Positions 1 to 64,000 of a stretch of 64,000 nt of DNA are shown here, piece after piece (position 1 is the stretch's first letter; the number at the start of each line of letters is the position of its first letter). The position numbers and the translations under genes are program-made. Source of the stretch: Roseomonas sp. HF4 (GTDB lineage: Bacteria; Pseudomonadota; Alphaproteobacteria; Acetobacterales; Acetobacteraceae); assembly GCF_005222755.1 (NCBI RefSeq), contig NZ_STGD01000007.1, positions 186,001-250,000 on the forward strand, given 5' to 3'. The notes below the pieces were generated by a model. The model worked only from the letters and a program-made list of their open reading frames with translations. It was not told the origin of the DNA and ran no database searches.

Positions 1-330
1 GCGCAGGATCGAGAAGGCGGCGTCGGCCGAGGTGAAGGGCGTGCCGTCATGGAATACCGCGTCGCGGCGCAGCCGGAACTCCCAGGTCAGCGGGTCGATC
101 GCGCGCCAGGATTCCGCCAGCAGCGGGCGCGGCCGCAGCGTCGCGTCCTGCGCCAGGAGTGTCTCCCAGACATGCAGCTGCGCGTTGCGGTTCGGCGTGA
201 AGCTGATGTGCGGGTCGGCATTCTCCATGGATGCCTTGAAGCCGATGCGCAGCGTCTGGGCCGTGGCGGGCATCGCACCGGCGCCGAGCAGGACGGCGAG
301 TGCGGCGATGTGCAGGCGATGGCGGATCAT
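1..330 (-). CDS. Partial ABC transporter solute-binding protein, family 5 (N-terminal 110 residues)
   Basis: The N-terminal part of a periplasmic peptide/oligopeptide-type binding protein; the gene runs off the left edge. A cleavable signal peptide is visible (MIRHRLHIAALAVLLGAGA, then an Ala-Thr-Ala-Gln cleavage region). It is followed by LRIGFKASMENADPHIS and, near residue 93, FHDGTPFTSADAAFS. That last motif is the conserved FxDGxPFTAxD block of SBP_bac_5 proteins. The ligand cannot be told from this fragment. It is the last visible gene of the leftward operon that also holds two Bug receptors, so it may supply uptake of the same compound class. The 207 bases between it and the next gene show nothing recognisable. 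Confidence 0.85.
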   Translation of the reverse strand, partial: MIRHRLHIAALAVLLGAGAMPATAQTLRIGFKASMENADPHISFTPNRNAQLHVWETLLAQDATLRPRPLLAESWRAIDPLTWEFRLRRDAVFHDGTPFTSADAAFSILR

Positions 331-537
331 GAGGTGGGCCTCCGGCGGGAGCGCGGCCCCGGCGGCCGCGGATCGATACCGTGTCGGATATGCAATCGAC
401 GTGCTAGCCCCGTCGGCGGGCCGCGTCGCCGTCGAGCCGCAGGTCGGAGCCCTTTGCCTCCGCCCCGGCCCCATGGGCCGAAGCCCGGAGTCCCGGGCAC
501 TTGGCGTGACCAGGCCGGGCGGTGCCGGGAGGGCGCC

Positions 538-1500
538 TCAATTGGCCGTCGCCCCCGACGCTCGGATGATCGGGATCCAGATGCGGAACTGCTCGTCCCA
601 GAAGCGTTCGAGCTCATCCGCCCCGCTGCCGCGCGGCTCGACGCCGAGCTCGACCAGGCGGTTGCGCGTGGCCGGCGCCGCCACCGCATTGCGCAGCGCG
701 CGTTCGAGCCGCGCGACGATCGGCGCCGGCGTTCCCGTGGCGACGAAGACGGCGTGCCAGTTGTAGGTCTCGTAGCCCGGCAGGCCGGCTTCCGCGGCAG
801 TCGGCACGTCGGGCAGCGCCGCGCTGCGGTTGCGCGACGCCATGGCGAGCGCGCGGACCCGACCCTCGCGCACGAGCGCGACATAGGGCGGCAGCGTGTC
901 GACCATCAGGTCCACCGTGCCGGCCATGAGATCGGTGAGCGCAGGGCCGGAGCCGCGATAGGGCACATGCACCATCTCCGCGCCGATCATGTTGGCGAGC
1001 AGGTGGCCCGACAGGTGGACGATGGTGCCGGGGCCGGAGCTCGCATAGGTGATGCGGCCCGGATTGGCGCGCACCAGGGCGATGAAGTCCTGCAGCGTCC
1101 GCGCCTGCACGTTCGGGTTGACGACGATGATGTTGGGCACCGTGCCGACCAGGCCGACCGGGGCGAAGGCGCGCCGCAGGTCGAAGGGCATGTTGCTGTA
1201 GAGCCCGGCATTCATCACGCCGGAGGAGAGGGTGTGCAGGACGATGGTGTAGCCGTCAGCCGGCGCCTGCAGCGCGGCCTGGGAGCCGATGATGCCGCCG
1301 CTGCCGCCGCGGTTCTCGACCACCACGGTCTGGCCGAGATCCGCACCCATGCCCTGCGCGAGGATCCGCCCGACGACATCCGCCGCGCCGCCGGGCGCGA
1401 AGGGGATGACCATGCGGACGGGCCTGTCGGGATAGGCGGGCTGCGCGCGGACCGGCAGCGCAGCCGCGAGCATGGCAAGGCAGACAATCAGGCGACGCAT
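538..1500 (-). CDS. Bug/TctC family tripartite tricarboxylate transporter substrate-binding protein
   Basis: A 320-residue periplasmic receptor of the Bug (TctC) family, which binds small carboxylates or aromatic acids. It starts at MRRLIVCLAMLAAALP, a Sec signal peptide ending PVRAQP, because a GGGAGGA ribosome site lies just upstream of that ATG. Family landmarks are YPDRPVRMVIPFAPGGAADVVGR after the signal, VVENRGGSGG, a central VHVPYRGSGPALTDLMAG, and the terminal ELERFWDEQ region. No TctA or TctB membrane components are present, which is common for the many orphan Bug receptors of Acetobacteraceae and Burkholderiales. The ligand is unknown. Confidence 0.93.
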   Translation of the reverse strand: MRRLIVCLAMLAAALPVRAQPAYPDRPVRMVIPFAPGGAADVVGRILAQGMGADLGQTVVVENRGGSGGIIGSQAALQAPADGYTIVLHTLSSGVMNAGLYSNMPFDLRRAFAPVGLVGTVPNIIVVNPNVQARTLQDFIALVRANPGRITYASSGPGTIVHLSGHLLANMIGAEMVHVPYRGSGPALTDLMAGTVDLMVDTLPPYVALVREGRVRALAMASRNRSAALPDVPTAAEAGLPGYETYNWHAVFVATGTPAPIVARLERALRNAVAAPATRNRLVELGVEPRGSGADELERFWDEQFRIWIPIIRASGATAN

Positions 1501-1601
1501 TTTTCTTTTCCTCCCGGATCGACATTCGAGCATGGCGCGCGGCGCGGCAGCGCGCCAGACGGGCTGGCGCCCGCTTCAGAAACGCAGGCCGCGGCCGACG
1601 G

Positions 1602-2375
1602 TCAGGGCGTCTGCTCCGGCGCCAGGTCGAAGCGGGTCATGTCGTCCAGGCTTTCGCCGAACCACGCCCGTATGCCGGCGGTGTGGCGACCGATCGCGCG
1701 CGCGACGCCGTTCTCCACCACCATCGGCAGGTCGTGCCCGGGGATGAGGAGGCAGCCCGGCCGCCTGCGGCAGATCTCCCACACCATGTCGATGGTCGCG
1801 CGGCTGACGGCGGCGTCGTAGGTCATGTCGGTGCGGCGCGTGGTCAGCTCGACGCGGTTCTTCACCGCATCCTGCAGCAGCACGCAATCCTGCCCATCGC
1901 CGGCGATGACGAAGATCAGGTGTCCGGGCGTGTGCCCGGGCGCGAGATGCGCGGTGATCCCGGGCAGCACCTCCTCGCCGTCGTCCATCAGGCGCAGCGT
2001 CGGCCAGCGCGACAGGGCCTCGATCGCGTGTTCGGGCACGGAGGTCTCGCCCCAGGGGACGCCGAGCGCCCAGGCGAGTTCCTTGCGGCCGATGCCGATG
2101 CGCGCCTGGCGGAACAGCGGCCAGTTCACGGCATGGTCGTGATGCGCGTGGCTGAGCAGCAGGTCCGTCACGTCCCCCGGCGCCACGCCGCGCGCGGCGA
2201 GCGCGGCCACGAGCGGCTTGCGCAGCCCGTAGCCGCCGCCGTCCAGCACGACGATGCGGCCATGCCCGCGCAGCAGCACCACGGTGCTCCAGCCGAGGCC
2301 GCCATGCTCGACCGCCTTGCCGGGATAGCCCGTGACCAGGATTTCGAGGTCCCAGCCGCCGCCCTGCCACGCCAT
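1602..2375 (-). CDS. Metallo-beta-lactamase-fold hydrolase
   Basis: A predicted cytoplasmic Zn-dependent hydrolase of 257 residues. The zinc motif HAHHDH is near residue 88 (LLLSHAHHDHAVNW), a second metal His lies in LAPGHTPGHL, and a later one in LLIPGHDLP. This is the layout of lactonase or glyoxalase II-type MBL proteins. The start was placed at MAWQGGGWDLEI, preceded by GAAGGGGA. An upstream extension is possible but would run into the preceding Bug gene. It sits between two Bug receptor genes and resembles the second MBL protein at 3495-4289 only in fold. A lactone or ester intermediate of the same pathway is the likely substrate, by inference. Confidence 0.88.
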   Translation of the reverse strand: MAWQGGGWDLEILVTGYPGKAVEHGGLGWSTVVLLRGHGRIVVLDGGGYGLRKPLVAALAARGVAPGDVTDLLLSHAHHDHAVNWPLFRQARIGIGRKELAWALGVPWGETSVPEHAIEALSRWPTLRLMDDGEEVLPGITAHLAPGHTPGHLIFVIAGDGQDCVLLQDAVKNRVELTTRRTDMTYDAAVSRATIDMVWEICRRRPGCLLIPGHDLPMVVENGVARAIGRHTAGIRAWFGESLDDMTRFDLAPEQTP

Positions 2376-2446
2376 GCCGAAATCCCCTTCGCCTTCGCGG
2401 TCGAGCCTAGTCGGCTCGCGCGCCTGCGGCCAGACGGCCGCGCCCG

Positions 2447-3433
2447 TCAGTCGAGCCGCGCGCCGGAGACCTCGACCAGTTCCCGCCACACCGCGTCCTG
2501 CGCCCGGATGAAGGCGGTCAGCGCCTCCGGGCTTTCGTCCCAGACCGGCGTGAAGCCGAGCGGCGTCAGCCGTTCCCGGAAGCTGTCCTGCCGCACGGCG
2601 GCGACCGTGGCGCGATGCAGCGCGGCGGCGATCGGCGCCGGCGTGCCTGCCGCGCCCGAGATGCAGTACCAGAACTCCATGTCCATCCCGGACCCGGGCA
2701 GGAGCTCCGCCATGCCCGGCGTCCGCTCAAGGCCGGGCACGTAGCCGACGCGCTGCTGGCTGCCCACGGCCAGCGCCCTGAGCCGTCCTTCGCGCACATG
2801 CGGGATGATGGCGGGGATGCCGTCGAAGATGACGTCGACATTGCCGGCGATCAGGTCGTTGAGGCTCGGCGCCAGGCCGCGATAGGGCACGTGGGTGATG
2901 TCGATGCCGGCCGAACGCATCATCTTGGACAGGCTGAGATGGCTGATCGTGCCGAGCCCCGAGGACCCCGCGCTGATCTGCCCGGGCCGCCGCTTCGCGT
3001 CCGCGACAAGGTCCTGGAAGCTCTGCCAGGGCTTGTCGGCGCGGACCACGAGCAGCGTGGTGCCGACCGACACGCGCGAGATGTGCGTGAAGTCGGCCAG
3101 CCCGTCGAAGGGCATGCCGTTGCGGTAGAGGTACTTGTTGGCGCAGAGGATCGTGGCGCCGCCGAGGAACAGGGTATGGCCATCCGGCGCGCTGCGCGCG
3201 ACCACCTCCCCGGCGATGTTGCCGCCGGCGCCGGGGCGGTTGTCGATCACGACCGACTGGCCGAGCAGCGCGCCCATACGTTCCGCCACGAGCCGTGCCG
3301 TGATGTCGGCCGCACCGCCGGGCGGGAAGGGCACCACCAGGCGAAGCGGGCGGGCCGGGAAGCCTTGCGCCCGCGCGATGCCGGGCAGCGTCAGCGCGGC
3401 ACCGAGCAGGATCCGGCGGCTCAGTCGTGTCAT
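2447..3433 (-). CDS. Bug/TctC family substrate-binding protein (second copy)
   Basis: A 328-residue Bug receptor with a Sec signal peptide (MTRLSRRILLGAALTLPGIARAQ) and a strong GGGAGGAAG ribosome site. Typical blocks are FPARPLRLVVPFPPGGAADITARLV, VIDNRPGAGGNIAGE, ITHVPYRGLAPSLNDLIAG and EALTAFIRAQDAVWREL. It is clearly diverged from the Bug protein at 538-1500, so the two are not a recent duplication and may bind different ligands. The 61-base gap to the upstream MBL gene and the shared direction support one operon. Confidence 0.93.
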   Translation of the reverse strand: MTRLSRRILLGAALTLPGIARAQGFPARPLRLVVPFPPGGAADITARLVAERMGALLGQSVVIDNRPGAGGNIAGEVVARSAPDGHTLFLGGATILCANKYLYRNGMPFDGLADFTHISRVSVGTTLLVVRADKPWQSFQDLVADAKRRPGQISAGSSGLGTISHLSLSKMMRSAGIDITHVPYRGLAPSLNDLIAGNVDVIFDGIPAIIPHVREGRLRALAVGSQQRVGYVPGLERTPGMAELLPGSGMDMEFWYCISGAAGTPAPIAAALHRATVAAVRQDSFRERLTPLGFTPVWDESPEALTAFIRAQDAVWRELVEVSGARLD

Positions 3434-3494
3434 TGTTTCTTCCTCCCGTATGGGCGGCGCGGTGGACCCGCGCCGCCGGTCTGTGCAGCGAAGG

Positions 3495-4289
3495 TCAGGC
3501 GGATGGCTCGCGGTGCAGTTCGGCCACGATGCCCTCCAGCCCCGGCGCCGCGGGGTAGCGGCGCATCACCTCGGGGTCGTGGCCGGGCACGATGTGCCGC
3601 GGGCCGGGCGCCAGGGCGCGCAGACGGTCGAAGCCGTCCAGCATCAGCCCGACATGGAAGCAAGTGGTGAAGGGCCGGCCGCTCTCCATGTTCTCGTAGA
3701 AATGCGTGACGTCGGAGGCGAGCACCACCTGGCCGCGCTCGGTGTTCACCCTCACGCATTGCAGCCCGGCCGAATGGCCGCCGACGGCATGCAGGGTGAT
3801 GCCCGGCGCGATCTCGGCATCGCCCATGTGGAAGACGGTGCGGTCGGCATAGGTCATGCGCACGATGCCGACCACGTCCTCGACCTCGAAGGAATGGCGC
3901 AGCTTCCTGTGCTTCATGAAGTGGCCGCAGGCGTAGTGCATCTCGGCTTCCTGCAGGTGGAAGCGGGCGCGCGCGAACTTATGGAAGCTGCCGACATGGT
4001 CGTAGTGCAGGTGCGTGATGACCACGTCCTCCACCTTGTCGGGATCGACGCCGATCAGGGGCAGGCTCTCGATCGGGCAGCGCAGGTAGCTGCGCTTGCG
4101 CCGCGCCGCGACCTCGGCGGTGAAGCCGGTGTCGATGACGATGGCGCGGTCGTCGTTCGCGGCCACCCAGACGAAGTAGTCCATGGGCATCGGCGCGTCA
4201 TGCGGGTCGCCGCCGATGAAGTGCTCGTGGCGGCGCGCCTCGCGCATCGCGTAGCGCAGCGCGTAGACGCGCCAGGTCGGCTCGGTCAT
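3495..4289 (-). CDS. Metallo-beta-lactamase-fold hydrolase (lactonase-like)
   Basis: 264 residues with the metal motif HLHYDH (VVITHLHYDHVGSFHKF), later ligands in AVGGHSAGLQ and the Asp of LASDVTHFYEN, and a terminal PGHDPEVMRR. This arrangement matches N-acyl homoserine lactonase-like and related MBL hydrolases. Its ATG overlaps the stop of the upstream oxidoreductase gene by four bases (ATGA), so translational coupling is likely. The coupling suggests it opens or hydrolyses a product of the flavin/Fe-S oxidoreductase. A quorum-quenching role is possible from the fold but nothing else in the sequence supports it. Confidence 0.9.
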   Translation of the reverse strand: MTEPTWRVYALRYAMREARRHEHFIGGDPHDAPMPMDYFVWVAANDDRAIVIDTGFTAEVAARRKRSYLRCPIESLPLIGVDPDKVEDVVITHLHYDHVGSFHKFARARFHLQEAEMHYACGHFMKHRKLRHSFEVEDVVGIVRMTYADRTVFHMGDAEIAPGITLHAVGGHSAGLQCVRVNTERGQVVLASDVTHFYENMESGRPFTTCFHVGLMLDGFDRLRALAPGPRHIVPGHDPEVMRRYPAAPGLEGIVAELHREPSA

Positions 4290-6268
4290 GCGGCGTTCTC
4301 CCGGGAAGTCGTGGCGGCGGCGCGCAGGCCGAGGGCGAGCCCGACCATTGAGGCATCGCGCAGCACGGTGAGGTAGTCGCCCGGCTGGTTGGCATCGCCC
4401 ACCAGCGTATGGGGCAGGCCGGTGGCTTCGACTTCCGCCAGCGCATCGCGGTTCGGCAGGGCGCCGACCGCGGCGACGACATGCGTGACGCCGTCCAGCC
4501 GCTGCGGCGCGCCGCCTTCGTCGAAGTGCAGCACGCCGTTTTCCAGCCTGTCCACGCGCGCGCCGGTGTGGAACGCGACACCCGCGGCGCGCAGCCGGAT
4601 CATGATGTCGGTGCGGTTGTTGCGCGCCATGGCCGGCGCGATGGCCGACAGCGCCTCCAGCACCGTGATGCGGCAGCCGCGGAGCGCAAGGATCTCCGCC
4701 GCCTCCAGCCCGACGATGCCGCCGCCGATGACCGCGACCGTCGCGCCTTCGGGCACGAGCGACGGGTCGAGGATGACGTCCCACGCCTGCAGCGGCGCCG
4801 CGCCCGGCAGCGCCAGCGGCCGCGGCCGCGCGCCGGTGGCGATCACGACATGATCGGGCGCGAGGCCGCGGATCATCGCCTCCGTCGCCGCCACGCCGCA
4901 GCGCACGCGCACGCCGGCAGCCATCGCCTGGTCCCAGCGCCAGGTCCAGAGCGGGCGCACCTCCTCCTTGTCCGGCGCCGCCACGGCCAGGTGGATCTGC
5001 CCGCCCGGCTGGGACGCCTTCTCCCACACCTCGACCTCGTGCCCGCGCGCGGCGGCGAGGCGTGCCACCTCCATCCCGCCGACGCCGGCGCCGAGCACAA
5101 GGATGCGCAGGCGCTGCGCCGCCGGGGCGAGCGGCGGTTCCGAGAATTCCGGAGCCTCCAACTCGGTGCCGAGCATCGGGTTGGTCACGCAGGCGACGTC
5201 GCGTTCCAGCGTCAGCCGCTCGAAGCAGACGTTGCAGGAGATGCAGAGCCGGATCGGCACGCTCGACTCGCCGAAGGCCTTGCGCGGCCAATGCGCATCC
5301 GCCGTCAGCGCGCGGCCGAGCGAGACATAGTCCGCGGCCCCGCCCGCCAGCGCGGCCTCGGCGTCCTCGGGCGTCAGGATGCGGCCGGCGATGATCGTCG
5401 GGATGTTCACGGCATCGGTGATTGGCTTCGCGTGCGGCTCCAGTGTCCGGCGCGGCATGGATGGCGGCTGGATGCAGAAGCGCGACAGCGTCGGGCTTTC
5501 GTTGGTGCCGCCGGACAGGTCGAGCGCGCTGATCCCCGCCGCTTCCAGCATGCGCGCGAGTTCCACCATCTCCTCGATCGGGTAGCCGTCGTCGCAGTAT
5601 TCGGTGCAGGAGATGCGGACCCAGAGCGGGAAGTCCGGCAGCGCGTCGCGCAGGCGATGCACGGTCTCCAGCAGCAGGCGCGCGCGGTTCGGCAGGCTGC
5701 CGCCATATTCGTCCGTGCGCTTGTTGATCCGCGCGGTCAGGAACTGCTGGAACAGGTAGCCGTTGGCGGCATGCAACTCGACCGCGTCATACCCCGCCTG
5801 CCACAGCCGCCGCGCGGCGGTGACGAAATCCTTCTGGATCTCAATGATCTCCGGCCTGTCGAGCGGACGCACCGCATCGCCCGTATTGGGGTTCTGCCAG
5901 GGCGAAGGCCCGACCGGCTCCATGTTCAGCACCATCCGCCGCAGCAGCCCGCCACGGTGGTTGAGCTGCCCGATGGCGTGGCAGTCGTGCCGCCGGATCG
6001 CCTCGACCAGACGCGCCAGCCCGGGGACGAAGCGGTCGTGGTAGATCCAGAGCGAGTTGTTGTGCGCGCGACCGCCCGCGCTGACCGCCATCGCCTCGGT
6101 GACGATGGCGGCGACGCCGCCCCTGGCGCGTTCCTCGTAATAGGCGCGGTCGCGCTCGGTCGACAGGCCGTCGCTGGTGCTGAAGTTCGTCCCCATCGGC
6201 GCCATGACGAGGCGGTTCTTCATCCGCAGGGGGCCGATCATCCCCGGGCGCTGCAGCAGCGACGGCAT
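4286..6268 (-). CDS. Old Yellow Enzyme-type NADH:flavin oxidoreductase with Fe-S and FAD domains (2,4-dienoyl-CoA reductase family)
   Basis: 660 residues in the order of FadH-type enzymes. An FMN-binding TIM barrel comes first (about 1-340: RMKNRLVMAPMGTNF, YYEERARGGVAAIVTEA, AGYDAVELHAANGYL, YGGSLPNRARLL). Next is a 4Fe-4S Cys cluster, CISCNVC followed by a fourth Cys 11 residues on. Then comes an FAD/NAD module starting ILVLGAGVGGMEVARLA, with a second dinucleotide motif VAVIGGGIVGLEAAE. It reduces an activated carbon-carbon double bond with NAD(P)H. Relatives include dienoyl-CoA reductase and trimethylamine dehydrogenase, and the exact substrate is unknown. The start is the ATG just after the end of the dehydrogenase gene. 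Its stop overlaps the MBL gene. Confidence 0.92.
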   Translation of the reverse strand: MPSLLQRPGMIGPLRMKNRLVMAPMGTNFSTSDGLSTERDRAYYEERARGGVAAIVTEAMAVSAGGRAHNNSLWIYHDRFVPGLARLVEAIRRHDCHAIGQLNHRGGLLRRMVLNMEPVGPSPWQNPNTGDAVRPLDRPEIIEIQKDFVTAARRLWQAGYDAVELHAANGYLFQQFLTARINKRTDEYGGSLPNRARLLLETVHRLRDALPDFPLWVRISCTEYCDDGYPIEEMVELARMLEAAGISALDLSGGTNESPTLSRFCIQPPSMPRRTLEPHAKPITDAVNIPTIIAGRILTPEDAEAALAGGAADYVSLGRALTADAHWPRKAFGESSVPIRLCISCNVCFERLTLERDVACVTNPMLGTELEAPEFSEPPLAPAAQRLRILVLGAGVGGMEVARLAAARGHEVEVWEKASQPGGQIHLAVAAPDKEEVRPLWTWRWDQAMAAGVRVRCGVAATEAMIRGLAPDHVVIATGARPRPLALPGAAPLQAWDVILDPSLVPEGATVAVIGGGIVGLEAAEILALRGCRITVLEALSAIAPAMARNNRTDIMIRLRAAGVAFHTGARVDRLENGVLHFDEGGAPQRLDGVTHVVAAVGALPNRDALAEVEATGLPHTLVGDANQPGDYLTVLRDASMVGLALGLRAAATTSRENAA

Positions 6269-6273
6269 GGCCC

Positions 6274-7209
6274 CTACTTCGCCTTGTCGGCGTCGAGCAC
6301 CGCCTGCACCGCCGCCGGGTCGCACGCGATGGCCACGCCCGCGCGCTCGAGCTGCAGCTTCATCGGCACGCGGCTGTCGAGGTTCTCCCAGCCGCGGTTC
6401 AGCGCCTCGTTCATCTCCTCGAGCGTCAGGTTGCAGAAGCGCATGGGGACGCCGAGGTCGCGGCCCATCTGCACGGCGAGCGAGACGTCCTTGTGCGCGA
6501 GCTTCAGGGAGAAGGCCGGCGGGTCGTACTTGTCCACCAGGAACTGCTCCGCCACGCGGTCGAAGGTGCGGCGCCGGCCGAGCGAGCCCTGCCGGATCGC
6601 CTTCCAGAGGTCGAGCGGGTCCATCCCCGCCTTGACGCCCATGGAGAAGACCTCGGCCATCGCGGTCTGGATCGCGTAGCCCGCCATGTTGTGCACGAGC
6701 TTCGCGACGGTCGCGCTGCCCACGGGCCCGATATAGGCGGCCTGGTCGCCGAAGGCGTCGAGCACGGGCTTGCAGGTGTCGAACACCGCGCGGTCGCCGC
6801 CCACCCAGATCGCGAGCTTGCCGGTCTCGGCCCCCTTCGGCCCGCCGCTGACGGGTGCGTCGAAGCCGAAGGCGCCCTTTTCGGCCAACGCCGCGGCGAA
6901 GCGGCGCACCAGCGCCTGGGAATTCGTCGAGAGGTCGAAATAGGCCGCGCCTTTCCGCACCCCGGCGAGGATGCCGTCGGGGCCGAACACGACCGGCTCC
7001 ACCTCCTTCGGCCCGGGGAGCGAGGTGAAGATCACCTCGCACTGCTCGGCCACGGCCTTCGGGGTCTCCGCCCAGGTGGCGCCGGCCGCGAGCCGGTTCG
7101 CGCCGGCCTCGCGCCTGATGTCGTGGATGACGAGGTCGTGGCCCGCCTTCTGGAGATTGGCGGCCATGAAGGCCCCCATCGTGCCGAGGCCGATGAATCC
7201 CACCTTCAT
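6274..7209 (-). CDS. NAD(P)-dependent oxidoreductase of the 3-hydroxyisobutyrate dehydrogenase family
   Basis: 311 residues. The N-terminal Rossmann motif is [17 protein letters not shown]. The substrate-binding block [22 protein letters not shown] follows near residue 120, and the catalytic-lysine segment [19 protein letters not shown] sits near residue 170. These define the beta-hydroxyacid dehydrogenase family, which oxidises 3-hydroxyisobutyrate, tartronate semialdehyde-type or 6-phosphogluconate-like substrates. It is five bases from the Old Yellow Enzyme-type gene downstream and four bases from the decarboxylase-like gene upstream, a tightly packed operon. Substrate not assignable from sequence. 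Confidence 0.93.
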
Positions 7210-7213
7210 GGCG

Positions 7214-7549
7214 TCAGCCCTTCGCCTTGTCCTGGGCGTCGAACACGTCGACCGCGACATGGGCGGCCGTCATGGCCGAGGGCCAGCCCGAATACATCGC
7301 GAGGTGGGTGATGATCTCGCTCACCTCCTCGCGCGTCAGGCCGTTCGTCAGGCCGCGGCCGATGTGGCTGTTGAGCTGGTCCTGCCAGCCGAGCGCGACC
7401 AGGGCCGCGATCGTGACCATGCTGCGGTCGCGCTTGGACAGCTGCGGGCGCGCCCAGACGTCGCCGTAGACGTACTCGCTGGTCATCTCCACCAGCTTCG
7501 GGAAGGCCGGGTTGATCCGGTCGCGTCGGGCGGAAGGCGGGGCGGCCAT
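7214..7549 (-). CDS. Carboxymuconolactone decarboxylase family protein
   Basis: A compact 111-residue protein. DVWARPQLSKRDRSMVTIAALVALG and a helix ending HIGRGLTNGLTREEVSEIITHLAMYSGWP are hallmark CMD blocks. The family includes PcaC of the protocatechuate pathway and AhpD-like reductases. No CxxC is present, which argues against an AhpD peroxidase-type role. The start MAAPPS was chosen because AGGAGAG precedes it. It is the first gene of the leftward operon, facing the LysR gene, so it is probably closest to the regulated promoter. Confidence 0.9.
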   Translation of the reverse strand: MAAPPSARRDRINPAFPKLVEMTSEYVYGDVWARPQLSKRDRSMVTIAALVALGWQDQLNSHIGRGLTNGLTREEVSEIITHLAMYSGWPSAMTAAHVAVDVFDAQDKAKG

Positions 7550-7674
7550 GGCACTCTCCTGCATGGGTTCAGCGGCGCGATACGGACCCGCGGCGACGCG
7601 CCCCCCCGCAGGCTTTCCGACCTGCCGGACCGACCTCGGCCCCTGGTGCCGAAGCCATGCGTTTCCATCCCGGG

Positions 7675-7739
7675 CGGAGGCGCCGTTGCGCCTCCGGCGA
7701 GAGCATTCCAGCGGCCACCCCGGCCGTCCAATGGAATGC
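7675..7739. promoter_or_regulatory. Inverted repeats in the divergent promoter region of the LysR gene and catabolic operon
   Basis: Two inverted repeats lie in the 239-base gap between the CMD-like gene and the LysR gene. The first is a 9-base arm pair, CGGAGGCGC and GCGCCTCCG, with a four-base loop (7675-7696). The second is GCATTCCA and TGGAATGC, separated by 21 bases (7703-7739). LysR regulators usually bind dyads between divergent genes, so these are the best candidate operators. The first could instead be a transcript hairpin. Confidence 0.4.
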
Positions 7740-7788
7740 CTGCCGCGGCCCATAGATGTCGTTTATGGTTCGACGCCGGAGGACGCCC

Positions 7789-8682
7789 ATGAACCTGCGC
7801 CAGCTCGAGGTCTTCCACGCCGTGATGCGGGCCGGCACGGTGACGGGCGCGGCGCGACTGCTCGGCGTGACGCAACCCTCGGTCAGCACCGTGCTCAAGC
7901 ATTGTGAGGCGCAGCTTCGCATGCCGCTGTTCCGCCGCCTGGGCGGCCGGCTGCAGCCGACGCCCGAGGCCGAGGCGATCCTGCCGGACATCGAGGCGAT
8001 CTTCGCCCGGCTGGACTCCGTCGAGCGGCAGCTGCGCGACCTCAAGGGCGGCCGGATCGGGACGCTCTCGCTGGCCGGGGCCTTCCCGATCGCCAACGGC
8101 TACCTGGCCGCGGCCGTCGCGTCCTTCATCGCCGAGCGGCCGGGCGTGCGCGTCGTGCTGCAGGCGCTCGCCTCCTCCGAACTGCTCGACCGCGTGGTCA
8201 GCCGCGAGGTGGAACTCGGCGTCGGCCTGGAGCCAATCGTGCACCCGGAGCTGGAGACCGAGGTGCTCGTCGCTTCCGGCGTCGCCTGCGTGATGCGGGA
8301 CGACCACCCCCTGGCCGCGCAGGAGGAGGTCGCGATCCGCCAGCTCGACGGTCTGCCCATCATCACCTTCCTGTCGCGCGCCCCGCTGCGCGGCTACGTG
8401 GACCGGGCGCTCTCCGAGGCCGGGATCGTGCCGCGCATCAGCGTGCAGGTGAGCATGTCCATGACCGGCATGGCGCTGGCGCATCACGGCGCCGGCGTCG
8501 CGCTGGTCGAGCCCTTCCTGCTGAGCACCTTCCCGATCCCGGGCCTGGTCGTGCGCCCGCTGCGGCCGCGCATCGAGATGAAGACGTTGCTGATCCGCGC
8601 CCGCTCCGCGCCCCGCTCGGCCATCATGGAGACCTTCGTCGCGCATCTGCACCGCGAGGTGCCCCGGCTGCTGGCCCCATAG
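7789..8682 (+). CDS. LysR family transcriptional regulator
   Basis: 297 residues. The N-terminal winged helix-turn-helix (MNLRQLEVFHAVMRAGTVTGAARLLGVTQPSVSTVLKHCEAQL; residues 1-60) is textbook LysR. An effector-binding domain follows (from about 90, GTLSLAGAFPIANGYLAAAVASFIAERPGVRVVLQ). The start at MNLRQLE is set by the GGAGG seven bases before it; upstream in-frame starts lack one. It is divergent from the catabolic operon at 1-7549 and probably controls it in response to an intermediate. The C-terminal part resembles the NocR/LysR subgroup, but the ligand is unknown. Confidence 0.95.
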   Translation: MNLRQLEVFHAVMRAGTVTGAARLLGVTQPSVSTVLKHCEAQLRMPLFRRLGGRLQPTPEAEAILPDIEAIFARLDSVERQLRDLKGGRIGTLSLAGAFPIANGYLAAAVASFIAERPGVRVVLQALASSELLDRVVSREVELGVGLEPIVHPELETEVLVASGVACVMRDDHPLAAQEEVAIRQLDGLPIITFLSRAPLRGYVDRALSEAGIVPRISVQVSMSMTGMALAHHGAGVALVEPFLLSTFPIPGLVVRPLRPRIEMKTLLIRARSAPRSAIMETFVAHLHREVPRLLAP

Positions 8683-8698
8683 CGCCGGACCGGGCGCG

Positions 8699-9904
8699 TC
8701 AGCCGCGCGCCTGCTCCTCGGGCGGCCTGAGATGCCGGAACGCCCAGAGCAGGGCGAGGTCGTAGGCGATCTTGAGGCCGCCGCAGATCAGGAAGGGCGC
8801 GGCCTGCCAGCCGGCGGCGAAGAGGGCACCGGCGATCGCGGGGCCGGCCGCCGCCGCCAGGCTGCGCGGGACGGCCGTGAAGCTCGACGCCGCCGTGCGC
8901 TCGGGCGGCGTGACCACGGCCATGACGTAGGAGGTGCGCGTCGGCACGTCCATCTGCGACAGCGCGGACCGCAGCAGCAGCAGGCCGAGCGCCCAGGCGG
9001 CATCGGGCGCGAACATCGCCGCGATCAGGCAGAGGCTCGAGGGGATGTGCGTGAAGACCATCGTGTTGATCAGCCCGATCCGCCCCGCAAGCCACGCCGC
9101 GACCGGGAAGGAGAAGGCCGAGAGCACGCCCGACCAGAAGAAGAACAGCCCGGCCTGCGCCAGCGACAGGTCGAAGCGCTCGAACAGCCAGAGCGCCAGC
9201 AGCGCCTGCACGGCGAAGCCGCCGGCGAAGCTGTCGACGCTGAACAGGGCGGCCAGCTTCAGCACGATGCCGCGCGACGGGCCGAGCGGCGCATGGTTCG
9301 CGCGCCGCGCTTCGGGTGCGGCCGGGATGAGCGCGCGATAGGCGAGCAGGCAGCCGAGCCCGAGGGCGGCATAGAGGACGAAGGCCGAGCGCAGCGCCGC
9401 GACCTCGCCGAGCCCGAGCGTGGCGAGCGCCTGCGGCGCGCCCGCCGCGAGGGCGCCGGCCGCCGCGGCCAGCGCCCCCACCAGGCTGTAGCGGGCGAAG
9501 ACCTTGGTGCGGGCCGCATCTAGCGCCGCCTGGCTCAGCAGCGCCTGTTCCAGCGGGGCAAAGACACTGACGCTGCCGGCCGAAGGGTTGATCGTGCCGA
9601 TGAGGGCGATGGCGAGCAGCAGCGCGAAGCCGGTCGCCGCGGCGAAGCCGAGGCCTGTCGCGACCATCAGCAGCGCCGCGGCCAGCAGCATCCGGCGCGG
9701 ATCCGCGCGTCCGCCCAGCAGGCCGACGCCGAGCGTCATCATCGCCGAACCGAGCAGCGCGATCGTCGCCACCGCGCCGACCTCGCGCGCGCCGTAGCCT
9801 AGGGCGACGAGGTAGGCCGGCAGGACCACGGCGACCAGGCCGTCGCCGAAGTCCCGGATGCCGCGGGCGAGGATGACGTGCCGGATGGCGGCGCGGCCGG
9901 TCAT
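8699..9904 (-). CDS. MFS transporter
   Basis: A 401-residue inner-membrane protein with about 12 hydrophobic segments, for example VAVVLPAYLVALGYGAREV, AALLMVATGLGFAAATGFALL and AGLFFFWSGVLSAFSFPVAAWLAG. Loop motifs such as GGRADPRRMLL after helix 2 fit the major facilitator signature GxxxDRxGRR. The start MTGRAAIRH was chosen because the hydrophobic core begins soon after, but no clear ribosome site precedes it and a longer N-terminus is possible. It is convergent with the LysR gene, 16 bases apart. Substrate unknown; the late loop PTRTSYVMAVVTPPERTAA is typical of drug/sugar efflux MFS members. Confidence 0.88.
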   Translation of the reverse strand: MTGRAAIRHVILARGIRDFGDGLVAVVLPAYLVALGYGAREVGAVATIALLGSAMMTLGVGLLGGRADPRRMLLAAALLMVATGLGFAAATGFALLLAIALIGTINPSAGSVSVFAPLEQALLSQAALDAARTKVFARYSLVGALAAAAGALAAGAPQALATLGLGEVAALRSAFVLYAALGLGCLLAYRALIPAAPEARRANHAPLGPSRGIVLKLAALFSVDSFAGGFAVQALLALWLFERFDLSLAQAGLFFFWSGVLSAFSFPVAAWLAGRIGLINTMVFTHIPSSLCLIAAMFAPDAAWALGLLLLRSALSQMDVPTRTSYVMAVVTPPERTAASSFTAVPRSLAAAAGPAIAGALFAAGWQAAPFLICGGLKIAYDLALLWAFRHLRPPEEQARG

Positions 9905-10025
9905 GCGGCGCGCCGTGGGCGGCGGGTCATCGGCCGCGCATCGCGGGAATGCGGGATGGCGCGCATCGGCGCCCCTTCTCCGGCGCGGCGCGCCGGGACA
10001 TGGACGCGAGTCGTGGGCCGCGGCC

Positions 10026-10376
10026 TCACGGGGCGATCGCGTGCGGTGCCTCGGGCGGCACGATGGCGAGGCGCGCGCCGTGGTCGCGCGCCTGGGCGAG
10101 CCGCCGGACCTGGATCCGGCCGGCCTCGGCCTGTCCGGCATCGACGGGCTGCAGCGTGTTGCCGCTGCCCCACCCGTCCTGAACGTCGACGGCAAGGCCC
10201 GGCTCGCGGAACCGGCCGCGCGGCCCCGCGAGATGCATGGCGGCGTGGACGCTCCAGGGCGGGGCATCGAACCGAACGGCCAGGCGTTCGGCCTTCGCGT
10301 ACGCGATGCCGGGCGCGGCGATGGCCTCCGCGGCAGCGACCAGCGCCGCCGGGCGCCCGAAGATCAATCCGCGCAT
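10026..10376 (-). pseudogene. Decayed NMT1/THI5-like ABC solute-binding protein (N-terminal remnant)
   Basis: An open stretch of 116 codons whose middle reads LAVRFDAPPWSVHAAMHLAG, then RGRFREPGLAVDVQDGWGSGNTLQPVDAGQAEAG. This matches the opening of SsuA/THI5-like substrate-binding proteins, normally of the form 'DWxPxxxHAxxYxAxxxGxFxxxGLDVxxxxGxGSxxxxxxVxxGxADxG'. The reading frame stops after about 115 residues, whereas such proteins are normally 310-340 long. No continuation is obvious in the 120 bases before the MFS gene, and no ABC permease or ATPase partners are nearby. I read it as a relic. The identification rests on motif resemblance alone. Confidence 0.55.
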
Positions 10377-10380
10377 GCCC

Positions 10381-11058
10381 GTTCTCCCTGCTGGTTCCGT
10401 GCCTCGCGCAGTCTCGCGGTCCGCGCCGCGTCGACCGCGACGGCGGAGCGCGTGCGGGCCGCCCTCGGGGTCACCTCGCCATTCCACACGTCGCGCGCAA
10501 CCGCCGCGAACTCCCGTCCCCGGACACCTTGGGCGTGCCGTCGCCGACCGCGGTGATGGCGACCGCCAGCGGCACCGCGTCGTCCGAAAGCCTGTCGCTG
10601 TCGCTGTGGTCGGTCAAGCGGCAGGTGCCCCCGGGCCGGGTGGCGATCTCGTCCCGGGCCACGCGCTCCGCGTCATTGGGCAGCGCGGCGCGGTAGCCAT
10701 GCATGCGGTCGGCATCGCCGCGCTGCGCCAGGCGCCCGGTCTCCCGCGTGCCCACGTGGCAGGCCGCGTGTTGCGCGCGCAGGCCGCGCAGCACGCGAAC
10801 ATCGAGGCCGATCGCCATCCCCGGTGTCTCGTCCATGATGCCGGCGCTGAACAGTCCCGGCGGCGTCGCCGAGAACCGGGCGACCATCCCATTTCGCCCG
10901 CGCGGCGGCCACCGCCTCGGCGATGGCGCCGAGGTGCTGCGCGATCGGCCTGGCCTGCGTGACCAATGCGCGCTGCGCGAATCGCGGACCGCGCCGGAGC
11001 AGTCCATCGCGTCCCTGACGGTCCAGGAGCGGGTCGCCGTGCCGCCGCGGAACGACGA
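10381..11058 (-). pseudogene. Degenerate coding remnant, unidentified
   Basis: On the reverse strand a protein-like stretch containing ATPPGLFSAGIMDETPGMAI and ALPNDAERVARDEIATRPGG runs from about 10870 to 10530. It then appears to continue in another frame as EFAAVARDVWNGEVTPRAARTR (about 10500-10400). Frame changes and the lack of one full-length reading frame indicate a frameshifted gene. I do not recognise the family. It lies just upstream of the decayed solute-binding protein remnant, so the two may be parts of one lost catabolic operon. No intact gene is seen between 9905 and 11293. Confidence 0.35.
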
Positions 11059-11293
11059 CTACGACCGGCTGATCGGCGCGATGGTCATTGCCGGCCTGCG
11101 TGCCGGCCGGGCGATGTCGGGCGGTGGGCGGGCGCTGCATCGCGTGTCTGCGGGATGTCGTCTCCGGGCTGCGGCGCTTCCGCGGCTGTCGGCCTGCGGG
11201 CAGCATCCCATGCTTGCGCCGTTCCGCGCGCTGCGGCCGGCGCAGGTGAACCCGCCGACGGCAGGCGGCGAACCTGGCAGAGCCAGCACACGG

Positions 11294-12466
11294 TCAGCGC
11301 GCCGCGAACAGCCGGCCGGAGGCGATGCGCGCCCCCTCTGCCATCGCGCGCAGCTTCGCCCAGGCGACGTCGCCGGCGACGCGGCCGCGCCCCGCGGACG
11401 TGTCGAAGCCGCAATCGGTGCCGGCCATGACGCGGGTGGGATCGCCGACGACGCGTGCGGCGCGCTCGAGCCGCTCCGCGACGAGTTCCGGATGCTCGAC
11501 GAAATTCGTCGTCGTATCCAGGACGCCGGCCACCAGCAGCTGGTCGTCCGCCAGGGGCATCCTGGCGAGGACGCCGATCTCGTGGGCATGGCGCGGATTG
11601 GCGAAGGGCAGGACGAAGCCACCGACCCTCGCCTTCATGATCACCGGCAGTATCTCCGCGAGCGGCACGTCCGCGTCGTGGGGACCCTCGTAATTGCCCC
11701 AGCACACATGCAGGCGGACGCGGTCGCGCGGAATGCCCTCGAGCGCGGCGTTGATCGTCGCGACCACACGCTCGCAGAAGCCGAGGAAGTCCGACAGCGG
11801 GCGATCCTGGTAGAGGCCATGCCGCTCGAGCGCCAGGTCCGGGCAGTCGAGCTGCAGCAGGAAGCCGTGCGCCACGATGGCGCGGTATTCGACCGCGAGC
11901 GCCTTCCCGAGCGCGGCGAGGTAGGCGTCCTCGGTGTCGTAGAAGCGGTTCTCGACGATCGACCCGATGATGCCGGGCGACGGCGCGGTCATGAAGGCTT
12001 CGGCATAGCGGCCCTTCTGCGCGTCCAGCGTAGCGGCGAAGTCGTCGCATTCGGCCTCGATCGCCGTGGTGTCGCCATAGGTCACCTCGCCGATCGCGGC
12101 CGGGAGGTGGCTGGTATGGGAGACCGCTTCCGCCGGCGCGGCCTCGCGCAGCGCCTCCTGGTAGTCGGGGTAGGATTTCAGGTCCTGCCAGACCGGTCGC
12201 TGGCTCTCGTCCCCGAGGCCCGTCAGGCGGTGGCGCAGGTAGAGGACGAAGGATTCGCGCTGCTGCTCGCCGTTGTTGATGATGTCGAGACCGCAGGCGA
12301 TCTGCTGCGGCACGACGGCACGCAGCGCTGCGCGGCCGGCCGCCTCGATCTCGCGCTCATCCACCGGCTCGCCGCGGACGCGGCGCGCATAGAGGCGCGT
12401 GAGCGCCCGGGGCCGCGGCAGGCTGCCGGTGTGGGTGGTGTAGATGCGGGTTTCGCTGCGCTTCAT
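11294..12466 (-). CDS. Cobalamin-independent methionine synthase-like protein (MetE C-terminal domain family)
   Basis: 390 residues forming a single UROD/MetE-like TIM barrel. Markers are TTHTGSLPRP at the N-terminus, CGLDIINNGEQQR, the zinc-ligand block RVRLHVCWGNYEGPHDADVPL (His and Cys), and a late Cys in VMAGTDCGFDTSAGRG. Proteins of this short type (YxjG/YxjH-like) transfer a methyl group to a thiol or process related substrates, and often replace or supplement full MetE. The start is MKRSETRIYTTHTG, where conservation begins. It stands alone between a decayed region and the polyketide synthase cassette. True methionine synthesis is not certain. Confidence 0.88.
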   Translation of the reverse strand: MKRSETRIYTTHTGSLPRPRALTRLYARRVRGEPVDEREIEAAGRAALRAVVPQQIACGLDIINNGEQQRESFVLYLRHRLTGLGDESQRPVWQDLKSYPDYQEALREAAPAEAVSHTSHLPAAIGEVTYGDTTAIEAECDDFAATLDAQKGRYAEAFMTAPSPGIIGSIVENRFYDTEDAYLAALGKALAVEYRAIVAHGFLLQLDCPDLALERHGLYQDRPLSDFLGFCERVVATINAALEGIPRDRVRLHVCWGNYEGPHDADVPLAEILPVIMKARVGGFVLPFANPRHAHEIGVLARMPLADDQLLVAGVLDTTTNFVEHPELVAERLERAARVVGDPTRVMAGTDCGFDTSAGRGRVAGDVAWAKLRAMAEGARIASGRLFAAR

Positions 12467-12923
12467 GCTTCCGTCCGCCCTTGTCCGATGCATTGGCCGA
12501 GTTCGGCGCCGAGCGCCTGCTTGCATGACCCTGCCCCCCGGCTGCGGTCTTGAAAACTCCCTGTTCGTCGCGTCAGGAAATCCCCGGGAGGATCAGGATC
12601 GTCCCCGGCATGCTGCCATATGCGCTGAAGTCTCCCTGTTCTGCCGCTTGCGTGCCGGCCGACCGCCGCGCCGTCGAGGCCGGCGGGGCAGGGAACCCAC
12701 GCGCGCCGGTGGGTCTCGATGGTCTGCCGATCGCCTGTGTGCGAGAATGACGCGCGTCCCGGTCGTGGCCCCTGGACCGCTGCGGGCAACGGCGTGCGGG
12801 GCGCCCCGGGGCGCGCTGGACAACGCCGGAATTTCCATCACGTTTGACCCCGCCTGCCCGTTGGCGCGAGCGGAAGGTGGTCGGTCCCTGCCCGCAATCG
12901 CCCAGACATGACGGGACGAGCGT
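12467..12923. other. Intergenic stretch with no recognised gene
   Basis: 457 bases between the MetE-like gene and the type III PKS gene, which point away from each other. Short open frames exist on both strands but none has a family motif or a supported start. It should contain the promoters for both flanking genes. I see no clear inverted repeat. Confidence 0.6.
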
Positions 12924-13988
12924 ATGCAATCAGTCTACATCAACCGGATCGCGTGTGCCGTTCCGCCCAACCAGGTGCACGAGGCGTTCTCCATCTTCGC
13001 TGGGCGGCAGGTCCTGCAGGGCCGCGATTCGACGACATTCGCGCGCATGGCGGCCCGCAGCCAGATCCAGAGCCGGTGGTCCGTGCTCACACCCTCGGAG
13101 CCGCTCGGCAGCGGAACCGCCTGCGGCTTCTACCAATGGGGCGGCGCATTCCCGTCCACGAAAACCCGCATGCAGCGCTACGAAGCGGCGGCGCCGGCCC
13201 TGGCCGAAGCCGCGCTGGACGCGCTCGGCCTCGGGGAGGAAGCGCCTCGCGTCACGCACATCGTGTTCGCGAGTTGCACGGGCTTCGCCGCCCCCGGGCT
13301 CGATCACTGGATCATCAACCGGTACGGCATCCGCGGCAGCGTGGAGCGCAGCATCATCGGCTTCATGGGATGCCAGGCTGCGATCAACGCGCTCAAGTTC
13401 GCGTGGCACATCGTGCGCAGCGATCCCGGTGCCCGCGTGCTGGTCGTCTGCCTCGAACTCTGCACCCTGCACCTCCAGCAGACGTCGGCGATCGAGCAAC
13501 TGCTCTCCTTCCTGATCTTCGCCGATGGCTGCGCGACCGCGCTCGTCAGCGCCGAGCCGGGCGGGCTCAGGGTGGACGGCTTCCATGCCGGCCTGGTGCC
13601 GCAGGCGGCGGACCAGATCACCTGGCGGATCGGCGACGCCGGCTTCGACATGACGCTCTCGGGCCTCGTGCCGTTCACCCTGGCCCACGCGCTGCCGGAG
13701 TGGCGCCACGAGATCCTGGGCGGCGCGGATACGTCGGAGATCGACCTGTGGGCGGTCCATCCCGGCGGGCGCAGCATCCTCGACGCCGTGGCGCACGGGC
13801 TCGACCTGCCCGCCGACGCCCTGGATGAGAGCCGCGCGGTGCTGCAGGAGAACGGCAACATGTCCTCGGCCACGGTCATGTTCGTGCTGCGCGACATGAT
13901 GGCGCGCGCGCAGCCGGGCCAGCGCGGATGCGCCATGGCCTTCGGACCGGGACTCTCGGCGGAGACGATGCGGTTCGTGTGCGCCTGA
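12924..13988 (+). CDS. Type III polyketide synthase (chalcone/alkylresorcinol synthase-like)
   Basis: 354 residues with the complete thiolase-fold catalytic triad of type III PKSs: Cys150 in GFMGCQAAINALKFA, His279 in DLWAVHPGGRSILDAV, and Asn312 in QENGNMSSATVMFVL. The GFGPG-like loop is present as MAFGPGLSAETMRF. Such homodimeric enzymes extend an acyl-CoA or acyl-ACP starter with malonyl-CoA and cyclise it to alkylresorcinols or alkylpyrones. It is the first gene of a tightly coupled trio (a one-base overlap with the methyltransferase gene). The order PKS, methyltransferase, flavoprotein resembles the Streptomyces srsABC phenolic lipid cassette. The product (methylated, hydroxylated phenolic lipid or quinone) is inferred. 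Confidence 0.95.
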   Translation: MQSVYINRIACAVPPNQVHEAFSIFAGRQVLQGRDSTTFARMAARSQIQSRWSVLTPSEPLGSGTACGFYQWGGAFPSTKTRMQRYEAAAPALAEAALDALGLGEEAPRVTHIVFASCTGFAAPGLDHWIINRYGIRGSVERSIIGFMGCQAAINALKFAWHIVRSDPGARVLVVCLELCTLHLQQTSAIEQLLSFLIFADGCATALVSAEPGGLRVDGFHAGLVPQAADQITWRIGDAGFDMTLSGLVPFTLAHALPEWRHEILGGADTSEIDLWAVHPGGRSILDAVAHGLDLPADALDESRAVLQENGNMSSATVMFVLRDMMARAQPGQRGCAMAFGPGLSAETMRFVCA

Positions 13989-14689
13989 TGGCGGGCTTCC
14001 GGCTCTCCGCGCGCAGCACCGAGCCGGAGTGGATGGACGACGCCGCGCAGGGCGATGCCGCGTTCCGGAGCGCGCTTCGGGACCTCGAATTCCTCAACCG
14101 CATCAGCCTCGGCTACCGGCCCACCCTCGCATGGCTCGACGGGCTGGTTGCGCGAAGGGGTGCGACCACGCTCTCGGTCCTCGATGTCGGTGCGGGCGGC
14201 GGCGACATGCTGCGCCGGATCGCCCGCTGGGGCGTCGCGCGCGGCGTCACGCTCGAACTCACCGGCCTCGACCGCAGCCCGGCCGCCGCGGCGGCGGCGC
14301 GCGACGCCGGCACGCCGGGGTCCTGGATCACCGCGGACCTTTTCGACCTGCCGCGCGACGCGCGCTTCGACGTGGTGATCTCGGCGCTCTTCACGCACCA
14401 TCTTCCCGATGCCGAACTGGCGCGCTTCCTGCTCTGGATGGAGGCGCACGCCCGGCTCGGCTGGATGATCAACGACATCCACCGCCACGCGGTGCCGTGG
14501 TACGGGCTTTGGGCCGGTACGCGGCTGCTCCGCCTCGATCCGATGGTGGTGCATGATTCCACGGTCTCGGTCGCGCGCGCCTTCACACGGGCCGACTGGA
14601 CCAGGCTGACGGCCGAGGCGGGCCTCGACGCCCGGGTGACGTGGCGATTCCCCTTCCGCTGGTCCGTGTCCCGGGACGTCGCCCCGTGA
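13988..14689 (+). CDS. Class I SAM-dependent methyltransferase of the type III PKS cassette
   Basis: 233 residues. The SAM-binding motif I is VLDVGAGGGDMLRRIARWG near residue 61, followed by an acidic motif II region (LTGLDRSPAAAAAARDAG) and DVVISALFTHHLPDAELARFL (motif IV/post). The start ATG shares its first base with the stop of the PKS gene (TGATG), which indicates translational coupling and picks this start over in-frame upstream ones. By analogy with SrsB and BpsB it probably methylates the polyketide product on oxygen or carbon. UbiE-like quinone methyltransferases are the other near relatives. Confidence 0.9.
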   Translation: MAGFRLSARSTEPEWMDDAAQGDAAFRSALRDLEFLNRISLGYRPTLAWLDGLVARRGATTLSVLDVGAGGGDMLRRIARWGVARGVTLELTGLDRSPAAAAAARDAGTPGSWITADLFDLPRDARFDVVISALFTHHLPDAELARFLLWMEAHARLGWMINDIHRHAVPWYGLWAGTRLLRLDPMVVHDSTVSVARAFTRADWTRLTAEAGLDARVTWRFPFRWSVSRDVAP

Positions 14690-15837
14690 GCGGCGTCGCG
14701 CGGGATGCCGATGTGCTCGTCGCGGGCGGCGGTCCCGCAGGCGCCGCCTGCGCGATCCGGCTCGCGCGCGCGGGGCGCCATGTCCTGCTCGTGGAGCGGG
14801 AGGCGGGACCGCGCGAGAAGGTCTGCGGGGAGTTCCTCGGCGCCGATGCGCAGGCCTGCCTCGCGGCACTCGGGATCGATCTTCCCGCGCTCGGTGCCGT
14901 GCGGATCACGGAGGCGAGGATCGCGCGCCGCGCCGCCCATGCCGCCTTCGCACTCCCCTTCGCGGCCTGGGGCTTGCCGCGCAGCGTGCTGGACGAGGCG
15001 CTGCTCCGGGCCGCCGCGGCGGCGGGGGCCACCGTCCTGCGGGGCCGCTCCGTGACCGATGCAACGCGCGAGGGCGACGCCTGGTGCCTGCGGCTGGCGG
15101 ACGGGGCAAGGCTGCGCGCGCCGCACCTCGTGCTCGCCACCGGCAAGCGTCCGCTCCGGGGCTTCGCGCGGGCGGGGGCGACGGAGGGATGGATCGGGGC
15201 GAAGCTGCACCTCCGCCTGCGCGCGCCGCTCGATGCCGTCGTGCTGCTGCCCTTCGCCGGGAGCTATGCCGGCCTGCAGCCGAGCGGCGATGGCATGGCC
15301 AACCTCTGTGCGGCGCTGGCGCCCGGGGCGGCCGGCGAAGCGCGCGACGCGGAGCGCTTCGTCGGCTCGGTGCGCGCCGGATCGCCGCTCGCCGCGGCGC
15401 TGCTGGGCGGCGCGCAGCCGTGCATGCCGCGCCCGCTGACCGTGGCCGGCGTGCCCTACGGCTTCCTGCACCGGGACGCGCCGGCTGCCGACCCGGCGCT
15501 CTGGCGCCTCGGCGACCAGTTCGCGGTCATCCCGTCCTTCCTCGGCGACGGCATGGCCATGGCGCTTGCGGGCGGCATCGCGGCGGGCGCGGCGATCGTG
15601 TCCGGCGGATCGGCGCCGGATTTTCACGCAGGCTGGCGGCGGCAGCTCGCGGGGCCGATGCGGATCGCCGGCCTTACCGGCTTCGTCCTGCGGCGGGCGC
15701 CCGGTCTCTTCGCGGATGCCGTCGCGACGGTGCCGGGCCTGGCGCGCCTCGTGGCCCGGCGCACCCGCGTGATCGGTGCCGAACGACCGGTCCCGGCTGC
15801 CGCCGTGCCGGGCAGGCCCATGGCGGGGCTCCGCTGA
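14686..15837 (+). CDS. FAD-dependent oxidoreductase (geranylgeranyl reductase/monooxygenase-like) of the type III PKS cassette
   Basis: 383 residues. The N-terminal FAD motif is DVLVAGGGPAGAACAIRLARAGR, followed by the ribityl-binding strand HVLLVEREAGPREKVCGEFL and a later FAD-closing motif FLGDGMAMALAGGIAAG. The KVCGE motif and length match the geranylgeranyl reductase/aromatic hydroxylase family. A GTG start overlapping the methyltransferase stop (GTGA) was chosen; a GTG 45 bases upstream is the alternative. As the third gene of the cassette it would play the SrsC role, hydroxylating or oxidising the resorcinol ring towards a quinone, or else reduce a double bond. Confidence 0.9.
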   Translation: MSGVARDADVLVAGGGPAGAACAIRLARAGRHVLLVEREAGPREKVCGEFLGADAQACLAALGIDLPALGAVRITEARIARRAAHAAFALPFAAWGLPRSVLDEALLRAAAAAGATVLRGRSVTDATREGDAWCLRLADGARLRAPHLVLATGKRPLRGFARAGATEGWIGAKLHLRLRAPLDAVVLLPFAGSYAGLQPSGDGMANLCAALAPGAAGEARDAERFVGSVRAGSPLAAALLGGAQPCMPRPLTVAGVPYGFLHRDAPAADPALWRLGDQFAVIPSFLGDGMAMALAGGIAAGAAIVSGGSAPDFHAGWRRQLAGPMRIAGLTGFVLRRAPGLFADAVATVPGLARLVARRTRVIGAERPVPAAAVPGRPMAGLR

Positions 15838-15874
15838 GCGACGTCTGCCGGGCCGGGGAATCCCGGGCGGGACG

Positions 15875-16993
15875 CTACCCGCGCCGCAGCGCGGCCGCCG
15901 GGGACAGGCGGACGGCGCGCCAGGCGGGATAGAGCGCGCCGACGGCACAGAGCACCAGGGCGCCCGCCAGCGGCACCAGCAGCCCGCCCACGCTCGGCTT
16001 GAAGGAGATGTAGCTCCCGATCGCGGGGATCGCCTCGAACAGCCCGGTGAAGGCGATGCCGATGCCGACGCCGAGCATGCAGCCGATGACGCCGAGCATC
16101 GTCCCTTCGAGCAGGATGAGCCCGAGCAGGCGTCCGTCGGACCAGCCGATGGCGGAGATCATGCCGATCTCCCGCGTGCGTTCCTGCACCGACATCAGCT
16201 GAGTGCTGAGGACATTGAGGCCGCCCAGCGCGAGCGCCATGAGCGACACCGCGAGGGAGACCGCGTCGAGCACGGCGATGTTGCGGTCATGGTCCATCGC
16301 CTCGGCGGCCTCGGAGACGATGACCGGGCCCACGGCCGCCAGCGCCGCGCCCACTTCCGCCCGGCGGCCGGCGGATTGCGGGCCGGCCAGCCTGATGTGG
16401 AACCCGGTGACCTGTCCCGGGCGGTAGGTGATGGCCTGGAGCGTCTCGAGCGGCATCAGGACGACGCTCCGGTTCATCCGCGAGGCCCACCTGGCGATCC
16501 CGACCACCTCGAAGCTTTCCTCGGCGAGGTCGACGCGCATGCCGGGCGCGAGGCCGAGGCTCTCGGCAATGACGTCGCCCAGCACGACGTGCCGTTCGTC
16601 GCCGGCCCGCAGGTTGCGTCCGGCCACGATGGGCGCGTTGCGCACCGCCGCCGCCGTCGCGGGCACCCCTGCGGCCAGGAGCGGCCGTGCCCGCGCATCG
16701 GACACGAAGGCGATCAGTTCGCGATTCACCTCGGCCACGCCGGGAACCGCGGCCAGCCGTTCGCCGAGGGCTTCCGGCAGCCGGCCGCCGAACGCATCCG
16801 TCGCGGCGCGCTGCGTCACCACGAGGTCGGCGCCGCGCTCGCCGAGGCTGTCGCCGACGCCGGCCTTGATGCCCTGGCCGAGGGAGAGCAGTGCGATCGC
16901 GCCGCCGACCGCGACGCCGATGCCGAGGATCGAAAGCAGGGTCCGCGCCGGGCGCCGGCGCAGATTGCTGAGCGCGAGGCCGAACAGGTTCAT
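15875..16993 (-). CDS. ABC transporter permease, FtsX/MacB (LolC/E-like) family
   Basis: 372 residues: one N-terminal transmembrane helix (NLRRRPARTLLSILGIGVAVGGAIALLSLG), a periplasmic MacB-PCD domain of about 200 residues, and three C-terminal helices (about 235-365) ending AWRAVRLSPAAALRRG. That architecture defines the MacB/LolCDE superfamily, whose members extract or expel lipids and peptides by mechanotransmission. Its start overlaps the ATPase stop by four bases. It converges on the PKS cassette with only 37 bases between the stops. Together with the MlaC-like gene this looks like a lipid export system. Confidence 0.92.
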   Translation of the reverse strand: MNLFGLALSNLRRRPARTLLSILGIGVAVGGAIALLSLGQGIKAGVGDSLGERGADLVVTQRAATDAFGGRLPEALGERLAAVPGVAEVNRELIAFVSDARARPLLAAGVPATAAAVRNAPIVAGRNLRAGDERHVVLGDVIAESLGLAPGMRVDLAEESFEVVGIARWASRMNRSVVLMPLETLQAITYRPGQVTGFHIRLAGPQSAGRRAEVGAALAAVGPVIVSEAAEAMDHDRNIAVLDAVSLAVSLMALALGGLNVLSTQLMSVQERTREIGMISAIGWSDGRLLGLILLEGTMLGVIGCMLGVGIGIAFTGLFEAIPAIGSYISFKPSVGGLLVPLAGALVLCAVGALYPAWRAVRLSPAAALRRG

Positions 16994-17691
16994 GCCGCCT
17001 CCCGGTCCTGGCGCTCATCCGACACCACGTTCCCGTCATGCATGCGGATGCGCCGCGGACAGCGGGCCGCGAGCGCGGGATCGTGCGTCACCATCAGCAG
17101 GGTCATGCCGCTGTCCTGCGGCAGGCCGAGCAGCAGCGCGGCGACGGTCTCGGCATTCGCGCTGTCGAGGCTGCCGGTCGGCTCGTCCGCGAGAAGCAGG
17201 GCCGGGCGGCGCACCAGCGCGCGCGCGATGGCGACGCGCTGGCGCTCGCCGCCCGAGAGCTCAGCCGGCAGGTGCCCCGTACGGGCCGCGAGCCCCACGC
17301 GCGCCAGCGCCGTGGCGGCCTGGTCGCGCTGCGCGCGGCCGCTCAGGCCGCCACCCATCAGCGCGAGCTCGACGTTCTGCAGGGCGGTCAGCGTCGGCAG
17401 CAGGTTGAACTCCTGGAACACGATCGCGATGTCATTCCGCCGCAGCGCAGTCCACTCGCGCCGCGCGACGACCGGCCGGCCCTGCCACAGGACGCGGCCC
17501 GCGCTGGGCACGTCGATCCCGCCGGCCAGGTTCAGCAGGCAGGTCTTGCCGGAGCCGCTGCGGCCGGTGAGCGCGACGCACTCGCCGGCGCCGATCGCGA
17601 GGCTGACATCGCGGAGCGCCGTCACATGGCCGCCGTCGAAGCTGCGCGACACCCGGTCGAAGGCGAGCAGCGCACGCGCGTCCGCGTTCAC
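16990..17691 (-). CDS. ABC transporter ATP-binding protein (LolD/MacB-type)
   Basis: 233 residues with intact motifs: Walker A ALTGRSGSGKTCLLNL near residue 43, Q-loop VFQEFNLLPTL, signature LSGGERQRVAIARAL, Walker B ALLLADEPTGSLD, and the H-loop His in LMVTHDPALAARC. The GTG start overlaps the stop of the MlaC-like gene (GTGA). It powers the FtsX-type permease encoded next. The DEPTGSLD sequence is typical of the MacB/LolD clade. Confidence 0.94.
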   Translation of the reverse strand: MNADARALLAFDRVSRSFDGGHVTALRDVSLAIGAGECVALTGRSGSGKTCLLNLAGGIDVPSAGRVLWQGRPVVARREWTALRRNDIAIVFQEFNLLPTLTALQNVELALMGGGLSGRAQRDQAATALARVGLAARTGHLPAELSGGERQRVAIARALVRRPALLLADEPTGSLDSANAETVAALLLGLPQDSGMTLLMVTHDPALAARCPRRIRMHDGNVVSDERQDREAA

Positions 17692-18266
17692 GGGCGCGTC
17701 GCCCCGCGGGCCAGCGCGCCGATCGCCGCGTCGACATCGCCGCCGGCGGCGTCGAGCGCGGCCAGCACCTCGTCGTGCAGGCGGGTGCCGAGCGTCATGC
17801 CATCCGCGGCAACGTCCGTCGCCTGCCAGCCCCACGGCCCGCCGGCGCGCAGGCGCCACACCAGGATGCGCTCGGAGCCGTCGGCGCGGAGCAGCCGGGA
17901 CGTCACCGACACGTCGCCCCGACGCTGCCGCGTGGCGAGAAGGGCCAGCGTGCCGGGGCGGTCGTCGCGCGCGCAGTCGGCCGCAAGCCGTGCGTGCAGC
18001 GCGGCGCGGAAGCGCGCACGCTTCCCCTCGGCCAGCCCGTCCCAGAGGGTCCCGCCCGCGACCGTGCGCGAGAGGGAGGCGAGATCGAAGGCCGCTTCGG
18101 CGAACCGGTCACACGCCGCGATCCTCGGCGCGCCGGGCGCCGCGGCGCCGATGGCCCGGAAAGCGGCATCGCTGCGCATGATGAACGCCTCGGCAGGCGA
18201 GGATTCGGCCGCGTAGGCGGCGGTCGACCAGCCGAGCAAGGCAGCGAGAAGGAAGGCGCGGCGCAT
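17688..18266 (-). CDS. MlaC/Ttg2D-like periplasmic lipid-binding protein
   Basis: 192 residues with a Sec signal peptide (MRRAFLLAALLGWSTAAYAAES). The mature part follows the MlaC pattern: an early helix with DRFAEAAFDLASLSR, then KRARFRAALHARLAAD, then strands VSVTSRLLRADG and ILVWRLRAGGPWGWQATDVAADGMTLGTRLHDEVLAAL, and finally GGDVDAAIGALA. MlaC proteins carry phospholipids across the periplasm. The start was taken at MRRAF, which has GGAG before it; an ATG 12 bases upstream is possible. Its operon partners are an ATPase and an FtsX-type permease, an unusual pairing because MlaC normally works with MlaFEDB. Confidence 0.82.
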   Translation of the reverse strand: MRRAFLLAALLGWSTAAYAAESSPAEAFIMRSDAAFRAIGAAAPGAPRIAACDRFAEAAFDLASLSRTVAGGTLWDGLAEGKRARFRAALHARLAADCARDDRPGTLALLATRQRRGDVSVTSRLLRADGSERILVWRLRAGGPWGWQATDVAADGMTLGTRLHDEVLAALDAAGGDVDAAIGALARGATRP

Positions 18267-18562
18267 TCGATGCTCCATCGCTCGACGAGGCGGGCCCGTC
18301 GGTCATTCGCCGTGCCACCGGGGAAGGCGCGGCACCCCCGCCGCCGCCGCGACATGCGGGCGGCAAGGTCGCCGTGTGACCCGGGCCGCGCCATGGCGCG
18401 CGGGATGCCATCCAGATGCACGTCGGAATGCCCCTTCGTTCCCGCCGGAACCGTATCCCACATGGCTGAAGGCGCCGCCAGACGAGGTCGGGTCGCGGCG
18501 CCTCCCGGCCCGGCGCCATCCGTCGACCTGCGACACGACCCGGGCATGGCCAGCGGCGGGCC

Positions 18563-19066
18563 ACGGCGGGATTGCGCTTTGCCCCGAAGCGCAGCGCGTC
18601 GACATCGGCGACGAGGCGGGCACCGGCCAGTGGCTCGGCCGCGGCAGCGCGCGCCATCGGTCCCGCCAGGCGATACAGCGATCCGCCCGTGGCGATCAGC
18701 ACATCGCCGCTGTCGTCCCAGTCACAGCCGCGAAGCCGGCGCAGCTCCACGGCCGCCCCGGTCACCACGACGTCGTGCCCCCGCCTCGGGCCGTGGATGG
18801 CGCCGATGGCCAGGAGCTTCCGTCGGAGCGTCACGACGGGCTGTCGCGAGTGCCACGGCGCGGGCTGCGGCCTCTCGAAGACCTGTGGCTCGGTGAAGGT
18901 CCAGCCATGCGGACCGCGGCCCTTGTCGACCGCCCACTTTCCCTGATCGACCATCCGCCAGACATCGCGCTCCATGCGCGCACGCTCGATCGGAAGGTCC
19001 TCGCCGCGGCCGGCCTAGTCCGCGACCGGCTCCACCACGAAATCGCCGGGCAGGGCGAAGTCGCGG
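18563..19066 (-). pseudogene. Decayed gene of unknown family with internal stop
   Basis: On the reverse strand a coding-like stretch reads DFALPGDFVVEPVAD, then a TAG stop (19015-19017). It continues in the same frame with KWAVDKGRGPHGWTFTEP, then VVTLRRKLLAIGAIHG, and then CDWDDSGDVLIATGGSLYRLAG. Composition and continuity across the stop suggest a broken gene whose last part ends in beta-propeller-like strands. I do not recognise the family. The rest of 18267-19633 holds no supportable gene; a short AT-richer patch at about 19370-19410 may be a promoter. Confidence 0.4.
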
Positions 19067-19633
19067 TGTGACCCTACCCAGGTTCACCGCGGTGGCCGCC
19101 TCATACACCACGCTGTGGGACACGACCGCTGTCGGTGCCGCCACCGCCACCGCGAGGAATCCGTCGAAACCGATCAGTGGTTTCATGCGTTACCTGGTAA
19201 TGTTCGACCGTCACCACGCCGACGACACAGACCCAACGCAACCCGACGGAGCGGTGCAGACCCGATGCGCTGTGCTCCACCCCGGCCTGGACGGCGCTGA
19301 TGACGTGCAGCCGAGGGGGTGGTCGGCGAGTGCGCGAGGATTGGCTCGCCTTGATCCACCTCAATACGAGCCCATTCGAAATAAAATACGTTCTAACATT
19401 ACAGATCGGCGTTGCTCTCCGATCGCAGCCATCGAGTCTCCCTCGCTGTCGCGGTCACGCGCCAGCCTCAATGAGGAGGAGCAGTCGTGGCGTGCTTCCG
19501 ACTTCTCGCGATTGGGCTGCTGGCTCGCGGCGCCCGCGATCAGCGACAGGCCAGGCGCGCCACCACAGCCGCTGGGCGCGCGATCGAATGGGCGGTCGGA
19601 CGACCGGAGACCGCTGAGACACAGGAGACGATC

Positions 19634-19903
19634 ATGCGCACAACGCGTCTAGCAATCCTGCTCCTGGCCGGCGTCGGGCTGTCCGCCTGCGTCGGGGTGC
19701 GCGACGTCTCGTACCGGCAGCCATACGGCACCTTCACCGGCAGCACGCACCTCGCCACGCCCTACGCGTACCCCAGAGGCACAACGCCCTACCTGTACGA
19801 CCAGTCACAGCGCTCGTGGCCGCGCACCTACAACCGCCAGAACCAGGGCAACTACCGCAATCGGCACAATCGTCCTGGCCACGACAACAGACGGAATTTC
19901 TGA
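19634..19903 (+). CDS. Small lipoprotein, probable recombinant paralogue of the 20495 gene
   Basis: An 89-residue lipoprotein. The signal peptide MRTTRLAILLLAGVGLSAC ends in a lipobox with Cys19. The mature part is Tyr, Arg and Asn-rich (YRQPYGTFTGSTHLATPYAY) and carries YLYDQSQRS near residue 56. The signal peptide, the ribosome site region upstream and the YLYDQSQRS motif are nearly the same as in the lipoprotein at 20495-20734. The glycine-zipper middle of that protein is absent here. The basic, Asn-rich tail after the motif is unique. Function unknown, probably outer-membrane associated. Confidence 0.75.
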   Translation: MRTTRLAILLLAGVGLSACVGVRDVSYRQPYGTFTGSTHLATPYAYPRGTTPYLYDQSQRSWPRTYNRQNQGNYRNRHNRPGHDNRRNF

Positions 19904-20034
19904 CCGGGACGGCGCGCGACATGTGGATGGCTGGCCGCAACAGGCGCCGTAGGCCGAGGCGCGCAACCCCAGCCGCAACGCGGAGCGGAGGCTCATCCAG
20001 CCCGCCAGCCCCCGCAACTTTGGAGGAGATCGTC

Positions 20035-20478
20035 ATGCGAACAGCGACTGCAGTTGCCTTGGCGTTGGCCGGCTCCGTGGCCCTGGCCTCGGGAGCCATG
20101 GCTCAGAGCCGATCGGAGTCGACCAGACCGGCCATCGTCACCCATGTCCAGACGGCCAGCGAACTCGCTGCCATCTGTGATCCCGCCTGGGGCGGCGTGC
20201 CGCGGCTGGAGGCCATCGCCTATTGCCAAGGCTTCCTCACCAGTTTCGGCCAGTACCACGCGCTGCTGTATCCGCAGGGCGGACCCGCGAGGCCGCTCTT
20301 CTGCGTGCCGGTGCCGGGGCCGACGGTGGCCGAGTCCGGCGTCGCCTTCGCCGCCTGGACGCGGGATAACCCGCGCTACGGCAACGAGCCAGCGCTCGAT
20401 GGCCTCCTGCGCTGGGCCCAGGCGAATTTCCCCTGCCCGACGAGGTCGCCGGCGCGCAGTTCGCGAAGCACACGCTGA
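20035..20478 (+). CDS. Rap1a/Tai-like secreted protein
   Basis: 147 residues with a Sec signal (MRTATAVALALAGSVALASGAMAQ) and a strong TTGGAGGAG ribosome site. The mature domain has ICDPAW, AIAYCQGFLTSFGQYHALLYPQGGP, LFCVPVPGPTVAESGVAFAAW, and RWAQANFPC. The four Cys and the spacing match the Rap1a immunity-like domain, known from T6SS immunity proteins but also common as stand-alone periplasmic proteins in Rhodospirillales. No effector gene is adjacent, so immunity is not supported here. The last dozen residues after FPCP are Ser/Arg-rich and may be a shifted tail. Confidence 0.75.
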   Translation: MRTATAVALALAGSVALASGAMAQSRSESTRPAIVTHVQTASELAAICDPAWGGVPRLEAIAYCQGFLTSFGQYHALLYPQGGPARPLFCVPVPGPTVAESGVAFAAWTRDNPRYGNEPALDGLLRWAQANFPCPTRSPARSSRSTR

Positions 20479-20494
20479 GACGCGGGAGATGATC

Positions 20495-20734
20495 ATGCGC
20501 ACAACACGCCTTGCCATCATGCTCCTGGCCGGTCTCGGCCTGTCCGCCTGCGAGGGGATGACCCCGACGCAGCAGAATGTCGGGATCGGCGCCCTGGGTG
20601 GTGCAGCCGTCGGCGGCATCGCCGGGTCCTTCAGCGGCAATGCCGGGATGGGCGCCCTGATCGGCGCCGGTGTCGGCGGTGTCGGCGGGTACCTCTACGA
20701 CCAATCGCAGCGGTCGCGCCGACCCTACTACTAG
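20495..20734 (+). CDS. Glycine-zipper outer-membrane lipoprotein (YMGG/SlyB-like)
   Basis: A 79-residue lipoprotein. The signal MRTTRLAIMLLAGLGLSAC ends at the lipid-modified Cys19. A Gly-zipper region follows (NVGIGALGGAAVGGIAGSF, then GMGALIGAGVGGVGGYLYD) and the tail is Tyr/Arg. Such proteins sit in the outer membrane and are often stress induced. An in-frame ATG six bases upstream is an alternative start. It is the intact relative of the lipoprotein at 19634. Confidence 0.85.
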   Translation: MRTTRLAIMLLAGLGLSACEGMTPTQQNVGIGALGGAAVGGIAGSFSGNAGMGALIGAGVGGVGGYLYDQSQRSRRPYY

Positions 20735-20857
20735 CGGCCCCGCACGCGCCGCGACGGCGGTGCGACGAATCGACCAGCATCCCGGGGCAGCCGCAACGCA
20801 GGTTGCCCCGGCCACGAATTGAACGCCGGTACGCAAACGCAGCAAGGAGAACATCTC

Positions 20858-21022
20858 ATGTCGCTTGGAACCATTCTGCTCATCATTCTTGTCATCGCCC
20901 TGCTCGGTGGCTTCACCGGGGTCGTCGGTGGCTACGGGTATGGCTTCGGCCATGGCGGGGTCGGCGTGCTGGGCGCGGTGCTGATCATTGTCCTCATCCT
21001 TGTGCTGCTCGGCCGGATCTGA
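20858..21022 (+). CDS. DUF3309 family small membrane protein
   Basis: 54 residues, almost wholly hydrophobic: MSLGTILLIILVIALLGGFTG, a Gly/Tyr turn, then LGAVLIIVLILVLLGRI. This is the DUF3309 pattern, two transmembrane helices around a glycine-rich loop. AAGGAG precedes the chosen ATG. Function unknown; these genes are often found with stress and envelope genes, as here. Confidence 0.85.
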   Translation: MSLGTILLIILVIALLGGFTGVVGGYGYGFGHGGVGVLGAVLIIVLILVLLGRI

Positions 21023-21233
21023 ACCGCGGCAGCCAGGTAACGGAGAAGGCGTCCTTGCCGGCACACCTGGAGAGGCCGCGCCGGCGCCTCGCGCCCGTTT
21101 CCCCGGGGCCGGTGACGTCGGGTCGCGCTCACGGCCTCGGTCCGCGGGCGCCCTGTCCGGGCCGGTCGCCCCCACCCAATCATCGGGGCGCCTAGCGTGC
21201 CTCGATCCAGGAAACGAAAGGCAACTGACGATA

Positions 21234-21377
21234 ATGAACCGCAACCTCATCTTCATCGTGATCGGCGTGCTGGGCATCGGCGCCGGTGCTCTCGGCTACT
21301 GGTATTACCAGGAGCAGCAACGGTCCGGCGTCGACATCAGCATCGGCCCGCGCGGCGTGACGGTCCAGGAGAGATAG
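21234..21377 (+). CDS. Small single-pass membrane protein
   Basis: 47 residues: one transmembrane helix (NLIFIVIGVLGIGAGALGYWYY), a short linker, and a soluble tail SGVDISIGPRGVTVQER. The helix-plus-'SGVxIxIGxxGV' form recurs in short hypothetical proteins of alphaproteobacteria. Function unknown. It lies between two other membrane protein genes in the same direction. Confidence 0.65.
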   Translation: MNRNLIFIVIGVLGIGAGALGYWYYQEQQRSGVDISIGPRGVTVQER

Positions 21378-21428
21378 CGCCGTGCGCCGGCGCTCTTGGC
21401 CGAGCGGCAGCGCCTCGCGAGATGCCGG

Positions 21429-22130
21429 ATGACCCGCCTTCGCCTGCACCGGGAGAACCATCTCGTTGATCGGATCGGATGGCTGCGAGCGGCAGTTCTT
21501 GGCGCCAATGACGGCATCGTCTCGACGGCGAGCCTGATCGTCGGCGTTGCCGCAGCGGCTGCGACACGAGGCGATGTGATGCTCGCAGGGGTCGCGGGGC
21601 TGGTCGCCGGCGCCATGTCCATGGCGGCCGGCGAGTATGTCTCGGTCAGCTCGCAGTCCGACACCGAAGACGCCGACCTGTCGCGTGAACGCGGCGAGTT
21701 GCGGGACAATGCGGAGGCTGAACGTGATGAGCTCGCGGCGATCTATGTCAAACGTGGAGTCGAACCTGCCGTTGCGCAGATCGTCGCAGCGCAACTGATG
21801 GCGAGAGATGCGCTTGGCGCGCATGCGCGCGATGAGCTCGGACTCTCCGAGAGCACGACGGCGCGTCCTGTCCAGGCGGCGCTGACATCCGCGGCGACGT
21901 TCTCCGTCGGCGCCGCGATGCCCTTGCTCATGGTGGTCGCGGCGCCGGCCAACGCGCTGGTTGCGAGCGTGTCGGCGGCGTCGCTCGCCTTCCTCGCCCT
22001 TCTGGGAGCGATCGGGGCATGGGCCGGCGGCGCTCGTGTCCTGCGTGCGACGGTCCGGGTCACATTTTGGGGGGCGCTGGCGATGGCCATCACGGCTGGC
22101 ATCGGGAAGCTTTTCGGCACCGTCATCTGA
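21429..22130 (+). CDS. VIT family (VIT1/CCC1-like) metal transporter
   Basis: 233 residues with about five transmembrane helices. The family blocks are AAVLGANDGIVSTASLIVGVAAA (helix 1), AGLVAGAMSMAAGEYVSVSSQ (helix 2), a cytoplasmic metal-binding helical region rich in Glu/Asp (about 75-130), and three late helices ending ALAMAITAGIGKLFG. VIT1/CCC1 proteins move Fe2+ or Mn2+ out of the cytoplasm. The start was set at MTRLRLHRENHLVDRIGW, where the conserved 'H..HRxNxLR' region begins. Confidence 0.92.
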   Translation: MTRLRLHRENHLVDRIGWLRAAVLGANDGIVSTASLIVGVAAAAATRGDVMLAGVAGLVAGAMSMAAGEYVSVSSQSDTEDADLSRERGELRDNAEAERDELAAIYVKRGVEPAVAQIVAAQLMARDALGAHARDELGLSESTTARPVQAALTSAATFSVGAAMPLLMVVAAPANALVASVSAASLAFLALLGAIGAWAGGARVLRATVRVTFWGALAMAITAGIGKLFGTVI

Positions 22131-22244
22131 CGGCGCCGACCCCGGCGGATGATGCGGGACCGCGCCCGCCGGTCTCGTCTTCGGCATACCGTCCCGCCCG
22201 GGTCCTGGCCCGCGCCGGATCGGCCAGACCAGCAAGGGGGTCCG

Positions 22245-24062
22245 ATGAGCAGCGCCGCGGCACCTGGTCATCCGCAGCGATTCTTCCGGGACTTCATCAG
22301 GGTCGCCGGCCCCTTCTGGACAGGGCGGGGGCGCTGGAGGACGCGCCTGCTCGCGGTGATGCTTGCCCTGCTCGTGGTCGGCCAGGTCGCGCTCGCGGTC
22401 CGGCTCAACATATGGACCGCCGACCTGTTCGATGCGCTGGAGCGGCGCTCGACCGACCGGGCCATGGCCCAGATGGGCATCTTCGTCCTCATTCTGCTCG
22501 GCACCATGGCCACGAACACAACACACCTCGTGGTGCGCCGATACTTGCAACTCGACTGGCGGCGCTGGCTGACGGCACGCGTCATCGGCGACTGGATGGA
22601 GGATGCGCGCCACTACCAGGCCGACCTCATCCCCGGCGACCACGCCAACCCGGACGGGCGCATCGCCGAGGACATCCGCATCGCCACGGAAGTCGCCATC
22701 GACCTGGCCAGCAGCCTTTTCTACTGCGTCCTGCTGCTGATCACCTTCGTCGGCATCCTGTGGTCACTGTCGGGCTGGATCCGCGTGGCCGGACTGGACG
22801 TGCCCGGCCATCTCGTCGTGCTCGCCTTCGGCTATGCCGGCATGGGCGCCGTCGTCGCGTTCCTGCTCGGCCGCCCGCTCGTGCGCGCCACCGATACACG
22901 GCAGACGCGGGAGGCCGAGTTCCGCTTCAGCCTGGTGCGCGCGCATGAAACCGGGGAGCCGATCGCCGTCGCGCGCGGCGAACGGCTGGAACGAGAGCGC
23001 CTCAGGACCGTCTTCGAGACGATCGCGCAATCCTGGCGCGACCAGTCCATGGGCCTGGCGAGGCTCATGGCCTTCTCGTCGGGCTACGTGGCCCTCGCCG
23101 GCGTGCTTCCGATCCTGGTCGGCACGCCGCGCTTCCTCGAGGGCACCCTCTCCCTCGGTCGCCTGGTCCAGTCCGGCCAGGCCTTTCAGCAGGTCACGGC
23201 GGCGTTGTCCTGGCCAGTCGACAACCTGGCCCTGATCGCCGGATGGCGCGCATCGGTCGAGCGTGTGCTGATGCTCGACGAGGCAGTCCGCGTCGTCGCC
23301 CTGGAAGCGGCGCGGACGGGGGAGACCGCGATCAACCTGGACCGCGTGCCGACATCGCAGCTCGGTGTCCGGGACCTGTGGGTCGCAGCACCCGACGGCA
23401 CCGCCATGCTGTCCGACCTCACCCTGACGGTGGAGCCGGGCGAGCACGTCCTGGTGGATGGCGATCCCGAGGCGGCGAGCGCGCTGTTCCGCGTACTGGC
23501 CGGCATCTGGCCCTGGGGGCGCGGACGGGTCGACCTGCCGGCCGATGCGGGGATGATCGCCGTCGGCCCTTGGCCGTTCCTACCGCAGGGAACCTTGCGC
23601 CAGACGCTTGCCTTCCCCGGGGCGGCGGACCCGCGCGACGACGCGGCGATGCAAGCTGCGCTCGCCAGCGTGGGGCTCGCGCATCTCGAACGGCGCCTGA
23701 ACGACGTGGCGGACTGGACGCGTACGCTGACCGGCGCGGAAGTGCAGCGGCTGTCCTTCGCGCGGCTCATCCTGTTGCGTCCGGACTGGGTCGTGCTGGG
23801 CGATGCGACGGACGCGCTCGACCCGGCCTCGGCCGACAACATGCTGAGCCTGATCATCGACCGCCTTCCGCAGGCCGCCATCATCCTGATCGGGCGACAC
23901 CCTGGATCGGCGGATATCTTCGACCGGCGACTCACTCTTGAGCGCGTGGCCGACGGAGAGATCCTGCTCAATGAAGTCTATGCGCGGCGCCAAGCGGCCA
24001 AGATGCCGCGCGCGAGGCCGCTGAGCGTGATCGATCGACTGCGCGAGGGATACGGGCGCTGA
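22245..24062 (+). CDS. SbmA/ABCD-type ABC transporter with degenerate ATPase domain
   Basis: 605 residues: an N-terminal membrane domain with about five helices (residues 30-330, including a WxxWLTxRVIGDWMEDARHY loop typical of the ABC_membrane_2 family) fused to an ATP-binding domain (about 390-580). The ATPase motifs are broken. The Walker A region reads VDGDPEAASALFRVLAG with no GxGKS/T lysine, Walker B reads VVLGDATDALD (Asp to Gly, Glu to Asp), and the signature is LTGAEVQRLSFARL instead of LSxGEQQRxxFARL. The fold around these sites is preserved (WPWGRG, LPQGTLRQTLAFP). Relatives (YddA, BacA-ABC) import peptides or very-long-chain acyl groups. Here ATP turnover is doubtful. Confidence 0.88.
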   Translation: MSSAAAPGHPQRFFRDFIRVAGPFWTGRGRWRTRLLAVMLALLVVGQVALAVRLNIWTADLFDALERRSTDRAMAQMGIFVLILLGTMATNTTHLVVRRYLQLDWRRWLTARVIGDWMEDARHYQADLIPGDHANPDGRIAEDIRIATEVAIDLASSLFYCVLLLITFVGILWSLSGWIRVAGLDVPGHLVVLAFGYAGMGAVVAFLLGRPLVRATDTRQTREAEFRFSLVRAHETGEPIAVARGERLERERLRTVFETIAQSWRDQSMGLARLMAFSSGYVALAGVLPILVGTPRFLEGTLSLGRLVQSGQAFQQVTAALSWPVDNLALIAGWRASVERVLMLDEAVRVVALEAARTGETAINLDRVPTSQLGVRDLWVAAPDGTAMLSDLTLTVEPGEHVLVDGDPEAASALFRVLAGIWPWGRGRVDLPADAGMIAVGPWPFLPQGTLRQTLAFPGAADPRDDAAMQAALASVGLAHLERRLNDVADWTRTLTGAEVQRLSFARLILLRPDWVVLGDATDALDPASADNMLSLIIDRLPQAAIILIGRHPGSADIFDRRLTLERVADGEILLNEVYARRQAAKMPRARPLSVIDRLREGYGR

Positions 24063-24350
24063 CCGACGCGCCACGGCCCGAGGGCGGAATGCACCCGATG
24101 CCGCACGCCGGGTCGTCAGGTTTCACCTGCCTTTGCGGCCGCACGGAGCAAGGGAACGCGATATCGACATCAGCGCCGGCAAGGTGCGCATCGCCAACAG
24201 GGATGCTGATCGACGTTGCCTCGCCACGGCGAAGCCATGGTCGCGCAGCCGGGCCGGAGGCGGCGGGATCCCGGGGTTCCCTCTCGCCAAACGGCCCGGC
24301 CGCGGCGGCGGCGCGGGGACAACAAGGCCCTGCGCACGCAGCCCTTGACG
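24063..24350. other. Intergenic gap between convergent genes
   Basis: 288 bases between the convergent ABC gene and the RTX-GH16 gene. No gene is supportable. A weak CTGCG/CGCAG hairpin lies shortly after the GH16 stop (about 24334-24345) and may help termination. Confidence 0.5.
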
Positions 24351-26747
24351 CTACAGGACGAAGTCCGCGGCCGTCAGCGCGAGGCCGCCGCTGAGCCGCA
24401 CGGAGAGTTCCACCGTGGCCATATCCTCGTCCGTGTTGCCGAACACGAAGGTGTTGCCCGCGATGACCTCGCTCCGTAGCTGGCCGGCCGCAGTGAATTC
24501 GCCGATGCCAAGGAAGGCGAAGGGCTGGTCGCCCGGCAGCGCCGCGTCCGCGTCGATCATCGAGAGGTCGATGCGGTCAAGTTCCTCGGATGAGAAGTCC
24601 ACGATACGGTCGCGGCGGGCACCCGACGCGCCGCTGTCCAGGGCGTCGGTGAATCGGAAGATGTCGGCATCGGCGCCGCCGTTCAGGATGTCGCTGCCGG
24701 CCCCGCCCAGCAAACGGTCGTCGCCCTTTCCGCCGGACAACACATCATCGCCTGCCCCGCCATCGAGCGTGTCATTGGCGGCAGTGCCAACCAGGGCATC
24801 GGGGCCGGCTCCGCCCACTGTGCGCAAGGTCGGCGCGACGGTCGCGATGATGGGGCTGACGCCTTGGGAACCGCTCGGGTCGTTCGCCGAGACCCAGAGC
24901 CATTCGGTGCCAGGGCTGCTCCCGGCCTGGTAGGTCAGTGTTGCCAGTTCCGCGTTGATCGCCGCGACGCTGCCGCTCAAGGTCAGGGTGGCGGTCCCTT
25001 GACCGGTCTCCTCCGCGGTGGTGGTGGCGCTGGTGCGGAAGGCGCCGGCCGCGCCGCTGACCACGGCGGTGAAGATTCCGGAGGGCTCGGAATCCGTGAA
25101 CTGGATGCCGGCGATGGCCTGCGTCGCGCCGGCCGCGATGCTGAGCGTGGCGGGCGTGACGACCAACGGCGCAGTGTTTTCCATCGTCCCGCCCGAGTTC
25201 GCGCCCGCCGCGACGGTCGCGATGATCGAGCTGACGCCCTGGGCGCCGCTCGCGTCGTTCGCCGAGACCCAGAGCCATTCGGTGCCGGGGCTGGTCCCGG
25301 CCTGGTACGTCAGCGTCGCGAGTTCTTCGTTGATCGCCGCGATGCTGCCCGTCAGGGTCAGGGCGGCGGTGCCTTGGCCGGTTTCCCCCGCGGTGGTGGT
25401 GGCGCTGGTGCGGAAGGCGCCGGCCGCGCCGCTGACCATGGCGGTGAAGATTCCGGAGGGCTCGGAATCCGTGAACTGGATGCCGGCGATGGCCTGCGTC
25501 GCGCCGGCCGCGATGCTGAGCATGGCGGGCGTGACGACCACCGGCGCAGTGTTTACATCCGGGCCCACCGGGGCGGGACCCGGCAGCACCGGCGGTGCGG
25601 ACCCGCCGGCGGGCGCATCGACGGAAGTGGAAGCAACGATCGGCTTCAAGCCTTGGAGCCCCTGCGGGTCGTTGGCGGCGACCCAGATCCAGTCCTCCGC
25701 GGCGCCGTTCGCCTCGTAGGTCAGGGTCGCGAGGGCGGCGTTGATGGCAGCGAGGTTTCCGGTCAGGGTCAGGGACTGCGTTCCCTGGCCGGTCCCGAAG
25801 ACGCCGGCGACGGCATCGGTCCGCAACATGCCCTGCCCGTCGCTGACGGTGACGGTGAAGTTGCCGCCCGGCCAGGTGTCGCCGACGGAAATCCCGGCCA
25901 GCTTCGCTGCGCCCGTAGGCGCGACCTGCACCGTGCCTGGCCCCTCGATCACCGGCGCCAGATTGACGGCGCCGACATTCTGGGACGGGTCCGTGACCGT
26001 CACGCTGCCGCCCGACGTGCCGGGATAGGCATAGGCATGCACGTAGTCGACCAGCATGTGCGCCGGAAAGGGCGTCGTTGCGTCCGGCAGGCCGGGCCAG
26101 TAGCCGCCGACCGCCAGGTTCACCAGCATGTACATCTCATCGTGCATGTCGGCGGGGGTCGCCATCGAGGCGACCTCGATCCCATCGATGTACATGGTGA
26201 CTTGGTCCGGGCCCCACATCGCGCCGTAGGTGTGGAAGCCCTCGGACACGTCCGCGACCTTCAGCGTGGTCCCCTCGGTGGCCTGCACGGTCGAATGGGT
26301 CGAGAAATACAGAGTGGTGGGGTCGTGGCCGAGCACCTCGACGATGTCGAGTTCCGGCGGCCAGCCGAGATCCGCCGGCAGGAGCCAGAAGGCGGGCCAG
26401 AGGCCCTGGCCTGCCGGCATCTCGGCGCGGATCTCGAAGTATCCGTACAACTGGCTGAACGACGTCTCGGTCGTGATGGCGCCGGAGACGTAGGGAAGGC
26501 CGAGCGGGTTTGCGCCGGGTGCGGCGGTGATGTCGAGCACGCCGTTGCTGACGGTAAAGGGATCGATGCCGACGGAACTGTCCGAATAGTATTGCTGCTC
26601 GCCATTGCTGCCGAGCGTGCGGTTACCCCAGGCGTAGGTGGTTTTCCAAACCCCGGTGGAGCCATCCGGTGAACTGCTGAGGGTATCGAATTCATCGGCA
26701 AAGGTGAGCGTGAGGGCGGAGGTATCGATTGTCGCGCCAACCGGCAT
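24351..26747 (-). CDS. RTX-type secreted GH16 beta-glycanase (ExsH-like)
   Basis: 798 residues in three parts. The N-terminal GH16 domain (about 1-235) has the catalytic ExDxxE motif as PELDIVEVLGHD, with GLWPAFWLLPADLGWP before it. Three Ig-like repeats follow (about 258-640). The second and third are almost identical at DNA level. The C-terminus has RTX calcium-binding nonapeptides (DTLDGGAGDDVLSGGKGDDR, LLGGAGSDILNGGADADIF). There is no Sec signal, and the end ALTAADFVL fits a type I secretion signal. ExsH-type glycanases cleave succinoglycan-like beta-glucans outside the cell. The start is ATG at 26747 with AGGA upstream (a TTG lies six bases before). No type I secretion genes are in the window. 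Confidence 0.92.
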   Translation of the reverse strand: MPVGATIDTSALTLTFADEFDTLSSSPDGSTGVWKTTYAWGNRTLGSNGEQQYYSDSSVGIDPFTVSNGVLDITAAPGANPLGLPYVSGAITTETSFSQLYGYFEIRAEMPAGQGLWPAFWLLPADLGWPPELDIVEVLGHDPTTLYFSTHSTVQATEGTTLKVADVSEGFHTYGAMWGPDQVTMYIDGIEVASMATPADMHDEMYMLVNLAVGGYWPGLPDATTPFPAHMLVDYVHAYAYPGTSGGSVTVTDPSQNVGAVNLAPVIEGPGTVQVAPTGAAKLAGISVGDTWPGGNFTVTVSDGQGMLRTDAVAGVFGTGQGTQSLTLTGNLAAINAALATLTYEANGAAEDWIWVAANDPQGLQGLKPIVASTSVDAPAGGSAPPVLPGPAPVGPDVNTAPVVVTPAMLSIAAGATQAIAGIQFTDSEPSGIFTAMVSGAAGAFRTSATTTAGETGQGTAALTLTGSIAAINEELATLTYQAGTSPGTEWLWVSANDASGAQGVSSIIATVAAGANSGGTMENTAPLVVTPATLSIAAGATQAIAGIQFTDSEPSGIFTAVVSGAAGAFRTSATTTAEETGQGTATLTLSGSVAAINAELATLTYQAGSSPGTEWLWVSANDPSGSQGVSPIIATVAPTLRTVGGAGPDALVGTAANDTLDGGAGDDVLSGGKGDDRLLGGAGSDILNGGADADIFRFTDALDSGASGARRDRIVDFSSEELDRIDLSMIDADAALPGDQPFAFLGIGEFTAAGQLRSEVIAGNTFVFGNTDEDMATVELSVRLSGGLALTAADFVL
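24841..25182 (-). repeat. Ig-like repeat copy 1 in the RTX-GH16 gene
   Basis: A 342-base segment nearly identical to 25216-25557, offset by 375 bases (125 codons). It encodes VTPATLSIAAGATQAIAGIQ through EWLWVSANDPSGSQG. A third, strongly diverged copy lies at about 25628-25975. Confidence 0.85.
25216..25557 (-). repeat. Ig-like repeat copy 2 in the RTX-GH16 gene
   Basis: The partner of the repeat at 24841-25182. Differences are scattered substitutions such as Ala to Val and Ser to Thr. The near identity suggests recent duplication or gene conversion, and makes the array prone to expansion or loss by recombination. Confidence 0.85.
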
Positions 26748-26753
26748 ATACAA

Positions 26754-27318
26754 ATTTTCCTACATCTGGATCAGGTGTGCGAGGCACACCCGCGCGTCAG
26801 AAAATGCGGCCAGTCACCTATCCAGACCGCAATGACCTCGGATAATCCGCTTCCTCCGAAACCAATGATTAAATTCGGTAGCAGGCGAATCGACTGACCG
26901 CGCCTCAAGTATTGGTGATCAAATTACGTAACTGTTAGTTTCTTCATCAATACAAGAGTCGAATTTAAATTGCCCTTCCGCATATTTTTTTCATTAAGAT
27001 TTACTGAGAATCGCCTTAAATTTTGGAATTACATTCTGCTTGCGCAAGCTTGGGGGAGATTCGTCGGCATGCCGTAGCGGACCCGGGGGCTCGCGCGCCA
27101 CCCGGTCGCGATCCGGCAAGATGCTCCTCGCGTCGCGAAATCACGACGCCGTCTCGCTTGACGGCCGCATCCCGCGAAGCGGCGCGGCGTTTGTGGTGCC
27201 TCGTCAACGTCACGCCAGCAAAGATTTGGGGAATGAGCGCCCTATCGCAGCCTGCGGCGCCATCCCGGCTCGACAGGCCATGGGCGAACTGCGGCCGGAA
27301 CGCGGGACCTCCGCCGGG
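26754..27318. promoter_or_regulatory. AT-rich intergenic region upstream of the RTX-GH16 gene
   Basis: 565 bases without a supportable gene. The part from about 26840 to 27035 is strikingly AT-rich for this genome, with runs such as TTTTTTTCATTAAGATTTAC. It directly precedes the RTX-GH16 gene, so it probably holds its promoter and may bind nucleoid proteins. A 12-base perfect palindrome GCTTGCGCAAGC lies at 27038-27049. Confidence 0.5.
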
Positions 27319-28140
27319 TCAGCGCGTGGCCCGGAGGTCGTCGAACTGCCAGACGCGGATCCAGTCGATCCGATAGACGCCCGACAGATCCCTCGCCGCG
27401 GCGCCTGGCCAGGATCCCTCGCCGCCCACGGCCAGGTTCGCCAGCAGATACATCGGCCGGTGCATGTCGGCCGGCGTCGCGGTCTCGTGCACCAGGACGT
27501 CGTCCAGATAGAAGCGGATGCGGTCCGGTCGCCAGGCGACCCCGAAGACATGGAACCCGGCCGAGAGGTCCGGAGCGACGATGCCCGTCACCTCGTCGAC
27601 TTGGCGGCCGCCCGGGCGGGCGTGGATGGCAACGTAGTATCTGCCCCGTTCGTGCCCGAGCATCTCCATCACGTCGATCTCCGGCGGCCAGGCCCCATCG
27701 CTCGGTAGGAGCCAGAAAGCCGGCCACAAGCCGCGGCCACGCGGCAACTGCGCACGGATCTCGAAATAGCCATACTGCTGGTTGAGGAGCCGCTGCCCCA
27801 TGATCAAGCCAGAGCGATGCGTCATGCCCCGCGGCAGCCCGGGCGTGGGCGCCGCGGCAATCTCCAGTACCCCGTCGCGAAGCCGAAAGGGGCCGTCAGG
27901 CCCGTTGTCGACATACCACTGCGCCTCGCGATTGCCGGGCAGCGTGCGGTCGCCACCGATATAGGTGGTGCGCCAGACCGCGCGACCCTCTGCCATGCCG
28001 CTGGCCGAGGCGGCAAAATGGTCGAACTCCTCCGCGAAGGTCGCCTGCAACCCGTCGCGCGAAAGCCGCACGCCTTGTGCCGCCACGCCGGCAGACACGA
28101 GGCCGCCAAGCAGGCCGATGAGAATGCGCCGCGCATGCAT
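27319..28140 (-). CDS. Sec-secreted GH16 endo-beta-glycanase (ExoK-like)
   Basis: 273 residues. The signal peptide is MHARRILIGLLGGLVSAGVAAQ. The GH16 domain covers most of the rest, with the catalytic motif PEIDVMEMLGHERGR (E-D-E), GLWPAFWLLPSDGAWPP before it, and YRIDWIRVWQFDD at the end. It is about the length of ExoK, which trims succinoglycan. It resembles the N-terminal domain of the RTX-GH16 protein next door but lacks repeats and RTX. It lies at the 3' end of the leftward export group (Wza-like, FkbM). Confidence 0.92.
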   Translation of the reverse strand: MHARRILIGLLGGLVSAGVAAQGVRLSRDGLQATFAEEFDHFAASASGMAEGRAVWRTTYIGGDRTLPGNREAQWYVDNGPDGPFRLRDGVLEIAAAPTPGLPRGMTHRSGLIMGQRLLNQQYGYFEIRAQLPRGRGLWPAFWLLPSDGAWPPEIDVMEMLGHERGRYYVAIHARPGGRQVDEVTGIVAPDLSAGFHVFGVAWRPDRIRFYLDDVLVHETATPADMHRPMYLLANLAVGGEGSWPGAAARDLSGVYRIDWIRVWQFDDLRATR

Positions 28141-28145
28141 GGTGC

Positions 28146-28162
28146 GCGGCCTGTCAGGCCGC
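28146..28162. repeat. Perfect 17-base palindrome at the FkbM stop codon
   Basis: GCGGCCTG, a single T, then CAGGCCGC. The centre falls on the FkbM stop codon, just ahead of the GH16 start. It could act as an attenuator, operator or transcript-stabilising hairpin between the two genes. Confidence 0.45.
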
Positions 28163-29191
28163 ACCGGCGCGGGGCCGGCGGGAGAACAGCACGTCTGTCT
28201 GCGTGGCGATCGGCAGTTGCAGCGCCTGCGCCGGCTCCGGTCCGCGGAACCCAAGGTAGGCTCGGAGGTCGTAGTCATTCGCGATCGCGCTGCTGCGGAA
28301 GCCGGCCGCATGGAAGCGCGCGACCAGTTCACTGGCGTCCGCGACGTCGGGCGAGGCCGTGTCGACCGAGATCTCGGCCAGGAAGTCCGTGCCTGCGGAG
28401 AATTCTGCCAGATCCTGGAGGATGCTTCCGAGAACCGGGCCCTCGCCGCCTTCGATGTCGATCTTCACCAGCCGAAGCCGCGCCCGTTCATCCTGCGTCA
28501 GGATCTGCGCCAGCGGCAGCGCCTCGACATCCAACTCAGATGTCCGTCCCTCCCGCGACACCGTGCTGACCGTCCCGGCATTGCCGAAGCTGGGGCCGTA
28601 GAGCGCGACCCGGCCGCACGAGGCGGCAACCGCGGCAGGGACAACGCGCACATTGTTCAGCCCATTCAGCGCGATGTTTTCTCGCAGTATGCGCAGCGCG
28701 GCGGGCGATGGTTCGACCGCGATGACGTGGCCTCCGGGACCCACAAGGCGCGAAGCCAGAACCGTGTAGTAGCCGATATTGGCCCCCACATCGCAGAACA
28801 CGTCCCCGGCCCGCAGCGAGTCGAGGACCAGGGCCGTGACGTGCGGCTCCCAGACGCCGAAATGGAACAGCCGCGATCCGATGAAGTCGCGCAAGTCCAC
28901 CTGGAGCCTGTCGCCCGTGCAGAGTCTCGCAAGGCGGCGGCGTGCCAGCAGGTCGAGCCCGCCATTCAGCCAGCGCCACGCTGCCTCCGTCGTCGCAGGC
29001 GAGAGCCGCATCATCGCGACCGCGAGGCGACGCGTGAGCGGGTGTCGGGACGGTGGGATGCGCAGCGATGCCCCAGGCCCCCGGGCCAGAGGCAGCGCCG
29101 CACGCGCCGCCCCATCCCGTAGCAGGAGGAACGCATCCGCCGCAACACGGCTCCGTTCGCGCTCGGCCTGGTCATCGTGAAAGGCGTTCAC
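28154..29191 (-). CDS. FkbM family methyltransferase
   Basis: 345 residues. The SAM-binding core begins near residue 130 (VFCDVGANIGYYTVLASRLVGPGGHVIAVEPSP), then LRENIALNGLNNVRVVPAAV and the later RLVKIDIEGGEGPVLGSI, the FkbM signature. The roughly 120-residue N-terminal part is helical and not recognised. FkbM enzymes in polysaccharide loci usually O-methylate a sugar. Its ATG overlaps the stop of the Wza-like gene (ATGA), so methylation and export are genetically coupled here. Confidence 0.9.
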   Translation of the reverse strand: MNAFHDDQAERERSRVAADAFLLLRDGAARAALPLARGPGASLRIPPSRHPLTRRLAVAMMRLSPATTEAAWRWLNGGLDLLARRRLARLCTGDRLQVDLRDFIGSRLFHFGVWEPHVTALVLDSLRAGDVFCDVGANIGYYTVLASRLVGPGGHVIAVEPSPAALRILRENIALNGLNNVRVVPAAVAASCGRVALYGPSFGNAGTVSTVSREGRTSELDVEALPLAQILTQDERARLRLVKIDIEGGEGPVLGSILQDLAEFSAGTDFLAEISVDTASPDVADASELVARFHAAGFRSSAIANDYDLRAYLGFRGPEPAQALQLPIATQTDVLFSRRPRAGAA

Positions 29192-30390
29192 CCGCCGATG
29201 GCCCGTGCCTGGGCACCCGCCTGGGTGAAGGGCAAGATGATCGCGATGAACTTCTGGTAGTCGGTGAAGGGAGAATTCGAGACGAAGATCAGGTCGTTGT
29301 TCCGCATCGGGAAGCGCTGTGTCAGGAACAATGTCGTGGGATTGGTGAAGTCCGCCCGATAGACGGTGGGCACTTCGACTGGCGCGTCGGCGGGCGGCTC
29401 CAGGCCCATCCGACGCAGGGTCTCGGCGCGTTCGTAGCGGAACAAGAAGACTGCTTCGGGATTGGCGCGGTCGTCCTGCAGGCCGCCCGCGCGGGCGACG
29501 GCATCGGCGAGGGAGAGCTGCCGGTCCTCGAAGGGAAAGCGACGGTTCAGCTGGGTGATGCTGGCGCTCTGCCCGACGGCGCCGAGGGCGAGGAAATGGC
29601 GCGGTTCCCGCGTGATGATGACGGAATCACCCTGCCGCAACTGAACGTTCTGGCGCGGATCGAACAACACGTCCGCCAGCAACGTCCGCTCACTGACCGG
29701 GCCGCGCTGCAGTGTCACCATGGTCTCATGCGCCGGGAAGCGCGGCCCACCCGCGCGCGCGATGGCGCTGAGGAGTCTCTCGCCGCCCGGGTCGATGCCG
29801 AAGCGGACCGAGTTGGTGACATCGCCCGTCACGCTCACCGCGTTCGAACGCCGTTCCTGGATGGTCACGATCACCTGCGGTTCCAGCGCCCGATCGCTGA
29901 TGCGTTCGGCGATCGCGCGCTCGAGCTGCGAAGGGGTCAGCCCGATGGCGCGGACGGTACCGCCGAAGGGCACCGTGATCGTGCCTTCGCGATTAACCTG
30001 CTGGGCCGGCAGCTGCACGAAGTTGCCGGGCCGTGCGCCCGGCTCCGTGGGGATGAACAATCCGCCGCGCTGTGCTTCGAAGATCGTCGTGCCGATGATG
30101 TCGCCGATGCCGATGCGGACGTCGGTCGCACCTGCGTTCGAGGACAGGTCGCTGAATCGCCTGCGTGAGGGCTCGGCTGCAAGGCTTGCAACATTCCCAG
30201 GGTCAAGCGTGATGAGCGTGTAGCCCAGCGTCGGGCGCTCGATCGGGCCGGGATTGCCGCTCTGTGTTCGTGCGCCAGCCTGCACATCGACGAGGCGGGG
30301 CCCACCGGCGGGGATGAAGCTGCTGCATGCCCCCAGTGCCAGCAGGGCCATAGCGGGGACGAGCCTGGCGGCATCGCGCGGACGCCGCAT
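29188..30390 (-). CDS. Polysaccharide export outer-membrane lipoprotein (Wza/ExoF-like)
   Basis: 400 residues from MRRPRDAARLVPAMALLALGAC, a lipoprotein signal with its lipobox Cys at position 22. The polysaccharide export sugar-binding domain follows (DVRIGIGDIIGTTIFEAQRGG, then VNREGTITVPFGGTVRAIGLTPSQLERAIAERI), then SLBB-type repeats (VSVTGDVTNSVRFGIDPGGERLLSAIARAGG). It ends in a hydrophobic FIAIILPFTQAGAQA helix that may form part of the outer-membrane pore. An ATG at 30480 has a GGAGAGG site but would bury the lipobox 50 residues in. It works with the Wzc-like protein at 52581. Confidence 0.9.
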   Translation of the reverse strand: MRRPRDAARLVPAMALLALGACSSFIPAGGPRLVDVQAGARTQSGNPGPIERPTLGYTLITLDPGNVASLAAEPSRRRFSDLSSNAGATDVRIGIGDIIGTTIFEAQRGGLFIPTEPGARPGNFVQLPAQQVNREGTITVPFGGTVRAIGLTPSQLERAIAERISDRALEPQVIVTIQERRSNAVSVTGDVTNSVRFGIDPGGERLLSAIARAGGPRFPAHETMVTLQRGPVSERTLLADVLFDPRQNVQLRQGDSVIITREPRHFLALGAVGQSASITQLNRRFPFEDRQLSLADAVARAGGLQDDRANPEAVFLFRYERAETLRRMGLEPPADAPVEVPTVYRADFTNPTTLFLTQRFPMRNNDLIFVSNSPFTDYQKFIAIILPFTQAGAQARAIGG

Positions 30391-30725
30391 CGGCGCGTGC
30401 GGCGGCGTGCGTGCCGCAAGCGCGTCCGTATGACCGGGCATGCGGTGTGGCGGCGGGATGGTAAGGGAATGGCCTGACATCGGTCGTATGTTCCTCTCCG
30501 GGCGGATACTCCGGCCCGGCCTTCGACGCCGCGCCCCGAGGCCGGGACCATCGGCGCCACGGATAATCGTGCCGCACCGCACGGCAGGACTCCCATGACG
30601 CAGGCCGCCTGATCCCGGGCCTGCCTGTGGAACGCCGGATGAACGCTGCGGTTTCCTTGTCGTGTATCAATCAGCCGGGCGCGGGCGGCGTTCGTCGCAG
30701 CAAGCGCGGAATGACGCGCCTTTGC
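30391..30725. other. Gap upstream of the Wza-like gene
   Basis: 335 bases between the Wza-like gene and the end of the 87-residue gene. It probably holds the export operon promoter and may include the first 30 codons of the Wza-like gene if the ATG at 30480 is used. No other gene is supportable. Confidence 0.5.
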
Positions 30726-30989
30726 TCACGCGCCGGTATCCGAAGACGGCTGCCGCGGTTCGCTTGCGCCATCCGCTACTCGCCCATCGTGTCGGCACCG
30801 GCGCTGCGCCGGCTGGCTTCGCATCGCTCTGCGCGCCGCGAACCGCAGGCTGCCGAGGGTCGGCCAGCGACGGCCCGCGAGGTCCCGCAGTCGCTCATCG
30901 ACCGCGACGAAACCGAAGCCCGCCCCGGCATCGTCGATGGCCACACCGATGAAGCTGCCGGCGATTTCGACGACGATCGATTGCTTCAT
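30726..30989 (-). CDS. Small protein coupled to the tandem DGQHR-like gene
   Basis: 87 residues: MKQSIVVEIAGSFIGVAIDD, then GFGFVAVDERLRDLAGRRWP, then a basic tail. The first 50 residues look like a small beta-rich domain seen in short hypothetical proteins of Rhodospirillales; the tail is low complexity. Its ATG overlaps the stop of the upstream DGQHR-like gene by four bases (ATGA), the main reason for calling it real. Function unknown; the coupling suggests a partner of the DGQHR-like protein. Confidence 0.6.
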   Translation of the reverse strand: MKQSIVVEIAGSFIGVAIDDAGAGFGFVAVDERLRDLAGRRWPTLGSLRFAARRAMRSQPAQRRCRHDGRVADGASEPRQPSSDTGA

Positions 30990-32740
30990 GCCACGACATT
31001 CCTGTGCCGCATGCTGCGCTCCCCGCGCGGCGATACCGACCACACCTTGAAACGCTCCCAGCCGGCCAGAAGTGCCGACAGCTCGACGGCCTGCGAGCAC
31101 CTGGCGACGCGCTGTTTCTGCAGCACATTCCGCAACGCGAGGATGGGATGGCCGGGCCGCAGATCTGCGCCGGTCTCGAACATCCGCAGGAACCGGTGCG
31201 CAAGCGCGTCGTCGTCACGCTCCATCGCATAGGCCGCGTACCCGATCACCGATGGCCGGCCGAAATCTGTCATCCTGCGGGCGAAACTCCGCAGCAGCAG
31301 GAGCCGTGGGTGCGATGCGATGATGCTGCGAACATCCGTGGCGGACGCCTTTCTGGCGCGGGTGGATGGCCCGCGCAGTTCGTGCCGCCACAGCAGGTTC
31401 GCCATGGCCGCGGCCAGGGCACGGTCGCCGAAGGCCTCGAAGGCATCGCCCGCCACCACGCCGCGTCGGGCATGGATGTCGTAGGTGGCGCTCGCTTCCT
31501 CCTCAAGTCCACGCAGCACCGGTACCTCGATCTCGCCGCCCGACAGGATGACCGCGCGAAGCCGGCGCTGACCGTCGAGCAGCCGGCCGCTGGCTGCGAA
31601 GCAGATCGGCTGGACGTTTCCGGCCCATCGCCCCTCCACGATGTCCTCGGCGAGGGCGCAGACGTGCGCACGGCTGACACGGCGCCTGTCGACACGCTGC
31701 GCGAGGTACTGCGCCGCGCGGTGCGGTCCGATCCCCTCGATCGTGACGCGAGCCCCATCCTGGCGTCCGGCCGTGCAAGCGGCTGCATCCGCACCACGCA
31801 TTGCTGCAGGCGCCGCCTCCGCATGGCCCGGCGGGGCGGACAGCTGCGGGAAGCGCCGCATCGGCTCGGACCCGGTCCAGGGCTGCCCGTCGAGCGGCGT
31901 ACCGCGCAGCGTCGCCTCGAGCGCCTGGATCGCCAGCGCCAGAAGACGCGTCTCGGAGGGCCAGGGCGACGGCGCGCCTGGCCCGGCGTCGATCCACCCC
32001 CGAAGCACGACGCCCGGTTCGGCTTCGGCAAAGCGTTCCGGTCGGGTGACCGCGTCAAGGAGCCGGTCGGTGCTGGCGGGGTCGAGCGCATAGCCCATGC
32101 AGGTCAGGGGGCTGCGTACAGCCTCGGGCAGTGGGCAGGCCGATCGGGCGAGGCTCGCGGCTACCGCCTGTCCAATCATCGGATTTGCGCCGAGCATCCG
32201 ATCCAGGGCGGCGCGACCGGCGGCGGGAGGGTGCGTGGCATGCATCGCACCCGCTGCGCAGCGCACCAGCGTGCGCAGCGCCGCGTCCACTGCCTGGATA
32301 TGCCGGGCGCCGCGCGCTGAACACACCCGGGCGCGGTTTACGGAATGCCGGCGGCACTGGAGGCCGCTGGCCTCGTCGTCGATCCCATCGGCGAAAAGGG
32401 TCTCGAAGGCGCAGCGCGCTTCGACACAGGCGAGCAATCGCTGCATCCCGTCGAGAAGGACACCATGGCGAGACACCACTACCGGAACTCCGTTGAGGAG
32501 CCATCGCCGCTCCCGCATGGCGTTCGCGTAGGTCCTGACCGCGCCGGCGTGGCGCCTGCCGTTTGGCCGGCAACGCGCGAGCAGTCGAGCGGCCACGCCC
32601 GGAGTGATCTCGACGATGGCGAACCGCATCGCGGAGGCCGCCGACGCCGGCACGACGCCACGGACGGCCGCATCGACGGCGGGATGCACCGCCAGTCGGA
32701 CCGGAGCGCCCGACGCCACTGCGTCCGGAACGGCGGTCAT
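30986..32740 (-). CDS. Tandem DGQHR-like (ParB/Srx-fold-related) protein
   Basis: 584 residues made of two related halves. Half one has ITPGVAARLLARC, NAMRERRWLLNGVPVVVSRHGVLLDGMQRLLACVEA near residue 85. Half two has IGPHRAAQYLAQRVDRRRV, AEDIVEGRWAGNVQPICFAASGRLLDGQRRLRAVILSG near residue 380, then YDIHARRGV. Each half ends in a helical block with an 'HPRLLLLRSFARRM'-like segment. The DGQxRL motif resembles DGQHR-domain and phage ParB-like proteins, which bind nucleotides or DNA. The first copy has Met for Gln. The start MTAVPDAV is set by GGAGG upstream. Role in an EPS locus unknown. Confidence 0.75.
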   Translation of the reverse strand: MTAVPDAVASGAPVRLAVHPAVDAAVRGVVPASAASAMRFAIVEITPGVAARLLARCRPNGRRHAGAVRTYANAMRERRWLLNGVPVVVSRHGVLLDGMQRLLACVEARCAFETLFADGIDDEASGLQCRRHSVNRARVCSARGARHIQAVDAALRTLVRCAAGAMHATHPPAAGRAALDRMLGANPMIGQAVAASLARSACPLPEAVRSPLTCMGYALDPASTDRLLDAVTRPERFAEAEPGVVLRGWIDAGPGAPSPWPSETRLLALAIQALEATLRGTPLDGQPWTGSEPMRRFPQLSAPPGHAEAAPAAMRGADAAACTAGRQDGARVTIEGIGPHRAAQYLAQRVDRRRVSRAHVCALAEDIVEGRWAGNVQPICFAASGRLLDGQRRLRAVILSGGEIEVPVLRGLEEEASATYDIHARRGVVAGDAFEAFGDRALAAAMANLLWRHELRGPSTRARKASATDVRSIIASHPRLLLLRSFARRMTDFGRPSVIGYAAYAMERDDDALAHRFLRMFETGADLRPGHPILALRNVLQKQRVARCSQAVELSALLAGWERFKVWSVSPRGERSMRHRNVVA

Positions 32741-33240
32741 TCCGCCGTCCTCCTGCTCGGACGATTTGCCTTGCGCACCGAGAACAACGCCTGCTGCCGA
32801 GGCGGGGAGCCGGGATGTGGAGTGCACGGCACGGCAGGGTCTCCCAACTTCGACCATCGGCATTGTCGAACATGCAGCGGGCGTACGATGACGCTTCGGC
32901 GACACAACGCGCGACGCCCCGGTTGTTTGCATCACCGACTGCCGTGGCGCGGGCGCGGCGCTCGCAGCGATGCGCCTGCAACCCTTGGCGGCGCGGAGCG
33001 CTACAGCGGTGTCGGGCCGTCCGAAGCGGCACGGTCGCCGGCGCTTCGGCCATTGAGCGTGTCGGTTCGGCTGCCGACGGCCAGTGGCACGGCCTGCGCA
33101 GATCTACACAGGAAGGGGAGCCTTGCGGCATGTCGCGCGAAACCTGCCGCAGGCCCCTCGGATCCGCGCGGCGCATCACGATCGAATCTGGTGCTGCGAT
33201 CGCTCCGGGCGAGCAGGTGGCGGGCGCGGTAGCGGCGCAG
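32741..33240. other. Intergenic stretch with no recognised gene
   Basis: 500 bases between the DGQHR-like gene and the 136-residue gene at 33241, both leftward. Several open frames cross it but none has a ribosome site with a family motif. It presumably holds the promoter of the DGQHR-like gene. Confidence 0.5.
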
Positions 33241-33651
33241 TCACCCCTCGTGTGGGTCTGCGCCGTAGTGGCCGCGCCAAGCCGCGATGTCCGCGATCCA
33301 GTCGCTGCCACGGGCGATGCGCGCGGTGTCCGACGCCGCGACGGCTCCCGCTGCGAGAGCGAGGATCGTCGTCGCCTCGCGGACCACCCGCCCGCTCTTC
33401 GTCGCGTCGTCCGGCAGAACGACGTGGCGTTCATAGGCGCGCCAGACGGAACCATCCGGACGCCGCAGCTCGACGACCTGCCGCAAGGTGCTGGCGCAAA
33501 TGTCCTGGGACCTGGACACCCGGCCCCCGACGACCGGTTCGATGACCGGCTCCCAGGGATCCGGGGCGGTCGGCGGCACATGGGCAGCGTCGCCCGACCG
33601 CGACGCGTGCGGCGTCCAGGACGGTGCGGGGCGCTGCGTATCGTCGGTCAT
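33241..33651 (-). CDS. Hypothetical protein
   Basis: 136 residues. The first 60 are Pro/Asp-rich and probably disordered (MTDDTQRPAPSWTPHASR). The rest looks folded: ASTLRQVVELRRPDGSVWRAYERHVVLPDD, then a helical segment TTILALAAGAVAASDTARIA and SDWIADIAAWRGHYG. I do not recognise it. No strong ribosome site. It is divergent from the flippase gene, 199 bases apart. The folded part has the codon pattern of a real gene. Confidence 0.5.
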   Translation of the reverse strand: MTDDTQRPAPSWTPHASRSGDAAHVPPTAPDPWEPVIEPVVGGRVSRSQDICASTLRQVVELRRPDGSVWRAYERHVVLPDDATKSGRVVREATTILALAAGAVAASDTARIARGSDWIADIAAWRGHYGADPHEG

Positions 33652-33850
33652 GGCTCGGTCAAGGCTCCGATCACCCTTCTTCCGATCCTCGGCTGCCCGC
33701 CCCCCCCTGGTTGTTCTCGGTTGCGCCGCAGCCATCGGTCGGAGGGGAATTCATGCGCAGCCATCGTGGCGCGACGAAGGCAACCGCGCCCTGGGTACTC
33801 GGTCGCCATGACGAGGAACGCGCCTGGCGAGCCGGGCACGCGGCGATCCA

Positions 33851-35344
33851 TTGCGCGCTGACGCAATCGTCAGGGCCGGCTATGCGCGCGGCGCCGCCTG
33901 GGCGGTGCTCAGCGGAGGTGCATCGATCGTGCTGCCGCTCGCGGTCTTCGTCGTCTTTGCGCGAGCGCTCGGGCCGGAGGTCATAGCGCGATTCGCGCTG
34001 GCGGTGTCGCTGGCGGAGATTCTGAAGGCATGCGGCCTGCCCGGCCTCTACGAGGCGCTGCTGCACCGGCAATCGAGACCCGCACGCGGTCAAGCCGCTG
34101 CGCTGGCGGTCTTCCTCCTGATCGGCCTGCTGCTGCTGCCGCTGCATGGCGCCGCGCTCGTAGCGCTGTTTGCGGCGGCCGGCACCGATCCATCCGGCAG
34201 CGAGCTGCTGCTCCTTCTTCTGGTCGGCCTGCGGATTCCGATCGACCTCGCCTTACTCCAACCGCAAGCGGAACTCGCGCGTCGCGCGGCCTATGCGCGG
34301 CTCGCGGCGCGTGGCCTGGTCGGCAATCTCGGCGCCACCACGCTCGGCTTCGCCATCCTCGCGGCCGGGCAGCCGATGCTCGGCTTCGCAGCCTATACGC
34401 TCGGGATCTCGGTCGGCAATGCGCTGGCGACCGTTGTGGGGACTGGCACGCTCCGCCGGCCGCGATGGAACGGCGCCTGCTTGAAGGCGCTGTGGCCCGA
34501 GGGCCTAGCCGCTTCCGCCGTGCGCTTCTGCGCGACGGCGAACAACCAGCTGGATCAGCTCCTGGTGGGCGCCATCGCCGGGCCGCTGCCCTTCGCCCAG
34601 TTCAACTTCGCGAAAAGGATCGAGGCGGCCTTCGGAAGCCTCTCCGCCATCCTCGCCACCTCGCTGTTCCAGCCCGACTTCGCAGCGCGGGCGAAGGTCG
34701 CAACGCTTGCCGCCGGGCTGCGCCAAGCGCTCACCATCGTCGCAATGACCTGCGGCGCGGTGGCGGCCGGTTTCGCGGTGAGCGCCGACCTGTTCATCGG
34801 CATCCTGCTCGGGCCTGCCTGGATTGCCGCCGCGCCGGCCGCCGCGGTGCTGGCGGTCAGCGGCTATGGACGGGCGATCGGCAGCGTACATGCGGCATTG
34901 CTATCTGTCAGCGGTCGCAATGCGAGCCTGTTTCGACGCTTCGCGCTGACGATCGTCGTTGGCGCCGCGCTGATCGCCGTGGTTGCACGCTACGGGGCGC
35001 TGGCCAGCGCCCTGGCTGTCGCTGTGCAGATCCTCCTCGGCGTGGTGCTGCTGGCGGTGACGACGCGGCACGATGCCGGCGGGCAGGCGCTGCGGATCCA
35101 TCTGGTACATGCGGTGCTGCCGTTCCTTGCGATGCTCGCCTTCGCGGCATCCGCCCGATGGACGGTGCTGGGTTTTGCCTGGACCGCCGATGTCCCAACC
35201 ATGGGGTCGTCCATCGCCGCGATTATGGCTGCGAGCGCCGCGGCGGCGATGGTGGGATTGGCCTGCGGGGCCGCGCAGATGCGGCACGCCTGGCGTCCCG
35301 CGCCTGACGTGGTGCTCCCCGCGGAACCGGCATGGCGGACGTGA
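33851..35344 (+). CDS. Oligosaccharide flippase (Wzx/MOP family)
   Basis: 497 residues with 12-14 predicted transmembrane helices, beginning GAAWAVLSGGASIVLPLAVFVVFARALGPEVIARFALA. That is the typical helix 1 and 'LGxxxFGxxALxxS' loop of Wzx proteins. ATANNQLDQLLVGAIAGPLPFAQFNFAKRIEAAF matches the repeat at helix 7. It would flip undecaprenyl-linked repeat units across the inner membrane. A TTG start is used because no in-frame ATG precedes helix 1, and a GTG 54 bases in is the alternative. It overlaps the glycosyltransferase gene after it. Confidence 0.9.
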   Translation: MRADAIVRAGYARGAAWAVLSGGASIVLPLAVFVVFARALGPEVIARFALAVSLAEILKACGLPGLYEALLHRQSRPARGQAAALAVFLLIGLLLLPLHGAALVALFAAAGTDPSGSELLLLLLVGLRIPIDLALLQPQAELARRAAYARLAARGLVGNLGATTLGFAILAAGQPMLGFAAYTLGISVGNALATVVGTGTLRRPRWNGACLKALWPEGLAASAVRFCATANNQLDQLLVGAIAGPLPFAQFNFAKRIEAAFGSLSAILATSLFQPDFAARAKVATLAAGLRQALTIVAMTCGAVAAGFAVSADLFIGILLGPAWIAAAPAAAVLAVSGYGRAIGSVHAALLSVSGRNASLFRRFALTIVVGAALIAVVARYGALASALAVAVQILLGVVLLAVTTRHDAGGQALRIHLVHAVLPFLAMLAFAASARWTVLGFAWTADVPTMGSSIAAIMAASAAAAMVGLACGAAQMRHAWRPAPDVVLPAEPAWRT

Positions 35345-36540
35345 TGCGGCCGTCGCCGATGCACCTTGTGTACCTGGTTCACGACCTCGGTGATCCCGCC
35401 GTCCTGCGTCGGCTCGACATGCTGCGCCCGCGCCTCGCCACAGCGGTCGTGATTGGCTTTCACCGCGCCGCGACGGCGCCGGCCGAGGTGGCAGGTTGGC
35501 CCGCCATCGGCCTCGGACAGACTGCGGATGCGCGGCTCGGCCAGCGCGTGCTGTCGGTGCTGCGCGCGCGCATGCTGTTGCGCCGGCTCCGACCGCAGCT
35601 GGCCGGCGCGACCGTTGTGATCGCACGGCAGCTGGAGATGCTGGTCCTGGCGCGGAGCGCACGCGACCTCTACGCACGCGATGCCGTGCTGGCATACGAG
35701 TGCCTTGACATCCACCGCCTGATGGTGGGGCGGTCGCCGGTCAGCACCGCGCTGCGCGGACTCGAAGGGCATCTGCTGCGGGGTGTCGATCTGTTGATCG
35801 TCAGTTCGCCTGCCTTCATCCGGGAGCACCTGTCCGCCGCACACGGCCTGCGCCTGCCGCCGGTCTGCCTGGTCGAGAACAAGGTCCTGCGAAGCGACCA
35901 TGCCGCGCTTCCCGCGCCGGTGACGAAGCCGCCCGGGCCACCCTGGCGCATAGGATGGTATGGCGTGCTGCGATGCCGGCGCAGCCTCCTCCTCCTGGCC
36001 GCCCTGGCGCGGCAGCTACCGGGCCAGGTCGTCGTGGATCTGCGCGGTCGCCCGTCCCGCGCCGCCATCCCGGACTTCGACGCCATCGTCGCGGCGGCGC
36101 CGGGCCTGAACTTCCTCGGCGCATATGACCGCCGGCGCGATCTGGCCGACATCTACGGCGCCGTACATTTCACCTGGGCGATCGATTTCTATGAGAGTGA
36201 CGCGAACTCACGCTGGCTGCTGCCGAACCGGCTCTATGAAGGCGGACTGCACGGCGCCGTTCCAATCGCGCTCGCAGCCGTCGAGACCGGACGCTGGCTG
36301 GCAGCGCAGGATGCCGGCATGCTGATCGAGGAACCACTCTCTGACGCATTGCTGCGATATTTTTCCGACCTGCGACAGGACGCATATGTGATTGCCGCGG
36401 CGCGGGTCGCCAGTGTCCCGCGTGGTGCCTGGCTGGATGAAGGCCAGGACGGCGAACGACTCGCAGCGGCGTTGCGTATCCGACGCCACGCGCGGCGCCA
36501 GGCCACCTCAGCCGGTCCGTTGGAGCCGACGCCCCGCTGA
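35332..36540 (+). CDS. Glycosyltransferase (GT4-like)
   Basis: 402 residues with two Rossmann halves: PSPMHLVYLVHDLGDPAVLRRLDMLRPR at the N-terminus and RIGWYGVLRCRRSLLLLAALARQLPG opening the second half near residue 200. Near residue 300 comes NRLYEGGLHGAVPIALAAVETGRWL, equivalent to the E(x7)E nucleotide-sugar site. The donor sugar is unknown. Starts at 35332 and 35344 are both plausible; the second gives a TGATG overlap with the flippase stop. Its 3' end overlaps the convergent glycosyltransferase gene by 33 bases. Confidence 0.88.
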   Translation: MADVMRPSPMHLVYLVHDLGDPAVLRRLDMLRPRLATAVVIGFHRAATAPAEVAGWPAIGLGQTADARLGQRVLSVLRARMLLRRLRPQLAGATVVIARQLEMLVLARSARDLYARDAVLAYECLDIHRLMVGRSPVSTALRGLEGHLLRGVDLLIVSSPAFIREHLSAAHGLRLPPVCLVENKVLRSDHAALPAPVTKPPGPPWRIGWYGVLRCRRSLLLLAALARQLPGQVVVDLRGRPSRAAIPDFDAIVAAAPGLNFLGAYDRRRDLADIYGAVHFTWAIDFYESDANSRWLLPNRLYEGGLHGAVPIALAAVETGRWLAAQDAGMLIEEPLSDALLRYFSDLRQDAYVIAAARVASVPRGAWLDEGQDGERLAAALRIRRHARRQATSAGPLEPTPR

Positions 36541-37638
36541 GCGATCGGGAACGACGATCGACCCCGCAACCAGCTTCTCCAGCCGATCGCAATAACCCTC
36601 GAGGCTATGGCTCGCCTCGATCCCGGCGCGCGCGTTCCGCCCCATCGCGGCCGCCGCCTCCGGATGGTCGAGCAGGTGGCGGATGGTTGAACGCAGACCC
36701 TTCACATCGTGCGGTTGCGTGAACAGGCCAGTGATGCCCGGCACGAGAAAATCGGGCGGTACCTCGGTGCGTGTCGCAACCACGGCGCGGCTCATCGCCA
36801 TCGCCTCGGCGATGACGGCGTAGCCGCAGGCATGCCTTGCCGGATGCAAGGGCACGACGACGAAGCGCGCGCGGCGATAGAGTTCCCGCAGGCCGGCATA
36901 GTCTCCGTAGGACCGGATCTCGACATTCGCGGGCCATTGCGTGGGAACACCGGCGGCCGCGACCGGAACCCAGGTGCTGTCGGCGGCGATCCGGAGATCC
37001 ACCGGGAGCTCGCGTGTCGCAGCGGCCAGCGTCGTGTAGTCGCGATTGGCCGCGCCCGCGCTGGCGATCGGCCCATCATGCGCGAAGGGAGCACCGGCAA
37101 AGTAGTGCGTATCCACGCCGTATCCGGTGGCGTGGCACCGCGCATCCGGAATGCCGAGGACGGATTGCGTACGCGCGCGCAGGGATTCAGACAGGCAGTG
37201 AAAGTGCACGTGCCCAAGGCGCCGCAGCACGGGCGCCAGCAACCGAAGCTTCCGCGACTCCAGGTGATGCCCGTGGAACATCATATGGATCGGAATGCGG
37301 GATCGCCGCGTGAGGGACAGGAGGGCGAGCGGGATCCCGATATCCTCCCCCGATGCAAGGATCGCGTCGAAGCCGTGCGCGCGCTCCAGCACGAGCGCCG
37401 CAAGGCCCAGGCGGGGCCATCCGAGCCGGCGCAACAGCTTCGGGATGCGCCCGCCCTCCTTCCCAGGCGACGAAAGGGACAGCAATTCGCCGCCGAAGCG
37501 CGCCAGGAAGGCCTGGAACTCCGCGCGCGGGCGCGGCGCCTCGTTCGCGGATCGCGGCGGGTGGGCGCCGGACAGCACCCAGGCATAGCGCGGCGATGCC
37601 ATGCGCGTGCTGCCCGTCTCCGATCCGCATTCGTCCAT
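36508..37638 (-). CDS. Glycosyltransferase family 4
   Basis: 376 residues, GT-B fold. Landmarks are MMFHGHHLESRKLRLLAPVLRRLGHVHFHCLSESLRART, the mid-protein GYGVDTHYFAG acceptor/donor region, and the donor-binding HACGYAVIAEAMAMSRAVVATRTEVPPDFLVPGITGLF. The ATG shares a base with the stop of the Wzy-like gene (TGATG), marking an operon. It would add a sugar to the lipid-linked repeat unit. Donor not assignable. Confidence 0.92.
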   Translation of the reverse strand: MDECGSETGSTRMASPRYAWVLSGAHPPRSANEAPRPRAEFQAFLARFGGELLSLSSPGKEGGRIPKLLRRLGWPRLGLAALVLERAHGFDAILASGEDIGIPLALLSLTRRSRIPIHMMFHGHHLESRKLRLLAPVLRRLGHVHFHCLSESLRARTQSVLGIPDARCHATGYGVDTHYFAGAPFAHDGPIASAGAANRDYTTLAAATRELPVDLRIAADSTWVPVAAAGVPTQWPANVEIRSYGDYAGLRELYRRARFVVVPLHPARHACGYAVIAEAMAMSRAVVATRTEVPPDFLVPGITGLFTQPHDVKGLRSTIRHLLDHPEAAAAMGRNARAGIEASHSLEGYCDRLEKLVAGSIVVPDRSAGRRLQRTG

Positions 37639-38954
37639 CAGAGGCACGCGCGTGGCTGCCGCTGCACGGGTGCGCGCCAGGACAGGAGCGGCTCCCGGCT
37701 GCGCGTGGCGCCCGATCGCGCGACGCGGGCGTAGTCGGCCCCATAGGCGGCAATGACGAAGAGCAGGAAGGTCCCGATTGCAAAGGGGTAGGGTGCGTCC
37801 ACCTCGCCGAAGGTGCGGGCGACGAGGCAAAAGAGCGCAGCGACAAGCGCAGCAGTGGCCGGCGTTCGGTCCGCCATCGCCAGGCGCAGCATGCGCTGGA
37901 CCGCGAACGCGATTGTGAGCAGCAGCGCAGCAACGCCAAGCCACCCGACCTCGACCGCGAATTCCAGCACCGTATTGTGGAAGTGGAACCCCATGCGAGA
38001 GCCGATCCCGAAATCCCGCCAGATCGATTCCACCAACGGGTCCCCCTGCAGCCAGAAGGCGTAGTAGCCGGTACCAAGCAGCGGACGCTTGTCGATCTCG
38101 GCCCAGGCAGTCCGCCACAGAACGGTGCGACCCGTCAGCGTGGCGTCCTTGCCGAGCACTTCGGTCACGAAGCCCGTCATCGCCTCGCCCAGCGTGCCGT
38201 TCATCGCGAGTACCAGGACGACCACGACCGCCGGTGCGGCGAGAACGCCGAGGCTCGCCCCCAGCAGCAGGCGCTCGCGCGACCGCAATCTCGCGAAGAT
38301 GGCCGTGAGCACCAGCACGCCGAGGGACGCGATGGTGGTCAGCAGCGCACCGGCTGAGCGCGCCATGAGCAGCAGCGGAATGCTCAGCAGGAAGGACACC
38401 ACGGCGAGCAGCCTGAACGGCCTGCCCTGGCCGCGATCCATCAGTACCGCGGCGGAGAAGATCGCGAGCAGCGACATGAACAGGGCCATCGTGTTCTTGC
38501 CCGCGAAGATGCCCAGGAACACGGTGGCTCCGGTCATGCCATCCACGCCGTAGCGGCCGAAGGCGAGCGACAGCAGGGCACCGAACAGCAGGCTGACCGA
38601 CATTGCCGAGACGAAGGCGCGCGGCCGAAGGAAGCCCGCCGCCAACGAGGCGATTCCGACGGTCAGCAGCAACTGGACCGCCGCCCGCAACGTGACCTGG
38701 GGCGCTTGCGACCACACCACCGAAAGCAGCGCGACGGCCGGCACGACCCAGATCCCGGCCGAGCGGAACACGAGGCGCATGCACAGGCTGGCATGCGGCG
38801 CCACGACCAGGCCCCAGGCCAGGAGAAACAGCAGTGCGCCCAGCGAGGACCCGCCGAGCGTGACGATCAACCCGATGACGCTCAGGACTGTCGCCAGCCA
38901 CGCCAGGTCGGCCGCGGGCCCGTCGCGGCCGGTGTCGAGGCAATGCTGACGCAT
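37638..38954 (-). CDS. O-antigen ligase/polymerase family membrane protein (Wzy/ExoQ-like)
   Basis: 438 residues with 10-12 transmembrane helices. A long periplasmic loop (about 245-330) has the Wzy_C hallmarks GRTVLWRTAWAEIDKRPLLGTGYYAFW and FHFHNTVLEFAVEVGWLGV. Such proteins either polymerise repeat units or ligate them. With Wzx, Wzc-like and ExoY-like proteins present, polymerisation (ExoQ role) is more likely. The ATG is preceded by GGAGAGG. The gene is the promoter-proximal member of a two-gene leftward operon. Confidence 0.9.
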   Translation of the reverse strand: MRQHCLDTGRDGPAADLAWLATVLSVIGLIVTLGGSSLGALLFLLAWGLVVAPHASLCMRLVFRSAGIWVVPAVALLSVVWSQAPQVTLRAAVQLLLTVGIASLAAGFLRPRAFVSAMSVSLLFGALLSLAFGRYGVDGMTGATVFLGIFAGKNTMALFMSLLAIFSAAVLMDRGQGRPFRLLAVVSFLLSIPLLLMARSAGALLTTIASLGVLVLTAIFARLRSRERLLLGASLGVLAAPAVVVVLVLAMNGTLGEAMTGFVTEVLGKDATLTGRTVLWRTAWAEIDKRPLLGTGYYAFWLQGDPLVESIWRDFGIGSRMGFHFHNTVLEFAVEVGWLGVAALLLTIAFAVQRMLRLAMADRTPATAALVAALFCLVARTFGEVDAPYPFAIGTFLLFVIAAYGADYARVARSGATRSREPLLSWRAPVQRQPRACL

Positions 38955-39066
38955 GAAATCGTCCTCTCCGCCGACGGGCGCGGCCTTGGCGATGGGCGGG
39001 CAGCCAGCGCCCTTCCCGACCTCAATGCCGGCGGGGCGTCAGGGTTTCCTGCTGAGCATCCGGGAG

Positions 39067-42000
39067 TCAGATGCCGGGTGGCGCAGAAGATTCGGTCGGC
39101 GATGGCTCGGGCGCGCGAAGCAGGCTGCGGATGGCGCGCGCCAAGTCCTCGAGCTTCGCCGGCTTGTGCAGTCGCACGCAGTTCGGCAGGGCGATGTCGC
39201 GCAGCGTTGCGGGCGATATATCGCCCGTCAGGATCACGGCCGGGATCCGCTGCCGCAGCCGCTCGCGCAGGGTCACCGCGACCTCGGGACCATCCATGCC
39301 GTTCGGGAGGTTGTAGTCCGCCAGCAGGAGATCCGGTCGGAGCGCTCCCTCCGTCACCAGCTTCAACGCGCTGACGCCATCGCGCGCGGTTTCCGCGCGA
39401 AATCCCTCCTGCAGCAGGAAGAATTTCAGGGCATCGCACAACTCGGGGTCATCCTCGACGACGAGGATGGTGGCGCCTTGAGAGACGTCTTTCGCCGCGT
39501 CGACCGCCTTCGGCGCTGCGTGAACGGGTGGCGGATCCGCCTCCGCAGACGGTAGCGCAACTTCGATCGTGAAGCACGAACCCTTGCCGACCCGCGAGCG
39601 AACTCCGATCCGGCCGCCCAGCAGCGCCGCCATGCGCCGCGCGATCGAGAGACCGAGGCCAAGCCCCCGGCCGCGCTCGCGTGCAGGGTTCGCGAGTTGG
39701 TGGTACTCGTCGAAGATCGTATCGGTGGCTTCGTCGGGGATACCGATACCGGTATCCCATACCTCGATACGAAGGTTCCTGCCACGTCGGCGGCATCCGA
39801 GCAGGACCTTTCCGCGCGTGGTGAACTTCAGTGCATTCGCGAGAAGGTTGCGCAGGATCTGCTCGAGCAGCCGCGGGTCGCTGTCGATCTTGAGGCTGCA
39901 GGGCACGACGCGCAGTTCCAGCCCTTGGGCCTCGGCGAGATAGGTGAATTCATTCCTCAACTGCTCGAACACGGCGTTGATGGGGAAGCGCACGATTTCG
40001 GGCCGAATGGTGCCGGCCTCGATCTGGTTGATGTCGAGCAGCGTGTTGAGCATGCCCGACATCGCGCCCAGCGTTTCGCCCAGGCGGGTGACGAACTTCC
40101 TTGCATCCTCGCTCTCGACTGTCCTGGCCAGCAGTCCCTGAAGCAGCGAGAGCGTCTGCAGCGGCTGACGCAGATCATGGCTGGCGGCTGCGAGGAAGCG
40201 CGACTTCAAGGCATTTGCCAGTTCCGCCTGCCGCTTCGCTTCCTCCAGCGCCTCGGCGGCGCGCTTGCGTTCGGTGATGTCGACGAAGGTGATGACGACG
40301 CCTTCCACTCCGCCACCCTCGGTCCGGTACGGCAGGATCCGGCGGAGCAACCATGAATCCTTCGCACCCGTGATTTCCCGCTCCAGCGCCGCGTGCGACT
40401 GCAGTACCGTCCGGGCGTCGGTCAGCAGGTCCGGATCCGCGGCCAGCAGCTTCAGGTCCCTGAGCGGCCGGCCGATATCGCCGGGGATCACGCTGACCAC
40501 GTCCTTGGTGGCCGGGGTGAAGAAGCGGATTCTCAGCGCGCTATCGAGGAACAGCGTCGCGACATCGGTGCTGTAGAGCACGTTCTGCAGGTCGTTGGAC
40601 GTCGTGCGCTGCCGCTCGAGCGTTTCCTGCAGCTGGGTGTTGAGGGCCGTCAGCTCCTCGTTCAGGGATTGCAGCTCTTCCTTGGAGGTGAGCAGCTCCT
40701 CATTCGCCGACTGATACTCCTCGCTGGCCGACAGCGCTTCCTCATTGATCGCCTTCAGTTCCTCGTTCGAAATCTCGAGGTTGTGGATCGCGCCCTGCAG
40801 CTCCGCGCGCGTCGCGTCCAGGTCGTGCTGCAACTCAGCCAGGTTGGGCTGGTCCTTCGGCGCGGCTGCGCCGTCGTTCTTCTGCGTTGCCTTCGGCTCC
40901 TCCACGAAGCAGACCAGCAGCAGCTCCTCGGTGTCGCGCCGCGCCGGCTGGACGTCGATGCTGAAATGGAGCGTCTGACCGTTGTGCTTCACCTGGCCGC
41001 CGGAAACCACGACCCGCGCCTTGTCCTGATTGACCTTCTGGATCGCTGCTCTGAGCTTCGTGCGCACGCCGCGCGGCGCCATCGCCAGCAGGTCCTGTGT
41101 CGGCGGCCCGGAGGGCACGCGCAGGAAGCGCTCGGTCGGCCCCAACGAGTAGAGGCATTCCTGCTTGTGATCGATGAGCACCGCCGCGGGGGCGAAGGCG
41201 TCCATGATCATCCGGCGGCAAAGCTCGGCATAGCTGGCGCTGCGCGCCGCTGTGTGTCCCTTCTCGGGTGCCGGGCCCGCACGCTCGCCAATGCCGGGAC
41301 GAATCAGGAAGTCCAGTTCGCCCGGCCGTCTGCGACCGACATGCCTGTAGACGCGCGCCGCCTTGGATACGGGCTCGAAGCGGCCGCCAACGCTGCCGAC
41401 GGTCTCTGCGTTGCCGAGCAGGAGGATGCCGTCCTTGCGCAGGGCGAAGTGGAACAATGCGATGACCTTCGCCTGCGCTTCGGGGCTCAGGTAGATCAGG
41501 AGATTGCGGCAGGACACCATGTCGAGGCGCGAGAACGGCGCGTCGGCCAGCACGTCCTGGACCGTGAAGATGATCATGGCGCGCAGCTCGGGCGTGACCC
41601 GGTAGGAATTTCCCTCCTTGATGAAGAAGCGCGAGAGCCGTTCGGGTGAAACGTCCGCGGCGATCGCTTCCGGGTAGAGGCCGTCCCGCGCACTCGCCAC
41701 CGCGTCGGCATCGGCATCGGAGGCGAAGATCTGGATCCTCACGTTGCGTTGCGTCGCCGCGATTTGCTCGCGGAACAGCATCGCGAGGGAATAGGCCTCC
41801 TCCCCGGTGCTGCACCCCGGAACCCAGACCCGCATGGGCTGATCGACCGGCTGTCGCTCGACCAGGTCGGGGATGACGTGCTCGGCGAGGTACTCGAAGA
41901 CCTGCTGGTCGCGGAAGAAGCTGGTGACGTGGATGAGCAGGTCCTTGGAAAGCAATTCGAGTTCGGCCGGATTGCTGCGCAGGAGTTCGAGATACCGGTC

Positions 42001-42798
42001 CTCGGCGCCGATCTCGAATTCGGCCATCGCCATCCGCCGCGCGATCCGTCGCCGCAACGTGCCGGGCTTGTAGAGGGAGAAGTCGTGCGGCGTCTTCTCG
42101 CGCAGCAACGCGACGATCTCGGGCACATGGTCTCGCGCCGGCCCGTCCGGCGTCGCCAGAATGGGCCCGGACGTCGGCGCTCCTCGCCGCTGATACTCGA
42201 GCAGTGCGGTCGGGATGTCGGCCACCAAGCGCACCAGATCGACCGCGCCGGTGTCGATGGCGCTGCGCGGCATGCCGTCGAACGCGGCCTCCTCGGGGTC
42301 CTGCGCGATGACCAGCCCGCCCGCGTTCCTGACGGCGGCGATGCCGAGGCTGCCGTCCGTCCCCGTGCCCGACAGGACCACGCAGGCAGCCTGGATGCCG
42401 GCTTCCGCGGCGAGCGAATGCAGCAGGAAGTCGAACGGAAGGCGCGCGCCGTGCCGCGCCTGCGGATCGGAAAGATGCAGGACGCCCTGACCGACGGACA
42501 GGTAGGCGCCAGGCGGGATGACATAGAGGTGGTCAGGTGCGATCGGCATGCCGTCTCGCGCCTGCAGCACCGTCAGGGGGGTGTGCGGCGCGAGTAGTTC
42601 GACCAACATGCTCTCATGCACCGGATCGAGGTGCTGGACCAGGATGAGGGCCATGCCGGACCCACCGGGCATGGCATGGAGAAGGTTCCTGCAGGCATCG
42701 AGGCCGCCGGCCGAAGCGCCGATCGCGACGATCAGGAGCCTCCCGTCGTCATCCGCCCGTTGCTCCGCCGAAGCCGGGCCAAGCGGGGGCCGCGGCAT
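39067..42798 (-). CDS. CheB-CheR-PAS hybrid histidine kinase with receiver domain
   Basis: 1243 residues. Domains in order: CheB methylesterase (about 20-195: IVAIGASAGGLDACRNLL, LILVQHLDP, VVLSGTGTDG); CheR N- and C-domains (about 225-490: SFFRDQQVFEYL, VWVPGCSTGEEAYSLAM, VSCRNLLIYL); a coiled coil rich in Glu/Leu (about 660-740); PAS (about 745-850); HisKA with His874 in AAASHDLRQPLQ; HATPase (NALKFTTRG, DTGIGIPDEA, GRGLGLGLSI); and a C-terminal receiver with its Asp near 1160 (LLLADYNLP). It has no transmembrane helix, so it is cytosolic. It probably senses metabolic or light/redox cues and modifies chemoreceptors or signals via phosphotransfer. The partner may be the divergent receiver at 43210. 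Confidence 0.95.
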   Translation of the reverse strand: MPRPPLGPASAEQRADDDGRLLIVAIGASAGGLDACRNLLHAMPGGSGMALILVQHLDPVHESMLVELLAPHTPLTVLQARDGMPIAPDHLYVIPPGAYLSVGQGVLHLSDPQARHGARLPFDFLLHSLAAEAGIQAACVVLSGTGTDGSLGIAAVRNAGGLVIAQDPEEAAFDGMPRSAIDTGAVDLVRLVADIPTALLEYQRRGAPTSGPILATPDGPARDHVPEIVALLREKTPHDFSLYKPGTLRRRIARRMAMAEFEIGAEDRYLELLRSNPAELELLSKDLLIHVTSFFRDQQVFEYLAEHVIPDLVERQPVDQPMRVWVPGCSTGEEAYSLAMLFREQIAATQRNVRIQIFASDADADAVASARDGLYPEAIAADVSPERLSRFFIKEGNSYRVTPELRAMIIFTVQDVLADAPFSRLDMVSCRNLLIYLSPEAQAKVIALFHFALRKDGILLLGNAETVGSVGGRFEPVSKAARVYRHVGRRRPGELDFLIRPGIGERAGPAPEKGHTAARSASYAELCRRMIMDAFAPAAVLIDHKQECLYSLGPTERFLRVPSGPPTQDLLAMAPRGVRTKLRAAIQKVNQDKARVVVSGGQVKHNGQTLHFSIDVQPARRDTEELLLVCFVEEPKATQKNDGAAAPKDQPNLAELQHDLDATRAELQGAIHNLEISNEELKAINEEALSASEEYQSANEELLTSKEELQSLNEELTALNTQLQETLERQRTTSNDLQNVLYSTDVATLFLDSALRIRFFTPATKDVVSVIPGDIGRPLRDLKLLAADPDLLTDARTVLQSHAALEREITGAKDSWLLRRILPYRTEGGGVEGVVITFVDITERKRAAEALEEAKRQAELANALKSRFLAAASHDLRQPLQTLSLLQGLLARTVESEDARKFVTRLGETLGAMSGMLNTLLDINQIEAGTIRPEIVRFPINAVFEQLRNEFTYLAEAQGLELRVVPCSLKIDSDPRLLEQILRNLLANALKFTTRGKVLLGCRRRGRNLRIEVWDTGIGIPDEATDTIFDEYHQLANPARERGRGLGLGLSIARRMAALLGGRIGVRSRVGKGSCFTIEVALPSAEADPPPVHAAPKAVDAAKDVSQGATILVVEDDPELCDALKFFLLQEGFRAETARDGVSALKLVTEGALRPDLLLADYNLPNGMDGPEVAVTLRERLRQRIPAVILTGDISPATLRDIALPNCVRLHKPAKLEDLARAIRSLLRAPEPSPTESSAPPGI

Positions 42799-43209
42799 TG
42801 CGGCCTTTGCCTCGTGCGATCGGATTGTGGGATGCCGGGTGGGGTGCTTCAGGACGTCCTCGCATCACCATGTTGGATGGACAGCAGGCCAGCATGCCGA
42901 TCTCCGGCGCCGCCAGCCTCCGCGAAACTGATGGATACCATCAATCTGGGCGGCGATCTGAATGCATTCGTGTAGGCTCGTCGGAGATTTCTTCCTGGTG
43001 CCAGCACCTGCACTGAGGCGTGAGGCGTGGTTTGCGATATAGTGCCCCGGCTTCGGCCTCGGCCCGCCGCAGCCGCCGGGGACCGGAATGAAGGATCGAC
43101 GCAACAATTCCGCGCATTGGGACCGCGACACCTGTCGTGTCCTGGGTGCATCAGGAGGCCGCATGACGACATGGGTGCAAACGGGCGCGGCGCCGGGCGG
43201 AAGCCGCTG
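42799..43209. promoter_or_regulatory. Divergent intergenic region between the hybrid kinase and the orphan receiver
   Basis: 411 bases without a supported gene. A short dyad TGATGG-ATA-CCATCA lies at 42929-42943 and is a weak operator candidate. Promoters for both flanking genes are expected here. Confidence 0.35.
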
Positions 43210-43566
43210 ATGAAGCGTCTGCGCGTCATCGTCGTCGAGGACAACGCCGTTATCGGGATGCTGCTGACCGAACTGATCACCGCAATGGGTCACGAGGTCT
43301 GCGCCCTTGAGCGGACCGAGGATGATGCCGTGTCGAAGACCCTGCGATGCAGGCCGGATCTCATGATCGTCGATGCACAGTTGGGCAAGGGCAGTGGCGT
43401 CGCCGCAGTCGAGGCGGTGCTTCGGACCAGGTCCGTTCCCCACATCTTCATCAGCGGCGCCGCGGTCGATGTGCATCGGACCGACAGTATCGTGTTGCGG
43501 AAGCCATTCATCGAATCCGACCTGGCGCTGGCGATTGAACGCGCTGTGGGCACCGCCGCTGCCTGA
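43210..43566 (+). CDS. Single-domain response regulator
   Basis: 118 residues forming a lone receiver domain: MKRLRVIVVEDNAVIGMLLTELI with the acidic pair, the phospho-acceptor Asp in PDLMIVDAQLGKGSG, SGA as the switch Ser/Thr region, and Lys in VLRKPFIESDL. No output domain. The start MKRLR was chosen over upstream in-frame starts because the fold begins there. It is divergent from the large hybrid kinase and probably takes phosphate from it or from another kinase. Confidence 0.9.
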   Translation: MKRLRVIVVEDNAVIGMLLTELITAMGHEVCALERTEDDAVSKTLRCRPDLMIVDAQLGKGSGVAAVEAVLRTRSVPHIFISGAAVDVHRTDSIVLRKPFIESDLALAIERAVGTAAA

Positions 43567-43658
43567 CGCGGCGACGGTGCGGCTGGCGCGACAGGCATCA
43601 CGCCGCGCCGCCTTCCGTCCGGATCTGAGGACGCATCACCGCGTCACCGGCTGAGTAG

Positions 43659-43686
43659 CCCAGAAACCCCGGTGGGGGTTGCTGGG
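43659..43686. terminator. Hairpin between convergent genes
   Basis: CCCAG-A-AACCCC pairs with GGGGTT-G-CTGGG around a short loop (one internal A/G mismatch). It lies between the stops of the receiver gene and the convergent small lipoprotein gene, so it may terminate both. No T-tract follows. Confidence 0.45.
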
Positions 43687-43719
43687 GGGGCGGACCCCGC
43701 ACCCGCCGTCGCCTTTGGT

Positions 43720-43950
43720 CTAGTTGATGACCCGATCGACGGAGCGGCTGATGGATGTGCCGGGAGGGTTTCCGCGCCGGCCATCGGATTGCGCGGGGTA
43801 GGCCCCTGAATTGTTGGTCCCCGCCGCACGATCGACGGCGCGTTCAGCGGCCGTCCCAGGGGGATTCCCCGGGGTACCCTCGCTCGGCCCGGCGCAGCCT
43901 GCCGCACCGAGCAGCATCAGGCTTGTCGCGATGATTCGGAGGTCGGTCAT
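43720..43950 (-). CDS. Small lipoprotein with GNPPGT...RAVDR repeats
   Basis: 76 residues. The signal MTDLRIIATSLMLLGAAGCAG has its lipobox Cys at 19. The mature part carries two copies of a short motif: GNPPGTAAERAVDRAAGTN and GNPPGTSISRSVDRVIN. The same motif occurs in the next gene (44124-44780). Function unknown, probably an envelope protein. Two motif copies within 55 residues leave little room for another domain. Confidence 0.75.
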   Translation of the reverse strand: MTDLRIIATSLMLLGAAGCAGPSEGTPGNPPGTAAERAVDRAAGTNNSGAYPAQSDGRRGNPPGTSISRSVDRVIN

Positions 43951-44073
43951 GGGAATGTCCTTATGTGGGGTGTCGTGGCGATAATCCGGCATCGGACGAA
44001 TGGTCTCCGTGCCTGACGCAAGTGCCGCCGGCCTTCTCGCACGACATGCCGGCATGCGTGTCGGAGCGACCGA

Positions 44074-44099
44074 ACGGCGCGGGGTTGCCCCCGCGCCGT
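44074..44099. terminator. Terminator-like hairpin after the PRC-barrel gene
   Basis: Perfect 11-base arms ACGGCGCGGGG and CCCCGCGCCGT with a four-base loop, starting 24 bases past the PRC-barrel gene's stop. Confidence 0.55.
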
Positions 44100-44123
44100 C
44101 CCGTGGTCAGCCGGCGGCGTAGA

Positions 44124-44780
44124 TCACCGAGGACGCAGCATCGAGTACTCGAAGGCGGGCCGACGCTGGAGGGACTCCTTCGTCGCGCCCGACAGCACGA
44201 TGTGCTCGTTGGCACCGTTCCAACGCAGATCCGCCAGCGGCACGGTGACCAGCCGACCACCCATGCCGAGGAAGCCGCCGACCTGGATGATGGCCACGGG
44301 GCCCGATGGCGGGGGGGCCACTGCCGGCGGCGCGCCCGGAACCAGGGGCACCGTCGTCGACGCGGCCGGCGCCGCTGCCGTTGCGGCCGAACGGGGCATC
44401 GACATGCCCGATGGCGGCGTGATGAGGATGTCCTCGACCTCGCCGATCGCCTCATCGCGCTCATTGTAGATGCTGGCGCCGATGATCTGGCTCATCCGCG
44501 GCCGCGCCACGATGGCGGAGCCCGCTGGCGCCAGTGCTGCCGGAGCGCCCGTCGCCGGCGCGGCGGCCGATCCCGTCGCGCGGTCCACCGCGCGGCCGAC
44601 GGCCGTGCCCGGCGGGTTGCCCGGCGCCCCATCCGGGACCGCCGGCGTGGCCGCCGGACGGCTCGCCGCCGCGGGCGGTGTCGGGGTCGACTGCGCCAGC
44701 GCGATCATCGGCGAGACCATCAGGCCGGCGGCGAGGGTCATCGGCATCAACTGCAGTCGCAGATTCTGGTTGGGCTTCAT
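44124..44780 (-). CDS. PRC-barrel domain exported protein
   Basis: 218 residues. A Sec signal (MTLAAGLMVSPMIALAQ), then an Ala/Pro-rich linker with GNPPGTAVGRAVDRATGS, then a PRC-barrel (about 92-210): QIIGASIYNERDEAIGEVEDILI, an Ala/Pro insertion, then AIIQVGGFLGMGGRLVTVPLADLRW. PRC-barrels bind proteins or RNA; exported ones are common and often stress induced in alphaproteobacteria. It shares the RAVDR motif with the neighbouring lipoprotein, which suggests they work together at the envelope. Confidence 0.85.
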   Translation of the reverse strand: MKPNQNLRLQLMPMTLAAGLMVSPMIALAQSTPTPPAAASRPAATPAVPDGAPGNPPGTAVGRAVDRATGSAAAPATGAPAALAPAGSAIVARPRMSQIIGASIYNERDEAIGEVEDILITPPSGMSMPRSAATAAAPAASTTVPLVPGAPPAVAPPPSGPVAIIQVGGFLGMGGRLVTVPLADLRWNGANEHIVLSGATKESLQRRPAFEYSMLRPR

Positions 44781-45250
44781 GGACGTGTCCTTGATGTTGG
44801 AGGCACGCGCACCGCGCAATTGCGGAGTGCTCCCGACTTCAACGACGCTGGGGCAGCGAAGTTGCGTCGCTCGACCGCGACGATGGTGTCTGGCGCTCCG
44901 CCGATCGGGACCGGGCAGCTCGCCCGCTGGCGCGCCACCGGCCTTCGCCGGAACTCTGCAGGAATGCTGCCGTCTTCGACGACGCGACTGCATCAGCGCG
45001 CACCGCCGATCACGTTGTCGCGCCATGACGATGGGGATGTCGAGGCGAGCAATTGCCGGCGCGGCGGCGGACCACGAACACGACGGGATCCCTGGCCGGC
45101 GCGAGCACCGCGGGTGAAGCCGAACCCGAAAGGCTCGCGAAAGGGCAATGTCGCAACCCGAACCCACCAAGGCGACTGCCTCGCCCTGCCGGCACGACCC
45201 CTGAGGGCCCCGCGTGCCGTCCAGCCCGGTCGCTGCCGGGCGTCGCAGTT
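44781..45250. other. Intergenic stretch with no recognised gene
   Basis: 470 bases upstream of the PRC-barrel gene. Arg/Pro/Ser-rich open frames occur on both strands but look like composition artefacts. It should hold the promoter of the PRC-barrel gene. Confidence 0.5.
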
Positions 45251-45287
45251 GCGCCGGCCCCGCGGGGGGGCTGTGCGGGGCCGGCGC
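45251..45287. terminator. Strong hairpin after the DUF1328 gene
   Basis: Perfect 13-base arms GCGCCGGCCCCGC and GCGGGGCCGGCGC around an 11-base loop, 24 bases past the DUF1328 stop. No T-tract. Confidence 0.55.
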
Positions 45288-45311
45288 GGCCGGTCGGAAT
45301 GGTGGCTGTCT

Positions 45312-45476
45312 TCAGCTCGCCCAACCACGACCGACAACCAGGGAAACGACGAAGAGGATGAGGAAGACCACGAACAGCACCTTCGCGATGCCGCTGGCGG
45401 CCGACGAAATGCCACCGAAGCCGAGCACGCCCGCAACGATGGCCACCACCAGGAAGATAAGGGTCCAGTACAGCAT
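45312..45476 (-). CDS. DUF1328 (YtjA-like) small membrane protein
   Basis: 54 residues: [49 protein letters not shown]. This is the full DUF1328 pattern, two transmembrane helices with a [13 protein letters not shown] turn. Such genes are often in the general stress regulon, fitting its place next to CsbD and the PhyR locus. The start has GGAGAG upstream. Confidence 0.92.
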
Positions 45477-45535
45477 GGCGCTCTCCGGAAAGGCTGTGCA
45501 TCCGTAACGTCCGCTACCGCCCTCGGTGCGCGGCA

Positions 45536-45562
45536 CGCCGCCGGAGGCAGCCTCCGGCGGCG
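45536..45562. terminator. Strong hairpin after the CsbD-like gene
   Basis: Perfect 13-base arms CGCCGCCGGAGGC and GCCTCCGGCGGCG around one base (the real loop would open to four or more), 20 bases past the CsbD-like stop. Confidence 0.6.
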
Positions 45563-45582
45563 CCGTCAGCCCTGCGACAGGG

Positions 45583-45786
45583 TCAGGAGGAGAGGCCGCT
45601 CTCCCAGGCCTTCACCTGCTCCTCGGCCTTCTCCTTCGCGATGCCGTAGCGCTCCTGGATGCGGCCGACCAGCTGGTCGCGCTTGCCTTCGACGACCGTC
45701 AGGTCGTCGTCGGTCAGCTTGCCCCACTGCTCACGGACCTTCCCGTTCATCTGCTTCCAGTTGCCGGCGATCTGGTCCCAGTTCAT
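45583..45786 (-). CDS. CsbD family stress protein
   Basis: 67 residues: [62 protein letters not shown], the complete CsbD domain. CsbD-like proteins are small, helical, abundant general-stress proteins of unknown biochemistry. It is flanked by DUF1328 and PhyR genes, so control by the sigma factors at 46662 or 47304 is likely, though I could not find a convincing GGAAC-N-GTT promoter. Confidence 0.95.
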
Positions 45787-45876
45787 CGCGGTACTCCTCT
45801 TCCGTTGGCACCGCCGGTTCGGCGATACGTCAGGAACGCCAACGGGGTCGTTGGGTTGCGGCACAAGCCTCCGGGG

Positions 45877-46596
45877 TCACCCGATTGGCGGCCGGCCCGC
45901 CGTGATCGCCTGGTAGGTCGCCACGGCCAGCGCCAGAGGCTGGAAGGGCTTGGTGACAAGGAATGCCGGCTCGATCCGCTCCGCGGTCAGCAGCCGCTCG
46001 GGATAGGCCGTGACGAAGATGACCGGGACGGCCACGGCCTGCTGAATTCGCGCGACGGCGGCGATGCCGTCCCCGCCGCGCCCAAGGTTGATGTCCGCCA
46101 GGATCAGGCCGGGACGATGCCGTGCGGCGAGTGCCACGGCGTCTGCCTCGTTCGCCGTCACGGCCACGACCCGGTGGCCGCAGGCCTCGACCAGGCGCCG
46201 GATATCCATGGCGATGACGGGCTCGTCCTCGATGATGATCACGTCGGTCACGGTTGCGGCGTGAAGTGCGGCGCGCGCCGCCTCGATCTCGGCGCCGGCG
46301 TCCTCGGCGGTGATGCCGACCACCATCGCGGCGTCTGGCAGGCGCAGGTCCTCGAGCGCGGTGAGGAGCAGGAGCTGCCGCTGGCGTGCGGACATGAGTC
46401 CGCCCTCGCTCGGCGCCGGCGCAGCCTGCGAAATCGCCGCGTAGAGAGCCAGCCGCGGCGGCATGTCGGGGATCGCGCCGCGCAGCACCTTGGCCACCAG
46501 CGCGTCACCGCTGTCCTGCGCGCCGGTCAGAGCGCGCGCGTAACGTCGCGCCTGGGGCAGCGCGTGCCGAAGGTCCGCATGTCCGGACTCGTTCAC
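45877..46596 (-). CDS. phyR: PhyR-type anti-anti-sigma response regulator
   Basis: 239 residues. The N-terminal ECF sigma-like domain (about 1-112) covers degenerate sigma2 (LRHALPQARRYARALTGAQDSGDALVAKVL) and sigma4. The C-terminal receiver (about 117-235) has VIIIEDEPVIAMDIRRLV, phospho-acceptor Asp168 in LILADINLGRGGDG and the FAT-GUY-type region VIFVTAYPERLL...AFLVTKPFQP with Lys216. On phosphorylation PhyR binds NepR and frees the EcfG sigma factor. The GTG start is chosen for its GGAGG. It is divergent from the first ECF gene and in a locus with nepR and a kinase gene, the standard arrangement. Confidence 0.95.
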   Translation of the reverse strand: MNESGHADLRHALPQARRYARALTGAQDSGDALVAKVLRGAIPDMPPRLALYAAISQAAPAPSEGGLMSARQRQLLLLTALEDLRLPDAAMVVGITAEDAGAEIEAARAALHAATVTDVIIIEDEPVIAMDIRRLVEACGHRVVAVTANEADAVALAARHRPGLILADINLGRGGDGIAAVARIQQAVAVPVIFVTAYPERLLTAERIEPAFLVTKPFQPLALAVATYQAITAGRPPIG

Positions 46597-46661
46597 AGTG
46601 TCGCCTCCGATGGGTTCGCGCCTATGGTCGTCGACATGCATGCCTCGCGCCGCGCCGTTGC

Positions 46662-47153
46662 ATGACGGACGGTCCAGTCGATTTTCGCAATGCTTTAGTG
46701 GCGCTCATGCCGCAGATGCGCGCATTCGCGCGTCTCCTGGCTCGTGACCGGGCGCGTGCGGACGACCTGGTGCAGGATGCCGTCCTGCGCGCGATGACGC
46801 AGGAGGCACAATGGAAGCCGGGCTCGGACCTGCGCGCCTGGGTGTTCCGCATCCTGCGCAACGGATTCCTCGGCCAATTGCGCCGGGGCGGCACGGAACA
46901 GCGGGTGCTGCTGCGGTTCGACGCGGCGGCCTCCTCCGCTCCGGCACAACTCGACACGGCCGAGCTGCGCGAACTTGACCGCGCGCTCGACGATCTGCCG
47001 GCGACGCAGCGCGAGGCGCTCGTGCTGGTCGCGGCACTCGGCCTCTCGATCGACGAGGCGGCCGTGATCAGCGGCGTCCGGGCCGGCACGGTGAAGGCGC
47101 GTATCTCCCGCGCCCGCGCGACGCTCGCGCAACGTTTCCAGGGCACGGATTGA
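46662..47153 (+). CDS. ECF sigma factor (first of two in the general stress locus)
   Basis: 163 residues. Sigma2 reads MRAFARLLARDRARADDLVQDAVLRAM, then WKPGSDLRAWVFRILRNGFLGQLRR. Sigma4 reads RALDDLPATQREALVLVAALGLSIDEAAVISGVRAGTVKARISRARATL. This is the EcfG-like (ECF15) pattern. It is divergent from phyR with 65 bases between. A second, different ECF sigma gene follows at 47304, itself followed by nepR, so this one may be a paralogue with its own targets or affinity for NepR. Confidence 0.92.
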   Translation: MTDGPVDFRNALVALMPQMRAFARLLARDRARADDLVQDAVLRAMTQEAQWKPGSDLRAWVFRILRNGFLGQLRRGGTEQRVLLRFDAAASSAPAQLDTAELRELDRALDDLPATQREALVLVAALGLSIDEAAVISGVRAGTVKARISRARATLAQRFQGTD

Positions 47154-47217
47154 CATGCGCGGCCGACCGCGCGGCGAGGGAGGCTGCATCGCACCGTCAA
47201 TGCGTGAGACTTCGCAA

Positions 47218-47285
47218 GGTTGCATCGCCGCGGCTCGGCACCGGGATGCCACAATCGACAACGGGCGATGCAACCAACCGGCGGG
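47218..47285. promoter_or_regulatory. Perfect inverted repeat between the two sigma factor genes
   Basis: GGTTGCATCGCC (47218-47229) and GGCGATGCAACC (47274-47285), separated by 44 bases, in the 150-base gap upstream of the second ECF gene. It may be a protein-binding dyad or a long RNA hairpin in the leader of the sigma-nepR operon. A direct partial copy, GGCTGCATCGCACC, lies just upstream (about 47182-47195). Confidence 0.5.
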
Positions 47286-47303
47286 CTTGTGCATTGAAGC
47301 CTC

Positions 47304-47951
47304 ATGCCGCTGTACACAGACGCGCGCGCCCTGGCGCCAGGCCACCCCGTTCCTGCCGATGCGAAGGCGCCGGCGTGCTTTGCCGACGACCTTGTCGCCC
47401 TGCTGCCACGGCTGCGGGTGCAGGCCCTGGCTCTGACCCGCAACCGCGCCGACGCCGACGACCTGGTGCAGGCGGCGGTCACCAGCGCCCTGGCCGCGAA
47501 GGACAGCTTCACCCCCGGAACGAATTTCGGCGGGTGGATGTATCGCATCCTGCGCAACCGCTTCCTTTCGGACCGACGGCGGGCCCGCGAGACGGTGGAT
47601 GTCGATGACGCCCCACCCCAGGCGCTGTCCCGCCCCGGCAACCAGGAAGACAACCTGGCGCTGCAGGAACTGCGCAGGCATCTCGCCCGATTGCCCGCGG
47701 ACCAGCGCATGGCGCTGATCATGGTGTCCGTACAGGGCCTCAGCTACCAGGAAGTCGCGACGGCCATGGGCTGTGCCGTCGGCACTGCGAAATGCCGGGT
47801 CTTCCGCGCGCGGCGGCAGCTCGAGGTGTGGCTCCTCGGCACCGATGGAAGCCGGCGCGCGAAGGTGGTGCCGCTCACGGCTGGCGCATCGCCCGGGACG
47901 AAGCGTAGGCTGCCCGCCAAGGCGCCCGCTTCGAGACCCGCCGCACCGTAG
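47304..47951 (+). CDS. ecfG: EcfG-type general stress sigma factor
   Basis: 215 residues. Sigma2 reads VALLPRLRVQALALTRNRADADDLVQAAVTSAL and NFGGWMYRILRNRFLSDRRRARE. Sigma4 reads ARLPADQRMALIMVSVQGLSYQEVATAMGCAVGTAKCRVFRARRQL. A roughly 40-residue basic, Ala/Pro-rich tail follows and is not part of the sigma fold. It sits six bases before nepR, the usual nepR partner position, so this is the better candidate for the main EcfG. Active when PhyR sequesters NepR. Confidence 0.92.
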   Translation: MPLYTDARALAPGHPVPADAKAPACFADDLVALLPRLRVQALALTRNRADADDLVQAAVTSALAAKDSFTPGTNFGGWMYRILRNRFLSDRRRARETVDVDDAPPQALSRPGNQEDNLALQELRRHLARLPADQRMALIMVSVQGLSYQEVATAMGCAVGTAKCRVFRARRQLEVWLLGTDGSRRAKVVPLTAGASPGTKRRLPAKAPASRPAAP

Positions 47952-47957
47952 GACCTG

Positions 47958-48164
47958 ATGGACGAGAGCGAAGACAGCGGCGAGGACCCAGAGGCGCAGG
48001 TTCCAGGCGACAAGCAGCGCCCTCGCTCGCGTACGGCGCCGGCGCTGGATGATGCCTTCGACATTTGGCTGCGGCGGGGGCTGCACGCGATGTTCGATGA
48101 AATCGCGCAAGAACCCATCCCGGACGAGCTGCTGCGCCTGATCGAAGCGGATCGCCGGAAGTGA
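47958..48164 (+). CDS. nepR: NepR family anti-sigma factor
   Basis: 68 residues. An acidic, disordered N-terminus (about 1-30) precedes the NepR core FDIWLRRGLHAMFDEIAQEPIPDELLRLIEADRR, which matches the 'LRxxYxxVxxEPVPDxfxxLL' consensus. It binds and inhibits EcfG until phosphorylated PhyR competes. The stop overlaps the ATG of the kinase gene (TGATG), so sigma, anti-sigma and kinase are one transcription unit. Confidence 0.93.
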   Translation: MDESEDSGEDPEAQVPGDKQRPRSRTAPALDDAFDIWLRRGLHAMFDEIAQEPIPDELLRLIEADRRK

Positions 48165-49912
48165 TGCCGGGCGGCCCGCCAAAAGCGGCCCGCCTGCCCG
48201 CTGCAAGACGCTTCGTGCCGGGTCTCCGCGGCAGGCTCCTGGTGTTCATGATCGCGGCGTCCATTCCAATCATCGGCCTCGCGGGGGCCGATGCCTGGGG
48301 CGATTTCGAGCGTGTCCTGGCCGGCGCGCGCCAGGATGCGGCGCTGCTGCGGCAAACGGCCGCGGCGCGCCACGGCGCCGAGATGGACGTGGCGGAGGAG
48401 ATGCTGCGGTCCCTGGCTGCCAGACCGGATCTGCTGGCGATGACGCCCGAAGCCTGCGACGCCGCATTGGCCGCCGCCCACGACCTATTCCGCGACCGGT
48501 ACGCGAATATCTGGATCCTGGATGCCGGCGGCCGTTTGCAATGCAGCGCGCTGCCGGCCGAGCATGGGGTGGACTACAGCCATCTCGACTATTTTCGACA
48601 GATCAAGGCCGATCCGCGGGCCACGCTGGGCGGCTTCACCATTGGTGTCCTTTCCGGTCGTCACGTACTGCCGAGCGCGGCGCCGATGCTGGCACCGGAT
48701 GGCACCCTGCGCGCGGTCGTCGCGACCAGCGTGGTTCTCGACTACCTGATCAGGACGCAGCGCGCCGCAGCGATCGCGGACACCCACCACGTCTGGCTGA
48801 TCGACCGCGCCGCCACCGCGGTCACATTGACCGCAGCCCCGGAAAGCGCCCTGCCGGAAGCCGGCATTCTGGAACGCATCGCCAGCGAGGGCGCCCAGAC
48901 TTTCGAGGGTCCGGCGCGTTCCGGCGGGACGCATGTCTGGTCCGTCGATCTCGTGGAGCCCGGTCTGCGGCTGATGGTGGGCCTGCCGATGGATGGCATC
49001 CGGCGTGCAGCGCGCGAGGCGCTGGTCGCCCACCTGCGCGACCTTGGGCTGTTCCTCGGTCTCTGCATCGCCGTCGTGCTCCTTGGTGTCGAGCTGACCA
49101 TCGCCAGACCCATGCAGCGCCTTGCCGCGCGGGTGCGCGTCTGGTCGCCGGGTGATCCGTTCAGTCCGGTTGGGGGGACCTACGACCCGACCGAGGTGAC
49201 GGACCTGGACACGGCGCTGCTGGTCGCCAGCGATGCAATCGGCAGGCGGGAAGTCGAGCTGCGGGAGGCGGTCGCGCAGCGGGACCTGGCGATGGAGGAA
49301 ATGAACCACCGCGTGCACAACAACCTCCAGATCATCGCATCGCTGCTCAGCATGCAGGCGGACGGCGCGCGCAGAGCGGACGTCCGGGCGGAATTCGCCA
49401 TCGCGCGGGATCGGGTGCGGGCGCTTGCGACATTGTACCGCCACCTGTCGTTGCGGGCGAAGCTGGATCGCCACGTGCTCCGTCCGTTCATCGAGGATCT
49501 CTGCCGACAGATCTGCGGGGCGGACTGCGCCGCGCCGAACAACCCCGTTGCCCTGGCAGTCGAAGTCGATGCGTTCGAGATCGAGGCCGACCAGGCGGAT
49601 TCGCTCACCCTCCTGATCACGGAAGCGGTGAGCAACGCGGTGCAGCACGCCTTCCCGGACGGCCGGACCGGCACCATCACCGTCTCCCTCCGACGGGAGG
49701 GTGATGACGCGCTGCTCCGGATCGAGGACGACGGCATCGGCCTGCCCGCGGATGCGGAATGCGGGGCCGCACTGGGCCTGAAGCTCATCCGGGGATTCGC
49801 GACCCATCTCGGCGGAAGCGCGGAGATCGGGGGCGCGGGAGGCACGCAGGTCGTCGTCCGCTTTCCGATCCTGCCGGGCCAGGCTGGACCACGGAGAGGG
49901 CCGGCGGCGTGA
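48164..49912 (+). CDS. PhyK-like sensor histidine kinase (HisKA_2/HWE type)
   Basis: 582 residues: transmembrane helix 1 (LLVFMIAASIPIIGLAGAD, about 26-44), a roughly 250-residue periplasmic dCache-like sensor domain (YANIWILDAGGRLQCSA, FTIGVLSGRHVLPSAAPML), helix 2 (LGLFLGLCIAVVLLGVEL, about 294-313), a HAMP-like linker, then HisKA_2 with the phospho-acceptor His382 in EMNHRVHNNLQIIASLL and a HATPase (LLITEAVSNAVQHAF, IEDDGIGLP, LGLKLIRGFATHLGG). Kinases of this type phosphorylate PhyR in the general stress response. A GTG three bases upstream could also start it. Confidence 0.93.
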   Translation: MPGGPPKAARLPAARRFVPGLRGRLLVFMIAASIPIIGLAGADAWGDFERVLAGARQDAALLRQTAAARHGAEMDVAEEMLRSLAARPDLLAMTPEACDAALAAAHDLFRDRYANIWILDAGGRLQCSALPAEHGVDYSHLDYFRQIKADPRATLGGFTIGVLSGRHVLPSAAPMLAPDGTLRAVVATSVVLDYLIRTQRAAAIADTHHVWLIDRAATAVTLTAAPESALPEAGILERIASEGAQTFEGPARSGGTHVWSVDLVEPGLRLMVGLPMDGIRRAAREALVAHLRDLGLFLGLCIAVVLLGVELTIARPMQRLAARVRVWSPGDPFSPVGGTYDPTEVTDLDTALLVASDAIGRREVELREAVAQRDLAMEEMNHRVHNNLQIIASLLSMQADGARRADVRAEFAIARDRVRALATLYRHLSLRAKLDRHVLRPFIEDLCRQICGADCAAPNNPVALAVEVDAFEIEADQADSLTLLITEAVSNAVQHAFPDGRTGTITVSLRREGDDALLRIEDDGIGLPADAECGAALGLKLIRGFATHLGGSAEIGGAGGTQVVVRFPILPGQAGPRRGPAA

Positions 49913-49937
49913 CGCCCGTCGCGCACGCCGCGGCAGG

Positions 49938-50828
49938 CTACACGGGATCGACGGGCCTACGGGAAGATGACAGCCGGGCCAGCGCGGGCGGCTCGCGCCC
50001 GAGCCGCCGGGACAGCCAGCCCAGCGAGACCTTTGCCGTCACGATCAGGCCGGACAGGAAGCCGCTCTTGAAGACGGACATGACGTAGCGGCGGCCGGTC
50101 AGGACCGGGTGGACGAAGACCTCGCCGCCAAGCCCCTGCAACTCGGATTCATGCGTCGGCGGCCACCAGTCGTAGCGGGTCAGCCGGCCGAAGGAAGCAA
50201 GGTCCCGCAGGCGGAAATCATGCAGCGCGAGTTCCGTGCCCACGAAGGCCTCGCCGATCGGCCATTCCCTGGCATGCGGCAGGTCATAGACGCGGCCTTG
50301 TTCGCGACGGCGCTCCGCGAGGTGACGCGCGGCACGGGCCGAGAACACCGCCGCACAGATCAGGCAGGGCCGGATCGCCGCGCGCGGGTAGAACCGCAGC
50401 ATGGTGTGGGTCCACCAGTAGAGGTCGAGCGACTTCAGGATGGGCTCGCCGACGAAGTCCACGCCTTGCGCGCGACATTGCGCGATCAGGTCGTCGAGCC
50501 CGGAAGTCGGTACCGCATCGTATTCGACGACCGCGATGTAGTCGTAACCCGGGTGCAGATGCTGGAAGTAGTAGAGTGGGTAATCCGCATTGTACCACAG
50601 CAGAGCGCCCTTCGAGACCGCGGCGAAGCCCAGCGCGACGACATCGGCCTCGCGGTAGCGGATCACCCGGTCGAAATCGATCGGCCCGGCATCGTGGCGC
50701 GTTTCGTCGATCATCAGGAAGACGTCGGCCGACGGCGCGGCAGCGACGACCTGCGCCAACCTGCGCCGGACGAAATCATCGATGAAGAAGGCCTTGAACA
50801 CCACGGCGTAGCGTCGCGTCGTCGTCAT
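49938..50828 (-). CDS. Uncharacterised protein in the EPS locus, possible GT-A-like fold
   Basis: 296 residues. MTTTRRYAVVFKAFFIDDFVRRRL opens a Rossmann-like region. YIAVVEYDAVPTSGLDDLIA near residue 100 has an acidic loop that could mimic the DxD of glycosyltransferases. Aromatic stretches (LYWWTHTMLRFYP, RYDWWPPTHESEL) could bind sugars. I do not recognise a named family. It converges on the kinase gene (25 bases between) and is divergent from the second flippase gene, so a role in polysaccharide synthesis is inferred from context only. Confidence 0.7.
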   Translation of the reverse strand: MTTTRRYAVVFKAFFIDDFVRRRLAQVVAAAPSADVFLMIDETRHDAGPIDFDRVIRYREADVVALGFAAVSKGALLWYNADYPLYYFQHLHPGYDYIAVVEYDAVPTSGLDDLIAQCRAQGVDFVGEPILKSLDLYWWTHTMLRFYPRAAIRPCLICAAVFSARAARHLAERRREQGRVYDLPHAREWPIGEAFVGTELALHDFRLRDLASFGRLTRYDWWPPTHESELQGLGGEVFVHPVLTGRRYVMSVFKSGFLSGLIVTAKVSLGWLSRRLGREPPALARLSSSRRPVDPV

Positions 50829-51091
50829 CGTGGTTTCCAAACCCCCTGGATCCGCAGGCGCTTCCACGGCTCGTTCTGCGAGGTAACGAAATTGCGATGG
50901 CTTCGGTTGCCCAGGAACCGGTCTCCCGTTCCCCGCCGGGCCCCGCGCCCATGGCCGCGACCCTTGCCTCGTGCCACGCAACCCGGGGCACCCGCAGCGG
51001 TTCACCTTGTGGTGCCGATCCCGCGGCCCGCGAACCATGGATTCTGCGCGTGCCAGGCGATGCTGCCCCCACTCCCGGAAGCGAGGATCGC

Positions 51092-52573
51092 ATGATCGCG
51101 CCGAAGCCGCGCATGGCCGCCCCCGCGGCGCGCAAGGTCGCGCTCGGCGTGATGGTGCTGTCCGGCGCGAATGCCTTCCGGCTGGTCATCCAGTTCCTGC
51201 TGTTTCCCGTGCTCGCAAGGCTGCTGAGCCCAGCCGAATTCGGCCTCGTCGCGCTCGCCATGCCTGTGGTCTTCGTGGTGATGACGATGGGCGAGGGCGG
51301 GATGGTCCCGGCCGTGGTGCGCGCGCCCGACCCGCTCGGCCAGGTGGAAGCGACCATGTTCTGGGTGGCACTGGCCAATGGCACCGTGCTCGCCCTCCTC
51401 CTCATGGCGGCGGCGCCCTGGATCGCTGCCGCGCTCTCGCATGAGGAGATCGCCCCGATCCTGCGCTGGCTGGCACCAACGCTGGTCCTCGGCGCGCTGT
51501 GCAGCGTGCCCTCGGCGCGCGTCCAGAAGGGCGGGGCGACCTGGATTTTCGCGGTCGGCGAAGTGGCCGCGACCGTCGCCGGTGCGGCGGCGGCGCTCCA
51601 TGGGGCGCTCGATGGATGGGGCGCCTGGAGCCTGGTGGCTCAGCAACTGGTGCTCTGGACCGTCAAGGCGGTTGTGCTGCTCTCCCTCGCCGGCGCACGC
51701 GCGCGGGCCCGGCCCGGCCGAAGGGCTTTCGGCTACCTGGTTCGCCATGGTGCGCCGATGCTGGGCACGAACCTGCTCGCGCTGGTGTCGCGATCCGCCG
51801 ATTGCGTGATCGTCGGCCGGTTGCTGGGTGTCGAGCCCCTGGGCCTCTACGCCCTGGCCGTTCAGATCGTCCGCATCCCCGAGGCAGTGCTGGTGGGGCC
51901 GGTCTTCGTGTCGCTGCTGCCAGCGATCGTCCGGCTCGATGCCGACAGGCCCGCGGCGGCGCGTCTCTTCGCGACGGCGCTGCGGATGATGCTGACGTTC
52001 GCGGCTCCGATGATGCTGGGCCTCGCCGTGGTCGCAGATCTCGCCGTTGCGATCCTGTTGGGTCCACGCTGGGCCGGGACCACTTCGGTATTGATGCTGC
52101 TGGCACCGGCGGCGATGGCGCAGGCGGTCGGCTGGCTGTCGATGGCGGTGCTGCTCGGCCGGGGGCGGTCTGGCCTGCAGTTCCGCGTCGCGCTGCTCGG
52201 CACCGCCCTGACGCTTGCAGGCCTCCTTGCCGGCGCCGCCCATGGCCTGGCCGGCGTCGCCGCCGGCATCGCGGTCGCGACCTTCGCGGGGGGCGGCGCC
52301 TATCTGGTCGCCGCGATGCGGGAACTGCGCCTGTCGCCGGGCGCGCTGGCCGCTGCCACCTGGCCACCACTGGTCGCGGCGATGGTGATGGCCGGCGGCG
52401 TTATTGTGCTGCGGCGCCTGCTGCCGCCGAGCCTCGACGCGCTTCCGGCGATAGCGGTCACGATCCCAGGCGGCGTCCTGCTGTATCTCGGCGCGCTGGT
52501 CGTGCTGGCGCCGGCAACGCTCGCCGCCGATCTCCGGCGCTTCCGGCGGCGCGCCAGCCCGCAGGGGGGCTGA
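51092..52573 (+). CDS. Second oligosaccharide flippase (Wzx/MOP family)
   Basis: 493 residues with about 14 transmembrane helices. Helix 1 and its loop read NAFRLVIQFLLFPVLARLLSPAEFGLVALAMPVVFVVMTMGEGG; the mid-repeat reads GAPMLGTNLLALVSRSADCVIVGRLLGVEPLGLYALAVQIVRIPEAVL. This matches the WzxC-like subgroup, different from the flippase at 33851. AGCGAGGA precedes the ATG. Two flippases suggest either two repeat units or different intermediates. Its end is convergent with the Wzc-like gene, seven bases away. Confidence 0.9.
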   Translation: MIAPKPRMAAPAARKVALGVMVLSGANAFRLVIQFLLFPVLARLLSPAEFGLVALAMPVVFVVMTMGEGGMVPAVVRAPDPLGQVEATMFWVALANGTVLALLLMAAAPWIAAALSHEEIAPILRWLAPTLVLGALCSVPSARVQKGGATWIFAVGEVAATVAGAAAALHGALDGWGAWSLVAQQLVLWTVKAVVLLSLAGARARARPGRRAFGYLVRHGAPMLGTNLLALVSRSADCVIVGRLLGVEPLGLYALAVQIVRIPEAVLVGPVFVSLLPAIVRLDADRPAAARLFATALRMMLTFAAPMMLGLAVVADLAVAILLGPRWAGTTSVLMLLAPAAMAQAVGWLSMAVLLGRGRSGLQFRVALLGTALTLAGLLAGAAHGLAGVAAGIAVATFAGGGAYLVAAMRELRLSPGALAAATWPPLVAAMVMAGGVIVLRRLLPPSLDALPAIAVTIPGGVLLYLGALVVLAPATLAADLRRFRRRASPQGG

Positions 52574-52587
52574 GGCAAGGTCAGCCC
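52567..52587. terminator. Small hairpin spanning two convergent stops
   Basis: GGGCTGA and TCAGCCC pair across the stop codons of the flippase and Wzc-like genes. The seven-base stem is short, and this may simply reflect the two inverted TGA stops. Confidence 0.3.
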
Positions 52588-54872
52588 GCCGCCGCGGGGA
52601 CCGGCAGGCCCACCTGCAGCGGCCCCGCCGCCTCGTCGGGATACAGCCGCATGCGCGCCGGGTCACAACGGTTCAGCACCGCACCGAGGAACAACGCGTC
52701 GGCCGCCGCAGTGCGCGACAGCGCCTCGGACAGGATGGGCTGCGACGTGCTGCCCCAGCGCGTGACCAACACGAACCCGTCGACGATGTCGCTGAGCCGG
52801 ACCGCCGTGTTCCCTGCCAGCAGCGGGGGCAGGTCCAGCACGACGATGTCGTGGCCCTCCCGCAGCCGCGCGAGGACTGCGCGTGCCGAGGCGGTGCTCG
52901 GCGGCGGCCGCCCGTGGCCACACACATGCGACTGCCCGATGAAGCGCAGCCCCGTGTCCGAATCCAGCCACGATGCCTCGGTCAGGCTGGCCTCGCCGAA
53001 GGCGAGGTCCTGCAGCCCGATCCGCTGGTGGGGCCCCAGCATCTTGGTCAGCCAGGGAGCGGCGGCGTTCCAGTCGACCAGGACACTGCGCTGGCCATCA
53101 GCCGCAAGAGCGAAGGCGAGGTTGGCGGCGAAGGTGCTCGTCCCCTCATCCCCGACCGCCGCGACACAGCCGATCACCCGAACGTCGCGCCCACGCGCCG
53201 ATTGCCGCGCCGCGGCGACGCGCACACCATGCACCGCCTCGGCGATGCCCGAGTCGGGATCGCGCAGCGCCCGCAGGAAGGCCGCCGGCACCAGCCGCTG
53301 TCCGCGCGCCGCCCTGGCGCGCCGCGCCTGACGCCACCGCCAGCCCTTCGCGAAGCCCAGCGCACCCTGCCGGGGCACCGCGCCCAGGCATTGGAGGCCC
53401 GTCGCCCGCCGCAGCTGCGCGACCGTACGCACCGTCCCGTCCAGGGCCTCCCGCGCGACGGCTGTCGTCATGCCGAGCGCCAGTCCGAGCGCAAGGGCAA
53501 CCGCGAGGACGATTGCCGCGCGCGGATGGCTCGGATCGATCGGGGCGAGCGCCACGGCGGCCACGCGGGCGTCCGAGATGGGATAGGACTGGTCCTGCAT
53601 CGCCTGGGTGAAGCGCTGCAGGAAGGTCTCGTAGATCTGCCGATAGGCGTCGGCCGAGCTTTGCAGGGAACGCAGTTCGCTGCGCTCGATGTTGGTCTGG
53701 GCGGCAATCGCGATCTGCTCGGCCAGCCTGTCCTGGATCGCCCGGAGATTGGCTTGCGCCACCTCGTAGTCGCCGCGGTAGGTCTCGGTCAGGCGGGCCA
53801 GCTCGTTCTGGATACTGCGCTGCAGCTCCGCGACCGCGTTGCGCTGGAGGACGACCGCCCCGTGGTTCGGACCCTGCCGCGCCGTCAACTCCACCAGGCG
53901 ACGCGACCCGTCCAGGAATTGCTGCCGGAGCCCGGCCATGACGGGGTTCTGCCCGAGGTCGGAGACGACGCCCTCCGTCACGCCGTTGACGGTGTTCGCC
54001 TGCGCGCGCTGGAAGCGCGCCTCCGCCTCGGCCAGGCGGGCGCGGGCGGCGGCGACCTGGACGTTCAGCTCGCCGACCTGCTGCTCGTTCAGTAATCCGA
54101 TCCCGGCGCCGGTCCCGACATCGACGATGTTGTTCCGCGCCTTGTATTCCTGCACCGCCCGGTCGGCCGCCACGGCCTGGCCGCGCAGCTCGACGATGCG
54201 GGTCTCGAGCCACCCGCCGGCGCGGCGCGTCGTCTCCGAGATGGCAACAAGCTGCTGTGCCATGTAGGCCTCGGTCACGGCATTCGCGAGCCGTGCCGAC
54301 AGCGCGCGATCCGCCGTGCGCACGCGGACCTCGACCACGGAGGTGGTGCCGATGCGCCAGACCTCGAGCATGCGAGCCAGCGCGGTGCCCGCCAAGGCCT
54401 GGCCGCGGAGAGTCGGATCGATCGCGGCATCGCCAGCGCCCGTCAGCCAGCGCTTCGCCGCCGTGACCATCGCGCGGATGGCTCCGGGCGGCGTCGGCCT
54501 GAAGGACGGATCGCTGTCCAGCTGCAGTCGTTCCACCACGCCGCGCAACGTCGCCGGGGAGCGGATCAGTTCCACCTGGCTCTCCACATAGGCGCTCTCC
54601 GACTGCCAGTCCCCGCTCGACTGCTGGCCGCCGACCGGATGGGCGCGGCGCGTGTCGATGGTGAGGGTCGCCACGGCCGTGTACTGCGGCGTCGTGGTCG
54701 CCAGGTAGCCCGCGCCAAGCACAACCCCAACTGCGGCACAGCCCGCAATGAGCACCAGGCGTCGGCGGAGGAACGCCACGCCCGCGGGCAGCCAGGCGAA
54801 CGGGGCGGCGTCCTGACGCGGTGGCACCGAAGGGTTCGGCGCCTGCGGGGCCGCGAAGGGGAAGTTCAGCAT
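52581..54872 (-). CDS. Polysaccharide co-polymerase (Wzc/GumC/ExoP-like) with degenerate kinase P-loop
   Basis: 763 residues. Transmembrane helix 1 (LVLIAGCAAVGVVLGAGYLATT) opens a Wzz domain. A long periplasmic coiled coil follows (about 200-430: LAEAEARFQRAQANT, LRSLQSSADAYRQIYETFLQRF). Helix 2 is AAIVLAVALALGLALGMTTAV. A cytoplasmic BY-kinase-like domain occupies about 560-740. Its Walker A reads AAVGDEGTSTFAANLA, where the usual GEGKST lysine is Thr. Walker A' is VLVDWNAAAPWLT and Walker B is IVVLDLPPLL. No Tyr cluster at the C-terminus. It should set chain length and link to the Wza-like protein, but kinase activity is doubtful. Confidence 0.92.
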   Translation of the reverse strand: MLNFPFAAPQAPNPSVPPRQDAAPFAWLPAGVAFLRRRLVLIAGCAAVGVVLGAGYLATTTPQYTAVATLTIDTRRAHPVGGQQSSGDWQSESAYVESQVELIRSPATLRGVVERLQLDSDPSFRPTPPGAIRAMVTAAKRWLTGAGDAAIDPTLRGQALAGTALARMLEVWRIGTTSVVEVRVRTADRALSARLANAVTEAYMAQQLVAISETTRRAGGWLETRIVELRGQAVAADRAVQEYKARNNIVDVGTGAGIGLLNEQQVGELNVQVAAARARLAEAEARFQRAQANTVNGVTEGVVSDLGQNPVMAGLRQQFLDGSRRLVELTARQGPNHGAVVLQRNAVAELQRSIQNELARLTETYRGDYEVAQANLRAIQDRLAEQIAIAAQTNIERSELRSLQSSADAYRQIYETFLQRFTQAMQDQSYPISDARVAAVALAPIDPSHPRAAIVLAVALALGLALGMTTAVAREALDGTVRTVAQLRRATGLQCLGAVPRQGALGFAKGWRWRQARRARAARGQRLVPAAFLRALRDPDSGIAEAVHGVRVAAARQSARGRDVRVIGCVAAVGDEGTSTFAANLAFALAADGQRSVLVDWNAAAPWLTKMLGPHQRIGLQDLAFGEASLTEASWLDSDTGLRFIGQSHVCGHGRPPPSTASARAVLARLREGHDIVVLDLPPLLAGNTAVRLSDIVDGFVLVTRWGSTSQPILSEALSRTAAADALFLGAVLNRCDPARMRLYPDEAAGPLQVGLPVPAAAG

Positions 54873-54935
54873 CGGGCGGTTACTCCTTCGCTCCGTGTCA
54901 CGGGCCGTGCGCGGCCGCCATGATCAGGAATGGAT

Positions 54936-56081
54936 TCAACGTGCGTCGTGCGTCGGGGATGCATCGGCGTGCCAGGGGAGGGCCGCTGCGGCGTAGGGCG
55001 GCGATGGGGCGGGGAGGCTGCGTGCCATCGGGCCGGGGCGCGGCTGCACGTAGCTCGTGATGAACCCGAGCGCCCAGGAGAGGTGCATCGTCATCAGCGC
55101 CAGTCCGGCGGCCATCAGCCGTGCGTCGCCGCGCCGGATCGTCTGCAGCATGCCCCACGCGATGCAGGATGCCGGGTAGACGAGCGCGAGCGCAGCCAGC
55201 GCCGGTGCAACGGGCGCCGCCGCGATCCCGGCGGCGCAGCCGCCAAGCGCCAGGACCGGGATCATCTGCCGCGGCCGCGGCCGCAGGTGGTGCTTGCGCA
55301 GCGTTCGCGCCCGGCCGGTGCCATGGCGGAAGTACTGTCGCGCCAAGCCGTCGAGACTCTCGCGCGGGTAGTAGACGACAGGCGCTTCGGCGCACATCCA
55401 GATGCGCCCGCCAGCGGCGACGGCGCGCAGGTCGAGTTCGGCGTCCTCGTTGTGGGTGAAGCTTTCGTCGTAGCCGCCGATGGACCGGAAGAATGCACGG
55501 TCGAAGGCGGCGTGATGGCCATGTTCGACGAAGCCCGAAGCGCCGCCCATGCGGTGCGCGGCCCCGCCGTTGCCAAGGCGGCTGCCCTGCGCCGCCGCGA
55601 TCGCGTGCTGCAAGCCGGCGCCCACCCGGGCCTCGGTTCGCATCGGCACCACCACCGATGTCGCGCCGGTCCGCAGCAGCGCAGTCACGCACAACCGCAC
55701 GAAGCCCGGCGGATACACCGCATGCGCATCGGCGCGCAGCAGCACGGTCGCACGCGGTGAGGCCAGCTGCGCCGCAAGGTTCATTGCCGCCGACTGGATG
55801 CGCCGCGGATTGCCGAGTGGAACGACGGAGGCGTGCCCGGCACGGAAGGCCCCGACCCGCTCCGCCGTCCGGTCCGTGCTGCCGCCGTCGAGCACCAGGA
55901 TCTCGTAGGCGCCCTCGGGCCATTGTCCGACGAGGGAGGCGAGGCACTCCTCGATGTAGCGTTCCTCGTTCAAGGCGGGGATGACAATCGAGACGAAGGG
56001 ATGCCCGACCCGTAAAGTGCCAGGCGCATGGGGAGTCCGGTCGTCCGACCGGGCGGCCGTGACGCGATTCATGGTGTCCAT
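54936..56081 (-). CDS. Glycosyltransferase family 2 (ExoA-like)
   Basis: 381 residues. The GT-A domain (about 28-260) has VSIVIPALNEERYIEECLASLVGQ, EILVLDGGSTDRTAERV, the acidic LLRADAHAVYP loop and a late NEDAELDLRAVAAG (catalytic ED). Two or three C-terminal membrane helices follow (LALGGCAAGIAAAPVAPALAALAL). This is the layout of ExoA, the beta-1,3-glucosyltransferase of succinoglycan synthesis. GGGAG precedes the ATG. It lies 40 bases after the GT2-GT4 fusion gene, in the same direction. Confidence 0.92.
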   Translation of the reverse strand: MDTMNRVTAARSDDRTPHAPGTLRVGHPFVSIVIPALNEERYIEECLASLVGQWPEGAYEILVLDGGSTDRTAERVGAFRAGHASVVPLGNPRRIQSAAMNLAAQLASPRATVLLRADAHAVYPPGFVRLCVTALLRTGATSVVVPMRTEARVGAGLQHAIAAAQGSRLGNGGAAHRMGGASGFVEHGHHAAFDRAFFRSIGGYDESFTHNEDAELDLRAVAAGGRIWMCAEAPVVYYPRESLDGLARQYFRHGTGRARTLRKHHLRPRPRQMIPVLALGGCAAGIAAAPVAPALAALALVYPASCIAWGMLQTIRRGDARLMAAGLALMTMHLSWALGFITSYVQPRPGPMARSLPAPSPPYAAAALPWHADASPTHDAR

Positions 56082-56121
56082 GGCTCAGCTCCCGGGATCT
56101 TGGAAGGCGCGTCGCGGTGGG

Positions 56122-58383
56122 TCATGCGGCGCATGGCATCGCTTCCGCCGCCACGGCATGCAGCGCGCGCAGGCGATCGATGACGGCGGCGTAGGCCGCC
56201 TTGGTGGAGAAGCTCTCGCGTGCCACCACCAGCGCCGCCGCGGCGCGCGTGGCGCGGAGTTCCGGCGACGCCAGGAGGCGCAATACCTCGGCCGCGAAGG
56301 CTTCGGGCGTATCGGCCAGGGCGACCGCGCCGCGCAGCAGGCCATCCACGCCCTGCGCCGTCACGGTCGTGGCGACCACCGCCTTGCCCTGGCCCAGTGC
56401 CTCGATGAGCTTGATCTTGAGGCCCGAGCCTACGCGCAGCGGCGAGACGACGACGTCGGCGCACCGATAGACGGCCGCGAGATCCGGGACGCGCCCAAGC
56501 GGCGTTGCGCCCGCCGGCCAGTCCCCCGCCGCAAGGGCCGCGCAGACCGTGCCGGCGATCACGATCCGCGCATCGGGCCGGGCGGCACGGATCTTCGGCC
56601 AGATCTCCGCGAGGAACCAGCGCAGCCCGTCCACATTGGGCGCCGTACCGCTGCCGACGAAAAGTAGCCCGTCCCCTTCGCCCCGCTGCGGCGCGGCGAC
56701 CGGCTCGACCCCCATCGGCGCGACAACGACCGACCGGCCGGGCGGGAGCATGCGTCGTGCTGCGGCCGCCTCGTCATGCTGGATCGCGATCACGAACTCC
56801 GCGCCGGCCAGGAGTTCTGCTTCGGCGGGGGCGGCAAGTGAGGCGACGCTGTCAGGCGTGCCGAGCGCCGCAAAGGCGGAAGGCCGGCTCGAGAAGAGAT
56901 CGTGCATGACGACCGCGGAGGCCGCCCCGGGCCTCAGCGCATACGGAATACCAGGGGTGAGGAACGCGTAGTCCGCAAGGACAACGTCCGCCTCGCCGCG
57001 TGCCTCGGCTGCGATGAAGAGGAAGTCCGACGCCGTCCAGGGCGCCGCAATCGCATAGGGTGCCGGCCGCGCGAGCGACGACAGCAGTGTGATGCCGGCC
57101 CTGCGCGCCAACCTATCTGCGATGCCAAGCATGGCGCGCAGAGCGATGCGCGGATCGCGCGCGATGAGCACGCCGCCGATGCGGAAGGTCCCGCGCATGG
57201 CCACGCGGTCGAAGATCTCGCGATCGCCGGCGATCCGCAGGACCGGGACGCGCCCCAGTGCGGCGGGCGAGGGGCAGACAAGGTGCAGCGCGAAGCCCGC
57301 TTCGCGCAGGGCGCTGCACAGACCTAGCAGGTAGGCGGAACTGCCGTTGGCACCGGCGGTCAGGCGCTGGCGCGACAGCACGCAGACGACGGGGCGGCGA
57401 CCGGCCTCCAACTCCAGGCGCGCGGCCACGGGTCGTGGCCGGCGCAGGCGTGCGATGATGCGTGCCGGTGCCGCAAGGCGGGCAACGATGGCAATGGCTC
57501 GCGGCTGCTGCGCGAGCACGGCCAACGCCGCGAGCGGGCGGCGTGCCTTGAGGCTGGCGATCGCCAGCTCGGCCGCCCCCGCGATCCGGATGCTGGCGAG
57601 CCGCGCATCCAGCGCCGCGCGCAAAGGCGCAACCGCATCTGCGCCCGCCCAGCCACGAAACCTTTCGTCCGCCCCTGCCATGGCGTGCAGCGCGGCCGGT
57701 GACAGGCGGTGGGAGATGGACCCGCTGTGGCGGCGGTAGAAGTAGAGCAGTTCAGGAACCAGGCGGAACCGCGCGCCACGAACAAGCAACCGGAGGACGA
57801 GATCGAAATCCTCGGCGATGTGCAGGCCCTCGGCGTAGCGGATACGCCAGGCATTCAGCACTTCGCGCCGTATCAGCGGCTTCAGGTAACCGAGCGGTGC
57901 GGCGCGCGCGAATAGGCGGTTGGCCCGCAGGTACTGGCGCGCATCGATCCAGGACGGAGCGGCGGCAAGGCCGCCGCGCAACATGCGCCGCGGTCGGGTG
58001 CGGTGGTCGTCGTCGAACACCAGCAGGTCGTCGGCGACGATGTCCGCGTCGGCGGCTTCGGCCGCCGCGACGAGGCGCCGCAGGCGGTCCGGGTGGATGA
58101 TGTCGTCACTGTCCACCACGGCGATCCATCGGCCCTGTGCCATTGCCAGGGCGCGGTTGCGGGCGGCGGCGGGGCCGACGTTCGAAGGCAGGCGCAGGAT
58201 CAGCAGGCGGGTATCCGTGCGCGCGAACGCTTCGGCGATCGCGACGCTGCCGTCGCTCGAGGCATCGTCGACGAACAGCACCTCGATGCAGGCGAGGGAC
58301 TGCGCGAGGATTGAGCGGAGCGCGTCGACGAGATGCCGTTCGCCGTTGAAGTTCGCCACGATAACGCTGACGAGCGGGCTCAT
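56122..58383 (-). CDS. Two-domain glycosyltransferase (GT2 fused to GT4)
   Basis: 753 residues. N-terminal GT2 domain (about 1-230): VSVIVANFNGERHLVDALRSILAQS, EVLFVDDASSDGSVAIAEAF, AVVDSDDIIHPDRL with the metal-binding DSDD. A helical linker (about 235-330) leads to a C-terminal GT4 domain (about 335-750): PVVCVLSRQRLTAGANGSSAYLLGLCSAL, then LLFVGSGTAPNVDGLRWFLAEIWPKI, and the donor site SPLRVGSGLKIKLIEALGQGKAVVAT. It could add two successive sugars in one polypeptide. The ATG overlaps the stop of the XRE gene (ATGA). Confidence 0.92.
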   Translation of the reverse strand: MSPLVSVIVANFNGERHLVDALRSILAQSLACIEVLFVDDASSDGSVAIAEAFARTDTRLLILRLPSNVGPAAARNRALAMAQGRWIAVVDSDDIIHPDRLRRLVAAAEAADADIVADDLLVFDDDHRTRPRRMLRGGLAAAPSWIDARQYLRANRLFARAAPLGYLKPLIRREVLNAWRIRYAEGLHIAEDFDLVLRLLVRGARFRLVPELLYFYRRHSGSISHRLSPAALHAMAGADERFRGWAGADAVAPLRAALDARLASIRIAGAAELAIASLKARRPLAALAVLAQQPRAIAIVARLAAPARIIARLRRPRPVAARLELEAGRRPVVCVLSRQRLTAGANGSSAYLLGLCSALREAGFALHLVCPSPAALGRVPVLRIAGDREIFDRVAMRGTFRIGGVLIARDPRIALRAMLGIADRLARRAGITLLSSLARPAPYAIAAPWTASDFLFIAAEARGEADVVLADYAFLTPGIPYALRPGAASAVVMHDLFSSRPSAFAALGTPDSVASLAAPAEAELLAGAEFVIAIQHDEAAAARRMLPPGRSVVVAPMGVEPVAAPQRGEGDGLLFVGSGTAPNVDGLRWFLAEIWPKIRAARPDARIVIAGTVCAALAAGDWPAGATPLGRVPDLAAVYRCADVVVSPLRVGSGLKIKLIEALGQGKAVVATTVTAQGVDGLLRGAVALADTPEAFAAEVLRLLASPELRATRAAAALVVARESFSTKAAYAAVIDRLRALHAVAAEAMPCAA

Positions 58384-58883
58384 TCGCTGGCAGCCGGAAT
58401 GCTGCCGTTGACGCTCATCGGCATGATCGGTGCGTAGGCACCGACCGGGCCCTGCGCCAATTGCGCCGGCATCGCGACGGCCCGGATGAGGGCCATGATG
58501 GCCTCGCGATGCGCGGGATCCGAGATGCCGTTGAAGATGCGAACCAGTTCGGCTGCATCATCGCCGGTCCTGCGGACCGGGGGGCTGGCGAGCAACGCGT
58601 GCGGTTCGTTGAGCAGGATGCCGGCGCGAACGCCGAGCGCCCCAGCGATCGCCAGCAGCCGGCTGGCGGCGATGCGCGACGCACCCACCTCGTAGCGCTG
58701 AAGCTGGACGGAGCTGATGCCCACGGCCCCGCCGAGAGCCTTCAACGTCATGCCTGCCGTTCGGCGCAGTCGGCGGATCTGCACGCCGACCGCACGGTCC
58801 GACTCAGCCGGCGCGCGCTTGTTCGCGAACGGCGCGCGACGGTCCCGCGGCGCCAGTTCGGGGGGTGTCAGCGGGCCCGTCAC
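58380..58883 (-). CDS. XRE family transcriptional regulator embedded in the EPS operon
   Basis: 167 residues. The HTH domain (about 32-88) reads VGVQIRRLRRTAGMTLKALGGAVGISSVQLQRYEVGASRIAASRLLAIAGALG, a classical Cro/CI fold. A C-terminal region of about 75 residues (DDAAELVRIFNGISDPAHREAIMALIRAVA) is helical. It overlaps genes on both sides by four bases (exoY-like upstream, GT fusion downstream). That placement inside a biosynthetic operon suggests autoregulation of EPS synthesis, perhaps through the palindrome at 59655-59667. Confidence 0.93.
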   Translation of the reverse strand: MTGPLTPPELAPRDRRAPFANKRAPAESDRAVGVQIRRLRRTAGMTLKALGGAVGISSVQLQRYEVGASRIAASRLLAIAGALGVRAGILLNEPHALLASPPVRRTGDDAAELVRIFNGISDPAHREAIMALIRAVAMPAQLAQGPVGAYAPIMPMSVNGSIPAASE

Positions 58884-59602
58884 ATCGCACCACGGCGTGC
58901 GAGGACAGCCGGGATGGTACGCAGCAGGATCGTGAGGTCGAGAAGAAGCGACCAGTCGCTGACGTAGCGGATATCGAGGGCCACGCGCTGCCTGTAGCTG
59001 GTGTCGCTGCGTCCGCTGATCTGCCAGAGACCGGTTATGCCGGGCCTCGTCGCGAGGTATGCGCTCCCGCCAAGGACGCCGTAGTGCTGCTGCAGTTCCT
59101 CGGGCACCACGGGCCTTGGCCCGACGAGGCTCATCTCGCCGCGCAGCACGTTCACCAACTGCGGCAGTTCGTCGAGGCTGGTCGCCCGCAGAAGTCTCCC
59201 AATGCGCGTTATGCGCGGGTCATCAGCGAGTTTCCGCCGCGCGGACCATTCACGTGCGGCCTTGGCGTCTGTCGCGAGATGAGTCGCCAGCAGCCGGTCC
59301 GCGTCCGTCACCATGGTGCGGAGCTTCATGCAGCCAAACGGCCGGCCGCCGAGCCCCACACGGGTATGCCGATAGAAGGCTGGACCGCCATCCCGGCGCA
59401 CGAGGACGGTCAGGATCAGCAGAAGCGGGGACAGGATGAGCAGCAGCAGCGTTGTGCCGAGGATATCCGAGCCGCGCTTGAGAGCCCGCGCCAGGCGTCC
59501 GGCCGGACGCAAGGGCGCAATGGGATGCGGTATGGTCATCAGGGTGGCGATGCGCGGAGGAAGCGAGGACAGGGCTGTGCCCTGGATCGGTGACGCCGAC
59601 AT
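58880..59602 (-). CDS. Undecaprenyl-phosphate sugar phosphotransferase (ExoY-like)
   Basis: 240 residues. One membrane helix ([31 protein letters not shown], about 44-74) precedes the bacterial sugar transferase domain: [74 protein letters not shown], and [11 protein letters not shown]. It transfers the first sugar-1-phosphate to undecaprenyl phosphate. The short form with one helix fits ExoY rather than WbaP. The start MSASPIQG has GAGGGT before it. It is the first gene of the EPS operon downstream of an AT-rich region. Confidence 0.95.
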
Positions 59603-60089
59603 GCGGTGACCCTCGAGAAAGGAATACGAGCCATCACATTTCGTGAAGCGGCTTGCGTTCAGAACGCTCGAGGGGAACAAAGGGTTCTGCGTATTTTCAG
59701 AGATACTTTATTCGTGATCTGCCATTTGCGAAATTTCGGCAAGCCAAGTATCGGGACGTGAGAAATACAAAACGGCTTTATATTCAAGAAAAAAATATTT
59801 CATTGCGGTAATCTTTTGAAGGAAAATTCCGCAATATTTTCGAGAATTTTTGGAGTATGGGAAATGCAGTGAAAAATAACGTTGGCAGGCAGATCGCCAA
59901 TCCGAAGTATGTAAATCGAATGTCGCAGATTCGTGATGCTCATATTGCGAGAAGTTTTTGGCGACATACACTGGTGCCATCAGCCGTTTCGCCGCATCTC
60001 CGTCGGCTCGTCGGGGTCGGACCCGCGCAGGTTCCGCCATGCGCGGCAGGCCCCGCTGGTCCGTCGGATGCTTCGATGGCCGTGCGCGA
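59603..60089. promoter_or_regulatory. AT-rich promoter region of the ExoY-led EPS operon
   Basis: 487 bases without a gene; 59690-59960 is very AT-rich compared with the rest of the window, with an ATTGCGG/CCGCAAT inverted repeat (59802-59835). It should contain the promoter of the ExoY-led operon and the end of the flavoprotein transcript. Its composition resembles the island at 26754-27318, the other EPS-linked AT-rich region. Confidence 0.5.
59655..59667. promoter_or_regulatory. Perfect palindrome upstream of the ExoY-like gene
   Basis: GCGTTC-A-GAACGC, centred about 59 bases before the ExoY-like start. A related GGGGAACAAAGGGTTC dyad follows (about 59672-59687). Symmetric 12-14 base sites like this are typical XRE operators, and an XRE gene is the second gene of this operon. 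Confidence 0.45.
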
Positions 60090-61514
60090 TTACGAGATCG
60101 CAATACGCGCGATCGGATCAGCAATCGCGCCAACGCGCTCTGCGACGATGGCGCCGACATCGTTCTGCCACTGCCACAGGCCGTTCGTCTGGCCGGAGAA
60201 ACTCCGTTCACCGCCGACCGCCTCGCGGGAGACGAAGCCCGCCGCAAGCCCGATGCCAAGCAGGCCCGGTACGGGATCGCCGGCCATGTCCAGCACGCGG
60301 CACTGCCCATCGACGAGCGGGCGCGATCCGGGACCGTGAGCCTGCAGTCGGATCGGCTGGCCCGACGCCGCCAGGACCGGCAGCGCACGCGGCCGATAGC
60401 CCAGGGCGGCGATGACCAGGTCGGCAGAGTCGATGATCGATTGCGCGACGGCATCGGACTCGACCCCGAGGCGATGCAGCCGCAATCGCGGTTCGGGCGC
60501 GCGGCCACCGATGCCACGCGCCGCCATCACGAGTTCGCGTGATTCGAGGCGAAAGCCCGCGAAGCGGAATACGAAGCCGCTGACCGGGCAGATGTCGTCC
60601 GGTCCGAACTCGTCATAGCCGTCGGCGAGGGCGTCGGCGGCGGACGCATAGAAGACCCGCAGCGGCCGCCGATGGAGCACGGTGACCGCGCCCGTCGCGA
60701 AGCGCCCCCCCAGGCCCGACCGCAGCAGGGCGCAGGCGCTGGCGAGAGCACTGCTGGAACTACCGATGATGGCGACCTGTGGGTCGGGAAACATCTCGAG
60801 CCGCCGGCCGACAGCCTCGAGACCACCCGTCGCCAGGACATCGCCCGACTGCATGAGCTTTCTTGCATGCAGCGGCAGGAGCGGCATCCCGGCCGCGTGC
60901 TCCACCTCGAGCCGCGCGAGAGGCTGAACGCCGCCGGTCGCCAGGATCACGAGGCGCGAGATGATCCGGCTGCGAGCGCCGTCACTGGCCCGGACGATCG
61001 TCGTGCACCACTCCCCACCAGGGGTCATCTGCGTATGGACCGCCTTGCTGCCGAGGAGGACCTCGCTGCCGGCCGACGCGTTCAGCAGGTCGTGCAGCGC
61101 GTTGCCCACCACCGCCATGAAGGCACCGACAAGCGGCAACGGCACGGATCCGCGCCCGTAGGACGCGACGGCGGCGGTCGCAGGGTGATCCCGCAGGGCG
61201 GCCAGGCGCGGATGCGCATTGCCCCGGACGCAATCGACGATCGTGTCCGCGCTGCTGTCGGAATTGATCGCGTAGGTGCCGATCAAGCCGGCCCCGATGG
61301 CCTGCCCCTGCTCCACGACCGCCAGCCCATCGGCGAGGAAGCGGTCAAGCGAGCCGGTCCGGCAGGCAGACACGAGCGGCGCGAGCCCGGCCGGGCCGCC
61401 ACCGACGATCAGGGTGTCGAAGCTGCGGGTCGGGACATCGGCGTCCGGCGGCTGGGTTGCGCGGACCAGTTCCAGTCGCGGCATCATCGTGTCGCGGCGC
61501 GAGGTCATGTTCAT
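60090..61514 (-). CDS. FAD/NAD(P)-binding oxidoreductase, possible monooxygenase
   Basis: 474 residues with two dinucleotide sites: FAD at FDTLIVGGGPAGLAPLVSACRTG (about 32) and NAD(P) at QVAIIGSSSSALASACALLRSG (about 245), then DLVIAALGYRP near 380. This two-site layout is seen in flavin monooxygenases, including SidA/IucD-type N-hydroxylases, and in some pyridine nucleotide-disulfide-like enzymes without redox Cys; no CxxxxC is present here. The ATG overlaps the DegT gene stop (ATGA). Its coupling with an aminotransferase suggests it acts on the amino sugar. Confidence 0.85.
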   Translation of the reverse strand: MNMTSRRDTMMPRLELVRATQPPDADVPTRSFDTLIVGGGPAGLAPLVSACRTGSLDRFLADGLAVVEQGQAIGAGLIGTYAINSDSSADTIVDCVRGNAHPRLAALRDHPATAAVASYGRGSVPLPLVGAFMAVVGNALHDLLNASAGSEVLLGSKAVHTQMTPGGEWCTTIVRASDGARSRIISRLVILATGGVQPLARLEVEHAAGMPLLPLHARKLMQSGDVLATGGLEAVGRRLEMFPDPQVAIIGSSSSALASACALLRSGLGGRFATGAVTVLHRRPLRVFYASAADALADGYDEFGPDDICPVSGFVFRFAGFRLESRELVMAARGIGGRAPEPRLRLHRLGVESDAVAQSIIDSADLVIAALGYRPRALPVLAASGQPIRLQAHGPGSRPLVDGQCRVLDMAGDPVPGLLGIGLAAGFVSREAVGGERSFSGQTNGLWQWQNDVGAIVAERVGAIADPIARIAIS

Positions 61515-62881
61515 TGCGGATACCCGGAGGTTTGTGCGGCGAGGGCGATCGGTCGCGTATCGGCCATCTTGATCGCGGGTTCCCCACAGGTCCGCGCAAA
61601 GACCTTGCAGACCAACTCGATATCAGCCGGCGTGACGAAGTCGGACATGGGCAGCGCAATGATCCGCCTGCTGATGTCATTCGTGATCGGCAGTTCACTG
61701 CCGACGCAGGTCTTGCGGAAGAACGGCTGCTCGGCGATGTGGGGAACGAAGTAGCGGCCCGCCCCGATCCCCTCCCGACCAAGCGCTGCGACGACCGCCG
61801 GCACCCGCCCAGCCAATGCCGTGGGTAGCAGGACCGAGACAAACTGGTGCGCGGTGCGCCGGCCGGTCATCCGCTGGAACGCGAAGCCCGGTAGCAGTTC
61901 GCGATACAGCTCATACATCGCGTGACGGTGCGTGGCGATCTGCTCAAACGCCTGCAGCTTGGCCAAGCCGAGGAGCGCGGACACCTCATCGAGCTTGCTG
62001 TTGAGGCCGGGCATGGTCGCCGAACGCGGCTGGCCGAAGCCGAAATTGCCCATCACCCGGATCGCCGCGATGCGCGGGTGATCGGCGCTGTAGACCAGCC
62101 CGGCCTCGGCGGTGGCGAAACTCTTGGTCGCGTGCATGGAGTAGACGAGCGGATGCCGGCACCCCGCGCCGAAGGCGCGCCCATCGGCATCCAGGCTGCC
62201 GAGGGAGGCGGCTGCGTCGACGACCACCGGAATGTCGTACACCGTCGCGAGCCGGTCGTAGCGCGCGAGGTCGAGGCAATTGCCGAAGGTCGCATTCGGG
62301 AGGATGAGCGCGATCTCGTCGCCATACCGGTCCAGCAACGCCTCCTCGGCCTTGGCATCCGGCAGCCAGGTGTCGCCGTCGATGTCGCACAGGAGCGGCG
62401 TCAATCCGCACCAGAGCGCAGCATGGGCGGTTGCGGCAAAGGTGAAGGACGGCATCAGCGCGTACCGGCCGCGCGGTCGCCAGCCGACGGCCTGCTTGAC
62501 GGCGAGCATGAGCCCGAGCGTCGCGTTGCCGACCGTCACGCACGCGCCTTCGGCGCCGAAGATCTCCGCGACGAGCCCCTCCTCCAGGCGCGCATTCATC
62601 GGCCCGTAGTTCGAGAAGACGCCGCTCCGCTCGATCTCCACCAGCGCATCGGTAAGTTCGGAAAGCCTCGGTGGATTGGGACGAATGAGCGGGATCCGCG
62701 TCGTAGCGACGTCCGATTCATTCTTGGCCTTGCGATGCCGCGGCGGCCGGGTGCCACACGGCTTCTCAAGCCGCGCAGATGGGTGCTGATGCAACGTCCG
62801 GCCTGCGACGTGACGCTTCGCCCGTTGCTCCGTTGCAGCCGGAGCGGCACCTGGAACGGCGTCAGTTCGAAACGATGTCAC
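61511..62881 (-). CDS. DegT/DnrJ/EryC1/StrS family sugar aminotransferase
   Basis: Up to 456 residues. Family blocks: IPLIRPNPPRLSELTDALVEIERSG, NYGPMNARLEEGLVAEIFGAEGACVTVGNATLGLMLAV, LMPSFTFAATAHAALWCG, VVVDAAASLGS, and the PLP-lysine block YSMHATKSFATAEAGLV. It makes a PLP-dependent amino sugar from a keto-sugar nucleotide. The GTG at 62881 overlaps the FkbM stop (GTGA) but gives a roughly 60-residue N-terminal extension; conservation starts near 62700, so the true start may lie further in. Confidence 0.92.
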   Translation of the reverse strand: MTSFRTDAVPGAAPAATEQRAKRHVAGRTLHQHPSARLEKPCGTRPPRHRKAKNESDVATTRIPLIRPNPPRLSELTDALVEIERSGVFSNYGPMNARLEEGLVAEIFGAEGACVTVGNATLGLMLAVKQAVGWRPRGRYALMPSFTFAATAHAALWCGLTPLLCDIDGDTWLPDAKAEEALLDRYGDEIALILPNATFGNCLDLARYDRLATVYDIPVVVDAAASLGSLDADGRAFGAGCRHPLVYSMHATKSFATAEAGLVYSADHPRIAAIRVMGNFGFGQPRSATMPGLNSKLDEVSALLGLAKLQAFEQIATHRHAMYELYRELLPGFAFQRMTGRRTAHQFVSVLLPTALAGRVPAVVAALGREGIGAGRYFVPHIAEQPFFRKTCVGSELPITNDISRRIIALPMSDFVTPADIELVCKVFARTCGEPAIKMADTRPIALAAQTSGYPQ

Positions 62882-63600
62882 TTGAGCTCGAGCTCCCAAA
62901 CACGTTCCATCAGCGCGTACTTCTGGCGCTGGAGATCCGTGAGTTCCGGACGCCTCGCCTTGCCGCGCGTGAAGTAGGCGTTGACGCAGACGAGATCGCC
63001 CTCGAAGCCCTCCACGTGTTCGATGCGCCGCAGACGAAGCCCGTACCCTCCGACAAGCTCGACCAGGTCGTGCAGCAGCTTTTGGCCCTTGAACACGGGA
63101 TAGAGCCAGGCTTCCGCCTCGATGCCGATCACTCCGTGCAGCAACTCGCCGAAGCCTGTCAGGACCTGGTGCTCGTAGCCCTCCACATCGACCTTGATGA
63201 TGTCAGGGGTCGGCACCTGGCCTGCGCGATGCAGATCGTCGAAGCGAACGCACTCGACGGATGCCTGGCGCACCGCACCATAGAGCCGCGCTATTCCGTA
63301 GCCTGCCAGGACGGCGGGATCCGGGGTCAGCAACGATGAGCAGCCTGGCCAGTGCGCGACGTTCAGCGTGTACGCGCCCGGGATCGCGGCCAGTCCCTGC
63401 TCGACCACCAGCGCGTCGGGAAACGGGGACAGGAGGGGCCGCAGGCGGGCCGCCTCTTCGGGGTTCGGTTCGAACAGCACAGGCCGAACGCTGCGGCGAT
63501 GCGCGAGCCACTTCTTCTGCACGCCGCCGGCCGCACCGATGTCCACTAACGTAATGCGGCTCCTCAACGGGACGCCGGCCGTGGTGAGAAAGTTGAACAT
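62878..63600 (-). CDS. FkbM family methyltransferase (second)
   Basis: 240 residues. The SAM site near residue 20 reads ITLVDIGAAGGVQKKWLAHR, then VRPVLFEPNPEEAARLRPLL, and the FkbM signature is DIIKVDVEGYEHQVLTGFGELLHGVIGIEAEAWL. GGAG precedes the ATG. It is shorter than the FkbM protein at 28154 and only distantly related. With the DegT and flavoprotein genes it forms a coupled trio that probably builds and decorates a special sugar. Confidence 0.92.
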   Translation of the reverse strand: MFNFLTTAGVPLRSRITLVDIGAAGGVQKKWLAHRRSVRPVLFEPNPEEAARLRPLLSPFPDALVVEQGLAAIPGAYTLNVAHWPGCSSLLTPDPAVLAGYGIARLYGAVRQASVECVRFDDLHRAGQVPTPDIIKVDVEGYEHQVLTGFGELLHGVIGIEAEAWLYPVFKGQKLLHDLVELVGGYGLRLRRIEHVEGFEGDLVCVNAYFTRGKARRPELTDLQRQKYALMERVWELELK

Positions 63601-63619
63601 GCGGCGTCTCCGACGGCGT

Positions 63620-63874
63620 TCAGTGCGCCTTGGCTGCGGCGGGCCGCCCATCGGGGGCCAGCGCCTGAGCGCGGACGCACGTGGCCATGCCGGACGTCGT
63701 GGTCGCACCCCTCACATGCGCGGCGGCGTTGCCCCGCACCGCAATCGCAATCGCATCGATCACGCCGCATATGGCGGGTCGTTCTCGATGGCCGGCATCG
63801 CGGGTGAGACGAATGCCAACAACCGGCGAGGGCCTCGGCGGCGGCTGCCGAACTGACCGCGTCCGTGGCCTCAT
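63620..63874 (-). CDS. Small hypothetical protein
   Basis: 84 residues, Ala/Arg-rich: MRPRTRSVRQPPPRPSPVVG, then AICGVIDAIAIAVRGNAAAHV. No family recognised. It is listed because a strong GAGGAGGAG ribosome site lies a few bases before its ATG and it ends 19 bases before the FkbM gene in the same direction. It may be a leader gene or a chance frame. Confidence 0.4.
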   Translation of the reverse strand: MRPRTRSVRQPPPRPSPVVGIRLTRDAGHRERPAICGVIDAIAIAVRGNAAAHVRGATTTSGMATCVRAQALAPDGRPAAAKAH

Positions 63875-64000
63875 GATCTACTCCTCCTCGGCCGGGGCAT
63901 TGAACGCCCCGATGAGCGCGTGCCGGTGCTCTGCTGGCTTCCGGATGAACGTGCTGGGCAGGAGATGGTTGCGCATACGACGATAGTCGCGACGTCACCA
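63875..64000. other. Right edge of the window
   Basis: A short reverse-strand frame (ATG at 63976 to TAG at 63878) would encode 32 residues beginning MRNHLLPSTFIRKPAEHRH, but it lacks a ribosome site and a TGA closes the frame upstream at 63995-63997. I cannot support a gene here. Confidence 0.3.

What the first reader, a model, noticed from the sequence alone, without database searches (positions are those of the whole stretch)
12924..18266. Type III PKS cassette facing a dedicated-looking lipid ABC exporter
Seen: a coupled PKS-methyltransferase-flavoprotein operon converges, with 37 bases between stops, on a coupled MlaC-like, LolD-like ATPase and FtsX/LolC-like permease operon. Known: srsABC-type cassettes make methylated, hydroxylated phenolic lipids, and some such lipids replace phospholipids in dormant cell envelopes. 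MlaC carries lipids in the periplasm but normally works with MlaFEDB, not with a LolCDE-type pump. Inference: the six genes form one unit that makes a phenolic lipid or alkylquinone and moves it to the outer membrane, a MlaC-LolCDE hybrid export route I do not know as described.
Basis: partly seen in the sequence, partly recalled or inferred. Interest (0 to 1): 0.75.

Follow-up and report, generated by a model that had tools for sequence, protein, structure and literature searches.

The report
Lipid pump with an unusual carrier
A bacterium related to Neoroseomonas keeps the genes for making what is probably a phenolic lipid next to a small ATP-driven pump whose periplasmic partner is a lipid carrier of the MlaC kind, and related pump-and-carrier sets sit beside quite different lipid-type genes elsewhere, which suggests a reusable export module, although transport itself has not been shown.

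Summary
The type III PKS, methyltransferase and flavoprotein cassette is ordinary: described in Acetobacteraceae in 2021, with the PKS in 54 of 299 genomes of the order. The pump trio is rare: a four-helix Type VII ABC permease without the LolC Hook, a LolD/YbbA-like ATPase, and a protein with a confident MlaC fold. Neoroseomonas lacus has the same six-gene block inside unrelated flanks. In a PKS tree, seven trio-bearing rows (five inferred from equal contig lengths) and two with permease remnants share one supported clade; 12 rows with no trio found lie outside. Related trios sit beside other genes: a FabH-like synthase (overlapping codons), a CrtC-polyprenyl-synthetase fusion, an HpnR-like radical SAM cluster; a pump pair without MlaC overlaps oleate hydratase. 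Best reading: a recruitable lipid-extraction module in which MlaC takes LolA's place, here probably for the PKS lipid. The genes are a linked unit, but the trio is no PKS-only invention. Against: convergent transcription, 52 of 54 PKS genomes without the permease, two losses with the cassette kept, no significant co-evolution signal, no chemistry.

The parts
12924..13988 (+). type III polyketide synthase; Cys-His-Asn triad C150, H279, N312 (residue roles recalled from the chalcone synthase family)
   Evidence: Pfam PF00195/PF02797; best solved relatives 4b0n and PKS18 1ted; motif positions
13988..14689 (+). SAM methyltransferase; stop/start overlap with the PKS
   Evidence: Pfam Methyltransf_25 46.8 bits; NCBIfam PRK06202 153.9 bits, below its cut-off 243; overlap
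14686..15837 (+). FAD-dependent monooxygenase-like flavoprotein, GTG start overlapping the methyltransferase stop
   Evidence: Pfam FAD_binding_3 and Pyr_redox_2; geranylgeranyl-reductase/QhpG-like, below cut-offs
15838..15874 (.). 37-base gap between the two convergent stop codons
   Evidence: sequence
15875..16993 (-). Type VII (FtsX/MacB/Lol-type) ABC permease, 372 aa, four long membrane-type helices, no LolC/E Hook insertion
16990..17691 (-). ATPase of the LolD/YbbA/MacB kind, GTG start, Walker A GRSGSGKT, signature LSGGERQR, Walker B LLLADEPTG (motif names recalled)
   Evidence: Pfam ABC_tran 115.9 bits; YbbA 196.3, LolD 195.7 bits, both below cut-off; translation
17688..18266 (-). MlaC-fold lipid carrier with an N-terminal signal-type sequence and an invariant cysteine pair (C52, C98)
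   Evidence: Pfam MlaC 27.3 bits; model and PDB matches; alignment A1

Best explanation
The cassette makes a methylated, hydroxylated alkyl-aromatic or pyrone lipid that partitions into the inner membrane. [quoted passage not shown] MlaC takes the place that LolA has beside LolCDE. The trio belongs to a rare family that is recruited by different lipid pathways; in the Roseomonas-like PKS clade it joined the PKS cassette once and then stayed linked, with at least two later losses. Shown: the six genes, their coupling within each operon, the folds (as confident models), block conservation, the clade and remnants, and the different neighbours elsewhere. Inferred: the product, homodimer, extraction, direction, and hand-over to MlaC.
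For: MlaC fold and Type VII fold. Six-gene block shared with N. lacus inside unrelated flanks. PKS tree of 26 rows: a 12-row clade (97/96) holds 7 trio, 2 remnant and 3 unknown rows; the other 14 are 12 with no trio found and 2 unknown (labels of the P rows rest on contig lengths). Over all 120 listed PKS, 120 permease and 12 MlaC rows: of 62 PKS rows on contigs of at least 7.5 kb, 6 of 6 at 77-100% identity and 0 of 56 at lower identity share a contig length with a permease or MlaC. Permease remnants beside the cassette in Plastoroseomonas arctica L032 (54% over 61 aa) and, weakly, Rubritepida L031. Related pumps coupled to lipid enzymes: in G003 a FabH-like synthase, MlaC, ATPase and permease joined by overlapping stop/start codons; in G038 oleate hydratase overlaps the ATPase. 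In G671 a CrtC-lipocalin/polyprenyl-synthetase fusion lies upstream. In a distant sister pump (28-30% identity) the gene after the permease matches LolA_like in two of three products scanned, one of them just below the cut-off. Lipid extraction is a described Type VII role (PMC12646458, abstract and passages).
Against: The two operons converge, so one promoter cannot serve both. 52 of 54 PKS-bearing genomes gave no permease match, and P. arctica and Rubritepida kept the cassette while the pump decayed. The PKS and permease distances of the six usable pairs are not significantly correlated (r 0.27, 109 of 720 permutations). Three contigs that carry a PKS-clade-type permease and MlaC (23028, 9370, 5552 bases) have no PKS of equal contig length in the list. 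No outer-membrane acceptor is in the block. No binding, transport or product data exist.
Confidence: 0.55

Rival explanations
1. The trio is an independent lipid or efflux module that merely sits next to the PKS cassette; linkage is historical and its cargo is something else, such as an ordinary membrane lipid or a toxic hydrophobic compound.
For: 52 of 54 PKS genomes without a permease match; two lineages lost it with the cassette kept; convergent transcription; no significant co-evolution signal; three trio contigs with no PKS of equal length listed.
Against: The six-gene block alone is conserved inside unrelated flanks and through a PKS clade; related pumps are coupled by overlapping codons to lipid enzymes at two other loci.
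Confidence: 0.27
2. The trio works inward: MlaC brings lipid from the outer membrane and the pump or a coupled enzyme takes it up, as proposed for Mla retrograde transport (recalled).
For: The carrier fold is MlaC-like.
Against: The permease is Type VII, a class described as working on the periplasmic side and extracting from the membrane (PMC12646458 passages); no MCE or MlaE-type gene in the block; biosynthetic neighbours point outward.
Confidence: 0.1
3. The permease and ATPase act as a signal or enzyme regulator (FtsEX-EnvC or BceAB style), and the MlaC-fold protein is a lipid sensor rather than a carrier.
For: Type VII pumps can regulate periplasmic enzymes (PMC12646458 passages).
Against: No periplasmic enzyme or kinase in the trio; several of the best structural matches are lipid-bound.
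Confidence: 0.08

Closest known systems
LolCDE-LolA lipoprotein extractor
   Same: Type VII fold, LolD-like ATPase, soluble periplasmic lipid carrier as partner
   Different: MlaC-fold carrier instead of LolA; one permease gene instead of LolC plus LolE; Hook missing; far below the LolCE cut-off (71.9 against 362.45 bits); the own genome has two adjacent, much better LolC matches elsewhere (C2, 172.4 and 153.7 bits against 26.6 for this permease)
YbbAP-TesA (E. coli)
   Same: Type VII, proposed to extract hydrophobic compounds to a periplasmic partner (PMC12646458, abstract and passages)
   Different: YbbP has ten membrane helices and an enzyme partner (passages); this permease has four and a carrier-fold partner
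Mla pathway (MlaC with MlaFEDB)
   Same: carrier fold
   Different: no MlaE, MlaD or MlaB-type gene in the block; a separate stronger MlaC match lies at G000:C9 (112.8 bits)
MacAB-TolC
   Same: MacB_PCD/FtsX permease, ATPase kin
   Different: ATPase on a separate gene; no MacA adaptor in the block
Acetobacteraceae type III PKS clusters (PMC8776678; polyketide section read in full, other text by word search)
   Same: PKS plus methyltransferase plus FAD monooxygenase in all clusters; metabolite unknown
   Different: the section mentions no transporter with these clusters; 'mlac' does not occur in the main text
srsABC and arsABCD phenolic-lipid operons (recalled; only listings and passages seen)
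   Same: enzyme classes in one operon
   Different: no pump trio in what I saw; product here unknown

Membership tests
Type VII ABC transporter | FtsX/MacB_PCD permease with the Type VII fold | tested here: met
Type VII ABC transporter | four membrane helices with a periplasmic domain between the first and second | tested here: met
   secondary structure of the model: helices 15-52, 237-271, 286-321, 335-362 around a periplasmic-type domain; membrane topology itself not predicted
Type VII ABC transporter | ATP-driven mechanotransmission | not testable with these tools
   ATPase motifs are intact; activity unknown
LolCDE | score above the LolC/E family cut-off | tested here: not met
   TIGR02212 71.9 bits, cut-off 362.45
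LolCDE | LolA-recruiting Hook in LolC (Hook role: PMC9457489 passages) | tested here: not met
   15-column gap at the insertion that I take for the Hook, in all 8 trio-family and sister permeases aligned to E. coli LolC and LolE; sister pumps lack it too, so the gap is not specific to MlaC partners
LolCDE | two different permease genes and LolA partner | tested here: not met
   one permease, MlaC-fold partner
MlaC family (PF05494) | score above the Pfam cut-off | tested here: met
   27.3 against 26 bits; not listed in a six-frame genome scan; trio relatives 37.9, 44.4 and 71.2 bits
MlaC family (PF05494) | MlaC lipid-binding fold | tested here: met
Mla pathway | MCE-domain MlaD and MlaE permease with MlaC | tested here: not met
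   absent from the block; whole genome not searched for MlaD/E
YbbAP-TesA | ten-helix YbbP and TesA partner | tested here: not met
   372-aa four-helix model; ATPase scores 196.3 of 336 bits with the YbbA model
srsABC-type type III PKS cassette | type III PKS, methyltransferase, flavoprotein in one operon | tested here: met
srsABC-type type III PKS cassette | product is a methylated, hydroxylated phenolic lipid or quinone | not testable with these tools
   no chemistry

The most novel reading that the evidence does not exclude
This is a further functional kind of Type VII ABC system: a pump whose partner is an MlaC-fold carrier, used as a plug-in route from the inner membrane for many non-phospholipid lipids (polyketide phenolics, isoprenoids, FabH-derived and hopanoid-like lipids), with the carrier slot filled by MlaC in one branch and by a LolA-like protein in a sister branch.
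Probability: 0.42. Interest if true: 0.8.

Novelty: new variant of a known kind. Interest (0 to 1): 0.6.

Why it matters
How specialised lipids other than phospholipids, LPS and lipoproteins cross the periplasm is poorly known (my own view of the field). A small, recurrent pump-plus-carrier set that is coupled to lipid-making genes would give a testable route, and it would suggest that the carrier partner of a Type VII pump can be swapped. The cassette's product in Acetobacteraceae was still unknown in the 2021 survey (PMC8776678), so pump mutants would also help to find it.

Tried and rejected
Searches that led nowhere: permease against 72,556 plasmid records at E 1e-20, no match. Promoter and terminator scan of 12400-18800, none found; no tRNA in 1-40000; no repeat that would mark an insertion around the block in 11000-21500. 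Distance correlation of PKS and permease, six pairs, not significant. MlaC profile hits in 41 of 299 order genomes: four places in three genomes score above 190 bits, the rest 50.7 bits or less; of 27 such weaker loci tested (L049-L075) none has the permease beside it, so they were treated as ordinary MlaC-type proteins; the weaker places without a locus were not tested. MlaC single-sequence search in 59 relatives: 26 genomes match, only four places above 60 bits.

Rejected: the trio as the cell's housekeeping Lol system (better LolC matches at C2). The trio as a Mla pathway (no MCE or MlaE gene in the block). The PKS cassette as new (PMC8776678). Not tested: whether cassettes without the trio have another exporter beside them (only gene calls were made).

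Paper searches for the combination: MlaC with FtsX, LolD, ABC transporter and MacB, 0 papers; MlaC with type III polyketide, 0; MlaC with FtsX-like permease, 0; MlaC-like with gene cluster, biosynthe and ABC transporter, 0; type III PKS with phenolic lipid, outer membrane, ABC transporter, export (4 of 5 terms), 4 papers, seen as listing only. Only open-licence PMC papers are held.

Rows dropped: L038 (647 bases held after the PKS) and L040 (partial PKS) were left out of the tree; P0012 was left out of the correlation because no permease of its contig length is listed. L029 (in the trio clade, labelled unknown) has about 400 bases after the flavoprotein and no permease in them. The tree used 26 PKS sequences: the window's, 12 of the 14 named loci, and 13 of the 120 listed proteins. 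One search compared only the first 35 PKS and first 27 permease rows; one search repeated it over all 120, 120 and 12. That showed two further equal lengths, 2980 (P0010/P0194) and 2040 (P0076/P0235) bases, with permeases of 47-48% identity; I take these as chance (different sources in the first, too short for both genes in the second). They show that equal length on short contigs proves nothing.

Limits of the genome searches: per genome only the best few candidates of the first look were scored (6), so 'no match' is not proof of absence. One search, another draw of 299 family genomes, found the permease in 1 of 299, the own genome.
Full report
Where and what. The window lies at C7:186001-250000 of a 5.35 Mb, 56-contig genome, G000. 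The six genes are as described: a coupled PKS-methyltransferase-flavoprotein operon on the plus strand, 37 bases, and a coupled MlaC-like/ATPase/permease operon on the minus strand.

The cassette is known and common; the trio is rare. PMC8776678 (polyketide section read) reports PKS plus methyltransferase plus FAD monooxygenase in all Acetobacteraceae type III clusters, metabolite unknown. In 299 genomes of the order the PKS is in 54 at E 1e-50 and the permease profile in 3 at E 1e-30; the two calls appear to use the same draw, and each scored only 6 candidates per genome. Two genomes have both, G000 and G032, with the two genes under 3 kb apart in each. The third, G003, has a trio but no PKS match. 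Another draw of 299 family genomes had 1 with the permease, the own one. Over 337 class genomes only G000 and G038 exceed 300 bits, and in 96 genomes of G038's order, G038 and G671. The single-sequence MlaC search gave 12 proteins at E 0.001, the own one included, with only 7998 candidates scored.

The six genes as a block. Between the window and the 21-kb N. lacus stretch, DNA identity of 75-79% covers 12938-15774 and 15873-18266 and stops there on both sides. Apart from one 65-base match, no flanking DNA matches, and no called flanking protein does (rough gene calls; 10 kb upstream of the PKS and 5 kb beyond the MlaC-like gene are held for N. lacus). So the unit is conserved while its surroundings are not. 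In N. lacus the gap between the two operons is 567 bases instead of 37.

History. I compared the longest-contig lengths of all 120 listed PKS rows with those of the 120 listed permease and 12 MlaC rows. Of 62 PKS rows on contigs of at least 7.5 kb, all 6 with 77-100% identity to the window's PKS share a length with a permease or MlaC row (274811, 9776, 12436, 11951, 7749, 350642; the listed sources agree or overlap in each), and none of the 56 with lower identity does. Two short equal lengths (2980, 2040) I take as chance. Three contigs with permease and MlaC (23028, 9370, 5552) have no PKS of equal length in the list. Equal length is an inference of sameness, and it shows neither distance nor orientation. 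Plastoroseomonas arctica has the cassette and, about 7 kb downstream on the expected strand, a decayed permease piece (61 aa at 54% identity to the window's; DNA 71% over 171 bases to N. lacus). In the Rubritepida MAG a weaker trace of the permease's last residues lies just after the flavoprotein (E 0.23, but in the right place and strand and ending on a stop). The simplest reading is one joining of trio and cassette and at least two losses.

Other partners of the same pump. Four further loci of the permease family were read. Own genome C31: trio converging on a GNAT-type gene, beside three radical SAM genes, of which one is closest to hopanoid methylase HpnR (244 bits, cut-off 650). G003: FabH-like synthase, MlaC, ATPase, permease in a row, each stop overlapping the next start. 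G671: a CrtC-lipocalin/polyprenyl-synthetase fusion, then MlaC, ATPase, permease on one strand. G038: alpha/beta hydrolase, oleate hydratase (599.9 bits, cut-off 567), ATPase, permease, no MlaC found, then a convergent P450; the hydratase stop overlaps the ATPase start I infer. A distant sister permease (28-30% identity to the window's) occurs in four of 299 phylum genomes, all of one family. There the ATPase and permease are followed by a gene of about 250-270 aa; of three such products scanned, L136's matches LolA_like at 37.3 bits (cut-off 30), L134's at 28.9, just below, and L137's has no match. L135's was not scanned. So the carrier slot appears to be filled by MlaC in one branch and by a LolA-like protein in another.

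How it most likely works. Type VII pumps do work on the periplasmic side, and partner proteins define their role; extraction of hydrophobic molecules is proposed for YbbAP and described for LolCDE (PMC12646458, abstract and passages). By that rule a Type VII pump with an MlaC-fold partner should lift a lipid from the inner membrane into the carrier. Next to a PKS cassette the natural cargo is its lipid product. The product, the homodimer, the direction and the hand-over are inferences. No acceptor in the outer membrane is in the block.

Results against. Convergent transcription; 52 of 54 PKS genomes without a permease match; two losses with the cassette kept; no significant PKS-permease distance correlation (r 0.27, 109 of 720 permutations); about 400 bases after the flavoprotein in close relative L029 hold no permease; three trio contigs without a listed PKS of equal length. 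These lower the claim that the pump is needed for the PKS product, less so the claim that the trio is a lipid module.

Verdict. Observation confirmed; interpretation partly supported; a new variant of the Type VII ABC kind, with the PKS cassette itself already described. I found no print description of an MlaC-Type VII pairing in four searches of open PMC papers, which is not proof of absence.

Noticed in passing
L043 (own genome C31) 3-16325: A second, diverged trio in the same genome (ATPase 68%, permease 49%, MlaC 35% identity) beside three radical SAM genes, one HpnR-like, two GNAT genes and a site-specific recombinase at the contig start.
   Followed up: partly
L134-L137 (G775, G793, G821, G879): A sister pump operon: ATPase, permease, a LolA-like protein (L136; L134 just below cut-off) and, where scanned (L134), a Metal_hydrol protein; in L134 it is divergent from cytochrome b561, DUF1924 and dihaem cytochrome genes.
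   Followed up: partly
L097 300-2507 (G671): An unusual fusion of a CrtC/lipocalin part with a polyprenyl synthetase, upstream of a trio.
   Followed up: partly
L095 5672-11362 (G038): Alpha/beta hydrolase, oleate hydratase coupled to an ATPase-permease pair of this family without a detected MlaC, and a convergent P450: looks like a fatty-acid modification and export cluster.
   Followed up: partly
L040 1010-2122: A radical SAM gene sits between the PKS and the methyltransferase of an otherwise similar cassette (Acetobacteraceae MAG HOG26).
   Followed up: no
window 10471-11007: A 178-aa frame that matches only profile positions 178-269 of 519 of Hydantoinase_B, probably a decayed gene upstream of the block.
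   Followed up: no
window 19612-19699 and 20473-20560: Two 88-base copies (84% identical) that cover the start of what looks like a small lipoprotein gene.
   Followed up: no
window 24351-26753: An 800-aa protein with a family 16 glycosyl hydrolase domain and RTX calcium-binding repeats.
   Followed up: no
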